The notes beneath the pieces are model-generated. The model saw only the letters and a program-made list of their open reading frames with translations. It did not search any database and was not told the origin of the DNA. Source: Lachnospiraceae bacterium (GTDB lineage Bacteria > Bacillota > Clostridia > Lachnospirales > Lachnospiraceae). From it: 64,000 bases of DNA. Every line of letters begins with the position of its first letter. The first letter of the stretch is position 1. Shown in pieces: positions 1-64,000 of the stretch. Location: contig JAFRRD010000039.1 of NCBI GenBank assembly GCA_017428265.1, forward strand, positions 1 to 64,000. Direction: 5' to 3'. The position numbers and the translations under genes are program-made.

Positions 1-1421
1 CCATCGACCTGGTCGACGAGGCCTGCGCGTCCCTGCGTATGGAAATGGATTCGATGCCGTCGGAGCTGGATGACCTGCGCCGCCGCATCATGCAGCTGGA
101 GATCGAGGAGGTCGCCCTAAAGAAGGAGACCGACCGGCTTTCGCAGGAACGGCTCGCGAAGCTGGAGGAGGAACTGGCCGCGCACCGCGACGAGTTCAAT
201 GAAAAGAAATCGGCCTGGGATCTCGAAAAGAACGCCGTGGAAAACACCAAGGCGCTGAAGGAAAAGATCGAGCAGATGCACCGCGACATCGAGGCGGCGC
301 AGAGAAATTACGACTATGAGAAGGCTTCGCGGCTGAAATTCTCCGAACTGCCGAAGCTGGAGGAGGAGCTTGCGAAGGCCCAAAAGGCGGCTGAGGACAG
401 GAGCAAAGACCCGATGGTCCGCGACACGGTGACCGAGGAAGAAATTTCCGAGGTCGTCGCCCGCTGGACCGGCATCCCCGTCTCCAAGCTGATGGAGGGC
501 GAACGGCAGAAGATCCTGCGCCTGCCCGAGATCCTGCACAAACGGGTCATCGGCCAGGACGAAGCCGTGCAGGCCGTCAGCGACGCCATCCTGCGGTCGC
601 GGGCCGGCATCGCCGATCCGAACCGCCCGACCGGGTCGTTCATTTTCCTCGGCCCCACCGGTGTCGGCAAGACCGAACTCGCGAAGGCCCTGGCGGAGGC
701 CTTCTTCGACGACGAACACAATATGGTCCGTATCGACATGTCGGAGTACATGGAGAAGTTCAGCGTGTCGCGTCTGATCGGCGCGCCGCCCGGATACGTG
801 GGCTACGACGAAGGCGGCCAGCTGACCGAAGCCGTGCGGCGCAAGCCCTACAGCGTAGTGCTGTTCGACGAGATCGAGAAGGCCCACCCGGACGTCTTCA
901 ACATCCTCCTGCAGGTGCTGGACGACGGGCGGATCACCGATTCGCAGGGCCGCACCGTGGACTTCAAAAACACGATCATCATCATGACCTCGAACCTCGG
1001 CTCCAACGCTCTTCTCGAGGACGTCGGCGCGGACGGGCAGATCTCGGAGGCGACCAAGGAAGCGATCACGGCGCTGCTGCACCGCACCTTCCGTCCGGAG
1101 TTCCTGAATCGGCTGGACGAGATCGTCTTCTACAAACCGCTGTCGCAGAACGATATGTATCAGATCATCGATCTGATGACGGCGGCTCTCGCAAAGCGCA
1201 TGGCGGAAAAGCAGCTGAAGCTGGAGATCACCGACGCCGCAAAAGACTATATCATCAGCCACAGCTACGATCCGGCTTTCGGTGCACGGCCGATCAAGCG
1301 TTATCTGCAGACCCACGTGGAGACCATGATCGCGCGGACGATCATCGCCGGCGAGCTCACCGAAGGCGAGACTGTCATCGTCGACGTGAAGGACGGCGAA
1401 CTGAGCGTGGAAGAAAAATAA
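1..1421 (+). CDS. clpB: ClpB-type disaggregase, C-terminal part (5' end outside window)
   Basis: The open frame enters at base 3, so the start and the first nucleotide-binding domain lie upstream of the window. About 470 residues are visible: the end of NBD1 ([14 protein letters not shown]), a long charged coiled-coil middle domain, then NBD2 with Walker A ([14 protein letters not shown]), Walker B ([13 protein letters not shown]) and the C-terminal D2 domain. The long middle domain separates it from ClpA and ClpC. Family role: an ATP-driven hexameric cytosolic disaggregase that works with DnaK on aggregated proteins. It stands alone on the plus strand and ends in a strong terminator 20 bases after the stop. 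Confidence 0.96.
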
Positions 1422-1440
1422 CGCTTGCAGGAAATGAAAA

Positions 1441-1471
1441 GGCGCAGCCGGTTTTCCGGCTGCGCCTTTTT
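1441..1471 (+). terminator. Intrinsic terminator of clpB
   Basis: An 11-bp GC-rich perfect stem (GGCGCAGCCGG, loop TTTT, CCGGCTGCGCC) is followed by TTTTT, 20 bases after the clpB stop codon. Confidence 0.93.
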
Positions 1472-1486
1472 GTAATATCTGTTATG

Positions 1487-1533
1487 CCTTCCCTTTGGGG
1501 AAGGTATCACGGCATAACCGTGACGGATAAGGT
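1487..1533. repeat. Two-hairpin repeat element
   Basis: Two adjacent hairpins, CCTTCCC-TTTG-GGGAAGG and TCACGG-CATAA-CCGTGA, are followed by CGGATAAGG. This is the form of a short dispersed repeat I recall from many Clostridia genomes. A degenerate single-hairpin relative occurs at 6869-6887. It carries no gene. Confidence 0.5.
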
Positions 1534-1800
1534 TCGCCCCGCCCGGCAGCTGCCTCCTTTGAACCGGCATTGGGATGTTCGGCTGACGGCACATGCGGCG
1601 GCAAGCGCAGGCTCCGGATAAAAACCGCGCATTCCTCTGCGCGGTTTTTACCGAGGTTCAGCGAAAATGCATCCGGCATTTTCGCGGTTTACGAGGCTGC
1701 CGGTAAGCCTGCACGAAGCCGCAGCATAACCGTGCCGTCCCGGACGGACCGACCGCCGGTGATGAGGAGGCAGCTGCCAGCGGGACAGATTCGATGCTTC
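1534..1800. other. Non-coding, hairpin-rich spacer between clpB and purL
   Basis: No convincing gene is seen. There is a terminator-like hairpin at 1620-1649 (CCGCGC stem flanked by A and T runs, so usable in both directions) and a second hairpin at 1661-1685 (GCGAAAATGC, loop ATCCG, GCATTTTCGC). The segment near 1546-1559 (GGCAGCTGCCTCC) recurs as an inverted copy near 1762-1775 (GGAGGCAGCTGCC), and GCATAACCGTG occurs near 1512 and 1722. This suggests remnants of a short inverted-repeat element between two convergent operons. Confidence 0.45.
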
Positions 1801-1804
1801 CCTG

Positions 1805-1845
1805 CAAAAAACAGGCCCGGGATTAGCCTTTCCCGAACCTGTTAT
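1805..1845 (-). terminator. Terminator at the end of the purine operon
   Basis: Read on the minus strand, ACAGG-TT-CGGG pairs with CCCG-GG-CCTGT across an AAAGGCTAAT loop and is followed by TTTTTTGC. It lies about 35 bases after the purL stop. Confidence 0.8.
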
Positions 1846-1877
1846 TTATGATGCCGTCTTAGAAGCATCTGTTTTGA

Positions 1878-4800
1878 TCATTCCCCGCGGAAGTATTTTA
1901 CCGCGGCTTCGAAGAGGTGCATGTCGTATTCGCCGGGGACGTTTTTGTACAGGCCTGCACCAATGCGCTCCGCATGGCCCATCTTGCCGAAGACACGGCC
2001 GTCGGGCGAGGTGATGCCTTCGATAGCCAGCAGCGAGCCGTTCGGATTGAAATGCACGTCCAGGGTCGGGCAGCCGTCCGCGTCCACGTACTGGGTCGCG
2101 ACCTGACCGTTTTCCGCCAGCTTTTCCGCCAGCGCGCGGTCCGCGAAGAAGCGGCCCTCGCCGTGCGAGATCGGGACTGAGTAGATCTCACCGGGCTTCG
2201 TCAGCGCGAGCCACGGGGACTTGTTTGATGCGATCCGCGTGCGCACGATGCGCGACTGATGGCGGCCGATCGTATTGAAGGTCAGCGTCGGGAAAGTCTC
2301 ATCCGCATCCAGGATCCTGCCGTAAGGGACGAGGCCCAGTTTGATCAGGGCCTGGAAACCGTTGCAGATGCCGAGCATCAGGCCGTCGCGGTGCTCCAGG
2401 AGTTCCGTTACCGCTTCCTTCACCGGGGCGGCCCGGAAAAAGGCCGTGATGAACTTGCCGCTGCCGTCCGGCTCATCGCCGCCGGAAAAGCCGCCGGGGA
2501 TGAAGATCGCCTGCGCGCTGCGGGCCGCCGCTGCGAAGCGCTCGACGCTCCTCGCGACGCCGTCCGCGCTCAGGTTGTTGATGAGCAGGATCTCCGGCTC
2601 GGCGCCTGCGTCGGCGACCGCCTTCGCGCTGTCGTACTCGCAGTTGGTGCCCGGGAAAGCCGGGATGAGGACCTTCGGCCGCGCACAGCGAACGGCCGGC
2701 GCCGGGCATTCCTTTGCCTTGAAAGTGAACGCCGAGATCTTCTCGTCCGGCATGGGAATATTGCAGGCAAAAACGCTCTCAAGCTTGTCTTCGCTCAGCT
2801 GAAGCAATTCGGAGGCGCGGACGCTCTCACCGCTCAGAGTGAAGGCGTCGTCCTTCGTGATCACGCCGATCACTTCCTCGCCCTCTCCGGCTTTTTCAAC
2901 CTCCACAAGGAAGGCGCCGTGATCCCAGCCGAAAAGCTTCTCCGCGGTCAGCCCGTCCGCAAAAGCAAAGCCGAAACCGTTGCCGAAGCTCATTTTCATG
3001 ACCGCTTCCGCGATCCCGCCGTGACCGGGCGTGTACACCGCGAAGGCGCGGCCGCTCCGGACCATCGCCGTCACGCGGGCAAAGAGTTCTTTCAGGCTCT
3101 CCGCATCGGGAAGCCCAGCCGCATTCTTCTCGGGGGCCAGTTGGATCAGGACGTGGCCGGCCTGCTTCATTTCCGGGGAAATGATGTCGCCGATCTTCTG
3201 CGTGGTGACCGCGAAAGACACGAGGGTCGGCGGGACGTCCAGCTGCTCGAAGGTGCCGGACATGGAGTCCTTGCCGCCGATCGCGCCGATGCCGAGGTCC
3301 ATCTGAGCGCAGAACGCGCCGAGCAGGGCCGCCAGAGGCTTGCCCCAGCGCTTCGGATCGCGGCCGGGCTTTTCGAAATATTCCTGCAGGGAGAGGTAGA
3401 CGTCCTTAAACTCCGCGCCGCTTGCGATCAGCTTGCAGACCGATTCGACCACGGCCGTGTAGGCGCCGTGGAAGGGGCTCTCGCTGCTGAGGTACGGGTC
3501 GAAACCCCAGGCCATCAGCGAGCAGTCGTCGGTATGCTTCGTTTCGGAGGAAATGAGCTGGACCATCGCCTGCGCGGGGGTGAGCTGCTTCGCGCCGCCG
3601 AAAGGCATGAGTACCGTGCCGGCACCGATGGTCGAGTCGAAACGCTCCGAAAGGCCTCGCTTCGAGCAGCAGTTCAGGTCCGCCGCGATGGCTTTATAGT
3701 TTTCGGCAAAGCCGCCGGAGACTGTCTTTCCGACCTTCTGCGGGGCTGCCGGCGCGATCGTGATGTGCTTCTCCGCGCCGTTCGAATCCAGGAAATCGCG
3801 GCTGATGTCCACGATCGTTCTGCCGTTCCAGTTCATGACCAGGCGGCGCTCTTCCTGCACGCGGGCCACGACCGAAGCCTGCAGATTCTCTTCCTCCGCA
3901 AGCTTCAGGAAGGTCTCCGCATCCTCTGGCGCGACGACCACAGCCATGCGCTCCTGCGATTCACTGATCGCAAGCTCGGTGCCGTCAAGGCCTTCGTATT
4001 TCTTCGGGACCGCGTTCAGGTCGATGACGAGGCCGTCCGCCAGTTCACCGACCGCGACGGACACGCCGCCCGCCCCGAAGTCGTTGCAGCGCTTGATGAG
4101 CTTCGACGCCTCGGGCCTGCGGAACAGGCGCTGAAGCTTTCTTTCCTCGGGGGCATTGCCCTTCTGGACCTCTGCGCCGCAGTCCTCCACGGAATGTGCC
4201 GTATGGGCCTTGGAGGAGCCTGTCGCGCCGCCGATGCCGTCCCGTCCGGTCCCGCCGCCTAAAAGCAGCACGACGTCTCCGGGCGCCGGGCGCTCGCGCC
4301 GGACGTTTTCCGCCGGCGCCGCCGCGATGACCGCGCCGATCTCCATGCGCTTCGCCTCATAGCCGGGGTGGTACCATTCGTCCACGATGCCGGTAGCCAG
4401 GCCTATCTGGTTGCCGTAGGAGGAATAGCCCGCGGCCGCCGTCGTGACGAGTTTCCGCTGCGGAAGCTTGCCGGGCAGCGTCGCGCTCACCGGCTTCAGC
4501 GGGTCGGAGGCGCCGGTCAGGCGCATAGCCCCGTAAACATAGGACCGCCCCGAAAGAGGGTCTCTTATCGCGCCGCCGATGCAGGTCGCCGCGCCGCCGA
4601 AAGGCTCGATCTCCGTCGGATGATTGTGGGTCTCATTCTTGAAGAGGAGCAGCCAGGGTTCCTTTTTGCCGTCCATTTCCGCTTCGATGCGGACCGTGCA
4701 GGCATTGATCTCCTCGGATTCGTCAAGCTTGTCGAGAAGCCCGTGCGCCTTTAGGTAACGGACTGCGAGCGTTGCGATGTCCATTAGGCAGGGCGGCTTC

Positions 4801-5573
4801 GTACGGCCGAGCTCCCGCCGCGTTTCGGTGTAGCGGTCCCAGGCCTGCTGCAGGAGTTCGTCTTCAAAGCTGACACCGTCAATGATCGTATTGAAGGTCG
4901 TGTGGCGGCAGTGGTCGGACCAGTAGGTGTCGATCATACGGATCTCGGTGATGGTCGGATCGCGCTGTTCGGTAAGGAAATACTGCCTGCAGAATTCCAG
5001 GTCGTCGGTGTCCATTGCAAGGCCGAGGCGGGCCGAGAGCGCCGCAAGCGCCTCGCGGTCCATTTCCCGGAAGCCGTCCATCGTCGCCACGCTCTCCGGC
5101 ACGGCATAGCGCGGCCGGATGGTTTCGGGCTTTTCGAGCGCCGCTTCGCGGGCCTCCACCGGGTTGATCACGTATTTCTTGACCGCCGCGATCTCCTCTT
5201 CCGAGAGTGCGCCGTAGAGGGCGTAGACCTTCGCGGTCTTCACGAGCGGCCGCTCCCCCTGGAAGATCAGCTGGATGCACTGCGCCGCGGAATCCGCACG
5301 CTGGTCGAACTGGCCGGGGAGGTATTCCACCGCAAAGACCGCCGCGCCGGGAAGGCTGACCTCTTCCAAGGCCGTATCCAGCTGCGGCTCCGAGAAGACC
5401 GTACGTACCGCGTAATCGAAGTGATCCTTCTCCAGTCCTTCCGCGTCGTAGCGGTTCAGAAGACGCAGATCCTCGAGGGCTGCGATCCCCAGGAATTCCC
5501 TGATTTCCCGGGCCAGCGCCTTCGCTTCGCTGTCCTGGCCGGGCTTTTTCTCCACAAAAATGCGATAGACCAT
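1878..5573 (-). CDS. purL: Phosphoribosylformylglycinamidine synthase, single chain
   Basis: Fourth step of de novo purine synthesis: FGAR + Gln + ATP to FGAM. At 1231 residues this is the large form combining linker, two PurM-like synthetase halves and glutaminase in one chain. Visible motifs are the synthetase core HNHPTEIEPFGGAATCIGG (about residue 320) and the C-terminal class I glutaminase with nucleophile GICNGFQAL and a SHGEGRF site near the end. It is the last gene of the purine operon, 14 bases after purD, with ATG at 5573 and a terminator downstream. No separate purS or purQ is present or needed. Confidence 0.97.
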   Translation of the reverse strand: MVYRIFVEKKPGQDSEAKALAREIREFLGIAALEDLRLLNRYDAEGLEKDHFDYAVRTVFSEPQLDTALEEVSLPGAAVFAVEYLPGQFDQRADSAAQCIQLIFQGERPLVKTAKVYALYGALSEEEIAAVKKYVINPVEAREAALEKPETIRPRYAVPESVATMDGFREMDREALAALSARLGLAMDTDDLEFCRQYFLTEQRDPTITEIRMIDTYWSDHCRHTTFNTIIDGVSFEDELLQQAWDRYTETRRELGRTKPPCLMDIATLAVRYLKAHGLLDKLDESEEINACTVRIEAEMDGKKEPWLLLFKNETHNHPTEIEPFGGAATCIGGAIRDPLSGRSYVYGAMRLTGASDPLKPVSATLPGKLPQRKLVTTAAAGYSSYGNQIGLATGIVDEWYHPGYEAKRMEIGAVIAAAPAENVRRERPAPGDVVLLLGGGTGRDGIGGATGSSKAHTAHSVEDCGAEVQKGNAPEERKLQRLFRRPEASKLIKRCNDFGAGGVSVAVGELADGLVIDLNAVPKKYEGLDGTELAISESQERMAVVVAPEDAETFLKLAEEENLQASVVARVQEERRLVMNWNGRTIVDISRDFLDSNGAEKHITIAPAAPQKVGKTVSGGFAENYKAIAADLNCCSKRGLSERFDSTIGAGTVLMPFGGAKQLTPAQAMVQLISSETKHTDDCSLMAWGFDPYLSSESPFHGAYTAVVESVCKLIASGAEFKDVYLSLQEYFEKPGRDPKRWGKPLAALLGAFCAQMDLGIGAIGGKDSMSGTFEQLDVPPTLVSFAVTTQKIGDIISPEMKQAGHVLIQLAPEKNAAGLPDAESLKELFARVTAMVRSGRAFAVYTPGHGGIAEAVMKMSFGNGFGFAFADGLTAEKLFGWDHGAFLVEVEKAGEGEEVIGVITKDDAFTLSGESVRASELLQLSEDKLESVFACNIPMPDEKISAFTFKAKECPAPAVRCARPKVLIPAFPGTNCEYDSAKAVADAGAEPEILLINNLSADGVARSVERFAAAARSAQAIFIPGGFSGGDEPDGSGKFITAFFRAAPVKEAVTELLEHRDGLMLGICNGFQALIKLGLVPYGRILDADETFPTLTFNTIGRHQSRIVRTRIASNKSPWLALTKPGEIYSVPISHGEGRFFADRALAEKLAENGQVATQYVDADGCPTLDVHFNPNGSLLAIEGITSPDGRVFGKMGHAERIGAGLYKNVPGEYDMHLFEAAVKYFRGE

Positions 5574-5587
5574 CGTTTTTCTCCGCT

Positions 5588-6856
5588 TTATCTGGTGAGG
5601 GCTTTCAGGCCTCTCTGTCCGATATCCTTCCGGTAAAATGCGTTGTCAAAATGAATGCGGGCAACGTCCGTGTAGGCCTTTTCAATGGCCTCGGGCAGGC
5701 TGTCCGCGGTCTCGGTGACGCCGAGCACGCGCCCGCCGGAGGTCACAAGCACGCCGTCCTTTTCCGCGGCGCCGGCCACATAGACCTTGTCCTTAAGTTC
5801 CTCCGGGATCGTGATGGGATAGCCCTTGGCGTAGGTGACCGGGTAGCCCTCGGAAGCCATGATGACGCAGCATGCCGCGCCGTCCGCGAACTCCACGGGG
5901 ACCTCACCGAGACGTTCTTCGGTGACCGCCAGCATGATCTCCAGAAGGTCGCTCTTCAAAAGCGGCAGTACCACCTGCGTCTCCGGATCGCCGAAGCGGC
6001 AGTTGTACTCGATCACCTTCGGTCCCTTGTCCGTGATCATCAGGCCGAAATAAAGGCAGCCCTTGAAGGTCCGCCCTTCGGCGTTCATTGCCGCCATCGT
6101 GGGCAGGAAGATCTCCTGCATGCAGCGCGCCGCAACTTTCTCGGTATAGTAAGGGTTCGGCGCGATCGTGCCCATGCCGCCGGTGTTGAGGCCGGTGTTG
6201 CCGTCGCCCGCGCGCTTGTGGTCCATCGACGAGACCATGGGCTTCATGGCTTTGCCGTCGGTGAAGCTGAGCACGGAGACCTCAGGGCCTTCCAGAAATT
6301 CCTCGATCAGGATGCGGCTGCCGCTCTTGCCGAACTTCAGTTCCTGCATCATGCCGCGGACGGCGTCCTCAGCTTCTTCGCGGGTCTGGGCAATGATGAC
6401 GCCCTTGCCGAGCGCGAGGCCGTCGGCCTTCACGACCGTGGGAAGGGGCGCCGTCTTCAGGTATTCCAGGGCGGGCTCCATTTCTTCGAAAACTTCGCAG
6501 GCCGCCGTCGGGATGCCGTATTTCTGCATCAGGCGCTTGGAAAAGATCTTGCTGCCTTCGATGATCGCGGCGTTCGCGCGCGGCCCGAAGCAGGGGATGC
6601 CCTCCGCCTCCAGAGCGTCCACGCAGCCGAGGACCAGCGGGTCGTCCGGCGTCACCACGGCGTAGTCGACCGCATTTTCCTTCGCAAAGCGCACGATGCC
6701 TTCGATGTCCGTCGCCTTGATGTTTACGCACACGGCGTCGGCGGCGATCCCGCCGTTGCCGGGCAGGGCATAGATCGTCTCCGCCTTCGGATTTTCCTTC
6801 AGTTTTTTGATCACGGCGTGCTCACGTCCGCCGCCGCCCACGACTAAAATTTTCAT
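5588..6856 (-). CDS. purD: Phosphoribosylamine-glycine ligase
   Basis: Second step of purine synthesis: PRA + Gly + ATP to GAR. The 422 residues match the family length. The N-terminal GGGGREHA loop, GPRANAAIIEGSKIFSK, the ATP-grasp segment DGLALGKGV and the metal-binding EYNCRFGDPETQ are all visible. The ATG at 6856 is preceded by AAGGAG. The 40-base gap to the AICAR formyltransferase holds a small hairpin (6869-6887), which could tune expression or simply be a repeat remnant. Confidence 0.97.
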   Translation of the reverse strand: MKILVVGGGGREHAVIKKLKENPKAETIYALPGNGGIAADAVCVNIKATDIEGIVRFAKENAVDYAVVTPDDPLVLGCVDALEAEGIPCFGPRANAAIIEGSKIFSKRLMQKYGIPTAACEVFEEMEPALEYLKTAPLPTVVKADGLALGKGVIIAQTREEAEDAVRGMMQELKFGKSGSRILIEEFLEGPEVSVLSFTDGKAMKPMVSSMDHKRAGDGNTGLNTGGMGTIAPNPYYTEKVAARCMQEIFLPTMAAMNAEGRTFKGCLYFGLMITDKGPKVIEYNCRFGDPETQVVLPLLKSDLLEIMLAVTEERLGEVPVEFADGAACCVIMASEGYPVTYAKGYPITIPEELKDKVYVAGAAEKDGVLVTSGGRVLGVTETADSLPEAIEKAYTDVARIHFDNAFYRKDIGQRGLKALTR

Positions 6857-6868
6857 AACAACTCCTTG

Positions 6869-6887
6869 CCTTCCCCTCTGGAGAAGG
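6869..6887. repeat. Short hairpin upstream of purD, relative of the 1487 repeat
   Basis: CCTTCCCCTCTGGAGAAGG forms an imperfect hairpin and closely resembles the first hairpin of the element at 1487-1533. It sits between two purine genes inside the operon. Confidence 0.4.
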
Positions 6888-6896
6888 TTGCAGTAA

Positions 6897-8075
6897 TCAA
6901 TGGTGGAACAACCGCATGCCGGTGAAGCACATGACCATGTTGTAGCGGTCGGCGGTCATGATGACGTGGTCGTCGCGGATGGAGCCGCCGGGCTCGGCGA
7001 TGTACTGCACGCCGGACTTGCGCGCCCGCTCGACGTTGTCACCGAAGGGGAAGAACGCGTCGGAGCCGCAGGTCACACCCGACTGCGTCGCGATCCAGGC
7101 CTTCTTTTCTTCCGGCGTGAACACCGCGGGCCGCTCGGTAAAGACCTTCTGCCACTCGCCGTCGCGCAGGACGTCGTCATATTCATCGGAAATGTACACG
7201 TCGATCGCGTTGTCGCGGTCCGCGCGGCGAACGTCCGCCCGGAAAGGCAGCCCCAGCACCTGCGGGCTCTGCCTCAGGTACCAGTTGTCCGCCTTGCTGC
7301 CCGCGAGGCGCGTGCAGTGGATGCGGCTCTGCTGGCCCGCGCCCACGCCGATCGCCTGGCCGTCCTTAACGTAGCAGACCGAATTGGACTGGGTGTATTT
7401 CAGTGTGATCAGCGCCACGATCATATCGATCTTCGCAGCCTCGGGCAGTTCCTTGTTGGCCGTCACGATGTTGGCAAGCAGCGCCTCGTCGATCTTGAAA
7501 TTGTTGTGTCCCTGCTCGAAGCGGATGCCGAAAACATCCTTGTATTCCTGCGGCGCGGGCACGTAGTCCGGATCGATCTGGACCACGTTGTAGCCGCCTT
7601 TTTTCTTCGTGCGGAGGATCTCCAGCGCCTCCTCGCTGTAGGACGGGGCAATGACGCCGTCCGAGACCTCGGCCTTGAGATAGCGCGCGGTCGCGGCGTC
7701 ACACTCTTCGGAAAGCGCCGCCCAGTCACCGTAGGAGCAGAGCCGGTCCGCCCCGCGGGCACGGATGTACGCGCACGCGATCGGGGTCAGTTCCTCGGCA
7801 GGATCCACGAAATACATCGCGCGGTCTGTAGCCGAGAGAGGCTTGCCCACTGCCGCGCCGGCCGGCGACACGTGCTTGAAGGAAGCCGCCGCGGGCAGGC
7901 CCGTTGCCTCCTTCAGTTCCTTTACGAGCTGCCAGGAATTAAGGGCATCAAGGAAATTGATGAAGCCGGGCCGTCCGTTCAGGACTTTGACCGGAAGGTC
8001 GCTGCCGTCCGGCATGAAGATGCGCGCGGGCTTCTGGTTCGGGTTGCAGCCGTATTTCAGTTCAAGTTCGTTCAT
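6897..8075 (-). CDS. Stand-alone AICAR formyltransferase
   Basis: Transfers the formyl group of 10-formyl-tetrahydrofolate to AICAR, giving FAICAR, step 9 of purine synthesis. In most bacteria this is one half of bifunctional PurH. Here the 392-residue chain starts directly with the formyltransferase part (KYGCNPNQ, KHVSPAGAAVG, QQSRIHCTRLAGSKAD, GDNVERARKSGV) and has no N-terminal IMP cyclohydrolase domain. That job falls to the neighbouring gene, whose stop lies only 3 bases upstream. The family is known from Clostridia; substrate and step are inferred from homology and context. Confidence 0.92.
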   Translation of the reverse strand: MNELELKYGCNPNQKPARIFMPDGSDLPVKVLNGRPGFINFLDALNSWQLVKELKEATGLPAAASFKHVSPAGAAVGKPLSATDRAMYFVDPAEELTPIACAYIRARGADRLCSYGDWAALSEECDAATARYLKAEVSDGVIAPSYSEEALEILRTKKKGGYNVVQIDPDYVPAPQEYKDVFGIRFEQGHNNFKIDEALLANIVTANKELPEAAKIDMIVALITLKYTQSNSVCYVKDGQAIGVGAGQQSRIHCTRLAGSKADNWYLRQSPQVLGLPFRADVRRADRDNAIDVYISDEYDDVLRDGEWQKVFTERPAVFTPEEKKAWIATQSGVTCGSDAFFPFGDNVERARKSGVQYIAEPGGSIRDDHVIMTADRYNMVMCFTGMRLFHH

Positions 8076-8078
8076 CGC

Positions 8079-8711
8079 TTAATCCCCCAGATTTTTGTTG
8101 AAAATGCGGACTTCGTCGCCCACTATCGTGTAGAGCGACACCTTGTTGTCTTCGTTAAGGGCTTTCCAGACCTCTTCCGGCTCGGGCATCGTGATCTCGA
8201 GCGGTTCGCCGTAAAAGCTCGGCAGCGGGCTCCCCAGCCCCTCGTAAGTGCTGATAAAATACCCCTTGCCCTCTTCGCAGCCTTCGTAGCAGAAGAACTC
8301 GCGGAGACACCGGCCGTCATTGTATTTCAGGATCGACATCTCGAAGCTGCCGTCCGGATAGACCATCGCGGACACGCGCGGCGTGAAGTTCGGCTCGTCC
8401 GGCTCATATTCGCGCGTCATCAGGGCGGTGCGGAAATCGCCGAAGTCGCGGATCGTATCGGTCTGGTTGCCGTTCGTCACGATCAGGCCCTTCTCCGTTT
8501 CGCGCACGGGGTGGTAAATGATCAGGCTCGGGTCGACCATTTTCGAGGCGTCGAAGGCCTCGGTCCGGATCCCGTCGTCCGTAAGCGAGAAGATGCGGTT
8601 GCGGGAGTTCGTACTGCGGCCCATGATGAAGTAGTAGACTCTGTCTTTGCCGACCGCGATGCCGCGCCCGGGATAGGGATGGGAACGTAAGAATTCGAGA
8701 AAATCGGTCAT
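8079..8711 (-). CDS. IMP cyclohydrolase, PurO-like family
   Basis: Predicted to close FAICAR to IMP, the last step of purine synthesis. The 210-residue protein (FLRSHPYPGRGIAVG, YYFIMGRSTNSRNRIF, IIYHPV) belongs to the IMP cyclohydrolase family first described from archaea and unrelated to the MGS-like domain of PurH. The start is taken as the ATG at 8711 because it overlaps the purN stop as ATGA, a translational-coupling arrangement; an in-frame upstream ATG at 8783 lies deep inside purN. It forms a functional pair with the following formyltransferase. Confidence 0.88.
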   Translation of the reverse strand: MTDFLEFLRSHPYPGRGIAVGKDRVYYFIMGRSTNSRNRIFSLTDDGIRTEAFDASKMVDPSLIIYHPVRETEKGLIVTNGNQTDTIRDFGDFRTALMTREYEPDEPNFTPRVSAMVYPDGSFEMSILKYNDGRCLREFFCYEGCEEGKGYFISTYEGLGSPLPSFYGEPLEITMPEPEEVWKALNEDNKVSLYTIVGDEVRIFNKNLGD

Positions 8712-9331
8712 GCCTTTTTGCCTTCCTTTTCGTTTTTTATCTGTTCGGAAACCAGTTCCGCCGCCTGGGGCAGCAGGATCCATTCCGCCTCTTCCATCAC
8801 GCGCCGCTGGAGGATCTCCGGCGTGTCGCCGTCCCTCACCTCCACGGCTTTCTGTAAAATGATGCGTCCGCCGTCCGGGATCTCGTTCACGAAATGCACC
8901 GTGGCGCCGGTCACTTTCACGCCGTAACCGAGCGCGGCCTCATGCACCTTCAGCCCGTAAAATCCCTTGCCGCAGAAGGAAGGGATGAGGGCAGGATGCA
9001 CGTTGATGATCCGCTCCGGCCATTTCCGGGTGAAATCACCGCTTAATATGCTGAGAAAGCCCGCGAGGATGATGAGTTCGATGCCCGCGTCTTCCAGCGC
9101 CGCCTGCAGGGCAGCCTCAAAGGCCTCCTGCGAGCCGCAGGCTTTTTTCGTGACCGTCAGGGCCGGGATGCCGGCCTTCGCCGCCCGTTCGAGCGCATAG
9201 GCGCCTTCCTTATTGGAGATCACGAGGGCGATCCGGCCGCTCGTAAGTTTTCCTGCTTCCTGCGCGTCGATCAGCGCCTGCAGGTTGGTGCCGCCCCCGG
9301 AAACGAGAACGGCGATCTTGGTTTTATCCAT
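8708..9331 (-). CDS. purN: GAR formyltransferase
   Basis: Transfers formyl from 10-formyl-THF to GAR, step 3 of purine synthesis. The 207 residues match PurN. Visible are the N-terminal phosphate loop SGGGTNLQALID, the catalytic NVHPALIPSF region, and TGATVHFVNEIPDGGRII with the conserved Asp. The ATG at 9331 lies 10 bases after the transporter gene, and the stop overlaps the IMP cyclohydrolase start. The formyl donor dependence ties it to the neighbouring FNT-family channel. Confidence 0.95.
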   Translation of the reverse strand: MDKTKIAVLVSGGGTNLQALIDAQEAGKLTSGRIALVISNKEGAYALERAAKAGIPALTVTKKACGSQEAFEAALQAALEDAGIELIILAGFLSILSGDFTRKWPERIINVHPALIPSFCGKGFYGLKVHEAALGYGVKVTGATVHFVNEIPDGGRIILQKAVEVRDGDTPEILQRRVMEEAEWILLPQAAELVSEQIKNEKEGKKA

Positions 9332-9341
9332 CTCCTACTCC

Positions 9342-9947
9342 TTATTTCTTCACGCCGGCGCCGGCGAGGAGCCGGTCAAAGACCAGCGCGCCGACTGAGT
9401 TCCCGGCAATGACCAGCAGGATGAAAACAAGCGCCCGAAGAGAGAACTCTCCGGCCGCCGCCATGTAGAACATATCCGCGACCGAATGCTCAAAGCCGCT
9501 CAGAATGAAGACCGGGATCCCGATGAGGACGCCCAGCACCGTCTTTTTGTCACGGAAGAGATTGACCGCAATGTACACGAGGATGCCGCAGAAACAGCCG
9601 AGCAGGAACACGGTCAGCGCGTCCTTTTCGAGCTTCGCGGCACAGATGTTCTCCGCCTTCTGTGCCATCGCGGGCAAGCAGAAACGCAGCAGCACACCGC
9701 AGATCACAGTCCCGATGAAGTTCCCGAGCAGGCCGAGAAACAGCACGGAAAAGGCTTCCTTATCGTGCTTTTCAAAGAGATACCCGACCTTCCCGGTGTA
9801 GAGGGAAAGCCCGTAATAACAGATGGAAAGCAGGCCGATCGTGAAGGCGACCGCGCCGACGACCTTATTTTCCGCAGACAGGAACACCGCACCGCCGAGA
9901 CTGATGCAGAGGCCGGCTGCGACGCCGGAAACGATCTTCTTCAGCAT
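9342..9947 (-). CDS. Compact formate/nitrite transporter (FNT) family channel
   Basis: A 201-residue inner-membrane protein with six predicted membrane spans. FNT landmarks are present in order: AGLCISLGG in span 1, GNFIGT in span 3, LGCFCGILVYIAV in span 4, GFEHSVADMF with the central His, and GNSVGALVF in the last span. FocA/NirC proteins are usually about 260-280 residues, so this one is short but keeps the core. It overlaps the purM end by 7 bases (ATG at 9947), so it is part of the purine operon. Formate movement linked to 10-formyl-THF demand is the obvious inference; substrate and direction are not shown. Confidence 0.87.
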   Translation of the reverse strand: MLKKIVSGVAAGLCISLGGAVFLSAENKVVGAVAFTIGLLSICYYGLSLYTGKVGYLFEKHDKEAFSVLFLGLLGNFIGTVICGVLLRFCLPAMAQKAENICAAKLEKDALTVFLLGCFCGILVYIAVNLFRDKKTVLGVLIGIPVFILSGFEHSVADMFYMAAAGEFSLRALVFILLVIAGNSVGALVFDRLLAGAGVKK

Positions 9948-10978
9948 AGCACCACCTTCTCTTCCGAAGCCCGGATCCCGCCGAGGACGTAAGCATCCAC
10001 GTCCTGCGCGCGCAGCGCCGCAAGCGCCGCATCCGCGGTCTCCGGACTCACGATCAGCACCATCCCGACACCCATGTTGAAGGTATTGAACATATCCCGC
10101 TCGGGGATATTGCCCTTCTCCTGCAGGACGCGGAATATCGCCGGGGTCCGGACCGCTGCCTTCCCGATAACCGCGCCCAGCCCGTCAGGGATGCAGCGCG
10201 GGATATTTTCGTAAAAGCCGCCGCCCGTGATATGCGAAACGCCGCGCACCTCGGCCGCCTCGAAGGCCGCCAGCACCGGCTTCACATAGATCCGGGTCGG
10301 AGTCAGCAGGACGTCGCCGAGCGGCGCGCCGAGTTCCGGCACCACCGCAGCGAGGTCCGCATTTTCAATATCAAAGACCTTCCGCACCAGCGAGTAGCCG
10401 TTCGAATGGATCCCGCTCGAGGGAAGCGCGATCACGACGTCCCCCGCCTGCATACGGTTTTTGTCGAGGATCTTCTCCTCGTCCACGATGCCGACCGCAA
10501 AGCCCGCGAGGTCGTAGTCCTCCGGCGCCATGGTCCCGGGATGCTCCGCGGTCTCGCCGCCGATGAGCGCGCAGCCGGCCTGCACGCAGCCCTCCGCCAC
10601 ACCGCTTACCAGTGCCGCAACCTTTTCGGGAATGTTCTTTCCGATGGCGATGTAATCGAGGAAGAACAGGGGCTTCGCGCCGCAGCAGACGATGTCGTTC
10701 ACGCACATGGCCACGCAGTCGATGCCGACCGTATCGTGACGGTCCATCAGCTGCGCGATCCGCTGCTTCGTGCCCACGCCGTCGGTCCCGGAGACCAGGA
10801 CCGGCTTTTTCATGCCGGCAATGTCCGGTGCAAACAGCCCGCCGAAGCCGCCGATATCCGAAAGCACGCCGGGGATGAAGGTCCTTTCCACGTGCTTTTT
10901 CATCAGTTTGACGCCCTTGTAGCCGGCTTCGATGTCAACGCCGGCCGCCGCGTAGGAGGAAGAATGAGACTCCGTCAT
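9941..10978 (-). CDS. purM: AIR synthetase (phosphoribosylformylglycinamidine cyclo-ligase)
   Basis: Closes FGAM to AIR with ATP, step 5 of the pathway. The 345-residue chain carries the glycine-rich GTDGVGTK motif, CVNDIVCCGAKPLFFLDY, GGETAEHPG and GGGFYENIPR, as in PurM. The start is the ATG at 10978, which overlaps the purF stop (TGATG). An in-frame upward extension exists but runs through purF coding sequence and is not homologous to anything. The 3' end overlaps the FNT gene. Confidence 0.96.
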   Translation of the reverse strand: MTESHSSSYAAAGVDIEAGYKGVKLMKKHVERTFIPGVLSDIGGFGGLFAPDIAGMKKPVLVSGTDGVGTKQRIAQLMDRHDTVGIDCVAMCVNDIVCCGAKPLFFLDYIAIGKNIPEKVAALVSGVAEGCVQAGCALIGGETAEHPGTMAPEDYDLAGFAVGIVDEEKILDKNRMQAGDVVIALPSSGIHSNGYSLVRKVFDIENADLAAVVPELGAPLGDVLLTPTRIYVKPVLAAFEAAEVRGVSHITGGGFYENIPRCIPDGLGAVIGKAAVRTPAIFRVLQEKGNIPERDMFNTFNMGVGMVLIVSPETADAALAALRAQDVDAYVLGGIRASEEKVVLC

Positions 10979-12405
10979 CACTGATCCTTTCCGGTCCAGC
11001 AGTAAGTACAGACCTTGTCCCTGTCGATGCCGATGGCATTCAGGAGTTCGTCGAGCGACTGGTAGCCGAGCGAGGCAAAACCGATCTTCTCGCAGATCTT
11101 CTTCAGCATGCACTGCCCTCTCTCGGTCGACGCATCCGCGTACTCGTCGAGATGCTGCGCCCCCTCGTCGCCCTCCAGTTCCTGGACGGTCTTGCGGGCC
11201 AGCAGGTCGGTGTCCGCATTGTTGCGGGAGAAATTGAGGAATTTGCAGTTGTACATGATCGGCGGGCAGGCGGAGCGCATGTGCACCTCGGCCGCGCCGC
11301 ATTCGTAGAGGAAATCCGCCGTTTCGCGGATCTGCGTGCCGCGGACGATCGAATCGTCCACGAAAAGGATCTTCTTGTTCTCGATCAGTTCCGGCACCGG
11401 GATCTGCTTCATCTTGGCGACCTGGTTGCGGACGTCCTGGCTCGACGGCATGAAGGAGCGCGGCCAGGTCGGCGTATATTTGATGAACGGCCGGGCAAAG
11501 GGAATGCCCGCCTCGTTGGCGTAGCCGATCGCGTGAGGAACGCCGGAATCCGGCATGCCCGCGATGAAATCCACGTCGGGGATCCCGCCGTTTTCCCGGT
11601 CCTGCCTTGCCATGGAGGCGCCGTTTCTGTAGCGCATGACTTCGACATTCATGCCCTCGTAGCGGGAGTTCGGATAGCCGTAGTAGGTCCAGAGGAAGGC
11701 ACAGACCTTCATCGTATCGCCGGGCGGCGCCAGCTGCGTGATCCCGTCGGGCGTGATGCGCACGATCTCGCCGGGGCCGAGCTCATAGGCGTCCTGGTAG
11801 CCCAGCTTGTGATAGGCAAAGGACTCAAAGGAAACACAGTAACCGTCGGCATCCTTCCCGACGAGCACCGGCAGGCGGCCGCAGCGGTCGCGTGCCGCAA
11901 TGATCTCATCGGGGCCGGTCATGATCAGAACGGTCAGGGAGCCGTCGATCTGTTCCTGCGCGAGCCGGATGCCGTCCATGATCGAGCTGCCTTCGTTGAT
12001 CAGTGCCGCCGCGAGCTCGGTACTGTTCACATTTCCCTTGCTGTTGGCCATGAACTGCACGCTGTAATCCGAAAAGCAGTCCGCGACCAGCTGTTCGGCG
12101 TTGTTGATGACGCCGACCGTCACGATCGCATAAAGCCCCAGTTTTGAGCGCACGAGCAGAGGCTGCGGATCCGTGTCGCTGATGCAGCCGATCCCGCAGC
12201 CGCCTGAAAACTGCGGCAGGTCATTTTCAAATCTGGTCCGGAAAGGCGAGTTGGTGATGGAATGGATCTGGCGTTTGCAGCCGTTTTCGGCGCTCCACAT
12301 GGCCATGCCGGCCGTCCGCGTCCCGAGGTGCGAGTGGTAATCCGTTCCGAAAAAAACATCCATGACGGTATCGCGCCGGGATACCGTTCCGAAGAAGCCG
12401 CCCAT
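10978..12405 (-). CDS. purF: PurF-like amidophosphoribosyltransferase lacking the N-terminal Cys
   Basis: First committed step of purine synthesis: PRPP + Gln to PRA. The 475-residue protein has the PRPP-binding loop VDDSIVRGTQ (about 349-358) and Cys residues at 235, 380, 466 and 469 that fit the [4Fe-4S] ligands of B. subtilis PurF. The N-terminus is MGGFFGTVS, so residue 2 is Gly, whereas class II glutaminases need Cys exposed there. The start cannot simply be shifted: the ATG overlaps the purC stop (TAATG) and the following DYHSHLGTR segment aligns at the normal place. Similar MGGFFG proteins occur in other Clostridia, so this looks like a lineage trait. Ammonia use or a second PurF are possible. 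Confidence 0.9.
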   Translation of the reverse strand: MGGFFGTVSRRDTVMDVFFGTDYHSHLGTRTAGMAMWSAENGCKRQIHSITNSPFRTRFENDLPQFSGGCGIGCISDTDPQPLLVRSKLGLYAIVTVGVINNAEQLVADCFSDYSVQFMANSKGNVNSTELAAALINEGSSIMDGIRLAQEQIDGSLTVLIMTGPDEIIAARDRCGRLPVLVGKDADGYCVSFESFAYHKLGYQDAYELGPGEIVRITPDGITQLAPPGDTMKVCAFLWTYYGYPNSRYEGMNVEVMRYRNGASMARQDRENGGIPDVDFIAGMPDSGVPHAIGYANEAGIPFARPFIKYTPTWPRSFMPSSQDVRNQVAKMKQIPVPELIENKKILFVDDSIVRGTQIRETADFLYECGAAEVHMRSACPPIMYNCKFLNFSRNNADTDLLARKTVQELEGDEGAQHLDEYADASTERGQCMLKKICEKIGFASLGYQSLDELLNAIGIDRDKVCTYCWTGKDQ

Positions 12406-13085
12406 TACGCAAAGAACAGCTCGGAGAGCGTCATGGGATCGATGTAGGCGCCGTCTTTGTAGACCCGCATATTGCCGGAGGCGATCTCGTCGATCAGCAT
12501 CACGTCGCCGTTCGCGTCGTAGCCGAATTCGAACTTGATATCATAGAGGTCGAGGCCGCGGGCTTTCATTTCTTCCGCCACGATCGCGGTGATCTTCTGG
12601 GTCTCTTCCTTGATGGCATCATACTGTGCGGGCGTCATCACGCCGAGGACTTCCAGGCCGTCCTTCGTGACCAGCGGGTCGCCGAGCGCGTCGTTCTTGA
12701 AGGTCATTTCCACATAGGCGGGAAGGTCCGCGCCTGCTTCGACGTAGTCGCTGTAGCGGCGCAGGAAGCTGCCGACGGCCTTGTAGCGGCAGATGACCTC
12801 GAGGCCCTTGCCGAAGACCTTGGCAGGCAGGACTTCCATGGTGGTATTCGCGAGGTCTGCGCTCACGAAATGGGTCGGGATGCCGGCCGCATTGATCTTC
12901 TCGAAGAAGTAAATGGACATCCGCAGGTTCACGTCGCCGACGCCCTCGATGGTCAGCCCGATGCTGTTTTCGCCCGGATCGAACACGCCGTCCTTGCCGG
13001 TGCAGTCATCCTTGAACTTCAGCAGATAGTGGCCGTTGTCCAGTGCATAAACGTTCTTGGTCTTGCCCGTGTAAAGCAGTTTCAT
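12405..13085 (-). CDS. purC: SAICAR synthetase
   Basis: Condenses CAIR with aspartate using ATP. The 226 residues are near the usual length of about 235. The N-terminal GKTKNVYAL, the [18 protein letters not shown] segment and [20 protein letters not shown], with the metal-binding acidic cluster, are all visible. It is the second gene of the operon: 15 bases separate it from purE and its TAA overlaps the purF ATG by one base. Confidence 0.96.
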
Positions 13086-13100
13086 CTGTTTGCCTCCCGT

Positions 13101-13583
13101 TTATCGATTCAGTTCTCTGTCGTTCTTAAGAATTTCTTCCGCCTGGGCCGCGCGGTACGCCGCAAGCTTTGCGGAAAGGTCTTCGTCCGTCACCGCAAGG
13201 ATCTCCGCAGCCAGAAAAGCGGCGTTCTTCGCGCCGTCGATGGCGACCGTCGCCACCGGGATGCCGGACGGCATCTGGACCGTCGCGAGCAGGGCGTCCA
13301 TGCCGTCCAGCGCCGCGCTTTTGCAGGGGATCCCGATCACGGGAAGGACGGTATTCGCCGCCATGGCCCCCGCCAGATGCGCGGCCATGCCGGCCGCCGC
13401 GATAATGACGCCGAAGCCCTTCTCCTTCGCGGTCCGCGCGAAGTCCCGTGCCTCGTCCGGCGTCCGGTGCGCCGAATAGATGTGCATTTCGTAAGGCACG
13501 CCGAAGTCAGCGAGCACGCCCGCCGCTTTTTCCACCACGGGAAGGTCGCTTTTGCTGCCCATTACGATCCCGACTTTCTTCAT
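13101..13583 (-). CDS. purE: N5-CAIR mutase, class I PurE
   Basis: Converts N5-CAIR to CAIR. The 160-residue protein has the N-terminal GSKSDLPVV and the catalytic SAHRTPDEA motif. The ATG at 13583 is chosen because GGAG (cacaaaGGAGcaaag) lies 9 bases upstream; an in-frame ATG at 13682 lies inside the leader hairpin. It is the first gene of the operon, behind a terminator-containing leader. No purK is in the window, so the enzyme may instead act directly on AIR and CO2 or use a PurK elsewhere. Confidence 0.95.
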   Translation of the reverse strand: MKKVGIVMGSKSDLPVVEKAAGVLADFGVPYEMHIYSAHRTPDEARDFARTAKEKGFGVIIAAAGMAAHLAGAMAANTVLPVIGIPCKSAALDGMDALLATVQMPSGIPVATVAIDGAKNAAFLAAEILAVTDEDLSAKLAAYRAAQAEEILKNDRELNR

Positions 13584-13740
13584 TTTTCTTTGCTCCTTTG
13601 TGGGAATGATGGTCCTGAAAAAACAAAAAGTCCCGGCACGAAAAAGAAACATGCATTTCTGAAAGCCGGGAACATCTACCAATCTGGATAAGCCTTGCCG
13701 ATGTCTCGCATCGTCTTAAAGGAACCACCTCAAAGGTATC
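13584..13740 (-). promoter_or_regulatory. Leader RNA of the purine operon, unclassified
   Basis: Between the promoter-like region and purE the transcript has a small hairpin GATG-CGAGA-CATC, then a stretch with GATGT directly before the terminator stem. ACATC of the first hairpin can pair instead with that GATGT, so two mutually exclusive folds are possible. I do not see the conserved cores of purine, ZTP, PRPP/ykkC or THF riboswitches, nor a T-box. Confidence 0.5.
13617..13671 (-). terminator. Attenuator-like terminator in the purine operon leader
   Basis: On the minus strand CCCGGC pairs with GCCGGG, with an inner AGAAA/TTTCT helix, followed by a long U tract (TTTTTGTTTTTT). It lies 34 bases before the purE ATG and after the predicted promoter, so it can only act on the operon's own leader transcript. 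Confidence 0.82.
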
Positions 13741-13762
13741 ATACAGCAGGGCTTTTTGTCAA
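13735..13762 (-). promoter_or_regulatory. Probable promoter of the purine operon
   Basis: On the minus strand a perfect TTGACA (13757-13762) is followed by a TATGATACC region (13735-13743). No perfect -10 sits at 17 bases, so the exact -10 is uncertain. Confidence 0.5.
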
Positions 13763-13779
13763 TTTGTTACACAAAGATT

Positions 13780-13818
13780 TAACAAAAAAAGAAAACAGCT
13801 CCCGCCGGAACGGGAGCC
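13780..13818 (-). terminator. Terminator of the SDR gene
   Basis: On the minus strand GGCTCCCG pairs with CGGGAGCT across TTCCGG, followed by GTTTTCTTTTTTT. It starts 18 bases after the SDR stop and separates it from the purine promoter. Confidence 0.88.
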
Positions 13819-13835
13819 ATTTTCAAATCCGAAGA

Positions 13836-14579
13836 TCAGACGTCGATACCGCCGTCCACACGGAGCAGCTGGCCATCGATGAAGGAAGAATCGTTGGTCG
13901 CCAGGAACAGAGCGACGCTTGCGATCTCGTGATCTTCGCCGAGTCTGTGCACGCAGGCACGGTCGATCATCGGCTGGAAGAGCTCTTCGCCGCCCACGGA
14001 AGCGAGCATGGCGGTCTTGATCGCGCCGGGGCAGATGCCGTTGACGTGGATCGTAGGAGCCAGTTCGTTGGCCATGGCCTTGGTCAGGCCGACCATCGCG
14101 TGCTTGCTGGTGACATAAGCCACGAAGCCCCAGTGAGCCGCCCATCCGACGATGGAGGCAACGTTGATGATGTGGCCTTCGCCCTTGGCCTGCATGACCG
14201 GAGCGACTTTCTGGCTCAGCATCAGCGCGCTGGTGACGTTGATATAGATGTCATCCATGAATTCCTTCTCGGTGATGGTGGCGAACTGCGCCAGGGAAAG
14301 CATGCCGGCATTGTTCATCAGAATGTCGATGGTGCCGTAGGCTTCCATGGTCTTGTCGTAAATGGTCTGCGCAAAGCTGCTGTCCGCGGCATCGGCAAGC
14401 ACGTAGATGGCTTCGCCGCCTTCGGCTTTGATCTTATCAACGACCGCTTTCGCGCGGGCTTCGTTGCGGCCCGTGACAACGACCTTGGCACCTTCCTTCG
14501 CAAAAAGGTACGCCGTTGCTCTGCCCATACCGGAAGTGGAACCGGTGATAATTGCTACTTTTCCGTCGAGTTTACCCAT
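13836..14579 (-). CDS. Short-chain dehydrogenase/reductase
   Basis: A 247-residue classical SDR: cofactor loop TGSTSGMGRA, NNAG motif, catalytic Ser in NVAS, and YVTSK (Tyr-xxx-Lys). It resembles FabG/glucose-dehydrogenase-like reductases, so it is an NAD(P)-dependent oxidoreductase of unknown substrate. The ATG at 14579 follows AGGAGG at good spacing; an in-frame upstream ATG lies within the promoter. It is monocistronic, with its own palindrome-carrying promoter and terminator. It sits beside the inositol/amidohydrolase block, but nothing in the sequence fixes a role there. Confidence 0.9.
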   Translation of the reverse strand: MGKLDGKVAIITGSTSGMGRATAYLFAKEGAKVVVTGRNEARAKAVVDKIKAEGGEAIYVLADAADSSFAQTIYDKTMEAYGTIDILMNNAGMLSLAQFATITEKEFMDDIYINVTSALMLSQKVAPVMQAKGEGHIINVASIVGWAAHWGFVAYVTSKHAMVGLTKAMANELAPTIHVNGICPGAIKTAMLASVGGEELFQPMIDRACVHRLGEDHEIASVALFLATNDSSFIDGQLLRVDGGIDV

Positions 14580-14618
14580 TGGGTGTTCCTCCTGAAGTGA
14601 AAATGATTTTATGGCATT

Positions 14619-14647
14619 ATTATAGCGCCGGGAAAGCGGCGCTACAA
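14619..14647 (-). promoter_or_regulatory. SDR promoter with palindromic operator between -35 and -10
   Basis: On the minus strand a TTGTAG -35 (14642-14647), 17-base spacer and TATAAT -10 (14619-14624) are seen. A perfect 8-bp inverted repeat, TAGCGCCG-N6-CGGCGCTA (14623-14644), fills the spacer. This is a classic place for a repressor or a MerR-type factor. Confidence 0.68.
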
Positions 14648-14685
14648 TAAAGAAAATAAACAAATACGGATTAAAAGTTTATTTT

Positions 14686-16293
14686 TTAACGATTTGACCG
14701 GCCGGCTAAAATACAGCCGGACACTTTGATCTTATGGAGCGCTTTCGGCTCCGTTTCAAAGGGGTTCCCGTCCAGGACCGTGAAATCTGCCGCAAAGCCC
14801 GGCGCGATCCGGCCCTTGAAATCCTCCTCAAAACTCGCTTCTGCGCTGCGGATGGTGAAGCTGTCCAGAGCTTCCCGGACCGTGAAGGCCTCCTGCGGCA
14901 GGTAAGGACCGGTGCCGTCAAGAGACGTCCGCGTGACCGCACATTCGATCCCCTTCATGACGTCCGGCGCCTCGACCGGCGCATCCGAGCCGTTCGAGAC
15001 CGAAACGCCGCTCTTTATCAGTGTCTTCCAGGAATAAGAGGACGCCGCCAGTTCTTTCCCTGCCCGCGCCTCGGCGATATGGTTGTCATAGTCAAGGAAA
15101 ACGGACTGCGCATAGACGTGGAGTCCAAGGTCCCGGATGCGGCGAAGCTGCTCCGGCCGCGAGATCTGACAGTGTACGATGCCGTGGCGGTGATCCGTGC
15201 GTGGATGTTCCGTCAGTGCTTTCTCCAATGCGTTCAGGACCTGATCCAGGCAGGCGTCGCCGATCGCGTGGACGGCGATCTGCATGCCGTTGGCGTGGGC
15301 AAAGCAGATCATTTCTTCCATCTTTTCCCGGCTGAAAAGCGGAAAGCCGGAAGTCCCCGGATCGTCTGCATAGGGTCTGGAAAGCCAGGCCGTACGGCTG
15401 CCGAGCGAGCCGTCGCCGAGCAGTTTCAGGGGGCCGATCTGGAACATCCGGCTGCCGGTCCCGGTGACGTTTCCGGCTTCAATGAAACGCACGAGCTCGC
15501 TCAGTTCGGTGAAATTGGCCTGTTCGTACACGCGGACGGAGAGCCCGCCGCTTTCTTCCAGTTCGCGGTAGGCAGCATTCACCGTTTCAAAGGGTACCGT
15601 GCTGAACGCACTGTAATCATCGCTCTGCACGCTTGTAATGCCGTAAGAATTGAGCGCGCGGCAGGCCGCGCGGATCATATCCTTAATTTCTTCCCTGTCC
15701 GGCTCCGGGATGCAGGCACTGACAAGCTCGATGGCATTGTCATAGAGCCGGCCGTCCGGGACGCCGTTTTCCATACCGATCAGGCCTCCTGCGGGAGACG
15801 GTGTATCCGGGCCGATCCCGGCCAGTTCAAGGGCGCGCGAATTGACCGCGCAGCAGTGCCCGCAGGCACGGGTGACCATGATCGGATATTCCGTTGAGAC
15901 CGTATCCAGGTCACGGCGGTCCGGCATACGGGAAACGTCAGAAAAGTAATCCTGGTTCCAGCCGCGGCCCCTGAGCCAGCGGCCCTCCCGCGGCGGATTT
16001 TCGGCGGCATAATCGCGAAGATACTGAAGAAGGCCCGACAGGCTGTCCGTATGCTCCGCAAGGCGCGCTGCTTTAAGCGTCTGCCCGTAATTCACGAGAT
16101 GCATGTGCGAGTCGTTGAAGCCGGGACAGACAAAGCGCCCCTGAAGATCCCTGCGGACCGTATCCGCGTCCGCAAGCGCGAGTATCTCCTCGTCCTTTCC
16201 GACCGCGCGGAACAGGCCGTCCTCAACAAGGAAGGCGGTCTGCAGCTTCTCCTCTCCGGTATAGACCTGTCCGTTATAAAAAAGCTGTTTCAT
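14686..16293 (-). CDS. Amidohydrolase family 3 protein, YtcJ-like
   Basis: A 535-residue metal-dependent hydrolase. The N-terminal composite beta-sandwich (NGQVYTGEE) leads to the metal site FNDSHMHL; further metal-site motifs are HAIGDACLDQ and SDAPVEAP, and the C-terminus has the usual GFAADFTVLDGNPF. Family members hydrolyse amide or imide bonds; the substrate cannot be told. The ATG at 16293 follows GGAGGAG. It is the last gene of the minus-strand block, separated from iolD by a terminator (16364-16400), so it probably has its own promoter (TATGATAAT-like sequence near 16341-16349). Confidence 0.85.
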   Translation of the reverse strand: MKQLFYNGQVYTGEEKLQTAFLVEDGLFRAVGKDEEILALADADTVRRDLQGRFVCPGFNDSHMHLVNYGQTLKAARLAEHTDSLSGLLQYLRDYAAENPPREGRWLRGRGWNQDYFSDVSRMPDRRDLDTVSTEYPIMVTRACGHCCAVNSRALELAGIGPDTPSPAGGLIGMENGVPDGRLYDNAIELVSACIPEPDREEIKDMIRAACRALNSYGITSVQSDDYSAFSTVPFETVNAAYRELEESGGLSVRVYEQANFTELSELVRFIEAGNVTGTGSRMFQIGPLKLLGDGSLGSRTAWLSRPYADDPGTSGFPLFSREKMEEMICFAHANGMQIAVHAIGDACLDQVLNALEKALTEHPRTDHRHGIVHCQISRPEQLRRIRDLGLHVYAQSVFLDYDNHIAEARAGKELAASSYSWKTLIKSGVSVSNGSDAPVEAPDVMKGIECAVTRTSLDGTGPYLPQEAFTVREALDSFTIRSAEASFEEDFKGRIAPGFAADFTVLDGNPFETEPKALHKIKVSGCILAGRSNR

Positions 16294-16363
16294 CTTCTCT
16301 CCTCCGCATCGATCGCCTGCGGGGCATCCGGGTTGCATCATTATCATAGCACAAAGCGCGAAA

Positions 16364-16400
16364 TATAAAAACCGGCCTGCCGATAAAACAGCAGTCCGGT
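16364..16400 (-). terminator. Terminator after iolD
   Basis: On the minus strand ACCGG...GCTG pairs with GCAG...CCGGT, followed by TTTTTATATTT. It lies 38 bases after the iolD stop. Confidence 0.82.
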
Positions 16401-16437
16401 CTTTCTGACGGCGTTTCCGCGCAGCCGGCGGATACGA

Positions 16438-18360
16438 TCAATACTTCTTCGCGTCTTTGATGTGAGCAAGATGATCTTCCCACGCCGCGAGGTTCCTCGG
16501 ATTCTCCGAGACCTCAGTATCGCCCACACGCCACCAGGAGCCGTAGCCGTCCGTCATGGACTTGGGCAGGACGCGGATGTCGAAGACCACCGGAACGTCT
16601 TTGATCGTCTTCGCTTCGGCAAGCGCCGACGCGAGGTCTTCCATGGAGCGGACCGTAAAGGCGCGGCAGCCGTAGCCCTCGGCGATCTTCGCGAAATCGA
16701 CCGGCATGAAACTGCCCGAATGCTCACCGTCCTCGCCGCGGAAGCGCAGCTCGGTGCAGAGAGTGTCGTTGCCGTGGCCGACCTGCAGGTTGTTGATGCA
16801 GCCGAAGGAAGCGTTGTTGAACACGCAGACGTTGATCTTCTTGTGCTCCTGCACGGCCGTCAGCAGTTCGGAATGCAGCATGATGAAGCTCCCGTCGCCG
16901 ACCATGGCATAGACGTCGCGGTCACCGATCGCATATTTGACGCCCAGGGCGCCGGAGACCTCGTAGCCCATGCAGGAATAGCCGTATTCCATGTTGTAGG
17001 TGTCGATGCCGCGGGCGCACCACATGCGCTGCATGTCGCCCGGAAGGGAGCCGGAAGAGCCGATGGCGACGTCGTCCTTGTCGATCGCAAAGTTGATCGC
17101 GCCGAGCACGGCCGTCTGGGTCAGACAGGAATCCAGGTCCTTCGCAAAACGGTCCGCGGAGGCGGCGTTCGCGTCGTTTACTTCGGGCACATAGCCTTCG
17201 CCGTAGGCGGTATGGTGCAGGCGGTCAAGTTCCTTCGCCCAGCGTTCTCTTGCAGCTTCGATCTCGCCGCCGTAAGGCGCTTTATAGCCGTCCAGGGCAG
17301 CCAGCAGGGCCGGCAGGGCACGCTTCGCGTCAGCAATGACCGGCACGGCGTCCAGCTTCAGAGCCTGGAATTCGGAAACGTTGATGTTGACGAACTTCGC
17401 CCCGTCCTTAAAGAGCCACTTGGACGAGGTGGTGAAATCGGTGTAGCGCGTGCCGACGCCGATGATGACGTCTGCTTCCTTCGCGATCTCGTTGGCCGCC
17501 GAGCAGCCCGTCACGCCGATGCCGCCGAGGTTCAGCGGATGATCGTACAGAACGGCGCCCTTGCCCGCCTGGGTCTCGCCGAAGGGAATGCCGGTCGCTT
17601 CGGCAAAGGTCCGGAATTCCTCATGGGCTTCGCTGTAACGGACGCCCCCGCCGCAAATCAGAAGCGGCTTCTTCGCCGCACGGATCACTGCAGCCGCTTC
17701 GGCGATCGCTTCCGCTTCGGGAAGCCGCCTTGCGAGCCGCCAGACACGTTTCGCAAAGAAGGATTCGGGATAGTCATAGGCTTCGCCTTCAACGTCCTGC
17801 GGGATCGCGATGCAGACCGCGCCGGTATTGGCCGGATCGGTCAGGGTGCGGAAAGCCGAGATCATTGCACTCATCAGCTGCTCGGGCCTTACGATGCGGT
17901 CCCAGTAGCGGCAGACCGCGCGGAACGCGTCATTGGTCGAGATCGAAAGGTCGTTCACCTGCTCGATCTGCTGCAGCACCGGGTCCGGCTGGCGGCAGGC
18001 ATAGACGTCGCCGGGCAGGATCAGGACCGGGATGTTGTTCGCGGTCGCGGTCGCGGCGGCGGTGACCATGTTGGCGGCGCCGGGGCCCACGGAGGAGGTC
18101 ACGGCAATGATCTTCTTGCGCTTCATCTGCTTGGCAAAAGCCACGGCGGTATGCGCCATGCCCTGTTCATTTTTGCCCTGCCAGACCTTGAGGCGGCGGG
18201 TCTCCTGCCGGAGCGCCTGGCCGAGGCCGACCACGTTGCCGTGGCCCGGCAGCATGATCACGCCCTCGACAAAGGGATCTTCCTTCCCGTCATAAGCAAT
18301 GTACTGATTTTCCAGAAAACGGACCAGGGCCTGTGCCATGGTCAAACGGACTGTCTTCAT
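16438..18360 (-). CDS. iolD: THcHDO hydrolase (inositol catabolism)
   Basis: A 640-residue thiamine-diphosphate enzyme of the acetolactate-synthase fold. IolD opens the ring of 3D-trihydroxycyclohexane-1,2-dione to 5-deoxy-glucuronate. IolD-type features are the N-terminal [44 protein letters not shown], and the ThDP/Mg site [17 protein letters not shown]...NNASFG. The ATG at 18360 follows GGAGGG. It lies 23 bases downstream of iolB, in the pathway cluster iolG...iolE-iolB-iolD. Confidence 0.95.
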
Positions 18361-18383
18361 ATTTCCCTCCTTATTGCTCGGCA

Positions 18384-19175
18384 TCAGCCCTGGAAAATGT
18401 GTTCGTTGGCGTCAGCCTTCCAGAGCCATTCATGTGCTTTTTCATCAATGCGGGTCTTCAGCCACGGGTCGCCGTCCAGATGCCGGATGCCCCAGGAATA
18501 GCACATGGCGTAGCCGGGCGCCGCCGCCTGGGAATGCATGCCTTCGTTGATGACGAGGCAGCCGTTGTGGCCGGTCCTGTGAACCTCGCCGTTCGAAAAG
18601 CCGACGCCGAAGCCCTGCGGATAGTCAAAGCGGTAGAAATAGACCTCCGGCTGCGGATGGTAATGCGGCGGGTAGGAGGACCATTTGCCCGGATAGTTCA
18701 GGACCTCGCCGAGGACCATGTTCGAGAACGGCGCGTTGTCATAGTCGAAGAAGGTCTTGATCTCGCGGCGCATGCAGCCCATGAGCTCGCCGTTATTCCC
18801 GGCGTGCTGGGTCTGGACCGTGTCCGGCGTATAAAGCACCGGCTCGTAGTCGCGGTCGTTGTCCGTCTGCTGAATGTAAAGTTCCGCGTGGGCAAGCGCC
18901 TCGATCACGATCTTCGTCCTGCGCGGCGCGAGCAGGCAGTACGCTTCATAACGGAAGCAGTCGGGCCGTTCGGCCTCGGTCTTCTTATCGCCCCAGATCA
19001 GGCGAACCTTCCCCTCGAAAAGCAGGACGGCCGTCTCCTTCACCGGGTCCTCGATCGAATAGAAATCTCCGGCTTCCATGACCAGCAGGCCGACGTCCAT
19101 CTGCGTGCCGAGATCGTCCTTTTCCCGGTCGATATACACATTGTATCCGCGCTTTAATTCTTTCTCAAAATACAT
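18384..19175 (-). CDS. iolB: 5-deoxy-glucuronate isomerase
   Basis: A 263-residue double-cupin protein that isomerises 5-deoxy-glucuronate to 2-deoxy-5-keto-gluconate, after IolD. The cupin metal site [36 protein letters not shown] and the C-terminal [11 protein letters not shown] are visible. The ATG at 19175 is preceded by GGAGG. It sits 10 bases after iolE and before iolD. Confidence 0.93.
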
Positions 19176-19185
19176 GAAGACCTCC

Positions 19186-20094
19186 TTACAGCCCCGTATG
19201 TTCCGCGATGTAGCGGCGCCCCTTGACGGCATATTCCAGCGGATCGGCCTTCGCCGGATCCTGCTCCGCCTCGACGAGCAGCCAGCCTTCGTAGCCGGCT
19301 TCGGACAGGACGCGGAAGATCGGGTCGAAGTCCACATCGCCGTCGCCGGGGACGGTGAACGCGCCCTCGCGGACCGCCTTCAGGAAGCTCCAGCCGTTCT
19401 CGCGCACCTTCTGCACCACGGGCAGCCGCATGTCCTTTAAGTGGACGTGACCCACGCGGTCCGCATACTTTTTCAGCATCGCCAGCGGGTCTTCTCCGGC
19501 AAAGGTGAAATGCCCGGTGTCGTAGCAGAGAAACACGTACCGCGGGTCGGTGTTTGCCATCATGCGGTCGGTCTCGGCCGCAGTCTGGACCACCGTGCCC
19601 ATGTGATGGTGGAAGCAGAGTTTGAAGCCGCGCTCTCTTGCAAGCTTGCCGAGGGCGTTCAGCCCGCTGCAGAGCCTCTCCCACTCCTCATCATTCATCA
19701 CGTGCTTATGGCCGCCGGTGAGGATAGGGGTCTTAGTCTGTCCCTGGATCGAATAACTTTGCTCGGAGACATTGATGCGGTCCGCGCCGACGGCGGCGAG
19801 GAAATCCAGTTCCCGTGCAAAGTCGGCGAAGTTTTCCTCCAGGGGCTTCGTCAGCAGGAAGGACGAGAACCAGCGGCTCGCGATCCGCATGCCGCGAAGG
19901 TCCAGCTGCCGCTTCAGTTCGGCCGGATCCTTCGGATATTTGTTGCCGATCTCGCAGCCCGTAAAGCCGGCAAGCGCCATCTCGCTCACGGTCTGGCGGA
20001 AGGTATTCTCCGCGCCGAGTTCGGGCATGTCGTCGTTGCACCAGCCGATGGGGGCGATGCCCAGTTTCACTTTTTCAGGATCGAAAAGCTTCAT
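19186..20094 (-). CDS. iolE: 2-keto-myo-inositol dehydratase
   Basis: A 302-residue xylose-isomerase-like TIM barrel. IolE removes water from scyllo-inosose to give the trione substrate of IolD. Family marks include the N-terminal KLGIAPIGWCNDDMPELG, GCEIGNKYP, the metal-site HHHMGTVVQT, CYDTGHFTFAG and HVHLKD. It follows larA by 14 bases and precedes iolB by 10, so the three are one transcription unit. Confidence 0.94.
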   Translation of the reverse strand: MKLFDPEKVKLGIAPIGWCNDDMPELGAENTFRQTVSEMALAGFTGCEIGNKYPKDPAELKRQLDLRGMRIASRWFSSFLLTKPLEENFADFARELDFLAAVGADRINVSEQSYSIQGQTKTPILTGGHKHVMNDEEWERLCSGLNALGKLARERGFKLCFHHHMGTVVQTAAETDRMMANTDPRYVFLCYDTGHFTFAGEDPLAMLKKYADRVGHVHLKDMRLPVVQKVRENGWSFLKAVREGAFTVPGDGDVDFDPIFRVLSEAGYEGWLLVEAEQDPAKADPLEYAVKGRRYIAEHTGL

Positions 20095-20108
20095 TTTTCT
20101 GCCTTTTC

Positions 20109-21362
20109 TTATCTTCTGACCACTTTCGGGAGGGTCGAGCCGCCGTAGGGCATGCTCAAAACCCGCGCGTTCGGGCCGAGTTTTTCAAATGCGTGATCGA
20201 GCGCTGCCTGCGCCGAGGGCTGCGGGACCAGGAAGAGGGAACGGACAAATGCATCGTCCAGTTCGCTGACGAGGTCCACCTCCGCCCGCTCAAGCACCAT
20301 CGCGATGGCGGCCGCCTTGTGGCCGCCGAGTCTGAATTCGCGGCGGATCCGCTCGATCAGGGAATGCGCCGTGGGCGCCGTTGTCATCCATTCCTCGAAG
20401 GTCTTTTCGCCGAGGCCCTCACGGCAGGAACCGATCAGGATGATGATGCCGCCGTCCTTCACCGCGTGTTTCGCGTTGTCCAGTGCCTTCTGCGTCTGGT
20501 AGAGGTTCAGGTCCTTCGGCGCGCCGCCCTGCGAGACCAGGACGATGTCCGCAGCCTCCTGCAGTTCGATGCGGTAGAGCGTATCGAGGAAGGCGCAGCC
20601 TTCGCGGTGCGCAAGTGTCGCGTCGCCGGCCACGGCCTTCAGGATCTCCTTGTGTTCCGACAGGACCACATTCAGGATAAAATCGATGCCGACCGTTGCA
20701 CCGGCTTCCTCGATGTCATGACGCAGCGGGTTGTTGTCCAGCGAGCCCGCGCAGCACTCCGGCAGGATCATGCGGCTGTGGTTCGCCTGGATGGCCGCCC
20801 GCGTGGAGCAGCCGGGCATGATCGCCTTGGCACCGCCGGAATAGCCGGCAAAGTAATGGTATTCGATATTGCCGAGGCAGATCCGCCTGTCCGCCTCCGC
20901 AACCACTCTCGTGATGTCGACCGGCGTTCCGTAGAACGTCGTTCCGTAGGAGATGCAGTCGCCGGGATCGCTGTCGATGCAGCGGATCTCGCGGAAAGCG
21001 CGCTCGCCGGCGAGTTTCCTGTGTTCCTCTTCGCTCTGGCGGCGGTGGCTGCCGAGAGCAAAGACGAGGGTGATGTCCTCCGGCCTTGCGCCGCCCGCGT
21101 ACAGTTCATCCAGAAGCAGCGGCATGACCTTCGCCGTGGGCATGGGGCGCGTGACGTCGCTCGTGATGACGGCGATCTTCTCGCCCGGATGCACGATGTC
21201 GCGAAGGCGCGGCGTTCCAATCGGCTCGCGCAGGGCGCGGGCGACCTCCTCCACCTCCGAAAGGCCCGGCGGCACAGGGTTCGCATGGAGCTCCCCGATG
21301 AGATTTTTCTCCGGGACCTCCACCTCCTGAAAACCGTTTCCGAAACCGTAACGCAGCTTCAC
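20109..21362 (-). CDS. larA: LarA-family nickel-pincer racemase
   Basis: A 417-residue LarA homologue. All cofactor and catalytic positions known from L. plantarum LarA can be placed with an offset of about 5: SDVTRP (Asp69, Arg72), SHRRQS (His106), HYFAGYSGGAKAIMPG (His169, Lys179) and NHSRM (His195). Lys179 would bind the nickel-pincer nucleotide. LarA interconverts L- and D-lactate, but the family includes racemases and epimerases of other 2-hydroxy acids. No larB, larC or larE is seen here, so cofactor synthesis must be encoded elsewhere. Its place between pgk and iolE suggests a role in the inositol/triose pathway rather than general lactate use. Confidence 0.85.
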   Translation of the reverse strand: MKLRYGFGNGFQEVEVPEKNLIGELHANPVPPGLSEVEEVARALREPIGTPRLRDIVHPGEKIAVITSDVTRPMPTAKVMPLLLDELYAGGARPEDITLVFALGSHRRQSEEEHRKLAGERAFREIRCIDSDPGDCISYGTTFYGTPVDITRVVAEADRRICLGNIEYHYFAGYSGGAKAIMPGCSTRAAIQANHSRMILPECCAGSLDNNPLRHDIEEAGATVGIDFILNVVLSEHKEILKAVAGDATLAHREGCAFLDTLYRIELQEAADIVLVSQGGAPKDLNLYQTQKALDNAKHAVKDGGIIILIGSCREGLGEKTFEEWMTTAPTAHSLIERIRREFRLGGHKAAAIAMVLERAEVDLVSELDDAFVRSLFLVPQPSAQAALDHAFEKLGPNARVLSMPYGGSTLPKVVRR

Positions 21363-21434
21363 CTTCCGTCTGTCTCCTTTATTTTCCCTCGCGGCGCGCT
21401 TTGCGCATACCTTCTCTTCGGGCCGGATGCCCGC

Positions 21435-22694
21435 TCACAGCGGCAGTTTTGAGCCGTGGCGCAGAGCCTTCACGACCGGCAGTTCCTCGCCGCTCAGAAA
21501 GCGGATGAGTGCGCCGCCGCCCGTGCAGATATAGCCCATTTTCTCCGTCATGCCATACTTTTCCGTGGCGGTGATGCTGTCGCCGCCGCCGACGACGGTA
21601 AAGCCCGCCGTGTCCGCAAGCGCCTGCCAGACCGCCTTCGTCCCGAGTTCCGTCTCCGGCTTTTCAAAGACGCCCATGGGGCCGTTCACGAAAACGGTCT
21701 TCGCCGCCAGGATCTTCTCCCGGTAGATCTCCGCCGTCCGCGAGCCGATGTCCACTGCGGCTGCGCTGTCCGGGATCTCCCCTACCGCTGCTTCGCGGCG
21801 CTGCCCTTCTTCGGTCCAGGCAAGGTCTTCCGGCAGCACGATCTTTTCGCCGTACGTCTCGTAGAGTTCCTTCGCCTTCGGGTAGAATTCGGTGTAGTTG
21901 GACGCTTCGATGAAGTCCGCGCTCCCCTGCCCGATCTTCCGGCCGAGCGCGATCAGGAAAATATTCGCGACCAGGCCGCCCGTCAGGATCTCATCCGCGG
22001 TGCCGCGGGACAGGACCGTCTCCATCATGCGGAAAGCATCGGAGATCTTGGCTCCGCCGAGCACGAAGACACACGGCCTTTCCGGCGCTTCCATCACACC
22101 GGAGACCGTGCAGTATTCCTGTTCGAAGAGCCGTCCCATGGCCGAAGGCAGGACCTGCTCAAAGCCGCAGAGGCTCGGCTGGTCCCGGTGCGCGGCCGCG
22201 AACGCGTCGCAGACGTAGAGGTCCGCGAGCGGGGCAAGCTTCTCCACGAGCAGGGTCTTCGCCTGCTGCTCGTGGGAAAGGCGCAGTTTCATTTCGAAGA
22301 GAGTCTGCTCCTCCGCGACGAACCTGACGTTGTCCAGAAGGAGGATCTCCCCTTCCTTCAGGTTACGGATCGCCTCCCGGGCCGCGGGGCCGCAGACGTC
22401 GTCGATCCATTTCACTTCACGGCCGAGCAGTTCGGCAAGGACCTTCGCATGCGGCCTCGTCGTATAGAAGTTCTTGTATTCGATGTCGCTGCCCTGGTGC
22501 GCCATGAGCACGAGCTTCGCGCCTTTATCGGCCAACTCGCGGACCGTCGGCACGCAGGCCCTGACCCGGTTGATGCTTTTTAAGGCATCCTTTTCGCGGT
22601 CCACCGGCTGGTTGATGTCCACCCGGCACAGGACCGTTTTGCCCTTCACATCGATCTCATCGAGCGTTCTGATCCCGAAACGCAATCCAAACAC
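21435..22694 (-). CDS. pgk: Phosphoglycerate kinase, archaeal-like type
   Basis: A 419-residue PGK converting 1,3-bisphosphoglycerate + ADP to 3-phosphoglycerate + ATP. It starts with TLDEIDVKGKTVLCRVDINQPVD and has LAHQGSD, DDVCGPAAREAI, LLLDNVRF, CDAFAAAHRDQPS, FVLGGAKISDAF, FVNGPMGVFE and a C-terminal VVGGGDSITA. The wording of the N-terminal half is closer to archaeal PGKs than to the usual bacterial enzyme, although the judgement is from memory. It lies 63 bases after the type II GAPDH gene, suggesting the pair travelled together. Confidence 0.9.
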   Translation of the reverse strand: MFGLRFGIRTLDEIDVKGKTVLCRVDINQPVDREKDALKSINRVRACVPTVRELADKGAKLVLMAHQGSDIEYKNFYTTRPHAKVLAELLGREVKWIDDVCGPAAREAIRNLKEGEILLLDNVRFVAEEQTLFEMKLRLSHEQQAKTLLVEKLAPLADLYVCDAFAAAHRDQPSLCGFEQVLPSAMGRLFEQEYCTVSGVMEAPERPCVFVLGGAKISDAFRMMETVLSRGTADEILTGGLVANIFLIALGRKIGQGSADFIEASNYTEFYPKAKELYETYGEKIVLPEDLAWTEEGQRREAAVGEIPDSAAAVDIGSRTAEIYREKILAAKTVFVNGPMGVFEKPETELGTKAVWQALADTAGFTVVGGGDSITATEKYGMTEKMGYICTGGGALIRFLSGEELPVVKALRHGSKLPL

Positions 22695-22725
22695 CTCCTT
22701 TTTTGCTCCGGCCGGAAAGACCGAA

Positions 22726-22748
22726 GGGGCGGACTGTCCATCCGCCCC
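22726..22748 (-). other. Strong hairpin between GAPDH and pgk
   Basis: GGGGCGGA pairs perfectly with TCCGCCCC across a 7-base loop. No U tract follows on the minus strand, so it more likely stabilises or processes the mRNA than terminates it. Confidence 0.5.
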
Positions 22749-22757
22749 GGAAACGTT

Positions 22758-23810
22758 TTATTTGAACCTTCCGATCTTCAGATATCTGTTGGTCTCGGCC
22801 GTGCCCTCTTCGCGGGTCAGCTGCATCTTCATCGCAGCGCGGATCGCGTCCATGGTCTCGGGGATCGTGACGCTCTCCTGCGGGATGTTGATGGCATACA
22901 TGATGTCGTTGCCGCTCTCCACGATGCTGTCTTCCCAAAGGCCGATCTCATACATGTCGCCGCGGCGGTTGCCCAGGTCGCGGGCATATTTGAAGAGGGA
23001 CGCATTGCCCTTGAAGCCCTCATCGATGGTGACGGTGCGGATACGCGGGTGCGCACGGAAGATCTCCAGTGCCTGCTCGCGGGTGATCTTTTTGCCGTCC
23101 ACGGGCGTCACGATCACGGTAATGATGTGGCCGTGGGTGATCGGGGTATGGACCAGGATGCCCGTTGCTTCCACATGCGGCATGATCGTCATCAGGTCGA
23201 GCGCCTGATGGGACGGGGCCTTGTCGATCTGCAGAGCGTTGGTCAGCCCGCGGTGATAGTCGCCCGGATCTGCCACGCGGCGGATGATCGTGATCGCGAC
23301 CTTCTTCACGCCGACCGCCCGATCGAGCGCGTCCACGGTGCGGATAAGGCCTGTGGTGTTGCAGCTCGTCAGTTTCAGGTAATCGACCCCCACGCCCTTT
23401 TCATAGTTGGCGTAGCCGTGGAAGAACACGTCCGCCACGGAATTGGCTTCGCCGCCCTGGAAAATGGCCTTGACGCCGAGTTTTTCATAGATCAGTTTGT
23501 TCTTCGCACCGACGCCGCCCGGGGAGGAGTCCAGCATGATATCCACGCTTTTGCACAGGTCCTCGAAGGTCCCGGCGACGGGGATGTCGTACTTTGCGAA
23601 GGCGGCGGGGTCTGCCCCGTCGACCAGATAAAGCTTGTATTCCACATTGTTCGCGCCGATCATATCGTTTTCACGCAGCGCGCGGATGGACAGCGAAGGG
23701 ACCAGATCGGCGATCCCGACCAGTTCCATGTCTCCCTGCATGGCGACGCCGTCCGCGAGGCGCTGCCCGATGGTGCCGTAACCGGCTACGCCGACTCTCA
23801 CTTTAGCCAT
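22758..23810 (-). CDS. gap2: Type II (archaeal-type) glyceraldehyde-3-phosphate dehydrogenase
   Basis: A 350-residue enzyme of the type II GAPDH family typical of archaea. The Rossmann start VAGYGTIGQRLADGV, the segment SSPGGVGAKN, the active-site SCNTTGL with Cys150, and the C-terminal GLWEDSI match that family rather than bacterial GapA (which has SCTTNC). The reaction is oxidation of GAP to 1,3-bisphosphoglycerate with NAD(P). It is followed directly by an archaeal-like PGK and preceded by iolG. Such enzymes are uncommon in bacteria, so transfer from archaea is a reasonable inference. It is probably a dedicated branch for triose phosphate from inositol breakdown. Confidence 0.9.
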   Translation of the reverse strand: MAKVRVGVAGYGTIGQRLADGVAMQGDMELVGIADLVPSLSIRALRENDMIGANNVEYKLYLVDGADPAAFAKYDIPVAGTFEDLCKSVDIMLDSSPGGVGAKNKLIYEKLGVKAIFQGGEANSVADVFFHGYANYEKGVGVDYLKLTSCNTTGLIRTVDALDRAVGVKKVAITIIRRVADPGDYHRGLTNALQIDKAPSHQALDLMTIMPHVEATGILVHTPITHGHIITVIVTPVDGKKITREQALEIFRAHPRIRTVTIDEGFKGNASLFKYARDLGNRRGDMYEIGLWEDSIVESGNDIMYAINIPQESVTIPETMDAIRAAMKMQLTREEGTAETNRYLKIGRFK

Positions 23811-23825
23811 AATTGGATCCTCCTC

Positions 23826-24842
23826 TTATTTAATCTCGTCGATCCGGACCGGGCGGCCTTCATCCATGGACTTTTTGCAGGCGATCGCCAGCTTCACGGA
23901 AACAAGGCCCGCTTCGATCCCGGCTTCGGGTTCGGTATCGTTCACGATGCAGTCGATGAAGCTCCTGATCTCCGCCTGGTAGGCGCCCATGTAGCGTTCC
24001 AGGAAGAACCAGAGCGGTTTTTCGGAAATGATGCCGTCCGCCGTGGAAAGCACCGTATTGTTCGCGGCGTCGTTCGCGCTCATGATGCTGCCCTTCGAGC
24101 CGAAGACCTCGCCGCGCTGGTCGTAGCCGTAGACAGCCTTGCGGCTGCCGTCGATGGTGGCAAGCGCGCCGTTTGAGAGCTTCGCGGAAATGACGACCGT
24201 GTCCACGTCGCCGGCTTCGCCGATGGCGGGATCCACGAGGTTCGCGCCGTAGGCCGTGAGCTCGACGACCTCTTCGCCGGACAGATAGCGGATCATATCC
24301 AGGTCGTGGATCATCATATCCAGGAAAATTCCGCCGGAGACGGCAACGTAGGCGGGAGACGGCGGTTCGGGATCGCGCGAAGTGATGCGGACCAGTTCCA
24401 CCTTGCCGATCTTTCCGTCCTCCACGGCCTTGCGGATCGCGCGGTAGTTGTGGTCGAAGCGGCGGTTGAAGCCCACCTGGTATTTGATCTTCTTCGGGGA
24501 GGCCTCAAGCGCAGCCTTTACTTCTTCGATCCTGGCCAGCGAGTGGTCGACCGGCTTTTCGCAGAAGACGTGCTTGCCGGCACGGATCGCTTCGATGGAG
24601 AGCGGCGCGTGCTGGTCGGTGGAGGCGCAGATGAGGACCGCGTCGATGCGGGGATCGTCCAGGATCTCGTGATAATCCTTCGTGATTTTCTCCACGCCGG
24701 CATTTTCCAGCCACGCGGCGACCTCGGGTTTCATATAGGGATCGGCGACGGCGAGGACTCTGGCCTCGGGAACGCCGGTCATGATGCTCTTCATGTGGAC
24801 CTGGCCGATGCGGCCGGCTCCGATGATGCCGACATTGATCAT
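23826..24842 (-). CDS. iolG: Inositol 2-dehydrogenase-like Gfo/Idh/MocA oxidoreductase
   Basis: A 338-residue NAD-dependent dehydrogenase: Rossmann GIIGAGRIGQVH, the EKP motif FCEKPVDHS, and the IolG-like GFNRRFDHNY, GGIFLDMMIHDLDMIRYL with the catalytic Asp/His. IolG oxidises myo-inositol to scyllo-inosose, the first catabolic step. The assignment to IolG rather than another family member rests on these motifs plus iolE, iolB and iolD downstream. The ATG at 24842 follows AGGAGAG. Upstream is a 220-base spacer full of REP-like repeats. Confidence 0.87.
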   Translation of the reverse strand: MINVGIIGAGRIGQVHMKSIMTGVPEARVLAVADPYMKPEVAAWLENAGVEKITKDYHEILDDPRIDAVLICASTDQHAPLSIEAIRAGKHVFCEKPVDHSLARIEEVKAALEASPKKIKYQVGFNRRFDHNYRAIRKAVEDGKIGKVELVRITSRDPEPPSPAYVAVSGGIFLDMMIHDLDMIRYLSGEEVVELTAYGANLVDPAIGEAGDVDTVVISAKLSNGALATIDGSRKAVYGYDQRGEVFGSKGSIMSANDAANNTVLSTADGIISEKPLWFFLERYMGAYQAEIRSFIDCIVNDTEPEAGIEAGLVSVKLAIACKKSMDEGRPVRIDEIK

Positions 24843-24867
24843 CTTTGTGTTCTCTCCTTTTATCCTT

Positions 24868-25057
24868 GTCATTCTGAGCCGCGGAGCGCCCCTGTCATTT
24901 TGAGGAGCGAAGCGCCCCTGTCATTCTGAGGAGCGAAGCGCCCCTGTCATTCTGAGGAGCGAAGCGACGAAGAATCTTCAAATCAACAGCAGGAAGATCC
25001 TTCGCTGCGCTCAGGATGACGGCCTTGTTTCAGATCCTTCGCTGCGCTCAGGATGAC
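24868..25057. repeat. REP-like repeat cluster between gpmI and iolG
   Basis: Four tandem direct units beginning GTCATTCTGAG (starts 24868, 24894, 24920, 24946; period 26) are followed by two identical 25-base copies in inverse orientation, GATCCTTCGC...CAGGATGAC, at 24996-25020 and 25033-25057. Direct and inverted units can pair into large cruciforms. The same family occurs at 31884-31954. No gene lies in this spacer. Confidence 0.87.
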
Positions 25058-25065
25058 AGCCTTGC

Positions 25066-26628
25066 TTATCCCTCGTAGACTTCGCCCTTGCCTTCGGTCA
25101 GGGAGCGGTAGGCCCGCTCGACCTTGGCCCAGTTCAGGTCGCGGTCAAGGGCCACGCCTCTTCCCACGCCGCTCACGATGGTGCCGGGCCCGATCGCTTC
25201 GATCTGTTCGCCGAACTCGCGGAGCAGCGCCGGCGCACTGCCGGGCTGGGTGGAGCGGCCGTCGAAGATCACATGCACAAAGACCTCATCCAGACCTTCC
25301 GCCGCCGCCATCTTCAGGACGCCGAGCGGGTAGTCGATCGAACCGTGCGAGGACTTCTTCGTCAGCAGGCCGATCAGATGAAGAGCGCCGCCGCGGGCCT
25401 TCACATCGCGGATGGTTTTCAGGAAAACCGGGTTCTCATAGAAGGAACCGTCCTTCATCGCGTTATCCAGGCGGACGTCGTCCTGCAGGACCACGCGGCC
25501 GGAACCGAGATTGATGTGGCCGGCTTCGGAGTTGCCGGTCTTGCCTTCCGCAAGGCCCACGGCGGGGCCGGAAGCATCCAGCTGCGCGGTCGGGTTTTCG
25601 CTGACCAGCGCGTTCCACACCGGCATCGGCTCGGTAGCGAGCGGATTTTCCTTCGTCGGGGCATCCAGTCCCCAGCCGTCCAGGATGAGGAGCAGGACCT
25701 TGCCGGTCTTTTCAAAGCCGAACAGCGGCGAACCGGTCATTTCCTTCGGTTTTTCCAGCCCCATTGCGGCCAGGATGGTCGGCGCGACGTCGCAGAGTTT
25801 TCCGCGGTTCGTCCGGCGGATGATCCCCTCGCCCACGGCGCTGATCGCGACCAGGTTCGTGGTATGCGCACCGTGCGGCTTGCCGTCGCCGGTCCTTAAG
25901 GTCTCGATGTTGCCGTGGTCGGCGGTGACAAGGACCGTATAGCCTTCCTCGCGGGCGGTCTTCAGGGTCTCGCCCAGGTACTTATCGACGGCCACGACCG
26001 CCTTGCGTTTGGCATCGTCGTTCGCCGTATGGCCGATGACGTCGCCGTTCGCGAAGTTCGTCACGATGAAATCGTAACCTTTGCGCAGGCCGTCAGCCAG
26101 GGTCTCCGCAACCTTCGGCAGGCTGAGCTCGGGAATGGTCTCAAAAGCAACGCCCTTCGGCGACGGGATGCGGATGTCGTCCTCGCCCGGGAAGGGGGTA
26201 TTGTTGCCGCCGTTGAAGAAGAAGGTGACGTGCGCGAATTTTTCGCTCTCCGACAGATGCAGCTGCGTCTTGCCGGCTTCGGAAAGGACCTGCGCAAGGG
26301 TCATCTGTACCTTCGAAGGGGCGAACGCGATCGGCAGGTAGGTGTATTTTTCATTATACATCGTCAGGATGACGAAATCCAGGGGATCGAGTTTTTCACG
26401 CGAAAAGCCGGTAAAGACCGGATCGGTGAAGGCGTCGGTCAGTTCGACCTCGCGCTCTCCGCGGCGGCAGCAGAAAATGACGCCGTCGCCGGGCTTAACG
26501 GTCCCGACGGGCGCGCCGCCTTCCCAGAGGTTCAGCGGTTCCAGATGGTAATCCGTCTTTCCGCTCTCATAGACTTTTTCCACGGCCTTTGCCAGGGCAT
26601 CGCCGCCGGCTTTCAGGTATTTGCTCAT
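25066..26628 (-). CDS. gpmI: Circularly permuted cofactor-independent phosphoglycerate mutase
   Basis: All parts of iPGM (3-phosphoglycerate to 2-phosphoglycerate) are in one 520-residue frame, but in rotated order. The chain starts inside the phosphotransferase domain (GTVKPGDGVIF, arginines 55-59), then the C-terminal phosphatase part: NFANGDVIGH (Asp196, His200), TADHGN (Asp237, His238), HTTN (His255), KPKEMTGSPLFG. It then runs straight into the normal N-terminus, LLILDGWG (Asp317), TGNSEAGH with nucleophile Ser367, and ends with the first half of the transferase domain (SSHGS His428, DGRST, GVGR Arg490, DRD Arg496). Metal ligands and the serine are kept; the substrate-site DGRDT reads DGRST. 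The start ATG has GGAGA about 12 bases upstream. It is six bases downstream of a HAD gene. Confidence 0.92.
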   Translation of the reverse strand: MSKYLKAGGDALAKAVEKVYESGKTDYHLEPLNLWEGGAPVGTVKPGDGVIFCCRRGEREVELTDAFTDPVFTGFSREKLDPLDFVILTMYNEKYTYLPIAFAPSKVQMTLAQVLSEAGKTQLHLSESEKFAHVTFFFNGGNNTPFPGEDDIRIPSPKGVAFETIPELSLPKVAETLADGLRKGYDFIVTNFANGDVIGHTANDDAKRKAVVAVDKYLGETLKTAREEGYTVLVTADHGNIETLRTGDGKPHGAHTTNLVAISAVGEGIIRRTNRGKLCDVAPTILAAMGLEKPKEMTGSPLFGFEKTGKVLLLILDGWGLDAPTKENPLATEPMPVWNALVSENPTAQLDASGPAVGLAEGKTGNSEAGHINLGSGRVVLQDDVRLDNAMKDGSFYENPVFLKTIRDVKARGGALHLIGLLTKKSSHGSIDYPLGVLKMAAAEGLDEVFVHVIFDGRSTQPGSAPALLREFGEQIEAIGPGTIVSGVGRGVALDRDLNWAKVERAYRSLTEGKGEVYEG

Positions 26629-26634
26629 GGTCTG

Positions 26635-27396
26635 TCAGTCTCTCCTTTCGCCGCGTTCCGGAAGATATTTCCCCTCGCCGGGGAAGAGGTCCAGCAGCTC
26701 GCGGAAATGATGGATGAAGCAGTCGGGCTTGTTCTCTTCGTTGAAGGTCATGGGCAGGCCGCCGGGATAGTCCGCCGCCACCGTGCCCGCAAAGCCGGTC
26801 TGCTTCGCGCCCAGGATGTCGCGCTTCAAGTTGTCGCCGACGAACACGCTGTCCTCGGGCCGCACGCCCGCCTCGTCCAGCGCCAGGAAGTAGATGGCCG
26901 GATGGGGCTTTCTGAGCATGGTCACGGAGGACTGCTGCACGGTGCAGAAAAGGTCGCGGATGCCGTCATGGTCCAGCCATTCGTCGATCTCGATCGTCCC
27001 GATCAGGTCACTGATGATGCCGACCTTGTAGCCGCGCGCCTTCAGTTCGCGGACGGTCTCGATGCCGCCTTCGACGACCACGCGCTCGCCCTTTGCGCGG
27101 CGGAACTGATAGGTCAGTTCCACAGCGTTGGCTTCGACGTAGTCACGGTCCAGTTCCGGCACCAGCCAGCGGGTCCACAGGACCTTCTCCGGCGCCTCGC
27201 ACATGAAGCGCAGAGCCCATTTGCGGTATTCGTCATAGCGTTTGTTCAGGAAATCGTAATATTCGTCGGGATCCATGTCGGTCCCGCAGATCTCCGCGAT
27301 GCGGGCGCGCGCCGCATGATAAAACGGCTCGTTCTCCTCCACGATGCGGAAGGTCCCGCCCAGATCCAGAAAGATCGCTTTGATATTTTCCAACAT
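26635..27396 (-). CDS. HAD-family hydrolase, tandem copy 1
   Basis: A 253-residue HAD protein with helical cap. Motif I is FLDLGGTF, so the nucleophile Asp is present but the usual second Asp (acid/base) is Gly. Motif II is GIISDL, motif III the Lys in LRKPHPAIY, motif IV FVGDNLKRD. The ATG at 27396 is chosen because AGGAGG lies 8 bases upstream; a GTG at 27402 directly abuts the SD and is unlikely. It is the fourth and last of four tandem paralogues, 2 bases after copy 2 and 6 bases before gpmI. A phosphatase is the likeliest role; the substrate is unknown. Confidence 0.87.
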   Translation of the reverse strand: MLENIKAIFLDLGGTFRIVEENEPFYHAARARIAEICGTDMDPDEYYDFLNKRYDEYRKWALRFMCEAPEKVLWTRWLVPELDRDYVEANAVELTYQFRRAKGERVVVEGGIETVRELKARGYKVGIISDLIGTIEIDEWLDHDGIRDLFCTVQQSSVTMLRKPHPAIYFLALDEAGVRPEDSVFVGDNLKRDILGAKQTGFAGTVAADYPGGLPMTFNEENKPDCFIHHFRELLDLFPGEGKYLPERGERRD

Positions 27397-27398
27397 GG

Positions 27399-28160
27399 TC
27401 ACACCCTCCTCAGTTTGTCCCAGGCCACGTGCGGTGCTGCCGGGAAGATCTCTTTCAATTCACTGAAGTCGAAAATGACGGCGTCCGGCCGGTTTTCATC
27501 GGTGATCTTTTCCTTCGCCAGCTTCTCGGGCGTGGTGTAGAGGATGAACATGCCGTAGCCGGCAAGGCGCGTGCCTTCGACGTCGCGCTTAAGATTGTCG
27601 CCGATGTAGACGCAGCGCTCGGGCTTCACGCCCAGGATCTCACAGGCCTTGTTGGAAATGGCCGGGTCGGGCTTGCGGATGCCTTCCACGCAGGACAAAA
27701 GCACGGCGCCGAAATACTTTTCCAGATCGTCTTTTTTCAGCCAGCGCGGGATCTCCTGCGAGGTGACCAGGTTGCTGATGATACCGAGCTTGTAGCCGTT
27801 CGCGTACATATCCTTGACCGACTGCGCGCCGTTCGGGGCCACCACGCGGCGGCCGTCCTTGTTGCGGTATTCGATGGTCAGTTCGATCGCATTCTTTTTG
27901 ATCAGCTCACGGTCATATTCCGGGGCGAGCCATTTGGTCCACAGTTCCTCTTCAGGCGCTTCCCGCATGGTCTCGAAGCACCATTTGCGGTAGCCCGCAT
28001 AGCGGTAGTCCAGGAACTTGCAGAACTCGTCGGGATCGCCTTTTTCGCCGCACATTTCGGCAATCTTGCGGCGGGCTTCCGCCTCAAATTCCGCGTCCCG
28101 TTCGACCAGACGGAGCGTGCCGCCCAGATCGTAAAAAATCGCATCAAATTCTCTTTCCAT
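27399..28160 (-). CDS. HAD-family hydrolase, tandem copy 2
   Basis: A 253-residue paralogue of copy 1, with shared wording such as RKW, EAPEE.LWTKWL and VGDNLKRD-type blocks over most of the length. Motif I is FYDLGGTL (second Asp replaced by Gly), motif II GIISNL, motif III GIRKPDPAI, motif IV YIGDNLKRD. AGGA precedes the ATG at 28160. It ends 2 bases before the chosen copy 1 ATG and starts 12 bases after copy 3. Close similarity to copy 1 points to a fairly recent duplication. Confidence 0.87.
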   Translation of the reverse strand: MEREFDAIFYDLGGTLRLVERDAEFEAEARRKIAEMCGEKGDPDEFCKFLDYRYAGYRKWCFETMREAPEEELWTKWLAPEYDRELIKKNAIELTIEYRNKDGRRVVAPNGAQSVKDMYANGYKLGIISNLVTSQEIPRWLKKDDLEKYFGAVLLSCVEGIRKPDPAISNKACEILGVKPERCVYIGDNLKRDVEGTRLAGYGMFILYTTPEKLAKEKITDENRPDAVIFDFSELKEIFPAAPHVAWDKLRRV

Positions 28161-28172
28161 GGCATTCCTCTT

Positions 28173-28895
28173 TCATTTGAGCGGCGGGAAAATGTCCAGC
28201 AGCTCGGATATCCTGGTGATCGTGTAGTCCGGATGCAGGGTGATCTCCTGCGGTTCCTTCGCGATGGTGTCCGGCTCGTCGATGCGGATCATCAGGGCAA
28301 AGCCGGCGTCGCGCGTGCCCTGCACGTCGCGGATGGGGTTGTCTCCCACGTAGGCGCAATTTTCTTCCTTCTTGCCGATGGCCCGGCAGGCCAGATGGTA
28401 GATGGCCGGGTCGGGCTTGCGGATACGCACCTTCGAAGACAGGATCACGGCCTTGAAGTAATGCGCCACGCCGTCGGTGATCATCCAGTCGGGGATCTCC
28501 GTCTCCGTGATCGTGTTGGCGATGATGCCCAGGGTATAACCCCGGCGGTCCAGCTCGATGATGGTGTCCTTCACGTCCTCGCGCGGTACGCGGCGGCCGT
28601 CATGGTCGCGCCACAGGCGGGTCAGGCGTCCGGCATTCCTGCAGACCAGCTCCGGATCGTAGTCCGGCAGCAGGTGCTGGTTCCACAGTTCCATCTCGCC
28701 GGCATCGATCCAGGTCTTTTTGGCCTCTTTGCGGTACTTCGTCCAGTTCGCCTCCAGCTTCTCAAAGAACACTTCCTTCGGTTCGGTTGCACCGACGAGC
28801 CGCATCAGTTCGTCTTCGGCGGCGGCGATGAATTCTTTGTCGGGGATCACGATGCGCAGGGTATTGCCGACATCAAAGAAGATCGTATCTGTCAT
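28173..28895 (-). CDS. HAD-family hydrolase, tandem copy 3, with motif II Ser to Ala
   Basis: A 240-residue paralogue. Motif I is FFDVGNTL. Motif II is GIIANT, where the phosphate-binding Ser/Thr of the family is Ala. Motif III is RIRKPDPAIY and motif IV YVGDNPIRD. The cap includes WNQHLLPDYD, the position of LWTKWLAPEYD in copy 2. AGGAG precedes the ATG at 28895. With both the acid/base Asp and the motif II hydroxyl missing, catalysis may be slow or altered. It lies 40 bases after copy 4. Confidence 0.86.
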   Translation of the reverse strand: MTDTIFFDVGNTLRIVIPDKEFIAAAEDELMRLVGATEPKEVFFEKLEANWTKYRKEAKKTWIDAGEMELWNQHLLPDYDPELVCRNAGRLTRLWRDHDGRRVPREDVKDTIIELDRRGYTLGIIANTITETEIPDWMITDGVAHYFKAVILSSKVRIRKPDPAIYHLACRAIGKKEENCAYVGDNPIRDVQGTRDAGFALMIRIDEPDTIAKEPQEITLHPDYTITRISELLDIFPPLK

Positions 28896-28935
28896 GGTCT
28901 TGTCTCCTTTTTGTGAATGATCACTGTAAAATGCT

Positions 28936-29709
28936 TTATGTTTCCGGCAAAATGCCGTTGACTTTCCGGATAATGGCAGGCAGTTCGTCCAGTTCGCGGA
29001 TCAGGAAATCCTCTCTGGGCGCATCCGGCTGCCCGATGAAGGCCGCGTCGCGGTGGGCGATGGACGGGTTGTCGATGCGGACGGCCAGACCGAGCCCGGC
29101 ATTCCGCGAGCCCAGCACGTCGCGGGAGATCGTATCGCCCACATAGCCGGTCTCCGCCGCGGTGAGGTCCATCTTCCGCATGGCGATCTCAAAGATCCGC
29201 GGGTCCGGCTTGCGGATCCCCTCCGCGCTCGACATGACCGTGCATTCCATCAGGTCCGCGATGCCGTACTCTTCCAGCACGAAGGGAACCAGCGTCGTGG
29301 AAATGATGTTGGAAATGATGCCGAGGCGGATGCCCATGGCGTGCAGCTCTTCCATGGTCTCCTTAAGGCGCGGCCTGGGTGTGTTGATGACGCGTTCCCG
29401 GTCGTAGAAGAAACTCAGGTCCTCCGCAAACGGGGCGAGCTGCTCCGGTTTGATCCCGAGGCCGCGGAGATACCAGTCTGCCCAGATCTCGGGCTGCGGC
29501 AGTTCCCGCAGCGACTGCTCGCTCCAGTGCTTGTACTCTTCCGCATTCACGGAAAGCATGCTGCCGAGCGCCTCCGGGGAAAGCGGCAGGACGATGCCCC
29601 GCTCTTCCAGGATCTGCAGCAGACGGGTGCAGAACGTACGGCGGGACTCTTCGGAATGCCTCACCGTATGCAGTGTTCCTCCCAGATCAAACAGCAGCGC
29701 CCTGATCAT
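28936..29709 (-). CDS. HAD-family hydrolase, tandem copy 4 (first in transcript)
   Basis: A 257-residue HAD protein. Motif I is LFDLGGTL, motif II GIISNI, motif III GIRKPDPRIF, motif IV YVGDTISRD. The cap has EIWADWYLRGLG, matching the cap Trp motif of the other copies. The ATG at 29709 has a weak SD (AAGAGA). It is the first gene of the long minus-strand series and directly follows a strong promoter with a LacI-type operator. It is most like copy 5 (40837-41598), which also has VGDT.SRDV.G.R.AG. Confidence 0.88.
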   Translation of the reverse strand: MIRALLFDLGGTLHTVRHSEESRRTFCTRLLQILEERGIVLPLSPEALGSMLSVNAEEYKHWSEQSLRELPQPEIWADWYLRGLGIKPEQLAPFAEDLSFFYDRERVINTPRPRLKETMEELHAMGIRLGIISNIISTTLVPFVLEEYGIADLMECTVMSSAEGIRKPDPRIFEIAMRKMDLTAAETGYVGDTISRDVLGSRNAGLGLAVRIDNPSIAHRDAAFIGQPDAPREDFLIRELDELPAIIRKVNGILPET

Positions 29710-29735
29710 CTTTTAAGTCTCTTTTCATAAGTTTA

Positions 29736-29786
29736 CGCAAACGTTTACGCTATCTGTATTGTAATATGATATTTTTCGTTTGTCAA
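29736..29786 (-). promoter_or_regulatory. Promoter and LacI-type operator of the HAD/inositol/glycolysis series
   Basis: On the minus strand TTGACA (29781-29786), a 17-base spacer and TACAAT (29758-29763) form a near-consensus promoter. Nine bases downstream lies the operator CGTAAACGTTTGCG (29736-29749, centred on AAACGTTT), so bound repressor would cover the transcription start. Confidence 0.85.
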
Positions 29787-29841
29787 GACAGAAATTCAGG
29801 GCGGAAAACATCTTTTTTTCTCTTTTTCCGCCCGCTTTGCG

Positions 29842-29886
29842 TTGACAATCCCGCCGCGGAGGCGTAAAATTATCTCAAACGTTTAC
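29842..29886 (+). promoter_or_regulatory. Promoter and LacI-type operator of the regulator gene
   Basis: TTGACA (29842-29847), a 17-base spacer and TAAAAT (29865-29870) are followed by CAAACGTTTAC (29876-29886). The same AAACGTTT core lies immediately downstream of the -10, pointing to autoregulation. Confidence 0.85.
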
Positions 29887-29930
29887 AGTATCGTTTTTAT
29901 CACGATTTTTAACCCTCGGAGAACTCATTT

Positions 29931-30941
29931 ATGGCTTCCGTGACTTTAAAAGATGTTGCCAAGGTCGCCGGTGTCTCCTACGCGACCGTCTCGCGCGCCG
30001 TTTCCGGCAGTCCCGAGATCAGCGAAGAGACCCGCCGCCGCATCCTGAAGCTCTGCAAGGAGATGGGCTACACCCCGAACTCCATCGCCCGCTCCATGGT
30101 CAAGCGCTGCACGAACATCCTCGGTCTGATCGTCCCCAGCCTGAATAACCCGTTCATGAGCGAGCTGACGGCCGACCTGGAGATCTACGCCCGCAACCGC
30201 GGCTATAATCTGATGGTCTGCAACTCCTCCTATGACCACGACCTGGAGCTGGAGGTCTTTTCCCTGCTCATCGGCCGGCAGGTGGACGGGGTCATCATGA
30301 TCCCCGTGGGCCACGAGCCCTACGATTCCCTGAGCGCGCTGACGCGCCAGGTGCCGACCGTCTTCATCAGTGAGAACATGCAGAACTATCCGGAGAACTA
30401 CGTCTCCGTGGACAATTACCGCGGCATGCAGATTGCGACGGAATACCTGTACGGCCTGGGGCACCGCGATATCCTCTATTTCGGCGCCCGTTCGGATTCG
30501 AAGACGCATGAGCTCCGCCTGGAAGGATACCTCTCCTCCTGCGAGAAGCTCGGCCTTGCGCCGCACGTTCTGCGCAGCAGCTATTCCCGCAGCTCGCGGG
30601 AGGTCGGCTATACGCTCGCGAGCGATTATTTCTCCCGCCCGCGGCAGGAGACTGCGATCCTCTGCTCGGCGGACATGCTGGCCATCGGCGTCAAGCAGGC
30701 CGCCTATGAAGCCGGGATCCGCATCCCGAAGGACGTTTCCCTGATGGGTTTCGACAACATCTCCTTCTCCGCCCTGCCGGAGATCGACCTGACCACGATC
30801 AATCAGCCCACGCAGCAGATGGCTACCTCCGCAGTCGACATGCTGCTGGACCACATCCGGGATCCCGAGGCGGCGCATACCCGCCTGATCCTGCCGCCGT
30901 CGCTTATCGAGCGAAAATCCTGCCGCCCGGCCAAGGTCTGA
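29931..30941 (+). CDS. LacI-family transcriptional regulator
   Basis: A 336-residue regulator. The N-terminal helix-turn-helix is VTLKDVAKVAGVSYATVSRAV with the hinge YTPNSIARSM. The periplasmic-binding-like sensor domain follows (LGLIVPSLNNPFMSEL, VDGVIMIP, ILCSADMLAIGVKQAAYEAG, PKDVSLMGFDNI). GGAG precedes the ATG. It is divergent from the HAD series and next to a sugar kinase gene. AAACGTTT operators of the kind bound by LacI proteins occur at its own promoter and at two others, making it the probable local repressor. The effector is unknown; a sugar or polyol is likely from the family. Confidence 0.94.
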   Translation: MASVTLKDVAKVAGVSYATVSRAVSGSPEISEETRRRILKLCKEMGYTPNSIARSMVKRCTNILGLIVPSLNNPFMSELTADLEIYARNRGYNLMVCNSSYDHDLELEVFSLLIGRQVDGVIMIPVGHEPYDSLSALTRQVPTVFISENMQNYPENYVSVDNYRGMQIATEYLYGLGHRDILYFGARSDSKTHELRLEGYLSSCEKLGLAPHVLRSSYSRSSREVGYTLASDYFSRPRQETAILCSADMLAIGVKQAAYEAGIRIPKDVSLMGFDNISFSALPEIDLTTINQPTQQMATSAVDMLLDHIRDPEAAHTRLILPPSLIERKSCRPAKV

Positions 30942-30991
30942 GCCGGAGGCCCCGAAACATAAAAACCTAAAAGAATGTGAGGCAATACCGC

Positions 30992-31870
30992 ATGTTTGAC
31001 ATCATGATCATCGGGCAGATCACCCGCGACCACAACATCGACTGGGACGGACGCGAAGAATTCCGGCCCGGCGGCGCCGTGACCTTCTCCGGCCATGCCG
31101 CTGCGGCCCTCGGACACCGCGTCGCCGTCCTGCCCAAGGGCGATCCGGCCCTCGTCGATCCTTATGAAGTTTTCAAAAACAGCAGAGTCGCCGGGATCTT
31201 CCCCGTCGCCTCCGCCTCGTGCACGGAGATGCAGAACACTTATTTCACCGCCGACCGCGAACGCCGCCGCTGCCTCTGCACGCGGATGATCGAGCCCTAC
31301 CGTCCGGAGGACATCCCGGAGGAGAAGGCCCGCATCTACCACCTGGCCGGGCTGGTCGCCGGCGATATCGGCCCGGACATGATCAAAGCCTGCGCCGCTC
31401 TCGGCGATACGGCGCTCGACGTGCAGGCCGTCCTGCGCTGCCGCAATGAAGACGGATCTCTCGAACTGCGTGACTGGCCGGAAAAGAAGGAATATCTGCC
31501 GCTCATCCGCTATCTGAAGACCGACGCCGCCGAAGCCGAAGTCCTGACCGGGACCGACGACCGTGAAAAAGCCGCCTTCCTGCTATGCGAATGGGGCGCG
31601 AAGGAAGTCCTGATCACCCACAATACCGAAGCCATCGTCTGCGACGGAAAATATCTCTTCCGCGCACCGCTGAGGGCCCGGAACCTGACCGGCCGCACCG
31701 GCCGCGGCGACACGACCTTTGCCGGCTATCTCGGGGAACGGCTTCACCGCGACATTCCCGAAGCCCTGGAATTTGCCGCCGCCCTCGTCTCCCTGAAGAT
31801 GGAGACCCCCGGACCTTTTATGGGCACGCGCGCGGACGTAGATCAGTACATCCGGGATTTTTACCGTTAA
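30992..31870 (+). CDS. PfkB-family carbohydrate kinase
   Basis: A 292-residue ribokinase-fold protein with the N-terminal substrate motif FRPGGAVTFSGHAAAALG and the C-terminal ATP/catalytic motif TGRGDTTFAGYLG with the base Asp. The ATG at 30992 is preferred, with GTGAGG nine bases upstream; a GTG at 30977 lacks an SD. It is co-transcribed with the LacI gene (50 bases apart). It could act as the 5-dehydro-2-deoxygluconokinase (IolC) step missing from the cluster, but it is shorter and not clearly IolC. The substrate is open. Confidence 0.85.
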   Translation: MFDIMIIGQITRDHNIDWDGREEFRPGGAVTFSGHAAAALGHRVAVLPKGDPALVDPYEVFKNSRVAGIFPVASASCTEMQNTYFTADRERRRCLCTRMIEPYRPEDIPEEKARIYHLAGLVAGDIGPDMIKACAALGDTALDVQAVLRCRNEDGSLELRDWPEKKEYLPLIRYLKTDAAEAEVLTGTDDREKAAFLLCEWGAKEVLITHNTEAIVCDGKYLFRAPLRARNLTGRTGRGDTTFAGYLGERLHRDIPEALEFAAALVSLKMETPGPFMGTRADVDQYIRDFYR

Positions 31871-31883
31871 TGACTGCCAAAAA

Positions 31884-31954
31884 GATCCTTCGCTTCGCTC
31901 AGGATGACAACATGCACTGTTTAACCACTGTCATCCTGAGCGAAGCGAAGGATC
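31884..31954. repeat. Perfect 25-bp inverted repeat of the REP family
   Basis: GATCCTTCGC...AGGATGAC (31884-31908) and its exact reverse complement (31930-31954) flank a 21-base loop. Each arm differs by one base from the inverted units at 24996 and 25033. It sits in the spacer after the kinase gene and could form a cruciform or RNA hairpin. Confidence 0.87.
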
Positions 31955-31962
31955 CTCAAATG

Positions 31963-32001
31963 AAAAGAGGAGGTGCTCCCCCACGGAGCGCCTCCTCTTT
32001 T
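31963..32001. terminator. Bidirectional terminator between kinase and mgtC genes
   Basis: AAAAGAGGAGGTGCTC pairs with GAGCGCCTCCTCTTTT. The A run on one side and T run on the other give a U tract in both directions, serving the convergent kinase (+) and MgtC (-) genes. Confidence 0.85.
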
Positions 32002-32015
32002 ACTGTCGGGCCGTC

Positions 32016-32732
32016 TCAGCCTTCCATCTCGAAACTGATCTTCTGCACGCCTTCCAGGGTTCCCAGGAACCCGGTGATCTCATTGATCGTCATGTCACGG
32101 GCGATCCTGAGTTCCAGTGCATAGGTCGTACTTCCGTCTTCGGCCTTCTCGATCTTGATATCATTGATCTGAATGTTGTTTGCCTCCATATACTCATCCA
32201 GACGGTGCCGGAAAGTTTTCGGGTCGGACGTCGTACAGCGCAGCCATGCCAGTGACATCGAATCGCCGCCGATCGTATGCCGGTGCATGATGATCTGAAG
32301 CACGGCCACCACGACCGTGACAAAAGCGCCGAGAACATACATGCCGCTGCCGATCGCCAGGCCGATCCCGGCCGTTGCCCAGATGCCGGCAGCCGTCGTC
32401 AGGCCCTTGACGTTGTTGCCGTTGCGGAAAATGATGCCGGCCCCGAGGAACGATACGCCGGTGATGATCTGTGCCGCAAGACGGGCAGGATCGGTGGTCC
32501 CGGTCCCGATGTTTTCGCCGACCAGGTCGGCAAAGCCGTATTTGGAAATGATCATGACCAGCGCCGCCGCGCAGCAGACGATGATATGCGTGCGGATCCC
32601 GGCTTCCTTGAAGCGCTTGCTGCGTTCAAAGCCGATGATTGCGCCGCAGGCACAGGCAACGAGGATGCGCAGCAGAAACTCCGCATACTGTACGAGCGAA
32701 TACTGATCAAGAAGTTTTTGTGCAAATGTCAT
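32016..32732 (-). CDS. mgtC: MgtC/SapB-family membrane protein
   Basis: A 238-residue protein: four to five N-terminal membrane spans with the family signatures GAIIGFERSKRFKEAGIRTHIIV and TGVSFLGAGIIFRNGNNVKGLTTAAGIW, then a C-terminal soluble ACT-like domain (residues about 155-238). Family members affect growth in low magnesium and membrane energetics; the exact activity is unsettled. It is a single gene with GGAGG before the ATG at 32732. No Mg-sensing leader is seen, only a 150-base spacer with a CCGGCCGG-type hairpin (about 32775-32805). Confidence 0.9.
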   Translation of the reverse strand: MTFAQKLLDQYSLVQYAEFLLRILVACACGAIIGFERSKRFKEAGIRTHIIVCCAAALVMIISKYGFADLVGENIGTGTTDPARLAAQIITGVSFLGAGIIFRNGNNVKGLTTAAGIWATAGIGLAIGSGMYVLGAFVTVVVAVLQIIMHRHTIGGDSMSLAWLRCTTSDPKTFRHRLDEYMEANNIQINDIKIEKAEDGSTTYALELRIARDMTINEITGFLGTLEGVQKISFEMEG

Positions 32733-32884
32733 TTCAGTCCCTCCTATCCGTTTTTCCGGTACGGCAGGACAGCCGGGCTGATCCGGCCGGAGCTTTTTCC
32801 CCGGCCGGACCGTTTATGTGCAATAAGGAGTGCGGGACAGTCAGCGCCGGCGCTTTTGCCGCGCCGCCGTCCCCGTTATTCGCT

Positions 32885-34795
32885 TCAGAATTCGGGATAC
32901 CAGCCGTCTGCGGTCTCGCCCTTTTCGATCAGGGCATCCATCTTCGCGATGTCTTCCGCATCATCGTTTTCTTCGGCTTCCCAGGCAGCGGGATCGGTGC
33001 CGCCCTTCATGGACAGCTTTTCGTAGTTGTACAGGATGCCGACCTGCCAGACCACTTCTTCACCGTCTTCAAAAACGACCTTCACTTCCATGTTCGTCTT
33101 GTCGGGGCGGATGATGTAGATGTACTTCTCGTAGTTGTCCTTGTCGGCGTCCTTGTCTTTCCAGCCGGGTTCGATGACGCTCTTGCCTTCGTCCTCATTG
33201 CCGACATAGATGTACACTTCGTTGATGGTCTTGCCGGTCTTGTTCTTGAGGTTCAGCGCCAGGTTGTGCAGTTCAAGGTCCACGGTCTCCGGATACCAGC
33301 CGTCGGTCGTCACGCCGGCTTCTTCCAGGGCGTCAAGTGCAGCAAGGACTTCGGCGTCATCTTCCTGTTCCTGTTCCCACTGAGTCACGTCGGTGCCCTT
33401 CTTCATGGACAGCTTGTCGTAGAAGCTCAGGCCGTCTTTCAGTTCCCAGGTCGCTTCTTCGCCGTCTTCAAAGACCACGAACACTTCGAACGGAGCGGTA
33501 TCCTTGCGGATGATGTAGATGTTCTTCTCGTAGTTTTCCTTGTCTTCGTCCTTGTCTTTCCAGCCGGGTTCGACAACGCTCGCGCCTTTGTCATCGCCCT
33601 TCGGGTAAATGTAGACTTCGTTGATGGTCTTGCCGGTCTTGTTCTTGATGTTCAGGCCGTAGCCGACGTAGGTGTCGACTTCCTCGCCGGGATCTTCCGT
33701 GCTGTCGGGTTCGGCAGGTTCGGCGCCGGGGATGATCTTCGCCAGTTCGGTCTTTGCTTCTTCAAACGCGGCCTTGTCGACTTCCGGCACACCGTCATAG
33801 ACCGGGTACCACAGGTCGGTGGTCCAGCCCTTCGCCAGGGATTCGGCAAGGTAAGCCAGCGGTTCCGGATCGCCGTCATCGTACTGGACCTTGATATCAT
33901 ACTTGTCTTCCGCGTTCTTCAGGGAGATCTCGTTCGGCAGATGGCCGTCGCCGTCCGGCTTGAACCAGTCTTCGATCGGGTAGGTCATCTCGGAGCCGTC
34001 GTCAAACTTGACGTAGACGTTGTAGTTGTCGGCGTGCGGACGGACGAAGCACTTGAAGAGGTACATGCCGCCTTCCTTGGCCTTGCCGGGCATCAGGGAA
34101 TCCATCTTGTTTCCGTCTTCGCCGTAGAGATAATCGATGATGTTGTTGTAGGCATCCTTGTTGCCGCCTTCTTCATAGAAGCGGAAATCAACGATGTTCT
34201 TGCCGGTCTTGTTCTTCAGTTCGACCGGGATCAGCTCGTAGCCCGGATAGAAACCGTCGGCAGTGCGGCCGACCGCCACGGCAAGAGCCATCGCAGCCTG
34301 ATCTTCAGCCTTGTCTTCAAGTTCGACTTCCCAGGCGGCCGGATCGGTGCCGTCCTTCATGGAGATCTTGGTGTACATTTCCAGCTTGCCGAGATCCTTC
34401 TTCGCTTCGCTGCCGTCTTCAAAGACGACCTTCAGTTCGAATTCCGCACCGGCTTCGCGGACGATGTAAATATTCTTCTCGTAGTTTTCCTTGTCGGCAT
34501 CCTTGTCTTTCCAGCCGGCAGCCACTACACTGTTTCCTGCTTCGCCGCCTTTCTCATAGATATAGACCTCGTTGATGACAGCGCCGGTCTTGTTCTTGAT
34601 GTTCAGGCCGAGAGAAGTGTAGGCCGGTTCTGCAGGGGCCGGTTCCGTCGGCGCCTCAGTCGGCGCAGCGGTGGTCGGCGCTTCCGTGGTCTTCGGCGGT
34701 TCCGTCGGTGCAGCCGTCGTTTCCTTCGGCGAGCCGCAGGCAGCCAGTCCGAGGACCATCACCAGCGTCAGCATGATGGCGAGTAATTTTTTCAT
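32885..34795 (-). CDS. Lipoprotein with four tandem ~130-residue repeats
   Basis: A 636-residue exported lipoprotein: signal peptide with lipobox LGLAAC (Cys20), then a Thr/Pro/Glu-rich linker (about 21-58). Four related domains follow, at about 60-190, 190-345 (most divergent, with insertions), 400-525 and 525-636. Each has LNIKNKTG..INEVYIY, a GWKDKD.DK.NYEK.IYIIR block, VVFEDG.E, a LSMK.GTD...WE block and a closing DGWYPE. An acidic linker near 345-400 separates repeats 2 and 3. The ATG at 34795 is chosen because AGGAGG lies 6 bases upstream; an in-frame ATG at 34810 overlaps that SD. The function is unrecognised; extracytoplasmic surface binding is plausible. Confidence 0.85.
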   Translation of the reverse strand: MKKLLAIMLTLVMVLGLAACGSPKETTAAPTEPPKTTEAPTTAAPTEAPTEPAPAEPAYTSLGLNIKNKTGAVINEVYIYEKGGEAGNSVVAAGWKDKDADKENYEKNIYIVREAGAEFELKVVFEDGSEAKKDLGKLEMYTKISMKDGTDPAAWEVELEDKAEDQAAMALAVAVGRTADGFYPGYELIPVELKNKTGKNIVDFRFYEEGGNKDAYNNIIDYLYGEDGNKMDSLMPGKAKEGGMYLFKCFVRPHADNYNVYVKFDDGSEMTYPIEDWFKPDGDGHLPNEISLKNAEDKYDIKVQYDDGDPEPLAYLAESLAKGWTTDLWYPVYDGVPEVDKAAFEEAKTELAKIIPGAEPAEPDSTEDPGEEVDTYVGYGLNIKNKTGKTINEVYIYPKGDDKGASVVEPGWKDKDEDKENYEKNIYIIRKDTAPFEVFVVFEDGEEATWELKDGLSFYDKLSMKKGTDVTQWEQEQEDDAEVLAALDALEEAGVTTDGWYPETVDLELHNLALNLKNKTGKTINEVYIYVGNEDEGKSVIEPGWKDKDADKDNYEKYIYIIRPDKTNMEVKVVFEDGEEVVWQVGILYNYEKLSMKGGTDPAAWEAEENDDAEDIAKMDALIEKGETADGWYPEF

Positions 34796-34857
34796 GATTT
34801 TCCTCCTCATTGTGGTTCTCTTATCTTCGCTTTACCTGATGGGCAAAGTTGGGGTCG

Positions 34858-35811
34858 TTATTCACAGCGGCAGCTGATCGTGCCGTCTTCCACGATCGTA
34901 AAGCAGATCCCGTTGTGTGTCGTTTCCGGCAGGCATTTCATGGCCCGGTTCTCCGTACAGAGAAGCTGCGGCACGTTTTCCTGCAGCATGCGGGCCGTTT
35001 CCTCATGCGGCCTTTCCTTTTTGGCCTTTGCGTCGTTCTCGCAGGAGATGACGGCATACTGCGGCGACAGTTTCCGGACCGCCGTCTCCGTCACGGACTT
35101 TTCGTCGCCGTGATGGGGGACCTTGAGAATGTCGCACGGCGCGAGGTCCTCTTCTTCAAAGTCCGAAGCATACCGGTCGCCGCTGATGAGGATGCTGCGC
35201 CCCGCATATTCAAAGCGGAGCATCAAAGACGCGATGTTGCGTTCCTTGGCGGTCTGCCAGCAGAGGTCATAGGGTACGTCCTCACCGCGGTACAGGGCAT
35301 CGAAGACGGCCTTCTGCCTTTCGCGGACCTCCCTGCGGGGGTAAATGACCGTCATCCGAAGCCTTTCCGTCAGCTGCTGCGGACCTTCCGGCAGGACTGC
35401 CGTGACCGTTCCGCGGGCCTTTGCTTCATCCGTCAGTTCACGGATGACATTCATCATATGGCGCAGGCCGTTTACCACCTTGTCCGGCAGGGTAAAGGAG
35501 CGCAGCACGTAGCGCGCGCCTTCCGGCGGCAGGGTCATCATTTCGAGCCGGTCCGCCGGGATCTCGCGCAGGATCCGCAGCGCGCCGCCGATGTGGTCGA
35601 TGTGCGGATGGGTGATGATCATCCGGTCGAGATGCCGGATCTTCCGCGCCGCCAGATAGTCCAGCGCATCCTTGCGGAGAGACCCTTCGCGGGCTTCCAC
35701 GTAGGGACGGCCGGCATCGACGAGCAGGTTGAAGTCCTGCTCTCCTTCCCGTATCTCCCTGATCAGGACTGCGTCGCCGTCACCGACATTTCCGAAAAAG
35801 ATCTCCAGCAT
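34858..35811 (-). CDS. Metallo-beta-lactamase-fold hydrolase, ComEC C-terminal-like
   Basis: A 317-residue soluble protein with the MBL metal motif THPHIDHIGG, the SGD segment ILISGDRYASDFEEED and PHHGDEKSV, as in the C-terminal nuclease-like domain of ComEC, but without ComEC membrane spans or a signal peptide. The start ATG directly abuts the TAA of the upstream small membrane protein, so they are translationally coupled. Nuclease or phosphodiesterase activity is a family-level guess. It is a distal gene of the HAD5/ABC importer transcript if that reads through. Confidence 0.8.
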   Translation of the reverse strand: MLEIFFGNVGDGDAVLIREIREGEQDFNLLVDAGRPYVEAREGSLRKDALDYLAARKIRHLDRMIITHPHIDHIGGALRILREIPADRLEMMTLPPEGARYVLRSFTLPDKVVNGLRHMMNVIRELTDEAKARGTVTAVLPEGPQQLTERLRMTVIYPRREVRERQKAVFDALYRGEDVPYDLCWQTAKERNIASLMLRFEYAGRSILISGDRYASDFEEEDLAPCDILKVPHHGDEKSVTETAVRKLSPQYAVISCENDAKAKKERPHEETARMLQENVPQLLCTENRAMKCLPETTHNGICFTIVEDGTISCRCE

Positions 35812-36360
35812 TTACCGATACCAGGAAGGGCGTTCCTTCGCTTTCTGCTTTTCGGCCGCGGCCTCCTGCTCCTTTTTCCGGCGTTCGCGGCGGTGGAGCA
35901 GAAAGGCGGGGATCCCGCCAATCACCACCGAGCAGAGCGCCGGCAGACCCAGCAGGGCCATGAACAGGCCGTATTCCGTACGGGCGTCCGACCAGTCGAT
36001 CAGAAGCAGGGCAAAGAGCATGGACGCGATCAGCAGGGCCGCCATCCACAGATAAGCCGCCAGTGCCAGTTTTCCCTTCTCCTTCAGGAGTTTTCGGATC
36101 AGCAGGCAGACGAGGCTTCCGGCCAGGGCCGGCAGGATGTACTCGGCAATGTTCCGCACCGTGACCGAACAGCCGGAAAAGAGGTTTTCGACCGCTCCGA
36201 GCAGAAGGACATACGCCGCCAGGTAGATCACGGTGAACAAAATCGCCAGCAGAAAGGAATAGAGAAGATCGGCGCTCTTCGGCTTCCCGCTCTCCTCAAA
36301 GAACAGGGTCCGGAGAAAACCGTCCAGTTTCTGCTGAAATTTCGACCGTTCTTTTGCCAT
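35812..36360 (-). CDS. Small four-span membrane protein, unknown function
   Basis: A 182-residue protein with a basic N-terminus (MAKERSKFQQKL), four hydrophobic spans (about residues 36-65, 80-103, 108-130 and 138-162) and a basic C-terminal tail (HRRERRKKEQ). No family is recognised. The ATG at 36360 is preferred because GAGGA precedes it; an in-frame ATG at 36372 overlaps that SD. It lies 63 bases downstream of the binding-protein gene and is fused head to tail with the MBL-fold gene, suggesting a membrane partner for it. Confidence 0.75.
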   Translation of the reverse strand: MAKERSKFQQKLDGFLRTLFFEESGKPKSADLLYSFLLAILFTVIYLAAYVLLLGAVENLFSGCSVTVRNIAEYILPALAGSLVCLLIRKLLKEKGKLALAAYLWMAALLIASMLFALLLIDWSDARTEYGLFMALLGLPALCSVVIGGIPAFLLHRRERRKKEQEAAAEKQKAKERPSWYR

Positions 36361-36423
36361 TTGTTTCCTCATGTGCGTCCCGCAGGCCGCTTTTTCTTCC
36401 CGCGGGACGCTTATGCGCTTAGC

Positions 36424-37737
36424 TTACCGGGTGCTGTTCCAGAGGTTCCAGTAGGCCTTGACGTTCGGGTAATTCTTGTAAATGTTCTCGTAATCCGGCG
36501 CGGTCAGGTTGACTTCCTGATAGGTGATGCCGGATTTCTTGTATTCCACGTCGTCGCGCACGGACCAGTGGCCGAGCTTGTCGAAAACGGTGTAGCAGCC
36601 GCTCTGGCCGTCATCGCCGCCCATCAGGAACTTGATGAAGAGGCGCGCGCCGGCGGGATTGTCGCAGCCGCTGACCACGTAGGAATAGGCAGCCGCGTCC
36701 TGCGCGGTGTAGGGTTCGAGGCCGGTGACCCAGGCGATGTCCATGCCGCCCGCACCCTGAGACTGCTTGGAGTTGTCCAGTTTGGAGGCGGAGCACAGGC
36801 CGAGCGTCGGGCCGTTCACGGAATCGTGCACGGCTTCCACGACCGCGTCGCCGTCGGCCAGCGGGGTGATGGTCATCTGCGAGAAGCGCCAGAACAGTTC
36901 AACGCCCGCGTTGTTCTCCGGCAGTTCCATCACGCCGGGGGTATTTTTCAGGTGGCTCTGGTAGGTATAGACCAGGTCCTTGCCGTACTGGGCCTTGTAC
37001 TGCTCCGCCAGCTTGTCGCTGTCCGTGATCAGCTGCGCCCACAGCGCGGCATAGGAAGGCGCCGTGATGTCCTTGGAGAAAATGGTCCAGTACTGGGTAT
37101 TCTTGCCGGAGGCGTCCTTATAGGACTGCGTGTCCTCGTTGTAGCCCTGGGTGATGTCCCACCAGCTCGTGATCGGCACCTTGTCGAACATTCTGGTGTT
37201 GTAGAACCAGGGGTTGAAGGTGGAATAGGTCGGCAGGCCGAAACGCAGCATCTCGTCGCTGATGTGCGCGCACACGTCCGCAGGATAGTAGACCTTCACC
37301 AGATCCCACAGCACGTATTCGTTGTAGACCTCGCCGGAAGCATCCTTGACCATCAGCACGTCCGCCATGGGCGTTCCGCTCTGGGCTTCCATTTCGATCT
37401 TCGGCATGACCGTGTTCGTATCGCAGGAAATATATTCGAATTTCAGGTCCGGATATTTGTCGCGGATGTACTTGCGGGCCGTATCGGCGTCCGCCGTGGT
37501 AGCGTAAATGGTGATGGTGCCGCCTTCCTGTTTTGCCCTCTCGTAGAGTTCATCCATCGACATGTGGTTCCAGTCGATGCCGTCCTCTCCGATCACGTCG
37601 ATCGCTTCGCGGCCGGTGATGACCTGGCCGGGGCCGTCGTCCTTCGTGGCGGCGGTCGAGTCGCCGTTTCCGCCTCCGCAGGCCGTCAGGCCGAGGATCA
37701 TGCACATCGCTGCCATAACAGCAAAGATCTTCTTCAT
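36424..37737 (-). CDS. ABC importer substrate-binding lipoprotein (ferric/sugar-phosphate class)
   Basis: A 437-residue lipoprotein: signal peptide with lipobox LGLTAC, then a bilobal binding protein (GGTITIYATTADADTARKYI, EAQSGTPMADVLMV, PWFYNTRMF, NPAGARLFIKFLMGG). The fold and wording resemble the family that includes ferric-ion, spermidine, phosphonate and AfuA hexose-phosphate binding proteins. It is the last component of the permease-ATPase-binding protein operon. Neighbouring HAD phosphatase and sugar-type regulation favour an organic phosphate or polyol over iron, but this is inference. GGAGG precedes the start. Confidence 0.87.
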   Translation of the reverse strand: MKKIFAVMAAMCMILGLTACGGGNGDSTAATKDDGPGQVITGREAIDVIGEDGIDWNHMSMDELYERAKQEGGTITIYATTADADTARKYIRDKYPDLKFEYISCDTNTVMPKIEMEAQSGTPMADVLMVKDASGEVYNEYVLWDLVKVYYPADVCAHISDEMLRFGLPTYSTFNPWFYNTRMFDKVPITSWWDITQGYNEDTQSYKDASGKNTQYWTIFSKDITAPSYAALWAQLITDSDKLAEQYKAQYGKDLVYTYQSHLKNTPGVMELPENNAGVELFWRFSQMTITPLADGDAVVEAVHDSVNGPTLGLCSASKLDNSKQSQGAGGMDIAWVTGLEPYTAQDAAAYSYVVSGCDNPAGARLFIKFLMGGDDGQSGCYTVFDKLGHWSVRDDVEYKKSGITYQEVNLTAPDYENIYKNYPNVKAYWNLWNSTR

Positions 37738-37776
37738 TACTTTTCTCCCTCCTTAAACTTCCGTCAGGATCCGCCG

Positions 37777-38934
37777 TCAGTCGTCGACGCCGGCTTTATG
37801 TTTGGTCTTTGCGAACTTGATCAGTCTTCCTGTTTCTTTATTATACACGTTCATGCGGCCGGGGTGCAAGACCACGAACACCTTCTGATTCATATCATAT
37901 TCCACGAGGCCGGTCTGGATGGCCAGGAATTCCGTGCCGTCCACGGTCAGGGTGACCAGGGTCTCGCTGCCGGCAGGCTGGTTTGCGTAAACGGTCGCCT
38001 CGACCGTGTTTTTGTGGTGCGGGTCTTCGGTATAAATGTCGACCATCTCGGGACGCAGGCCCAGCACGCAGTCGAATTCCCTGCCCTGCGGGATCTCTTC
38101 GTCGAGTTTCAGACGGTCCTTCGTGAAGACGTATTCGCCGAACGCGCTCGTAACGTGCAGGTCTTCGCCGTCGAAGCGGCCTTTCGCCTCGATGAAGTTG
38201 ATGCGCGGGTTGCCGATGAAGTCGGCGGCCTGCAGGTCGATCGGGTTGGTATACAGTTCGAGAGGCGTCGCGATCTGAGAGATCTCGCCTTCCTTGAACA
38301 GGGCGATCTTCGTCGACATCGTCAGGGCTTCCACCTGGTCGTGGGTGACGTAAATGATCGTGGTGCCGGTCTCGCGGTGCAGGCGCTTCAGTTCCGCGCG
38401 CATGTCGATGCGCAGGCGGGCGTCCAGGTTGGACAGCGGTTCGTCCAGAAGCAGGAGCTTCGGGCTGGAAGCGATCGCACGGGCAATGGCCACGCGCTGC
38501 TGCTGGCCGCCGGACAGCTCGTTCGGATAGCGGCCGCGGTACTCTTCGATCCGCATGGTCTTCAGGGCCCGCATGACCGTCTCTTCGATCTCTTCCTTTT
38601 TCATCTTTTTGATCTTCAGGCCGAAGGCGACGTTTTCGAAGACCGTCATGTGCGGCCACAGCGCGTAGCTCTGGAACACAAGGTTCAGGCCGCGCTTGCT
38701 CGGCGCTTCGAAGAAGGCCTTGTCCGCGTCGATGATGGTGCGGTCGTCCATGGTCATCGTGCCGTGCTGCGCCTTTTCCAGACCGGAGATCACGCGGAGC
38801 GTGGTGGTCTTGCCGCAGCCGGATGGGCCTAGCAGCGTCATGAAGTCGCCGTCCTCGATAGTCAGGTTGATGTCGCGCAGAACGTGGTTCTCGCCGTAGA
38901 ATTTATCAATATGCTCCAGTACGATCTTGCTCAT
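37777..38934 (-). CDS. ABC importer ATPase (PotA/FbpC/UgpC-like)
   Basis: A 385-residue ATPase: Walker A GPSGCGKTTT (about 36-45), Q-loop FQSYALWPHMTVFENVAFG, signature [14 protein letters not shown], Walker B LLLLDEPLSNLDA, switch His IYVTHDQVEAL, and a C-terminal TOBE-type domain of about 140 residues. It energises the adjacent permease, 21 bases upstream. The FbpC/PotA class serves ferric, polyamine, sugar and sugar-phosphate importers. The N-terminus begins MSKIVLEHIDKFYGENHVL, typical of a start at 38934. Confidence 0.94.
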   Translation of the reverse strand: MSKIVLEHIDKFYGENHVLRDINLTIEDGDFMTLLGPSGCGKTTTLRVISGLEKAQHGTMTMDDRTIIDADKAFFEAPSKRGLNLVFQSYALWPHMTVFENVAFGLKIKKMKKEEIEETVMRALKTMRIEEYRGRYPNELSGGQQQRVAIARAIASSPKLLLLDEPLSNLDARLRIDMRAELKRLHRETGTTIIYVTHDQVEALTMSTKIALFKEGEISQIATPLELYTNPIDLQAADFIGNPRINFIEAKGRFDGEDLHVTSAFGEYVFTKDRLKLDEEIPQGREFDCVLGLRPEMVDIYTEDPHHKNTVEATVYANQPAGSETLVTLTVDGTEFLAIQTGLVEYDMNQKVFVVLHPGRMNVYNKETGRLIKFAKTKHKAGVDD

Positions 38935-38955
38935 GGCTGTAATTCCTTTCCGTGC

Positions 38956-40797
38956 TTACATGCTTTTGCTGACGTTGCCGCCGAACTTATCCGCGATGCG
39001 GTTGGTTACGAGGATGAATACGATGATGACGATGCAGATCGCGTCCGCCACCTGCGGCATGGCTTCCTTGGAATAATCGAAGGCCAGGAAGGACAGAGTG
39101 TAGTTCTTCGGCGTCATCAGGATGGCGATCAGGTCCAGTTCCTTTGCGATGCTGATGAAAGAAAGCAGGAAACCGGAGAGGAAGCCGTTCTTGGCCAGCG
39201 GGATCACGATGCTGCGGATGCGCCGCCAGAAGCCTGCGCCGTTGATGGAAGCCGCTTCCTCAAGTTCCACCGAGATCTGCATCATGTTGGAGGAACCGGA
39301 GCGGCTGGCGAACGGGAAGTGCTTCACGATCGAGACCAGCAGGATCAGGGTAAAGGTGCCGTACAGGGACGGGATCAGGCCGCCGAGACGCGGCTGGCTG
39401 AACATGGAGAAATAGATCGCGGAGAACGCGACGCCGGGCATCAGATACGGAATGAAGATCAGCTGCTCGACCGCGTTGCCGTACCATTTGCCGCGGCCGC
39501 GGGTCGTGATGTAGCCGAAGAACTGGCCGAACACGGCGGTGATCAGGGACGCGATCAGGGAGAGCTTTACGGTGTTGCCGAGGGCTCTCGCGAACTCGGA
39601 GTTCTTGAACAGGCCGTTCTGGTTGAAGGCCGGGTTCGGTGCGCTCTGCAGCTCGCCGATCCAGGCATAGAGCGTCAGGTTGTCGGCGCCGTAGCCTGCG
39701 CCGGGGACGATCTGGAAGGATTCCATGACCAGGAAGAACACCGGCATGACCATGGCGACGATCAGGAAGAACGAGATCACGATCAGCATCGGGTATTTCG
39801 CGCCGCGCAGGGGGATCAGGTTGCTGCGGGTGCCCTTGCCGCCGATGGTCGCGTAGGATTTGCGCGTACCGATCAGCTTCTGGTTCACGATGATGGTGCC
39901 GGCCGCGAGGAGGATCATCAGCAGGCTCATTGCGTAGCCGACGCCCTTCGGGCTGTTGTTGATGAAATCTTTCATCCGGGTCGCGAGCACGTAGAACGGC
40001 GTGCCGTCCGGGTTGTTGCCGCCGAGGCGGGCCGCAACGCCGTAGGTGCCGATCGATTTGCTGATCGTCATGATCGTGGCCGACAGGATCGACGGCAGGA
40101 TGAGAGGCAGCGTGATGCTCTTTAAGATCTGCGCCTTGGTCGCCCCCTGGATCTCACCCATTTCCTCCAGCTCGGAGTTGATGGAGCGCAGGGCGCCGGA
40201 CGCCATGATATAGGAAAAGGCGTAATAGTGCATCGTCATGACGATGATGATGGGGATGAAGCCGGAAGCCAGCCAGTCGGGGACCGGGATCCCCAGGCTC
40301 GTGAGCACGCCGTTGCCGCCCATCTTCGGATTCCGGAAAATGGTCATCCAGGACAGGGCCTTGCACCAGGACGGGATCATGTAGGGGATCAGGATCAGCG
40401 CGGACAGGAGCTTCTTGCCCGGGATGTCCGTGCGGACCATCAACCAGGCCATCAGGGCGCCGAGCGGCACGGAAATGACCGTGACGAACGCACCGATGAT
40501 CAGTGAGTTGCGCAGAGGCACCCACAGGATCGTCTTGGTCAGCGGGCTCGCCAGCAGGTATTTCCAGTACCAGAGCGTGTAGTCGCCGATCTTCGCGCCG
40601 GGAATGTTGCGCAGTTCGGACTTGGCCACGATGAAGGTATTCTGGACCATCGCCAGCAGCGGAATGATGATCAGGGTGAACAGCAAAATCAGCGTGATGA
40701 ACACGATCACGTTGAAGGGGTTGCCGATCAGATTCCTGAACTGGTTCTTGAACCGCTCCCTGCTCATCGGGGGGCGCTTCCATCCTTTCTTTGCCAT
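38956..40797 (-). CDS. ABC importer permease, two fused permease domains (FbpB/AfuB-like)
   Basis: A 613-residue membrane protein of about 12 spans, made of two BPD-type permease halves. EAA coupling loops are visible in both halves (ELEEMGEIQGATKAQILKSITLPL near residue 215; ELEEAASINGAGFWRRIRSIVIPL in the second half). Such fused permeases are typical of ferric and hexose-phosphate (AfuB) importers. The ATG at 40797 follows GGAGG. It is the second gene after HAD copy 5, 39 bases away. Confidence 0.92.
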   Translation of the reverse strand: MAKKGWKRPPMSRERFKNQFRNLIGNPFNVIVFITLILLFTLIIIPLLAMVQNTFIVAKSELRNIPGAKIGDYTLWYWKYLLASPLTKTILWVPLRNSLIIGAFVTVISVPLGALMAWLMVRTDIPGKKLLSALILIPYMIPSWCKALSWMTIFRNPKMGGNGVLTSLGIPVPDWLASGFIPIIIVMTMHYYAFSYIMASGALRSINSELEEMGEIQGATKAQILKSITLPLILPSILSATIMTISKSIGTYGVAARLGGNNPDGTPFYVLATRMKDFINNSPKGVGYAMSLLMILLAAGTIIVNQKLIGTRKSYATIGGKGTRSNLIPLRGAKYPMLIVISFFLIVAMVMPVFFLVMESFQIVPGAGYGADNLTLYAWIGELQSAPNPAFNQNGLFKNSEFARALGNTVKLSLIASLITAVFGQFFGYITTRGRGKWYGNAVEQLIFIPYLMPGVAFSAIYFSMFSQPRLGGLIPSLYGTFTLILLVSIVKHFPFASRSGSSNMMQISVELEEAASINGAGFWRRIRSIVIPLAKNGFLSGFLLSFISIAKELDLIAILMTPKNYTLSFLAFDYSKEAMPQVADAICIVIIVFILVTNRIADKFGGNVSKSM

Positions 40798-40836
40798 TTG
40801 CAGACCTCCGTAAGAGAAAAACCGAAAAACGGATGA

Positions 40837-41598
40837 TTATTGCTTTTCCTGCGCCAGTTCCTGTTTCAGGATGGTGTAGACATCGTAGATATCGGTGATC
40901 TGGTAATCCGGCGCCACGTCGAACTTCCCGATATCCTTCTGCTTGGTCAGGAAGGAATTGATCTTGAAAATGCGGCCGAAGCCCGCGCGGCGGGGGCCGA
41001 CTACGTCACGGGACAGGGTGTCGCCGACGAAGGCGCATTCCGAAGGATCCAGATGCGCCTGCTCGTACGCGATGCGGAATATGTAGGGGTGCGGCTTGCG
41101 GTAGCCGACGATCGAGGAAAGCGTGATCTCGTCGAAATACTGCCGGACACCGTACTTTTCCAGCGTCGAAAAGACCTGGAAAAGGCTGCCCGTATTGCTG
41201 ACGACCGCCACATGGAGGCCGAGGTCTTCCTTCAGGCCCTTCAGCATCTCTGCGGCGTGTTCGCGGAGTTTTCTGTCATAGAAGGTCGTCTCCCACATGT
41301 GGGCGATCTCTTCGCTGATCTCCGCCAGTTTTGCTTTATCGACAGGAATATCCTTAAAGCCCCAGTCGCACCAGATCTGCTCGGGCTTAAGTTCCATCAA
41401 TGTCCGTTCCGAATCTTTCTTGTAAGCCTGGATGCCGGCTCCCACGATCTCCCAGAGAGGCTCTGCCTCATAAGGGACTTCGATCCCGTGTTTCTGCAGG
41501 ATGTCATAGAGTGCGTAAGCTGTTGCCTTGTTGTTCTTTTCGTCGGAATACAGGTCTTCGAGCGTGCCGCCCATATCAAACATGACCGCTTTGATCAT
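40837..41598 (-). CDS. HAD-family hydrolase, fifth copy, first gene of the ABC importer operon
   Basis: A 253-residue HAD protein. Motif I is MFDMGGTL (second Asp again Gly), motif II VAVVSNT, motif III GYRKPHPYIF, motif IV FVGDTLSRD followed by VVGPRRAGFG. The cap has EQIWCDWGFK, matching the Trp motif of copies 1-4. The ATG at 41598 follows GGAGG. It lies directly behind a promoter with the same LacI-type operator as the four-HAD series. Being co-transcribed with an importer suggests it acts on the imported compound. Confidence 0.88.
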   Translation of the reverse strand: MIKAVMFDMGGTLEDLYSDEKNNKATAYALYDILQKHGIEVPYEAEPLWEIVGAGIQAYKKDSERTLMELKPEQIWCDWGFKDIPVDKAKLAEISEEIAHMWETTFYDRKLREHAAEMLKGLKEDLGLHVAVVSNTGSLFQVFSTLEKYGVRQYFDEITLSSIVGYRKPHPYIFRIAYEQAHLDPSECAFVGDTLSRDVVGPRRAGFGRIFKINSFLTKQKDIGKFDVAPDYQITDIYDVYTILKQELAQEKQ

Positions 41599-41628
41599 CC
41601 GCTTGCCTCCGTTTCGTTATTCAGTTAT

Positions 41629-41684
41629 CGCAAACGTTTACGTTAATCGATGCGATTATACAACCGATCCGCCGTTTTTGTCAA
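41629..41684 (-). promoter_or_regulatory. Promoter and LacI-type operator of the HAD5-ABC importer operon
   Basis: On the minus strand TTGACA (41679-41684), an 18-base spacer and a perfect TATAAT (41655-41660) are followed 12 bases on by CGTAAACGTTTGCG (41629-41642), the same 14-base sequence as at 29736-29749. Confidence 0.87.
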
Positions 41685-41740
41685 TGATTTCCCGAAATTA
41701 TTTTATACGGAAACCGACAAACTGCGAAAATAAAGTCGGA

Positions 41741-41775
41741 AAGCCGCCCCGGGGATGTTTCGGAGCGGCTTTTTC
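41741..41775. terminator. Hairpin terminator between the cysteine desulfidase-like gene and the HAD5 promoter
   Basis: AAGCCGC...GCGGCTTTTT with a partly paired interior. The better T run is on the plus strand. On the minus strand, where the upstream gene (ending at 41867) reads, the tail is GGCTTTCC, so termination in that direction may be partial. The rest of the 41685-41866 spacer shows nothing recognisable. Confidence 0.55.
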
Positions 41776-41866
41776 GGGATATTCGTGCTGACGGCGGGCG
41801 TTGTTTCCGTAAACCTTTGCGGAGTCGGGTGTGATCCACCTGTTCCTGCAGGCTGCGGAAGGGGGC

Positions 41867-43168
41867 TTACGGCGCGTCCTTTGTTTCCGGCGCCGGGTCG
41901 AGCATCAGCTGGATGATCTCCTTATCGGTCTGTTCCATGCCCACGCGGGCGAGCTGGCCGACCGCGCGGATGGTATTCTCCACCCCGCGCTTCACGATGC
42001 CGTCACCGCCGAAGAACTGGTTGCCGTCCTCGTACATCGCAAGGCCCAGAAGCCCTGCGTCGACGGCCGAAGCGATCTTCGCGGCGCAGCTGGCCTTCGC
42101 GCCGTCGCAGATGATGCCGGAGGTGACCGCCACCGCGTTGACGACGGTGTGGGCGATCATCTCGTAGCGTCCCCCCTTCAGCCAGGCGAGGCCCGCGCCG
42201 GCTCCCGCACCCGCGCTCACGGCGCCGCAGTAGGCGGAAAGCCTCCCGATCCCGGTCTTTAAGTGCGTCGTGACCAGGTTCGAAACGCAGAGCGCGCGCA
42301 GCAGGTCTTCGTGCGGAAGGCCGTTTTCCCGTGCATAGACGATGACGGGGACCGAGGCGGTGATACCTTGGTTGCCGCTGCCCGAATTGATGACCACGGG
42401 CAGCTCGCAGCCGTTCATCCTCGCGTCGCTCGCCGCAGCTGCCCAGGCCCGCATTTTGTAGTTGATGTCGTATTCGCGGCCGCGCAGCACCGTGCGGCCG
42501 ATATTTGCCCCGTAATTGCCGCGGAGCCCCTCCTCCGCGATCGCCATGTTGAAGGCGATCTGGCGCTCAAGCAGCGCCCGGACGTCGTCAAGATCCACGC
42601 TCGCGGCAAAGTCCGCGATGCCTTCGACCGAGAGGCAGGATCGGTCCGTCAGCCCCTCCTCCTGCTGCGCCTCGCATTCCTTTACAAAGAGAGTCTCTCC
42701 GTTTTTGCGCACGCAGACGATGTTCGTGTGATATTCCGCGATGCGGACGCAGGCTTCATCGGCGCCGGCGAAGGCCGTGATCCGGATATCGAAAATGTGC
42801 GGCGTATCGACGCAGCGGACCTCGATCGGCGTCTTCGCCAGATAAGCCGCGATCGCTGCGATCTCCTCTTCGCTCACGCGGGAAATGACCTCCAGTTCCG
42901 CATCTGCGTCACCGGCCACGGTGCCTGCCGCAGCTGCCGCGGGAATGCCCCGAAGCCCTCCGGTATGCGGGACCACCACGCTTTTTACGTTCTTCAGGAT
43001 GTTGCCGCTTACCTCGGCGAGGATGCGCTCCGGCAGCACGCCAAGCACGGCGCGCGCCTTTGCCGCCGCGTAGGCCACGGCGATCGGTTCGGTGCAGCCC
43101 ATCGCGGGCCGCAGTTCCTCCTCGAGGATCCGGATGTAGTTGGCATAGCAGGGGTCGGTGCGAAGCAT
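41867..43168 (-). CDS. L-cysteine desulfidase / serine dehydratase-like protein (UPF0597)
   Basis: A 433-residue protein of the family that includes archaeal L-cysteine desulfidase and Fe-S-dependent serine dehydratases. Conserved Cys-containing motifs are GCTEPIAVAYAAAKA near the N-terminus, INSGSGNQGI, and the AYCGAVSAGAGAGAGL and ICDGAKASCAAKI blocks, which probably hold an iron-sulfur cluster. The reaction would be breakdown of cysteine to sulfide, ammonia and pyruvate, or of serine. It lies 19 bases after the MATE gene and upstream of no further gene. Confidence 0.85.
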   Translation of the reverse strand: MLRTDPCYANYIRILEEELRPAMGCTEPIAVAYAAAKARAVLGVLPERILAEVSGNILKNVKSVVVPHTGGLRGIPAAAAAGTVAGDADAELEVISRVSEEEIAAIAAYLAKTPIEVRCVDTPHIFDIRITAFAGADEACVRIAEYHTNIVCVRKNGETLFVKECEAQQEEGLTDRSCLSVEGIADFAASVDLDDVRALLERQIAFNMAIAEEGLRGNYGANIGRTVLRGREYDINYKMRAWAAAASDARMNGCELPVVINSGSGNQGITASVPVIVYARENGLPHEDLLRALCVSNLVTTHLKTGIGRLSAYCGAVSAGAGAGAGLAWLKGGRYEMIAHTVVNAVAVTSGIICDGAKASCAAKIASAVDAGLLGLAMYEDGNQFFGGDGIVKRGVENTIRAVGQLARVGMEQTDKEIIQLMLDPAPETKDAP

Positions 43169-43187
43169 GGCTGCCTCCTTATGTGAG

Positions 43188-44579
43188 TTACTGATCGTTC
43201 TTTGCGGGCTCTTCCGCTGCCGTCCGTTCCGTCTTCTTCCCGGGAGCCGGGGTCTTCCATTTGCCGCTCAAAAAGAAGATGCCGCCGATCACGATCGGCA
43301 TGAAGCCCGCGAGCGCGTCGCCGTACCAGCAGCCGAGCGCGCCCATTTTAAAGGTGAAATACAGAAGCGCCGCGATCCCGATGCGGCTGATCATGCCGTC
43401 GAAGATCGCCACGAAAAGGTTCAGTTTCGAGCGTCCGGTGCCGTTGATGAGAGCAAATCCGCCGCTTCTGGTCGCGCCGCCGAAGAGGTTCAGGATGATC
43501 GGGAAGGTCAGGATGGAGACCTCGGCGAGCACCTCTTCGTCCGTCGTGAAGATCTCGTAGAAAGGCAGCTGGAACATAAGAAGCAGGGCGGAAAAGACCG
43601 TCGCCATGCCCATTCCGATCGACAGCACGACGCCCATGATCTTCGGCACGCGCTCGTTCCGTCCCGCGCCGAGGTTCTGGCCGATCATGGACGAGCCCGC
43701 CGTCGTGAAGGAATTGGACACGATGCCGAACATCGTCCCGGTCTTGTTGTAGACGCCGGCCAGGGCCGAATAGATCATGCCCTCGCTGTTGATCCAGCTC
43801 ATCAGCACGGTCTTCGAGAGCGTGACCGACATCGACTGGATGGACATGGGGATGCCGAGGCCCACGAGACGGCCCATCGTGTGGGCATCCGGCCGGAAAC
43901 TGGCCGGATTAAAGTCGAAATGGAACATTTCGCGGCGTTTGTAGAGGTAAATGATCGACAGGACGAAGCTCGTGCCCTGGCCGATCACCGTCGCGAGCGC
44001 CGCACCGAAGACACCCATCCCGCAGGGAATGACGAAAAGGATGTCCAGCACGGTGTTCAGCACCGCCGCAATGGCAATGAAAACAAAGGGACGTCTGCTG
44101 TCCCCCATTCCGCGCAGGATCGCGCTCACGCAGTTGTAGCCGTATATGAAGACCAGCCCGCAGGAGCAGGTCAGGAAATAATCCATCGTATAGTCATAGG
44201 ACTTGGCCGGCGTATTGACCAAGTCGAGGAGCCTTCCGCGGAAGACCAGGCAGACTGCCGCGATCACGAGCGCTGCCGTAAAGAGGAAAAAGAACAGATT
44301 GCCGATCGTCTTCTTCACCTGGTCCATGCGGCCGGCGCCGACGTCGCGGGCGATCAGTACCTGACCGGCGGAGGAAAACCCCATCGCAATGAAGGTGATG
44401 AGGTGCAGCAGGTCGCCGCCCACGGAGACCGCCGACATCCCCGCGCCGCCCATGTACTGCCCCACGACCACCATGTCCACCAGGTTGTAGAGCGCCTGGA
44501 GGGCATTTGCCGCAAGCAACGGCAGCGCAAAACGGAGCAGCAATTTCGGGATGCTGCCCTCCGTGAGGTCACGGACCAT
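43188..44579 (-). CDS. MATE-family efflux transporter
   Basis: A 463-residue, 12-span transporter with the typical N-terminus MVRDLTEGSIPKLLLRFALP, NLVDMVVVGQYMG, INSEGMIYSA and a charged C-terminal tail. MATE proteins export cationic drugs or metabolites using Na+ or H+ gradients; the substrate is unknown. The ATG at 44579 (AGGA seven bases upstream) matches the conserved family start. An in-frame ATG at 44609 would begin with a Gly-rich stretch unlike the family. It follows smsB by 36 bases. Confidence 0.91.
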   Translation of the reverse strand: MVRDLTEGSIPKLLLRFALPLLAANALQALYNLVDMVVVGQYMGGAGMSAVSVGGDLLHLITFIAMGFSSAGQVLIARDVGAGRMDQVKKTIGNLFFFLFTAALVIAAVCLVFRGRLLDLVNTPAKSYDYTMDYFLTCSCGLVFIYGYNCVSAILRGMGDSRRPFVFIAIAAVLNTVLDILFVIPCGMGVFGAALATVIGQGTSFVLSIIYLYKRREMFHFDFNPASFRPDAHTMGRLVGLGIPMSIQSMSVTLSKTVLMSWINSEGMIYSALAGVYNKTGTMFGIVSNSFTTAGSSMIGQNLGAGRNERVPKIMGVVLSIGMGMATVFSALLLMFQLPFYEIFTTDEEVLAEVSILTFPIILNLFGGATRSGGFALINGTGRSKLNLFVAIFDGMISRIGIAALLYFTFKMGALGCWYGDALAGFMPIVIGGIFFLSGKWKTPAPGKKTERTAAEEPAKNDQ

Positions 44580-44615
44580 TGTTTTTTCCTGCGCGCCGCC
44601 TCCGCCCATGGCCGC

Positions 44616-45536
44616 CTACCGGAGGAAGCCGCTGATGATCTGCTCTTCCGCCTGTTCTTCGGAAAGGCCCAGGGTCATCAGCTTGATCAGCTGGTCGCCG
44701 GCGATCTTGCCGACCGCGGCTTCATGAATGAGCGCCGCGTCGACGGAGTTCGCCTCCAGCTTCGGCACCGAGATCACGCGGGCACGGTCCATGATGATCG
44801 CGTCGCATTCCGCGTGGCCCTTGCAAAGCGTGTTGCCGATCAGGCAGGCTTCGAATTCCTGCACGGAATCGTCGCGCGCGACCGAACGCGACACGACGTC
44901 GGCGGAGGAATCGTCACCGTTCATTTCCACGGTGTAAAGGCTCTTTGCCGTCTGCTGCCCGTGGGTCATCAGCGCTTCGTGTACGATAAAGGAAGCGCCG
45001 GCCGCGAGTTTCGCGATATTGGTACGGACGGTCGAGTCCACGCCCTTGATCTGCACCATCTCGAACTCGGCGTGCGCGCCTTCTTCGAGGTAAGCCTCGG
45101 TGACCGGGTTCAGGATGCGCTTGCCCGTCCCGTCGCCCTGGCCGTAATGCTTTTCCACGTATTTCACGCGGGAATTCTTCCCGATGAAGAAGCGGTGGAC
45201 GCCGTCGTGTTCGGAATCGTGCACACCGCAGTTGTCGATGCCGCAGCCCGCCACGATCACCACGTCGCAGTCCTCGCCGATGTAAAAGTCGTTGTAAACG
45301 GTTTCCTTCAGGCCGCTCTCGCTGAGCACGACCGGAATGTGGACCGATTCATTTTTCGTTCCGTCCTTGATGCGGATGTCAATGCCGCTCTTATCCGTCT
45401 TGGAAATGATGTCGATGTTCGCCGTCGTCCGGCGGCTGTCGAGTTTGCCGTTCGCGCGGATGTTGTAGGCGCCTTCGGGGACCGTGTGCAGGTCCGCAAT
45501 TTCTTCAATGAGATGTCTCTGGATCGCGTCTAACAT
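44616..45536 (-). CDS. smsB: SufB/SufD-like scaffold, minimal SUF type
   Basis: A 306-residue right-handed beta-helix protein of the SufBD family, shorter than SufB (about 470). Visible are VHRFFIGKNSRVKYVEKHYGQG, HGQQTAKSLYTVEM, CKGHAECDAIIMDRA and the C-terminal HEAAVGKIAGDQLIKLMTLGLSEEQA. With SufC upstream and no sufS, sufU, sufD or sufB2 beside it, it fits the minimal SmsCB iron-sulfur assembly system described from archaea and some Clostridia. It starts 10 bases after the ATPase gene. Cluster-ligand assignment was not attempted. Confidence 0.88.
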   Translation of the reverse strand: MLDAIQRHLIEEIADLHTVPEGAYNIRANGKLDSRRTTANIDIISKTDKSGIDIRIKDGTKNESVHIPVVLSESGLKETVYNDFYIGEDCDVVIVAGCGIDNCGVHDSEHDGVHRFFIGKNSRVKYVEKHYGQGDGTGKRILNPVTEAYLEEGAHAEFEMVQIKGVDSTVRTNIAKLAAGASFIVHEALMTHGQQTAKSLYTVEMNGDDSSADVVSRSVARDDSVQEFEACLIGNTLCKGHAECDAIIMDRARVISVPKLEANSVDAALIHEAAVGKIAGDQLIKLMTLGLSEEQAEEQIISGFLR

Positions 45537-45546
45537 GTCCCCCTCC

Positions 45547-46275
45547 TTACTCCAGCCTGTCGCAGGCCATGTTGACGGCGGAGGCCGTGCCGAGCAGCTG
45601 CGGCAGCACTTCAGCCTTAGGGCCGAAGCGCGCAACGCGCCCTTCCTCGATCACTGCGATCTTATCGGCGATCTCGAGGATGCGTTCCTGGTGGGAAATG
45701 ATCATGACGGAGCCCTGGACGCTCTGCCGGATCGATTCAAAGACACGGATCAGGTTCTGGAAACTCCAGATGTCGATGCCGGCTTCCGGTTCGTCGAAGA
45801 GGGAAAGCTTCGTTCCGCGGGCCAGCACCGTGGCGATCTCGATGCGCTTTAATTCGCCGCCGGACAGCGAGCCGTTTACCTCGCGGTCGATATAGTCCCT
45901 GGCGCAGAGGCCGACCTTCGACAGGTAATCGCAGGCCTGGGCCACAGAGATCTGTTTTCCGCGGGCCATGCGGAGCAGGTCCACTACCCTTATCCCTTTA
46001 AAGGTCACCGGTGTCTGGAACGCAAAGCTGATGCCGCGCGCCGCACGCCCGGTGATGCCGAGATCCGTAACATCCTCACCATCCAGGAGAATTTTCCCGC
46101 CGGACGGTTTATTAATACCCATAATGATTTTGGCAAGAGAAGATTTTCCCCCGCCGTTCGGTCCGGTGACCACCAGGAAATCGCCGTCTTCAATGGTCAG
46201 GCTGATGTCCTTCAGGATCTCCTTATCCCCGCCCTCATCTTTCACATCGTAAGAGACGTGCTGTAATTCGAGCAT
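45547..46275 (-). CDS. smsC: SufC-like ATPase, minimal SUF type
   Basis: A 242-residue SufC-type ABC ATPase without membrane parts: Walker A GPNGGGKSSLAK, Q-loop FAFQTPVTFKG (the SufC-type AFQ.P), signature NGSLSGGELKRIEIA, Walker B LSLFDEPEAGID, switch His SHQERIL. It powers Fe-S cluster assembly on its SufBD-like partner encoded directly downstream. The ATG at 46275 follows AGGAGG. It is transcribed from a good promoter at 46307-46335. Confidence 0.93.
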   Translation of the reverse strand: MLELQHVSYDVKDEGGDKEILKDISLTIEDGDFLVVTGPNGGGKSSLAKIIMGINKPSGGKILLDGEDVTDLGITGRAARGISFAFQTPVTFKGIRVVDLLRMARGKQISVAQACDYLSKVGLCARDYIDREVNGSLSGGELKRIEIATVLARGTKLSLFDEPEAGIDIWSFQNLIRVFESIRQSVQGSVMIISHQERILEIADKIAVIEEGRVARFGPKAEVLPQLLGTASAVNMACDRLE

Positions 46276-46306
46276 TGTTTTCCTCCTGCAGCTTGATGCC
46301 GCAGTC

Positions 46307-46335
46307 AGTATAACACAGACAGGGCGGAAAATCAA
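46307..46335 (-). promoter_or_regulatory. Promoter of the smsC-smsB operon
   Basis: On the minus strand TTGATT (46330-46335), a 17-base spacer and TATACT (46307-46312). No IscR- or Fur-like palindrome was recognised. Confidence 0.7.
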
Positions 46336-46359
46336 ACGCGCCGGGAAGGCATTTCGGGC

Positions 46360-46388
46360 TTGATTTCCCGCCGCGTCTTCGCTAAGAT
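46360..46388 (+). promoter_or_regulatory. Promoter of the PHP phosphatase gene
   Basis: TTGATT (46360-46365), a 17-base spacer and TAAGAT (46383-46388), 48 bases upstream of the ATG and divergent from the sms promoter. Confidence 0.6.
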
Positions 46389-46436
46389 AGAGGTCCGGCA
46401 GCCCGTGTTTTCCGGCCCTGCCCAAAGGAGGATCTC

Positions 46437-47216
46437 ATGATCGCCAATTACCACACCCATACTTTCCGCTGCGGACATGCAGAAGGGATCGAAGATGAAT
46501 ATGCCGCAAAGGCCGCAGAAGCCGGGTTGAATATCCTCGGCTTCTCCGACCATACCCCGCAGGATTACTTTGATGCAGACCCCGGGGCTCTGAAGCCGGG
46601 CATCCGCATGCTGCCGAAAGAACTCCCCGGCTACGCCGATTCGATCCGGCGTCTGGCGGACGAATACCGCGGGCGGATGGATATCCGCCTCGGTGTCGAG
46701 GCGGAATACTATCCGAAATATTTCTCCCGGCTCCTTGCCATGCTCCGTGACAACGGCGTCGAATACATGCTCCTCGGCCAGCACTTCCTCGGGAACGAGA
46801 TCGGCGATGTTTACAGCGGCCGGCGCACGGAAGACCCGGAGGCCCTCTCCCGCTACGTTTCCCAGTGTACGGAAGCGCTGGAGACCGGGCTTTTTACCTA
46901 CTTTGCGCACCCGGACCTCCTGCACTTCGCGGGAAGCAATGACATCTATGAGAGGGAAATGCGCCGGCTCTGCCGGGCCGCTCTCCGCACGGAGACGCCG
47001 CTCGAGATCAATCTCCTCGGCATCCGCGAAGGCCGCCACTACCCCGATGACCGCTTCTGGCGGATCGCCGGAGAGGAAGGCTGCAGCGTGATCATCGGCT
47101 GCGACGCGCACCGGCCGGGGGACCTGCCCGATCCCGAAAGTCATCAAAAGGCCCTGCAGATGGTCTCCCGCTTCGGGCTGAAGCTGATCGAGACCGTCTC
47201 TCTTCGCCTGATCTGA
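46437..47216 (+). CDS. hisK: PHP-family histidinol-phosphatase
   Basis: A 259-residue PHP-fold protein: N-terminal YHTHTFRCGHAEG (HxH metal site), GFSDHTP, LGVEAEYYP with the metal Glu, LLGQHFLG, FAHPDLL and the C-terminal GCDAHRPGD. This is the HisJ/HisK histidinol-phosphate phosphatase type, the penultimate step of histidine synthesis, although other phosphoesters are possible for PHP proteins. GGAGG precedes the ATG. It is a single gene divergent from smsC; no other his gene is near. Confidence 0.87.
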   Translation: MIANYHTHTFRCGHAEGIEDEYAAKAAEAGLNILGFSDHTPQDYFDADPGALKPGIRMLPKELPGYADSIRRLADEYRGRMDIRLGVEAEYYPKYFSRLLAMLRDNGVEYMLLGQHFLGNEIGDVYSGRRTEDPEALSRYVSQCTEALETGLFTYFAHPDLLHFAGSNDIYEREMRRLCRAALRTETPLEINLLGIREGRHYPDDRFWRIAGEEGCSVIIGCDAHRPGDLPDPESHQKALQMVSRFGLKLIETVSLRLI

Positions 47217-47221
47217 CCGAA

Positions 47222-50200
47222 TCAGTAACGGTCTGCCCCTTTTCCCCTTCTTTTCCAAAACAGGATAAGTGCTATTCCCATCCCTGCGGCTGCCATGACG
47301 GCTGCGGGGATCATTATGTCTGAGGGATCGCCGGTCGGCGGCGTGCCTGCGGGTTCCGTCTCCGTCTCCTCTTCGGTCCGGAAGACCACCGTCTGGTCTT
47401 CGTCATTCAGATCCGCATGCGCGGCCACTTCCGTGCCTTCCCTGTACAGGATCTCAAACACGACAACGGTCCTGCCGCCCAGCAGTTCGGAACTGAAAAC
47501 GAAATACTGTTCTGCCGTTCCGTCCGCTTCTTCCGGCGTGAAAGCGATTTCGGCAGTCACTTCCCTGCCGTCGACAAGCAGTGGGCTGCCGGTCTCCTTA
47601 TCCATCAGAATGCCTTTGAGCGTATATTCCGCACCGGGAACGAGGGCGGTGTAAGTCACAAAATCGGTAATGACCGTCTCGGATACCGCAAGGCCCTCGT
47701 GGGTCCCCGTGGCATTATTTTTCGCTTCGGTGACGATCGAGCCGCGCTTTAAACCGTTGTGGAAACTCACGCGGTAAGGGTTCGGCGTGTTCTCATCAAT
47801 CGTGAAACTTACCGGATCGTTCGGCAGGTAGATCTTCGCCTGGTCTTCGGTCAGATCTTCCGTCAGAGTATATGTCCCGTAAGGGACATCGCCGAAATCG
47901 ATCGCACCGTTTTCATCCGTCGCCTTGGTCTCGCTGTACGTCCCACCAGCGAGCAGCGTTCCGGAAAGGGTGAAGGACAGGCCGGACACCCTGCCGTCAT
48001 CGGAGGTCTTCTCTACCCCGACGTTAACGGAGGCCACGGTCTCTTTCTGCAGGATCTGCACACCCTCTTCTGTTCCGTCGGCCCGGTTGCCGCTGATGAC
48101 GGAGACCGTACTGTTCTGATCGACCAGATTGAACAGGACCACGCCGTCCGATGCGTCCGTGCCGTCGCCGTTCAAAAGCTGCAGGGTCGACCCTTCGATC
48201 TTAAAGCCGGCCGGCGCCTTCGTTTCCTCGACCGTCAGCGTGCCGAGCGGGATGATATAACCGCCGCCCGCATTGGTCCCGTAGACCGGAGAGCCCGAGA
48301 CCACATAGCCTTCCGCGAGGTAAGCGGCATACAGGTTCCCGGTCTTTTTCGTCTCGATCACCCAGACGGCGTCCGCTTCGGCCGGCAGCGTTTCCTTCGT
48401 ATACTGTCCCGCATAGTAACGCACCGTATACTGCGCGCCGCTCATGTCAAACTCGGCCCCGCTGTATTCCGCGGCCGGAGTCTTGCGGATGAACAGCGCC
48501 ATCGGGTCGTTCAGCGGCGGCTCCCTGAAAATGCTGCTGTCCGCCGCCGACAGGGACAGGTTTTCGTTGTACGCGAGCGTGACCGGATATACGCCGCCAG
48601 CGAGGCCGTAGCCGGGACTCGGGGAGATCTCCTTGATGTAATAAGTTCCGGCGTTGAGCGTAAGGGTGTCGGAAGAGCCGTCGGCCCCGGTGGTCAGGAC
48701 CGCGTCATTCCCGTCCGCATCCCTGGCCGGCTCCGTACAGGCGCTGTCCGTGTAAAGGCCGTACTTCGCTCCCGCCAGGGAATAGCTCGCATTGCCGTCC
48801 GTCATCGCCGGGTCGGCAGAGGACTTACGGACCGTCACAGTCCCCGTCGGCATGGCCGCCTTCACGCGGGCGCGCAGGTAGACTATTTCGCTCACGTCCA
48901 CGACAAACTGTCCGCTGCCCGTATGGCCCGAAGACGAAGCGTCGTAAGGCTTGGACGAATAGATCATGTTGGACGATTCAGAGGCCGACAGCCACTCCGT
49001 CCAGTCCGGGATCGCCTGCGAAGCGATCAGCGTCACCGTCTGCTTGTCGGCGCTGATACTGACCGTCACGGTGCCGTCCGGCTCGATCCTGCCCCCGTTC
49101 GCCTCAACGATCTTCACGATGTGATCCGTGTCCGCCGCAGGGACGTTGAAGGGCACGCCCACGGTCAGTTCGTACTGATATTCATGCTCGACCGAGGAAC
49201 TCTCCGACTGCTCTTCCCAGGCCAATCTGCCGGCTTCATACATTTTGTCGAAATCAATGATGCCCCCGTAGCCGATGATCGGCGCCGTGATGATCGGTTC
49301 GCCCTGCTCGATCCAGTTGCCTTCCTTGTCGTAATAGCCGCTGTCGGCAGTGACCGAATACAGCCAGTCCCCGTAGGAAATGGCATTCATCTTGCCCCAG
49401 ACGAGCAGCTGCACCATGGCGCGCTTGAAGGCGATGCCGTCGGCGGTCGTATCCCGAAGGAGCGATTCCACGCTGCCCTTGGCGATCGTGAAGGCGGGCG
49501 CTGTCATCCAGGGATAGTCTGGATTGGTATAGGCCGGGATGGAAAGCCCTTTGGCGATCGCTGACGCGTTCTGCACGATCAGGGCATAGTTGTTCTCCGT
49601 CAGCATTTTGGCGGCCTGGGCGAGCTCCATGACGTCTGCTCCGGTCCCGACCGCGATTCCCGCTTCGGAAAGCGACGCGCTCAGAAGGTGCTGCCCGGTC
49701 GTGCTCGGCGTCGTCCAGTCGAAGCAGTAGCCGCGGTGGCCGTTCACCGTGAAATATTCTTTCGACTGGAAACGGCCCAGGCCGATGCTCCAGTTGCTCG
49801 TGCTCCGGGAGCTGCCGCTGATGTAGCGGATCGTCGTGCCGGAATTGCCGGAAGAACGGTGGTTCTTCGAGTTGGTGACCAGCACCCTGATCGCCCCGGT
49901 CGTGCTGATGTTCTGGTGCGTGGACGCCCTGTAAACCGTTGCCGTCTTAAAAATGCCCGGATATTTCGTGCTCAGCCGCTGCACGAGTTTGTCATAGTCA
50001 TAGCTCAGGACCTTGACGGCACCGTGGTTTGCCTTCACGTCCCCGTCTGCTTTCACGTCTCCGTCAGCCGTTATGTCCCCTTCAGCCATTATGTCTCTGT
50101 CTGACTTTACGTCTCCGTCTGCCATGACGTCCCCGTCAGCCGCCCGCACGGCAGCGGAAGGCATCAGGATCGCTGCGGCCAGCACCAGCAGCCAGAGGCG

Positions 50201-50236
50201 CAGCGCATGTATTTTCCTATTTTCGCGGATCTTCAT
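47222..50236 (-). CDS. Large cell-wall-anchored surface protein: thioester domain, SpaA/Cna-B and VaFE repeats
   Basis: A 1004-residue exported protein. The signal peptide ends near residue 32 and is followed by about six copies of a 6-residue repeat (ADGDVK type, 33-69). A thioester domain has Cys171 (GYCFDW) and the partner Gln276 (MVQLLVW), as in TED/TQXA adhesins that bind host surfaces covalently. Pilin-type Cna-B/SpaA-like domains follow (YSLAGAKYGLYTDSACT; VEKTSDDGRVSGLSFTLSG), then a VaFE-type domain (GSIVTEAKNNATGTHEG...). The C-terminus has a TPPTGD sortase-like signal, hydrophobic span and basic tail. The ATG at 50236 has GGAG at 9 bases. It shares an operon with the gene ending at 50281. 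No sortase gene is in the window. Confidence 0.9.
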   Translation of the reverse strand: MKIRENRKIHALRLWLLVLAAAILMPSAAVRAADGDVMADGDVKSDRDIMAEGDITADGDVKADGDVKANHGAVKVLSYDYDKLVQRLSTKYPGIFKTATVYRASTHQNISTTGAIRVLVTNSKNHRSSGNSGTTIRYISGSSRSTSNWSIGLGRFQSKEYFTVNGHRGYCFDWTTPSTTGQHLLSASLSEAGIAVGTGADVMELAQAAKMLTENNYALIVQNASAIAKGLSIPAYTNPDYPWMTAPAFTIAKGSVESLLRDTTADGIAFKRAMVQLLVWGKMNAISYGDWLYSVTADSGYYDKEGNWIEQGEPIITAPIIGYGGIIDFDKMYEAGRLAWEEQSESSSVEHEYQYELTVGVPFNVPAADTDHIVKIVEANGGRIEPDGTVTVSISADKQTVTLIASQAIPDWTEWLSASESSNMIYSSKPYDASSSGHTGSGQFVVDVSEIVYLRARVKAAMPTGTVTVRKSSADPAMTDGNASYSLAGAKYGLYTDSACTEPARDADGNDAVLTTGADGSSDTLTLNAGTYYIKEISPSPGYGLAGGVYPVTLAYNENLSLSAADSSIFREPPLNDPMALFIRKTPAAEYSGAEFDMSGAQYTVRYYAGQYTKETLPAEADAVWVIETKKTGNLYAAYLAEGYVVSGSPVYGTNAGGGYIIPLGTLTVEETKAPAGFKIEGSTLQLLNGDGTDASDGVVLFNLVDQNSTVSVISGNRADGTEEGVQILQKETVASVNVGVEKTSDDGRVSGLSFTLSGTLLAGGTYSETKATDENGAIDFGDVPYGTYTLTEDLTEDQAKIYLPNDPVSFTIDENTPNPYRVSFHNGLKRGSIVTEAKNNATGTHEGLAVSETVITDFVTYTALVPGAEYTLKGILMDKETGSPLLVDGREVTAEIAFTPEEADGTAEQYFVFSSELLGGRTVVVFEILYREGTEVAAHADLNDEDQTVVFRTEEETETEPAGTPPTGDPSDIMIPAAVMAAAGMGIALILFWKRRGKGADRY

Positions 50237-50280
50237 TTGTTCTCCTTTATCTGATCGCAGGCTCGCTCCTGCTTTGTTTC

Positions 50281-51552
50281 TCAATCCTTGACGGCGCCGC
50301 AGACGCTGCAGCGGTACCCGGTAATGACGGTCTCGTCCCAGGCCGGCGCATCCACCACGGTCTCATCCCAGGCGGGAGTCACTTCTTCGTGACCGACCTC
50401 ATCATGGTGAATAGTACCCACAATGACCTGCTCGTCGTGCCAGCCGCAGCCGACGCCGTCATTTTCGAAATGCTGCCACGAATGCTCGGCCGGCGTGACA
50501 CCGCTTTCGCGCTGAAGCAGTGTCAGATCCTTTCCGCAGCCGCTGCAGATAGCATGGATCTCGTAAATGTATTCGTCCCAGGCCGGCCTGTCCGTGACCC
50601 ACTTCCGGACTTCATCGTGGTGAATAATGTGAGTCTGCGCGTCATGGTGGACCACCGTTGTGACAGCCGTCCACTCATGGTCTCCCGTGGCCGGGATCGC
50701 TTCCGTATAAAATGCGCCGCAGGCGCAGGTCCAGGTCATGACGCCCGGCGAAGCGCAGGTCGGTGGCTTCGTGACCGCCCCGCTGTAGCGGTGTTCATGC
50801 GGCGCAGACGTTGTTTCGGGCGGCGCAGAAGACGGGGCCGCAGTTGATCCTGGCGGTGCAGCAGAGGATGGCGGCGGCGAAGTTCCTGCGGCTGAGGAAG
50901 GCGCTGCCGTTGCTGCAGCAGATGTCGCGGCAGCTGCGGCGGATGATGCGCTTGCCGCCGATGAAGCGGCCGGCGTCGACGGCGCTCCCGCCGCAGAGGA
51001 GGCCCCCGCAGACGCTGCCGCCGAAGATTGCCCGGCAGATGACGCCTCCGATGCCGAAGCAACTGCGTTTGATGACGGCTCAGACGCGTCACCTGATCCT
51101 TCCCTCTCCGCGCTGCCGCTCTCCTCTTCCGACGTTTCGCCGATCAGCCCTTCTCCGGACATCTCTTCTTCAGACGCCGTCCCTGCTGCCGTCTCATCCA
51201 CCGTCTGATCTTCAGTACTCTCTTCCCCTGTATTTTCTTCGCCGGACTGTTCTTCCGGTTTTTCTTCTTCCGTCGTTTCTTCTTCAGACTGTCCGGCGTT
51301 TTCCGCCGTCTCCTGACAACTTGCGTCCGCGTTTTCCGTGCCGTCTGCCCGCAAAGCGCTTTCCCCTGTCCCGGTCTCCGCCGCATCCGCCGTTTCCCCG
51401 GGATTTCTTCCTGCCGCACCGCCTCCGCATCCGCGCAGCAGCCCAAGCACGATCAGCGCGATGAGCAGCGCACCGAGGCAGACGCCCGCCGCCTTCCTGA
51501 ACCTCCGGCGCCCGCTCTTTTCGGCCCCGCCGTTTTCCTTCTCCGCCTCCAT
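50281..51552 (-). CDS. Membrane-anchored acidic, Ala/Ser-rich protein with Cys/His-rich C-terminus
   Basis: A 423-residue protein: short basic cytoplasmic start, one span (about residues 21-40), a very acidic stretch (about 60-155), and a long low-complexity Ser/Ala/Pro linker (about 155-255). The Cys/His-rich C-terminal part (255-423) has four CxxC-like pairs (CACGAF, CSGCGK, CGWHDE, CSVCGAVKD) and repeated HHDEV and PAWDE units. Such C-terminal modules occur next to clostridial surface proteins; metal binding is likely. The ATG at 51552 follows GGAG at 8 bases. It is 44 bases upstream of the large thioester surface protein and probably works with it. The linker codon use looks repetitive. 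Confidence 0.8.
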   Translation of the reverse strand: MEAEKENGGAEKSGRRRFRKAAGVCLGALLIALIVLGLLRGCGGGAAGRNPGETADAAETGTGESALRADGTENADASCQETAENAGQSEEETTEEEKPEEQSGEENTGEESTEDQTVDETAAGTASEEEMSGEGLIGETSEEESGSAEREGSGDASEPSSNAVASASEASSAGQSSAAASAGASSAAGAPSTPAASSAASASSAAAAATSAAATAAPSSAAGTSPPPSSAAPPGSTAAPSSAPPETTSAPHEHRYSGAVTKPPTCASPGVMTWTCACGAFYTEAIPATGDHEWTAVTTVVHHDAQTHIIHHDEVRKWVTDRPAWDEYIYEIHAICSGCGKDLTLLQRESGVTPAEHSWQHFENDGVGCGWHDEQVIVGTIHHDEVGHEEVTPAWDETVVDAPAWDETVITGYRCSVCGAVKD

Positions 51553-51608
51553 CAGCCCGTCTCCTTTCCGCCTGCGGCTTTCTGTCGCCTTCCCTTTTCC
51601 GGGCAACG

Positions 51609-51643
51609 AAAAAGATGCCGCCGGTCTTCCGACCGATGACATC
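51609..51643 (-). terminator. Terminator of the NAD salvage operon / leader of the surface-protein operon
   Basis: On the minus strand GATG...CGGTC pairs with GACCG...CATC across GGAA, followed by TTTTTC. It lies 73 bases after the nucleotidylyltransferase stop and 57 before the surface-gene start, so it may also act as an attenuator. A further hairpin GCAGCGC...GCGCTGC lies at 51675-51694. Confidence 0.75.
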
Positions 51644-51715
51644 TTCCTCATTTTTCCCTCTTCGATTTTATCACGGCAGCGCGTCGCGGCGCTGCACTAT
51701 CTGCGCGACATCATG

Positions 51716-52309
51716 CTACTGTTTGTTGCCGCAGGCGTAGTTTTGTTGCACGGATGCCGCAGGGTCGTCCCCGCCGGCCGCTATCCCGCAAAGGATCTCC
51801 CTCAGCTGCGGGAAATATTTGTGCAGTCCTTTTGCCGTATACTTCTTATAGGCTTCTTCGTCGCCTTCCAGGATAATTTTCCTCAGTTTCGTCGCATTGA
51901 CATCGATAATCGCGCGATTCAGGGAAATATACCTTATCTCAGGATAGTTCGGGAACCAGGTGCGGCACTTGTCCTCGTCGCCGTAGACGATGCATTCGGG
52001 CACCCCGACCGCCTTTTTCGCATTCGCGATCACGTAGTCGCCCCAGGCCGGCACGTTCCCGACGCCGAGGTCGTTTAACGGTACGAGGATCACCCGACCG
52101 CTTTTCGTAAGGCGCGGAAAGACCGCCGCGAGCAGTTCCTGCCGCAGCGCCGCCGTGAACGGATCGTGCGCCGTTCCCGCCTTGTCCGCCGAGCCGATCA
52201 TCACGATCACCTTGTCGCAGACCGAGAGCGCCTTCCGGATCACGGCCTCATGTCCGATATGCAGACCCTGGAAGCGTCCCAGGACCAGTCCCAGCCGATA
52301 CGGTCTCAC
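51716..52309 (-). CDS. Nicotinamide/nicotinate-nucleotide adenylyltransferase-like protein
   Basis: A 197-residue nucleotidylyltransferase of the NadM/NadR type: GRFQGLHIGHEAVI (the HxGH motif), MIGSADKAGTAHDPFTAALR and the C-terminal NATKLRKII, corresponding to ISxTxxR. It would join ATP to (deamido-)NMN. The start is taken as GTG at 52309, overlapping the pncB stop (GTGA). An in-frame ATG at 52390 lies far inside pncB. Context with pncB and nadE places it as the middle step of NAD salvage: NA to NaMN, NaAD and NAD. Confidence 0.83.
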   Translation of the reverse strand: MRPYRLGLVLGRFQGLHIGHEAVIRKALSVCDKVIVMIGSADKAGTAHDPFTAALRQELLAAVFPRLTKSGRVILVPLNDLGVGNVPAWGDYVIANAKKAVGVPECIVYGDEDKCRTWFPNYPEIRYISLNRAIIDVNATKLRKIILEGDEEAYKKYTAKGLHKYFPQLREILCGIAAGGDDPAASVQQNYACGNKQ

Positions 52310-53514
52310 CTTTTCGCGTCCCTCTTTTCGCGTTCCATGCGGAAATGCACGGCGGATTCCAGATAATGCTGATATTCCTCGTCGTCGCACATGACCTTGC
52401 CCGGCGCGTCGGAAAGCTTTGCGACCGGCCGGCCGTTCACGTACTGCAGCTTGATCACGATGTTCAGCGGCTCCGCGAAGGTGTCGTTCGCCACGAAGGT
52501 CCCGATACCGAAGGCCACGCGCGCGCGGTCCTTGAAATAATCGTAGATCTTCTGCGCCTTGTCGAAGTTCAGGCTGTCCGAGAACAGCAGGGTCTTGGTG
52601 CGCGGATCCACGCCGTAGCTCTTGTAGTGCGCGATGATCTTCTCGCCCCAGGCGAAGGGGTCGCCGGAGTCGTGGCGCACGCCCGAATAGTTGTTGACCA
52701 TGCTCCGATTGAAGTCCTTCAGGAACAGGTCGGTCGTGATGGTATCCGTGAGCGCGGTCCCGTTGTCGCCGCGGTACTCGTCGTACCAGTCTTCCATCGC
52801 GTAGTGGTTGGTGTAGGCCAGCGGGATCCAGTCGATGCCCTGGTACATCTGCACGTATTCATGCGCATAGGTGCCGATCGGGGTCAGGCCGAATTTCCAC
52901 GCATAATAGACGTTCGACGTGCCGATCAGGTTCTGAGTCTCCTTCGCGAGCATTTCGATGGCGTAGCCCTCGAACTCGCGGGACAGGCGCCGCCGGCAGC
53001 CGAATTCCGCAAACTTGAACGTATATTTCTTGTCCTGGAAGGCTTCGATCTTGTCCTCCAGGCGCTTCTTTGCGGACGCCAGCAGCTCGTCGTAGTTGTA
53101 GCTGAAGCGGAAATAGACTTCGTTGATGATCTCGAGGAGGTAGATCTCGAACTGCATCGCGGAGAACAGCGGCCCGTCCACGTGGACCGTCAGTTCGCCC
53201 TCGGGGCTCAGAGATGTCGTCACGTAGTCGCGGATCGGGTGCCACAGCCGCAGGAATTCCACATAGTCGGACTTGATGAAGCGGATGCTCCGGAGATAAT
53301 CCAGCTCCGGCTTTTTGAACTTCAGGCTGCAGAGATGGTCGATCTGCGCATTGATCTCCTCAAGCATTTCCGGGGTGAAGATGACGCCCTGGTTGCGGCA
53401 TTTGAAATGATACTCCCCGTTCAGATTGGTGTGCTTGTGGAAGATCACCTGGTTCATGTTGAACTTGTACAGATCGGTATCGAGCAGGGATACCACGATG
53501 GGTTCCAGTTTCAT
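52306..53514 (-). CDS. pncB: Nicotinate phosphoribosyltransferase
   Basis: A 402-residue NAPRTase converting nicotinate + PRPP (+ATP) to NaMN. Typical segments are the N-terminal LLDTDLYKFNMNQVIFHKH, FAEFGCRRRLS, GTYAHEYVQ, VRHDSGDPFAWGEKII, FSDSLNFDKA and FGIGTFVAND. It sits 1 base after nadE and overlaps the downstream nucleotidylyltransferase by 4 bases, forming a complete salvage operon. Confidence 0.96.
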   Translation of the reverse strand: MKLEPIVVSLLDTDLYKFNMNQVIFHKHTNLNGEYHFKCRNQGVIFTPEMLEEINAQIDHLCSLKFKKPELDYLRSIRFIKSDYVEFLRLWHPIRDYVTTSLSPEGELTVHVDGPLFSAMQFEIYLLEIINEVYFRFSYNYDELLASAKKRLEDKIEAFQDKKYTFKFAEFGCRRRLSREFEGYAIEMLAKETQNLIGTSNVYYAWKFGLTPIGTYAHEYVQMYQGIDWIPLAYTNHYAMEDWYDEYRGDNGTALTDTITTDLFLKDFNRSMVNNYSGVRHDSGDPFAWGEKIIAHYKSYGVDPRTKTLLFSDSLNFDKAQKIYDYFKDRARVAFGIGTFVANDTFAEPLNIVIKLQYVNGRPVAKLSDAPGKVMCDDEEYQHYLESAVHFRMEREKRDAKR

Positions 53515-53515
53515 G

Positions 53516-54238
53516 TCAGTCCTCCTTGCCGTAGCCGGGCATCGGCAGTAATTTATGCAGATTGATGCGGTGCATGCGGTCGATCTTCGCCTTCACGGCC
53601 TCATCCTCGATCTCGCCGGTGCGGATGTAGCGGTCCAGGACCTCGTAGGTGAAGCCGAGCTTCTCCTCATCCGAGCGGCCGCTCATGCCGTCCTCCGGGA
53701 TCTTCTCGACAAAGAGGGCGGGCAGCCCCAGTTCGCGGCCGATCTCGCGGACTTCAGTCTTCGTAAAGGCCGAAAGCACGGCAAAGTCGCCGGCGGCATC
53801 GCCGAATTTGGTCGAGTAGCCCACATAGTCCTCGGAGAGGTTGCAAGTATTCGCAACGCGGCCACCGAGGAGCGCGCAGATCCCGTAAAGCACCGTCATG
53901 CGCACGCGGGCCGGCGTATTCGTCTTGTAGGCATCGGTCTCGTTCGGATCGCAGTCCATGGCGTCCCCGACAAGCTTCCGGAGCGCTTTCACCGGTTCCT
54001 CGATATTTACGATGCGGTAGGGGATCCCCAGATGCTTCACGAGCGACAGCGACACGTCGATGTCGTGCTGATACCCGCAGGGCATAAGCACCCCGTACAC
54101 ATGGTCCGGTCCCAGCGCTTCGCATAAAAGCGCCGCCGTCACCGACGAATCCGTTCCGCCGGAGATCCCGACAACTGCAGGCGGGTTCCCCTGCGCCCCG
54201 AAATAGTCCCTGATCCAGGCGATGATCTCGTCTTTCAT
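53516..54238 (-). CDS. nadE: NAD synthetase, ammonia-dependent
   Basis: A 240-residue NadE without the glutaminase domain. The PPi-loop SGGTDSSVTAALL, the NaAD/ATP site YCT/GYSTKFGDAAGDFAVLSAFTKTEV, the acceptor loop IPEDGMSGRSDEEKLGFTYEVLD and the final RMHRI are visible. It amidates NaAD to NAD with NH3. The ATG at 54238 (GGAGG five bases upstream) is chosen over an in-frame ATG at 54250. It is the first gene of the nadE-pncB-nucleotidylyltransferase operon; a TATAAT lies near 54292-54300 but no clear -35. Confidence 0.94.
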   Translation of the reverse strand: MKDEIIAWIRDYFGAQGNPPAVVGISGGTDSSVTAALLCEALGPDHVYGVLMPCGYQHDIDVSLSLVKHLGIPYRIVNIEEPVKALRKLVGDAMDCDPNETDAYKTNTPARVRMTVLYGICALLGGRVANTCNLSEDYVGYSTKFGDAAGDFAVLSAFTKTEVREIGRELGLPALFVEKIPEDGMSGRSDEEKLGFTYEVLDRYIRTGEIEDEAVKAKIDRMHRINLHKLLPMPGYGKED

Positions 54239-54340
54239 AGCAGCCTCCACAGTTTTATTTGTTCACGCGCGCTTTCGGCGCCGAAGGTGTCCGTAATATT
54301 ATACTACATTATCAAGGAAAATGCTCGGTTTTTTTCTGCT

Positions 54341-54811
54341 TTATCTCTTCAATGAATCATTCTCTTTTTCCCGCAAATCATATCTCGCCTGCAGCCAGCC
54401 CCATAGAAAAACGATAAGAAACAGACTCAATCCAGCCATATATTTTTCCCATGTGTTTCCCAATGTATGCCCTAATCTTTTTGCTCTTTGATCCATATAG
54501 ATGTTGCAGACGATTGTATAAACTATGAACATACAAATGACAGCATTATATAGTTTCTCTTTTACGGACAATGGCTTCCGTGGCAACTTATCTATCTCAT
54601 CCTTATCATTTTGATACTTATTCCGATAAAAAAAGTATATGATAACTCCAATAACATTCACAAATAAGATGTCAAAGCATATACCAAAAGTATTGTTTAG
54701 CGTTGGGCTTTCTTCTATCTGCTCTCGGCAAACATATCCCCACACGCTGCAGAGAATCACGGAAACAAAAGAAATAAAGCAAACAGCTTTAAAAATACGT
54801 GTTCCACGCAT
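54341..54811 (-). CDS. Small membrane protein of the AT-rich island, unknown
   Basis: A 156-residue protein with four hydrophobic stretches (residues about 8-28, 42-62, 86-106, 128-146) and charged loops. No family is recognised. Base composition is far more AT-rich than the flanking NAD and ABC genes, as for the next two genes. This points to recent acquisition. Confidence 0.6.
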   Translation of the reverse strand: MRGTRIFKAVCFISFVSVILCSVWGYVCREQIEESPTLNNTFGICFDILFVNVIGVIIYFFYRNKYQNDKDEIDKLPRKPLSVKEKLYNAVICMFIVYTIVCNIYMDQRAKRLGHTLGNTWEKYMAGLSLFLIVFLWGWLQARYDLREKENDSLKR

Positions 54812-54837
54812 ATTTTTACCTTCTTATTGATTTGGAC

Positions 54838-55323
54838 TCATTCTATCTCTTCAATTTCGCAGATCCGCCGCTCCCCGTAAAAAGGGTCCTCAAGATATTT
54901 GATCCTTAAGTTTTGTCCCTCATGGATACTGCCGCCGTCACATTGGAAAACGCAATAACCGTAATTTTCATCTCCGCAAAAAACAAATTCTACGTCTCCT
55001 ACGAAAAATGAGTCCGAACTGTGTCCCCAGATTGCCTTGGACGGACTCGCTTGATAATCTCTCACCTGTCCTTCAATTGCCCCGTACTGCCCTGTCTCCA
55101 TCTGCTTCTTTGCCCAAGCGTAAGAACGGAGAGGGACAATAAGCAGTGAATACAGGGCCGTCAGAAACACCGCTGACAGTGCAAGGGACAAAGTCAATCT
55201 CTTCCAGCCTTTCTCCTCTTTCCACGCTTTCCACGCAAACCAAATAAACAGGCCGAATACAAGAAGGATGAACAACTTGCCGAGGTCCATAAGATGAAAC
55301 TGATACGAAAATTCATAAAGCAT
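54838..55323 (-). CDS. Membrane-anchored small protein of the AT-rich island, unknown
   Basis: About 161 residues with two hydrophobic spans near the N-terminus (LFILLVFGLFIWFAW and LSLALSAVFLTALY), then a soluble part rich in acidic and aromatic residues. It resembles generic DUF3592-type proteins in layout, but this is not certain. The start is uncertain: ATG at 55323 has AGGAGG 13 bases upstream; an in-frame ATG at 55362 has no SD. AT-rich codon use matches its neighbours. Confidence 0.55.
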   Translation of the reverse strand: MLYEFSYQFHLMDLGKLFILLVFGLFIWFAWKAWKEEKGWKRLTLSLALSAVFLTALYSLLIVPLRSYAWAKKQMETGQYGAIEGQVRDYQASPSKAIWGHSSDSFFVGDVEFVFCGDENYGYCVFQCDGGSIHEGQNLRIKYLEDPFYGERRICEIEEIE

Positions 55324-55417
55324 TCTGCAGCTGTGACCTCCTACTCTATTTGCTGCCTTCATTCATCGGTTTAATACTCATGGCTTGATCGTTCTTCCTA
55401 TCAGCAGTTCCCGGCTC

Positions 55418-55918
55418 TCAAAACCCCACCCTGTATACATACACATATGCAAATGGAGCGAACGTCGGCCTCCATCTTTGCGTCAGTTTCTCAGCAGTTT
55501 CAATGTCAGGACAGAGGCCATTATCGTTCAGATACTGCTTCATGTCTTCTCTATTCTTTTCGAGTCCCAAAGGGAAATCACCGTCTGTTTCAATATCGAT
55601 CCCAAGAAATTCGATTGCTTTTTCATAGGCATCCTCCAGGGGCGAATAATCACAGACGATGACCTCGCATTCGATTCCGTATTCCTGCATTTCCCGGCAT
55701 AAATCGCATAGTTTTTGGAATTTTTCGGCGCTTACCGGCTGAATCTCAGCCAATTCGATCGAATCGAACCAGTATTGCAATACCTGCTTGAATTCTTTTC
55801 TGCGTCTGCGTCTGAATTCCCGCTTATCACCTCTGAACTGGTCAAAATAAGCATCTTGAATAAAGCTTCGCCCTATTCCCTTGTAATCATGATAGTTCTC
55901 AACCAGTCTGTAAAACAT
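55418..55918 (-). CDS. Soluble 166-residue protein of the AT-rich island, unknown
   Basis: Soluble, charged, with a basic patch RRRRRKEF (about 36-43) and later acidic helices. No signal peptide, no membrane span, no recognised motif. The ATG at 55918 follows GGAGGA. Immunity-protein-like size and isolation are suggestive only. The 54-base gap to the stop of the second island gene's reading region (55324-55417) holds nothing identifiable. Confidence 0.6.
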   Translation of the reverse strand: MFYRLVENYHDYKGIGRSFIQDAYFDQFRGDKREFRRRRRKEFKQVLQYWFDSIELAEIQPVSAEKFQKLCDLCREMQEYGIECEVIVCDYSPLEDAYEKAIEFLGIDIETDGDFPLGLEKNREDMKQYLNDNGLCPDIETAEKLTQRWRPTFAPFAYVYVYRVGF

Positions 55919-55961
55919 AGCTATTCCTCCAAATCCCAGTCAGAAGCATCTTCGCTGATTA

Positions 55962-58519
<2,558 letters not shown>

Positions 58520-58523
<4 letters not shown>

Positions 58524-60826
58524 ATGTCGTCACCTCCCCGCAAAGTTTCCCGGACGCTCCGGCCGAAGAGCTTTTTCACCTGCTTGTAGCCCACGCGCGC
58601 GGCCATCAGGGCCATGCCGAGGAAGATCAGCAGGTACTGCCACCAGTAGAGGTAGGGAAATGCCGCGTTGAAAGCCGGCGTGCGGTACAGCACGAAGGCG
58701 AGCAGCATTACGAAGATGACCGAGGGGATGAGCGATAAAAACAGCCGCGCAAACAGGCCCGAGACGACGATCTTCACCGGGATGCCCATCGAACGCAGGA
58801 TCGCGAGGTCGTGGCGGAAGGCGCCGACGGCCTTGCCCGAGCAGAGGTTGATGAAGAAGGCGAGGAAGATGACCGTCAGGACCCACATCACCAGGAGCAT
58901 GATGCCCTGCGCCGAGCTGAGCACGGTCTCATAGACCTCGGGGGAATATTTTGCGGTCGAAAGCGCGGAGACGTAGCCGTCCGCGCGCAGCTTTTCGGCC
59001 GCGGCCTGCGCTTTTGCCTCCCCTGTGTAGAACAGCGACGCCTGCGGATACATTGCCGCGAGCTGCTGCTCCGCCGCGAGGCGCAGAACGTCGGCGTTCA
59101 CCGCAAGGAACGCACGTTCGTGGGCGTAGGCTGCGCTATGCTCGCCCATCCCTTCCGGCGCCTTGCGGAGGTAAATGTCTCCCTCAAAGGAATCGCCGGC
59201 ACGGAAGGCCTGCTGCCTGCCGCCGATAAACTCGCTGAGAAAGCTGTTGTTGATGCGGAAATAGGCGCTCAGTGAGACCTGGGCGACGGGCACGCTCCCC
59301 GCTTCCGTGCGGGCATCGAGCGCCTCGTTCCAGGCCTTGCTGCTCACGTAGACGCTGTTTTTCGGCATTTCGAAACTCGGCAGGACAGTATCCAGGGTCT
59401 GGAAGCTGTTCATTCTGCCGTTCTTCATGAAGCCCAGCGTCACCGACACTTCGGCGTCGTCAAGCAGCATCGCTGCCATCGCGCAGGCAAAGCCGTCCTC
59501 CGTCAGAAGGATCTTCGCGCACTGATTGTTGTCGAGGAAATACTGGACGCCGACGACGTCGAATTCCAGGCCGCACCAGGCGATGCGGCGGACGAAATTA
59601 TCTCCGCTGCCGAAGACCGGCTTCCACGAGACCGGCAGATACAGTAGGGCTTCGTTCTCCTCGCGGGGCTCGCGGCCGTAGATCTTTTCTTTGAAATGCT
59701 TCCCGTAAACGGGCTGCAGGCTGTAGTATTCGTCCCTTTCGGACAGATAGGTGTTGGTTTCAAAATCGCCCCGGAAGGCGTCGAGCAGATAGTCGTAATG
59801 CAGGGTGCGGACCGCACCGGTATCGTCTGCGAGGCGGTCCACCTCCTTATCAGAAAGCGGCGTGCCGTCGCTCTTCGTGACCACGAGGCGCCCTTCAGTC
59901 GGGGCGAACATCGTCGGCGTGCCCAGAAGCTCCGGGATCTTCCCGCAGCGGCCCGTGATGGCGAGGAGTCCGAGCGAGCCGAGCAGCATCAGCAGGCAGA
60001 GGAAAATACTGAGTTTCGGCGTCGCGCTGAACATCGCGCGGCCGAGGGCCAGGCCGTTGCGGATGGTGTGGGACTTCGCGGCCTTCGGGGCCCGAGCGGG
60101 TTCTGCGGCCTCATCGGACGGCGCCGCCGGTACCGCAGCTTCTGCCGGAGCGATCCGCGTATCCGAGACCACGGCGCCGTCAAAGATGCGGACCTCTCGC
60201 GTCGCGTAGCCCGCCACCTCGTCGATGTTGTGCGTGACCACGATGAGGAGGCGCTCCTTCGAGACCTCCTTCAGAAGCGCCATGATCTCCTTCGCGCTCT
60301 CGGAATCGAGGTTGCCGGTCGGCTCATCCGCCAGGATGACCGGGCTGTCCTTCGCGAGCGCGCGGGCGATGACCGTCCGCTGCTTCTGGCCGCCGGAAAG
60401 CTTGCTGCCGCGCTGGCGGAGCTTGTCGCCGAGCCCGACGCGGTTCAGGAGTTCGACCGCCCTCGCGCGCCGTTTGACCGGGTCTTCGATCGACAGCAGC
60501 GCGAGTTCCACGTTCTGGAGCACGGTAAAGGAATCCAGGATGTTGTAATCCTGGAAAATGAACGAGATGTATTCCTCGCGGTAGCGTTCGCGCTCCGGCT
60601 CCAGGAAATGCGAGGTCGGCCGGCCCTCGATGAGCAGTTCGCCCTCCTCGTAGGAGTCCATCCCGCTGATGACGTTCAGCAGGGTGGATTTGCCCGAACC
60701 GGACTCGCCGGTGACCGCAACGAACTCACCCTTGTCAAAGGCCAGGTCGACGCCGCGGATGCCGACGGCTACGTTCCCCTCGGAAACATAGATCTTGCCG
60801 ATGTTTTTCAGTTCAAGAAAAGGCAT
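58520..60826 (-). CDS. ABC ATPase fused to FtsX/MacB-type permease, second member
   Basis: A 768-residue paralogue. The N-terminal ATPase has Walker A TGESGSGKSTLLN, signature LSGGQKQRTVIARA and [13 protein letters not shown] linker and first span follow (about 270-290), then an extracytoplasmic domain, and three spans at the C-terminus (LRSMGIPVKIVVSGLFARL). Its stop overlaps the next ATG by 4 bases, and its start overlaps the aldehyde dehydrogenase stop (TAATG). It probably forms a heterodimer with the 853-residue protein. No two-component sensor pair of the bacitracin type is adjacent. Confidence 0.88.
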
Positions 60827-62232
60827 TATTTTTCCACCTTTTTCAGAAAATCAAGTTTCTTCTGCGTGTAAGGATGCTCGCGGAGGGACAGATTGAAATG
60901 CGTGCCGCCCCAGAGCACCGTGCTGGGGTGCGTGAACTCCCTGAAGCCCCAGATGCCGTGGTAGGCGCCCATGCCGGAGTGGCCGGTCCCATTGAAAGGA
61001 ACACCTTTCACCATCAGGTGCAGGCAGACCTCGTTGACGCAGCCGCCGCCGTACTGCAGGCTCTGCATGACGCGCCGCGCCCAGGCCTTGTCCTTCGTGA
61101 AGACATAGAGGGCGAGGCCGTGCTCGCGGGAGGAAACGGTCTGCAGAAGCTGCTCTTCCTTCTCCGCGGCATAGGGCACGATCGGCAGCAGCGGGCAGAA
61201 CAGCTCGTGATTCACGATTTCTTCGTCAGTCCCGACCGAGTAAATGACCGTCGGGGCATAGCGGAGCGTCTCTTCATTTCCTTTGCCGCCGCAGACGATG
61301 CGGTCACGGTATGTTTCCGCCTCCGCCGCGCATTTTTCATAAGCCGCCCGGCTGATGAGGCGCGGGTATTCGGGGTTATTTTCCGGCGCTTCGCCGAGCT
61401 GCTTTCTGATCGCTTTTGCGAGCGCCTGCACGAACTTTTCGGCAACGCTCTCTTCCACCGCGACCTGGTTGATGTTGATGCAGACCTGGCCGGCGTTCAG
61501 GATCTTCATAAAGGCGATCTTGCGCGCCGCGTCCTTCAGATCCGCGTCTTTTCGCACGATGCACCAGTTGCCGGTCTCGCCGCCGAGTTCCAGTCCCACG
61601 GGCGTCAGGTTCTTCGCCGCCTCGGCCATGATATGCTTCGCGACGCGCGGCGATCCGGTATAGAAGATCTTGTCAAAGCGCTCCTCGAGGAGCATATCCG
61701 CCGCCTCGTGGCCGCCCTTCACCACCGTGACGTACTCGGATGGGAAGGTATCCGCAACGAGCTCCGCGACCGCCTGCGCACACGCCGGCGCCTTGGCACT
61801 GACCTTCAGCACCGCCGTGTTGCCGCCTGCGATCGCCGCAGCGAGAACGCCGAGCGACAGAAGCACCGGGAAGTTGAAGGGGCTGATGATGAGGCAGGTC
61901 CCGTAAGGCATCTTGTAAACCTTCGTGATCAGGCTCGGAAAGCAGGAAAAACCGCTGAAATGCGTCTCCGGCCGGGCCCATTTTTTCAGGCCCTTTGCCG
62001 TCTCGCCGATCTCCGTAAGGAGCGGCCCGATATCCGTCAGGTACGCTTCCTGCGGCGCGCGGCAAAGGTCCTTCCCAAGGGCAAGGATCAGCGCCGCCTC
62101 GTGCTTTTTCACCGCCTCGTACAGCTTTTTCAGCATCTCCAGGCGGAAAGATACGTCCAGCGTCTGCCCTCCGGCGAAGTATTCTTTCTGCGCCGCAACG
62201 AGGCGGCCGAGCGATTCTTTCGTATATTCCAT
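60826..62232 (-). CDS. Aldehyde dehydrogenase (class 3-like)
   Basis: A 468-residue ALDH: N-binding PFNFPVLLSLGVLAAAIAGGN, the catalytic Glu in LELGGETGNW, the catalytic Cys in NAGQVCININQ and the C-terminal NGTGHSGMGAYHG. Length and the short N-terminus match the class 3/YwdH-like membrane-associated fatty or aromatic ALDHs. The substrate is unknown. It is the first gene of a unit with the two ABC proteins (one-base overlap). Confidence 0.91.
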   Translation of the reverse strand: MEYTKESLGRLVAAQKEYFAGGQTLDVSFRLEMLKKLYEAVKKHEAALILALGKDLCRAPQEAYLTDIGPLLTEIGETAKGLKKWARPETHFSGFSCFPSLITKVYKMPYGTCLIISPFNFPVLLSLGVLAAAIAGGNTAVLKVSAKAPACAQAVAELVADTFPSEYVTVVKGGHEAADMLLEERFDKIFYTGSPRVAKHIMAEAAKNLTPVGLELGGETGNWCIVRKDADLKDAARKIAFMKILNAGQVCININQVAVEESVAEKFVQALAKAIRKQLGEAPENNPEYPRLISRAAYEKCAAEAETYRDRIVCGGKGNEETLRYAPTVIYSVGTDEEIVNHELFCPLLPIVPYAAEKEEQLLQTVSSREHGLALYVFTKDKAWARRVMQSLQYGGGCVNEVCLHLMVKGVPFNGTGHSGMGAYHGIWGFREFTHPSTVLWGGTHFNLSLREHPYTQKKLDFLKKVEK

Positions 62233-62294
62233 AAACTGTCCTTTATTGCGGCTGACGGCTCCGTCCCGCGCCGGGTTTTGTCCCAGCGTGACGC

Positions 62295-62720
62295 TTATTG
62301 CTGTCCGCCCTTCGTATTGAACATGTCGAACTGGCCGGTCAGCAGATGGTTGCCCAGATCGTCCCAGACATCCGCCTGCACGATGTTGATAAAGCGCCCG
62401 GCCTTGATCACCCGGCCCTCCGCGCGGAGCATTTTCGCCTCGGGATTCGCATAGAGAAAATGGATGCTGCTCCCTTCCGTCACAATGTGCGCGTGCGGCC
62501 GGACGGAGTCCGCCGCAAGTCCCGCCGCCACGTCAGCAGCAGCAAAAACGATCCCGCCGTGCGGCAGGCCCCAGATATTCTTATGCTCCGGCTTCAGCTC
62601 CACCTCCATCACGGAATGCCCTTCCTCGAGGCTGACGGCACGGATGTTGTTGGTCTGATTGAAGGGATCGGTCGTGTTGATCTCTTCGATAATGCTGTCC
62701 AGATATTCTTTCGTTACCAT
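62295..62720 (-). CDS. PaaI-like hotdog-fold thioesterase
   Basis: A 141-residue single hotdog domain with the PaaI-type motif WGLPHGGIVFAAADVAAGLAA and GSSIHFLYAN. Members hydrolyse acyl-CoA thioesters; the Asp or Glu in this motif is usually catalytic. It lies 62 bases before the aldehyde dehydrogenase start and 12 after bioY, so co-transcription with bioY is likely. The substrate is unknown. Confidence 0.88.
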   Translation of the reverse strand: MVTKEYLDSIIEEINTTDPFNQTNNIRAVSLEEGHSVMEVELKPEHKNIWGLPHGGIVFAAADVAAGLAADSVRPHAHIVTEGSSIHFLYANPEAKMLRAEGRVIKAGRFINIVQADVWDDLGNHLLTGQFDMFNTKGGQQ

Positions 62721-62732
62721 CCTGAACTCCTT

Positions 62733-63290
62733 TTACCGCTGCCTCTCGGCGCGTTCGACGGCTTTCCGGACGATCGGGGCAAGCAGGGCTGCCACCGCCG
62801 TTTTGGCCGCGTCGCCGGGCAGGAAGGGGATCACGCAGAGTGCGAGCGCTTCCCAAACCGTGCGCTTCATCACATGGCAGAACCACGCCGTCCCGAGCGC
62901 ATAAAGGACCGCCGTCCCGATCACCGCCGCGAGGAACATCAACGCAAAACGCTTCCAGCCGCTCTTCTTTTTGCCCCAGAGCGTATACAGTCCGCCCGTG
63001 ATGAAGGCCATGGGCAGGTAGCCGACAAGGTAGCCGCCGGTCGGTCCGACGAGTTTCTGCAGGCCGCCCGTAAAGCCGGAAAAGACCGGCACACCGACGG
63101 CGCCGAGGAGCAGATAAATGCCGACGGCTGCGGCGCCCCATTTCCCGCCCAGGAAAAAGGCGGCAAAAAGCACCGCGAAGGTCGCAAGGGAAAGCGGGAC
63201 CGGCCCGATCGGGATCGAAAACGGCGCCATCACGCAGAGGATGGCGGCGCACAGCGCGCAGCTGACCAATGTTTTCGTCGTTGTCTTCAT
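62733..63290 (-). CDS. bioY: Biotin ECF transporter substrate-binding protein
   Basis: A 185-residue BioY: six spans with the family motifs IPIGPVPLSLATFAVLFAAFFLGGKWG, GVPVFSGFTGGLQKLVGPTGGYLVGYL and the C-terminal FLPGDAAKTAVAALL. It binds biotin in the membrane and needs EcfA/A'/T from elsewhere. The ATG at 63290 follows AGGAG; an in-frame ATG at 63371 would overlap the upstream terminator. Confidence 0.93.
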   Translation of the reverse strand: MKTTTKTLVSCALCAAILCVMAPFSIPIGPVPLSLATFAVLFAAFFLGGKWGAAAVGIYLLLGAVGVPVFSGFTGGLQKLVGPTGGYLVGYLPMAFITGGLYTLWGKKKSGWKRFALMFLAAVIGTAVLYALGTAWFCHVMKRTVWEALALCVIPFLPGDAAKTAVAALLAPIVRKAVERAERQR

Positions 63291-63328
63291 CTTCGGAACT
63301 CCTTTCAGCAGTCCGCCGTATTTGTATA

Positions 63329-63357
63329 AGTATAATCCTCCCGGCAGGAAAAAGCAA
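63329..63357 (-). promoter_or_regulatory. Probable bioY promoter
   Basis: On the minus strand TTGCTT (63352-63357), a 17-base spacer and TATACT (63329-63334). The -35 overlaps the upstream terminator tail. No BirA-type palindrome is seen. Confidence 0.6.
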
Positions 63358-63384
63358 GGCGCCGCAGCCATAAGCCGCGGCGCC
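63350..63384 (-). terminator. Terminator of the ExbD-like gene
   Basis: On the minus strand GGCGCCGCGGC-TTAT-GGCTGCGGCGCC followed by TTGCTTTTT, about 30 bases after the stop of the gene ending at 63415. Confidence 0.82.
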
Positions 63385-63414
63385 CGCCGTTTTCTCTCCC
63401 CTGTTCCGGGTGTC

Positions 63415-63987
63415 TTACTGTCTCTTCTCCGTATAGGTGATGGCGAGTTCCTTCAGGACGTCCTTCACCTTCTCGTAGGTCTCGTTGTCGGCGTAATCGT
63501 CGATGAGAAGGACCGTGTTGCCGTCCTTGAACTCCGACACAAGCAAAGCCTGCACCGCCGCATCGTCCTTGCAGAGCGTATCATTCACATATATCTCCGT
63601 CTTGTTTACACGCAGCACGATGTCCTCGGCGTAGGTCTCCGCCGTGCTCTCGACGAGGCTCTCCTGCGTGCTTTCCGCAGGCGGCGCCACGGTCGACGCA
63701 TCGCCCTCTCCGACGCCGGTCCCGCCGCCCCCGAAGCCGAGGCCGGCGAGCAGGCTCGCCAGGATCACCAGGATGGATGCGCCGCCGGTGGTCTTGAAGG
63801 TCCGGTTCATGGGCTTTTTCGCCTTGGATTCCTTCTTCACGAAGGCTTTGGTCCCGGCCCAGCCCACGGTTCCGACGCCGAGCATGCCGGCGCCGATCGC
63901 GAACAGCGTCGGGTTGCGGTTTTCAAACGATTTCTCCAGCACGGCCTCCGCGCTCAGGATCAGCATGGGATTAATAAACATCAACAT
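63415..63987 (-). CDS. Membrane protein with ExbD-like C-terminus, unknown function
   Basis: A 190-residue protein with two hydrophobic stretches (about residues 28-50 and 68-88, the latter ending in a Gly-rich GFGGGGTGVGEG), a Ser/Thr/Glu linker (about 95-120) and a soluble domain (120-190). The domain's layout (VNKTEIYVNDTLC..., VLLIDDYADNETYEKVKDVLKEL) recalls the periplasmic domain of ExbD/TolR. GGAGG precedes the ATG at 63987. Anything further upstream in its operon lies outside the window. Confidence 0.7.
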   Translation of the reverse strand: MLMFINPMLILSAEAVLEKSFENRNPTLFAIGAGMLGVGTVGWAGTKAFVKKESKAKKPMNRTFKTTGGASILVILASLLAGLGFGGGGTGVGEGDASTVAPPAESTQESLVESTAETYAEDIVLRVNKTEIYVNDTLCKDDAAVQALLVSEFKDGNTVLLIDDYADNETYEKVKDVLKELAITYTEKRQ

Positions 63988-64000
63988 ATTTTGCCTCCAA

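Follow-up and report, generated by a model that had tools for sequence, protein, structure and literature searches.

A circularly permuted family of iPGM-like proteins with a fixed substrate-site change in Bacillota and Spirochaetota

A rotated iPGM in a single reading frame

The window analysed here, a stretch of 64,000 nucleotides comprising bases 1-64000 of the 118086 of contig C36 (genome of 2.16 Mb in 52 contigs), carries on its minus strand (25066..26628) a gene for a circularly permuted protein related to cofactor-independent phosphoglycerate mutase (iPGM, GpmI), and it is almost certain that this gene belongs to a real permuted family. The open reading frame (ORF) starts with ATG and encodes 520 amino acids in a single frame with no internal stops. 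In HMMER searches the TIGR01307 model reached 464.4 bits against a cut-off of 330.65. This score is the sum of two rotated stretches, the best of which paired residues 12-303 with profile positions 213-504. Full-length homology to GpmI above the curated cut-off was therefore found in a protein that departs, by rotation, from the canonical linear order of phosphatase part, transferase domain and phosphatase part. The stricter model NF003897 scored 410 bits, under its cut-off of 862. The inserted transferase domain (iPGM_N, PF06415) was matched in two stretches, the best spanning residues 388-516 (profile positions 2-130 of 217), and so was the Metalloenzyme domain (PF01676). An HMMER alignment with PDB 1ejj (BsiPGM) equated residues 15-302 with 219-508 and residues 311-518 with 6-213, which places the new ends between BsiPGM residues 213 and 219, within the inserted transferase domain. 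A sequence-only reading of the window had proposed a rotated iPGM order in one 520-residue frame, with ends inside the phosphotransferase domain; a search against the iPGM families that allowed for a change of order returned two stretches in swapped order, the rotation is borne out by the TIGR01307, Pfam and 1ejj alignments, and the position of the ends agrees with the divided PF06415 match.

Three parts could be delimited. Residues 1-303 (25720..26628, minus strand) align with the canonical C-terminal part (BsiPGM about 219-508) and hold the metal ligands D403, H407, D444, H445 and H462, the equivalents of R261, R264 and K336, and an extra arginine, Arg55 (F260R). Residues 304-310 (25699..25719, minus strand), delimited from the alignment gap and a listing of the junction, form a new linker that connects the former C- and N-termini. 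Residues 311-520 (25069..25698, minus strand) align with the canonical N-terminal part (BsiPGM 6-213) and hold LLILDGWG, the phospho-serine motif GNSEAGH, DGRST and GVGRGVALDRD; TADHGN was also found in the protein. Ser367 (25528..25530, minus strand) is the equivalent of the phosphorylated Ser62, and Ser459 of DGRST (25252..25254, minus strand) that of Asp154. By alignment to solved chains, on which the domain topology is based, the phosphatase domain is predicted to be continuous and to divide the transferase domain in two, an inversion of the usual arrangement.

Compared with canonical iPGM (TIGR01307; PDB 1ejj, 2ify and 5kgn), the permuted protein thus shares whole-length homology, the serine and the metal ligands, but its halves are swapped and it has the phosphatase domain inserted in the transferase domain rather than the transferase domain in the phosphatase domain. 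No description of a permuted iPGM was found in the literature searched, among the matches listed, in keeping with the earlier impression that the arrangement was undescribed; PMC2964296 contains no word starting with "permut", and the part of PMC2876114 consulted has glutathione synthetase as its subject.

Relatives of the permuted protein

Permuted relatives were identified in the Bacillota and Spirochaetota, at 38-93% identity. Within the genus, a full-length permuted gene was present in six of 16 genomes; the same rotation with the same break was thus seen in five of the 15 further genomes, at 90-93% identity to the window's protein, and a six-way alignment had a mean column identity of 96%. 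In one genus genome (G133), a contig begins with another incomplete iPGM fragment, which covers residues 140-311 at 44% identity. At the family level, 116 of 120 genomes gave a match, only the window genome gave a one-piece rotated match, and the best score elsewhere (E 9.8e-69) covered one half only.

Two short peptides served as queries against named genomes, a procedure that finds close relatives, and matched 21 loci: 18 full-length permuted genes, two cut at a contig start (L053 and L054) and one chimera (L059). The record titles included Lachnospiraceae, Clostridia, Oscillospiraceae, Peptococcaceae, Spirochaetales and Sphaerochaetaceae among others, several records came from the rumen, abomasum, ileum or faeces of herbivores, and six of the loci were spirochaetal (L048, L049 and L051-L054). 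More distant relatives were sought with a profile built from 19 sequences (A2), at a threshold of E up to 1e-100 in the phylum scans. It matched 12 of 398 genomes of the phylum, of which the 11 besides the window's own were 38-43% identical (one of these loci, L074, runs off the end of its contig), and at the same threshold one of 247 genomes drawn from the spirochaete phylum, this being the centre genome itself. Wide presence in spirochaetes was accordingly rejected. In family f65 the permuted gene was found in five of nine genomes, and in the order of G383 in four of 12. The distribution is therefore patchy, spirochaetes included. Among plasmids, 45 records matched, all below 60% identity. 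A viral or phage origin was also rejected, as a scan of viral contigs matched 95 stretches and no relatives. A second permuted copy within one genome (L099; G538:C8:6491-8056) branches deeply in the tree, on the side of the main clade.

One explanation that has to be weighed for any rotated gene is an artefact, whether assembly rotation, frameshift or chimeric contig, and one relative is indeed chimeric. At a contig start in G120 (L038/L059, UBA6987), a permuted head meets a canonical tail at KYAHVTFFFNGG, a conserved stretch. Identity to genus members is 89-91% for the head; the tail reaches 68% against a Parabacteroides iPGM and only 42% against the window protein, for which reason this contig is read as a metagenome chimera with a Bacteroidota-like canonical iPGM tail. 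Against an artefact in general stand 33 distinct permuted sequences, drawn from many different assemblies and alike in their break and linker position, and a stop codon of the upstream phosphatase gene that overlaps the permuted start or lies no more than 25 nt from it. Selection points the same way: dN/dS was 0.04-0.13 wherever dS was finite among seven sequences (the window's, L042-L045, L047 and L048), the most distant pairs being saturated, and the family is under purifying selection. For the window gene an artefact is already refuted by its relatives, and in our estimation its probability is negligible. The earlier argument that neither frameshift nor assembly error could explain a rotated order was correct in this respect, and the relatives sharing that order now comprise five genus genomes, 20 of the 21 named-scan loci and 11 further genomes of the phylum.

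Phylogeny and copy number

The phylogeny was inferred with a quick method and midpoint rooting, after the permuted sequences had been rotated back to canonical order. The 52 rows (26 permuted and 26 canonical) were picked from 33 permuted and 44 canonical sequences, with near-copies, partial and surplus rows dropped. Permuted and canonical sequences separated in a clean split (SH-aLRT 100) that requires one change of state, and the permuted and canonical copies of the window's own genome fell on opposite sides of it. The permuted sequences form one clade, best read as a single old iPGM branch, circularly permuted once. No unrotated sister bearing the altered active-site signature turned up in a limited sample. 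When a C-terminal-half profile was run against 341 genomes of the class, the window gene scored 323 bits and any other genome at most 241 bits; the 19 best other matches were all in canonical order with DGRD. In the class of G257, only the three genomes already known to be permuted, of 17, passed E 1e-50.

The window's genome also encodes a canonical iPGM, located on the same contig as the permuted gene (C36:69760-71274). A canonical copy was present in 22 of the 29 permuted-gene genomes examined (five of six in the genus, nine of 12 named relatives, where that of G532 is divergent, and eight of 11 divergent genomes), and the permuted gene is therefore usually an extra paralogue. The other seven (G122, G533, G534, G541, G183, G257 and G519) encode the permuted iPGM only.

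Active-site residues

Active-site positions were tabulated for 33 distinct permuted and 44 canonical sequences, using BsiPGM numbering taken from the 1ejj rows. The residues that we take to be the phospho-serine and di-metal site of iPGM (S62, D12, D403, H407, D444, H445 and H462) were retained in all 33 permuted sequences, as the first reading of the window's protein had anticipated. The substrate site of BsiPGM presumably comprises H123, R153, D154, R185, R191, R261, R264 and K336, and all of this set save D154 is kept, as in canonical iPGM: H123, R261, R264 and K336 in 33/33, R153 and R185 in all 32 sequences with a residue there, and R191 in 31 of 32, the exception (L037) having leucine.

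Residue 154 is serine in 32/32 permuted sequences (one being truncated) and aspartate in 44/44 canonical ones; residue 260 is arginine in 33/33 permuted sequences and phenylalanine or tyrosine in 44/44 canonical ones. N259 is replaced by cysteine, G121 and V122 by serine and A265 by glutamate, each in 33/33. The changes D154S, F260R, N259C and V122S occur in every permuted sequence with a residue there and are absent from the 44 canonical sequences; S124G and M189L further distinguish the permuted protein from canonical iPGM. Position 120 is lysine or arginine in 30 of 33, and the divergent clades do not share the Lys-Lys pair that adjoins His123 in the main clade. Across all loci, gene repeats included, DGRD stands in 73 ORF records of canonical order and DGRS in 64 of permuted order, a further permuted record being cut before the motif. 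The DGRDT to DGRST substitution first noticed in the window's protein is thus a fixed family trait, accompanied by F260R, N259C, G121S, V122S and others, and the comparison argues that the substrate pocket of the permuted family has undergone a fixed change together with the rotation.

Gene neighbourhood in the window's clade

On the minus strand of the window the permuted gene follows four haloacid dehalogenase-type (HAD) phosphatase genes, designated h4 (28936..29709), h3 (28173..28895), h2 (27399..28160) and h1 (26635..27402, directly upstream of the permuted gene), and is itself followed by genes for IolG (inositol 2-dehydrogenase, 23826..24872; TIGR04380, above cut-off), a type II (archaeal-type) glyceraldehyde-3-phosphate dehydrogenase (GAPDH-II, 22758..23810), a phosphoglycerate kinase (PGK)-like protein whose nearest solved chain is 2cun (21435..22694), a LarA-family racemase (20109..21362; LarAH6 model, above cut-off), IolE (inosose dehydratase, 19186..20094), an IolB-like protein (18384..19337; below the NCBIfam cut-off and above that of Pfam for KduI/IolB, the ORF as drawn overlapping iolE) and IolD (trihydroxycyclohexanedione hydrolase, 16438..18384). 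Divergently oriented on the plus strand are a LacI-family regulator (29931..30941) and a PfkB kinase (30977..31870) homologous to TM0415, a PPi-dependent myo-inositol kinase. Further along, again on the minus strand, lie an ABC solute-binding protein (36424..37737), an ABC ATPase (37777..38934) and a fused ABC permease of 613 amino acids (38956..40797), adjoined by a fifth HAD phosphatase (40837..41598).

Comparison of the neighbourhoods of relatives showed that a HAD gene lies directly upstream of the permuted gene in all 20 window-clade loci with upstream DNA (chimera L059 included), the distance from HAD end to permuted start being -25 to +25 nt for the ORFs as drawn. In a survey of 22 loci, many of them cut, HAD genes were found in 20 (the other two having no upstream DNA), LacI and PfkB in 13, the ABC ATPase in nine, IolG in nine and GAPDH-II in seven. 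The four HADs have their own motif variants and keep the same order wherever four are present; of 1216 cross-locus comparisons, 881 placed the best match of a HAD at its own tandem position and 335 placed it elsewhere.

The kinase of Thermotoga maritima, TM0415 (PDB 5ysp), phosphorylates myo-inositol with PPi, has a high Km for inositol, may have another true acceptor, and is encoded in an inositol operon for which the part of the source consulted mentions no rotated iPGM (PMC5931981). All 13 neighbour kinases keep the four inositol contacts of TM0415 (D11, N78, Q141 and R145) as well as K171, R229, R232, M266 and D234. They differ from it at F221 of the PPi signature, which is leucine or isoleucine in 13/13; four of the five PPi-signature residues are kept.

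Several other features of these loci were recorded. The match to the LarAH6-type nickel-dependent malate racemase model inside an inositol operon (window 20109-21362, minus strand) recurs in this genus and in L047, and the archaeal-type GAPDH-II and the PGK nearest 2cun are paired within the inositol operon (window 21435-23810, minus strand). An ORF of 641 amino acids at 32885-34810 (minus strand), with no Pfam match at E 1e-5, is present in four other loci. A PHP-domain gene adjoins the LacI and PfkB genes at L042:4993-5700 (minus strand) and in seven other loci, and was not found in the window cluster. In spirochaete loci a CNNM/CorC-type gene pair lies downstream of the permuted gene (L048:11697-14329), and MgtC and CNNM-type genes occur nearby in some loci.

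Gene neighbourhoods in the divergent clades

A different arrangement was found in L075, L077 and L080, which represent three families: a GntR-like gene, a gene for a protein of 443-459 amino acids, a solute-binding protein, a fused permease, an ATPase and the permuted iPGM. This order was judged by ORF sizes and starts, families being tested for L075 only. The 459-residue protein of L075 (L075:4143-5519), which had no Pfam or NCBIfam match at E 0.001, aligned over residues 14-452 with the cyclic 2,3-diphosphoglycerate synthetase (cDPGS) 9sxb at 437.8 bits and is thus homologous to a solved cDPGS over nearly its full length; the places of the cDPGS genes in L077 and L080 were confirmed. The L075 protein thus resembles the archaeal cDPGS (PDB 8ork and 9sxb) and differs in being a bacterial homologue whose operon also includes an ABC importer and a permuted iPGM. 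The part of PMC10690619 consulted describes the cDPGS product as found exclusively in hyperthermophilic methanogens.

A cDPGS homologue was present in six of 25 genomes searched (G170, G183, G257, G383, G407 and G519), all of which have the permuted gene, and was absent from three congeners of G257 that do not (G222, G339 and G314). It was not found in G359, which has the permuted gene, nor in four family-65, four window-genus and seven main-clade genomes. In family f65 (L078, L079 and L081) the permuted gene has a RapZ-like gene nearby and, in L078 and by resemblance in L081, a phosphosugar mutase beside it. The two main neighbourhood types suggest different substrates, and the family-65 loci fit neither.

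Proposed function

The iPGM reaction is described as acting through phosphorylation of the serine, reorientation of the substrate and closure of the domains; the accounts consulted, of this mechanism and of an inhibitor, do not deal with residue 154. Given the retained serine and metal ligands, the permuted protein is very likely a phosphoserine phosphotransferase or phosphatase, in which the serine would take up a phosphate from the substrate and hand it on either to a second hydroxyl or to water. Its main substrate is probably one other than 3PG or 2PG. The replacement of D154 by serine and of F260 by arginine, with lysine or arginine at position 120, could provide both room and charge for a second phosphate, which would sit where iPGM holds a free hydroxyl; with such a second-phosphate pocket (Ser154 and Arg260), the permuted enzyme would therefore serve vicinal, multiply phosphorylated compounds. 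As the best explanation overall we propose an old permuted branch of iPGM with phospho-serine chemistry and substrates of this kind, a reading to which we give about an even chance.

The expectation that the protein would simply be an active phosphoglycerate mutase found no support in the comparisons made here, in view of the fixed site changes, the canonical copy in 22/29 genomes and neighbours that suggest another or a wider substrate, since those conserved around it are HADs and genes of inositol phosphorylation and catabolism and, elsewhere, cDPGS and an ABC importer. An ordinary, if permuted, mutase isozyme could nonetheless complete a private lower glycolysis (GAPDH-II, PGK and PGM) for inositol-derived triose, the site changes being tolerated drift. 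Such an isozyme would be consistent with the GAPDH-II and PGK genes that share the operon in the window's genus and in L047, and with the TIGR01307 score (464 bits against a cut-off of 330.65), and a plain mutase is possible for the seven of 29 genomes without a canonical iPGM. Against it, D154S, F260R, N259C and V122S are fixed in the permuted sequences and absent from all 44 canonical ones, most of the genomes already have a canonical mutase, and a HAD immediately precedes the permuted gene in every one of the 20 testable loci, whereas 15 of 22, some of them cut short, showed no GAPDH-II. We regard this alternative as unlikely.

In the window's operon, inositol phosphates would be the likeliest substrates, with four or five HADs and a probably PPi-dependent inositol kinase feeding IolG, IolE, IolD and IolB. 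For the window's clade we hold this assignment tentatively, as a possibility somewhat short of even; the presence of GAPDH-II and PGK in the same operon, the sighting of IolG in only 9/22 loci (several of the loci being cut), the high Km of TM0415 for inositol and the leucine or isoleucine at F221 count against it. In the cDPGS-linked clade the substrate would be 2,3-diphosphoglycerate (2,3-DPG). That compound might alternatively be the substrate in all clades, the enzyme acting as a phosphatase, or as a dismutase forming 2,3-DPG from two phosphoglycerates, tied to the salvage or synthesis of cyclic 2,3-DPG. The gene order shared by L075, L077 and L080, the confinement of cDPGS, among the genomes searched, to those with the permuted gene and its absence from the three congeners lacking it are in agreement with this, as would be a second-phosphate pocket created by D154S and F260R. 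The window-genus, main-clade and family-65 genomes searched and G359 have no cDPGS, however, and it is inositol genes that accompany the main clade, so that we consider one 2,3-DPG enzyme throughout the family improbable.

A more ambitious form of the inositol-phosphate reading, which we hold to be doubtful, is that the locus is an intracellular machine that dismantles inositol polyphosphates (phytate) in gut bacteria and supplies their inositol catabolism, while in other lineages this rotated scaffold would serve 2,3- and cyclic diphosphoglycerate. Its parts would be the ABC importer, four or five position-specific HADs in fixed order, a PPi-using inositol kinase and the inside-out iPGM, which would move or remove phosphate between neighbouring ring positions (an inositol-phosphate phosphomutase or phosphatase). 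No bacterial pathway joining phytate with HADs and ABC transporters was found among the matches listed (PMC6355987 and the part of PMC12136491 consulted).

Implications

As summarised above, the permuted gene differs from canonical iPGM also in its HAD or cDPGS neighbourhood and in usually being a second copy beside a canonical one. To our knowledge, enzymes of central metabolism have seldom been found circularly permuted in nature. In this family the permutation coincides with an inverted domain insertion and a fixed substrate-site change, across at least two phyla, and the link between topology and function is therefore directly testable by swapping the order. There is also a warning for annotation, as TIGR01307 names the permuted proteins phosphoglycerate mutase. 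Finally, the permuted loci point to bacterial homologues of cyclic-diphosphoglycerate synthetase, and that of the window to a possible, as yet undescribed, route of phosphate-ester metabolism in gut bacteria.
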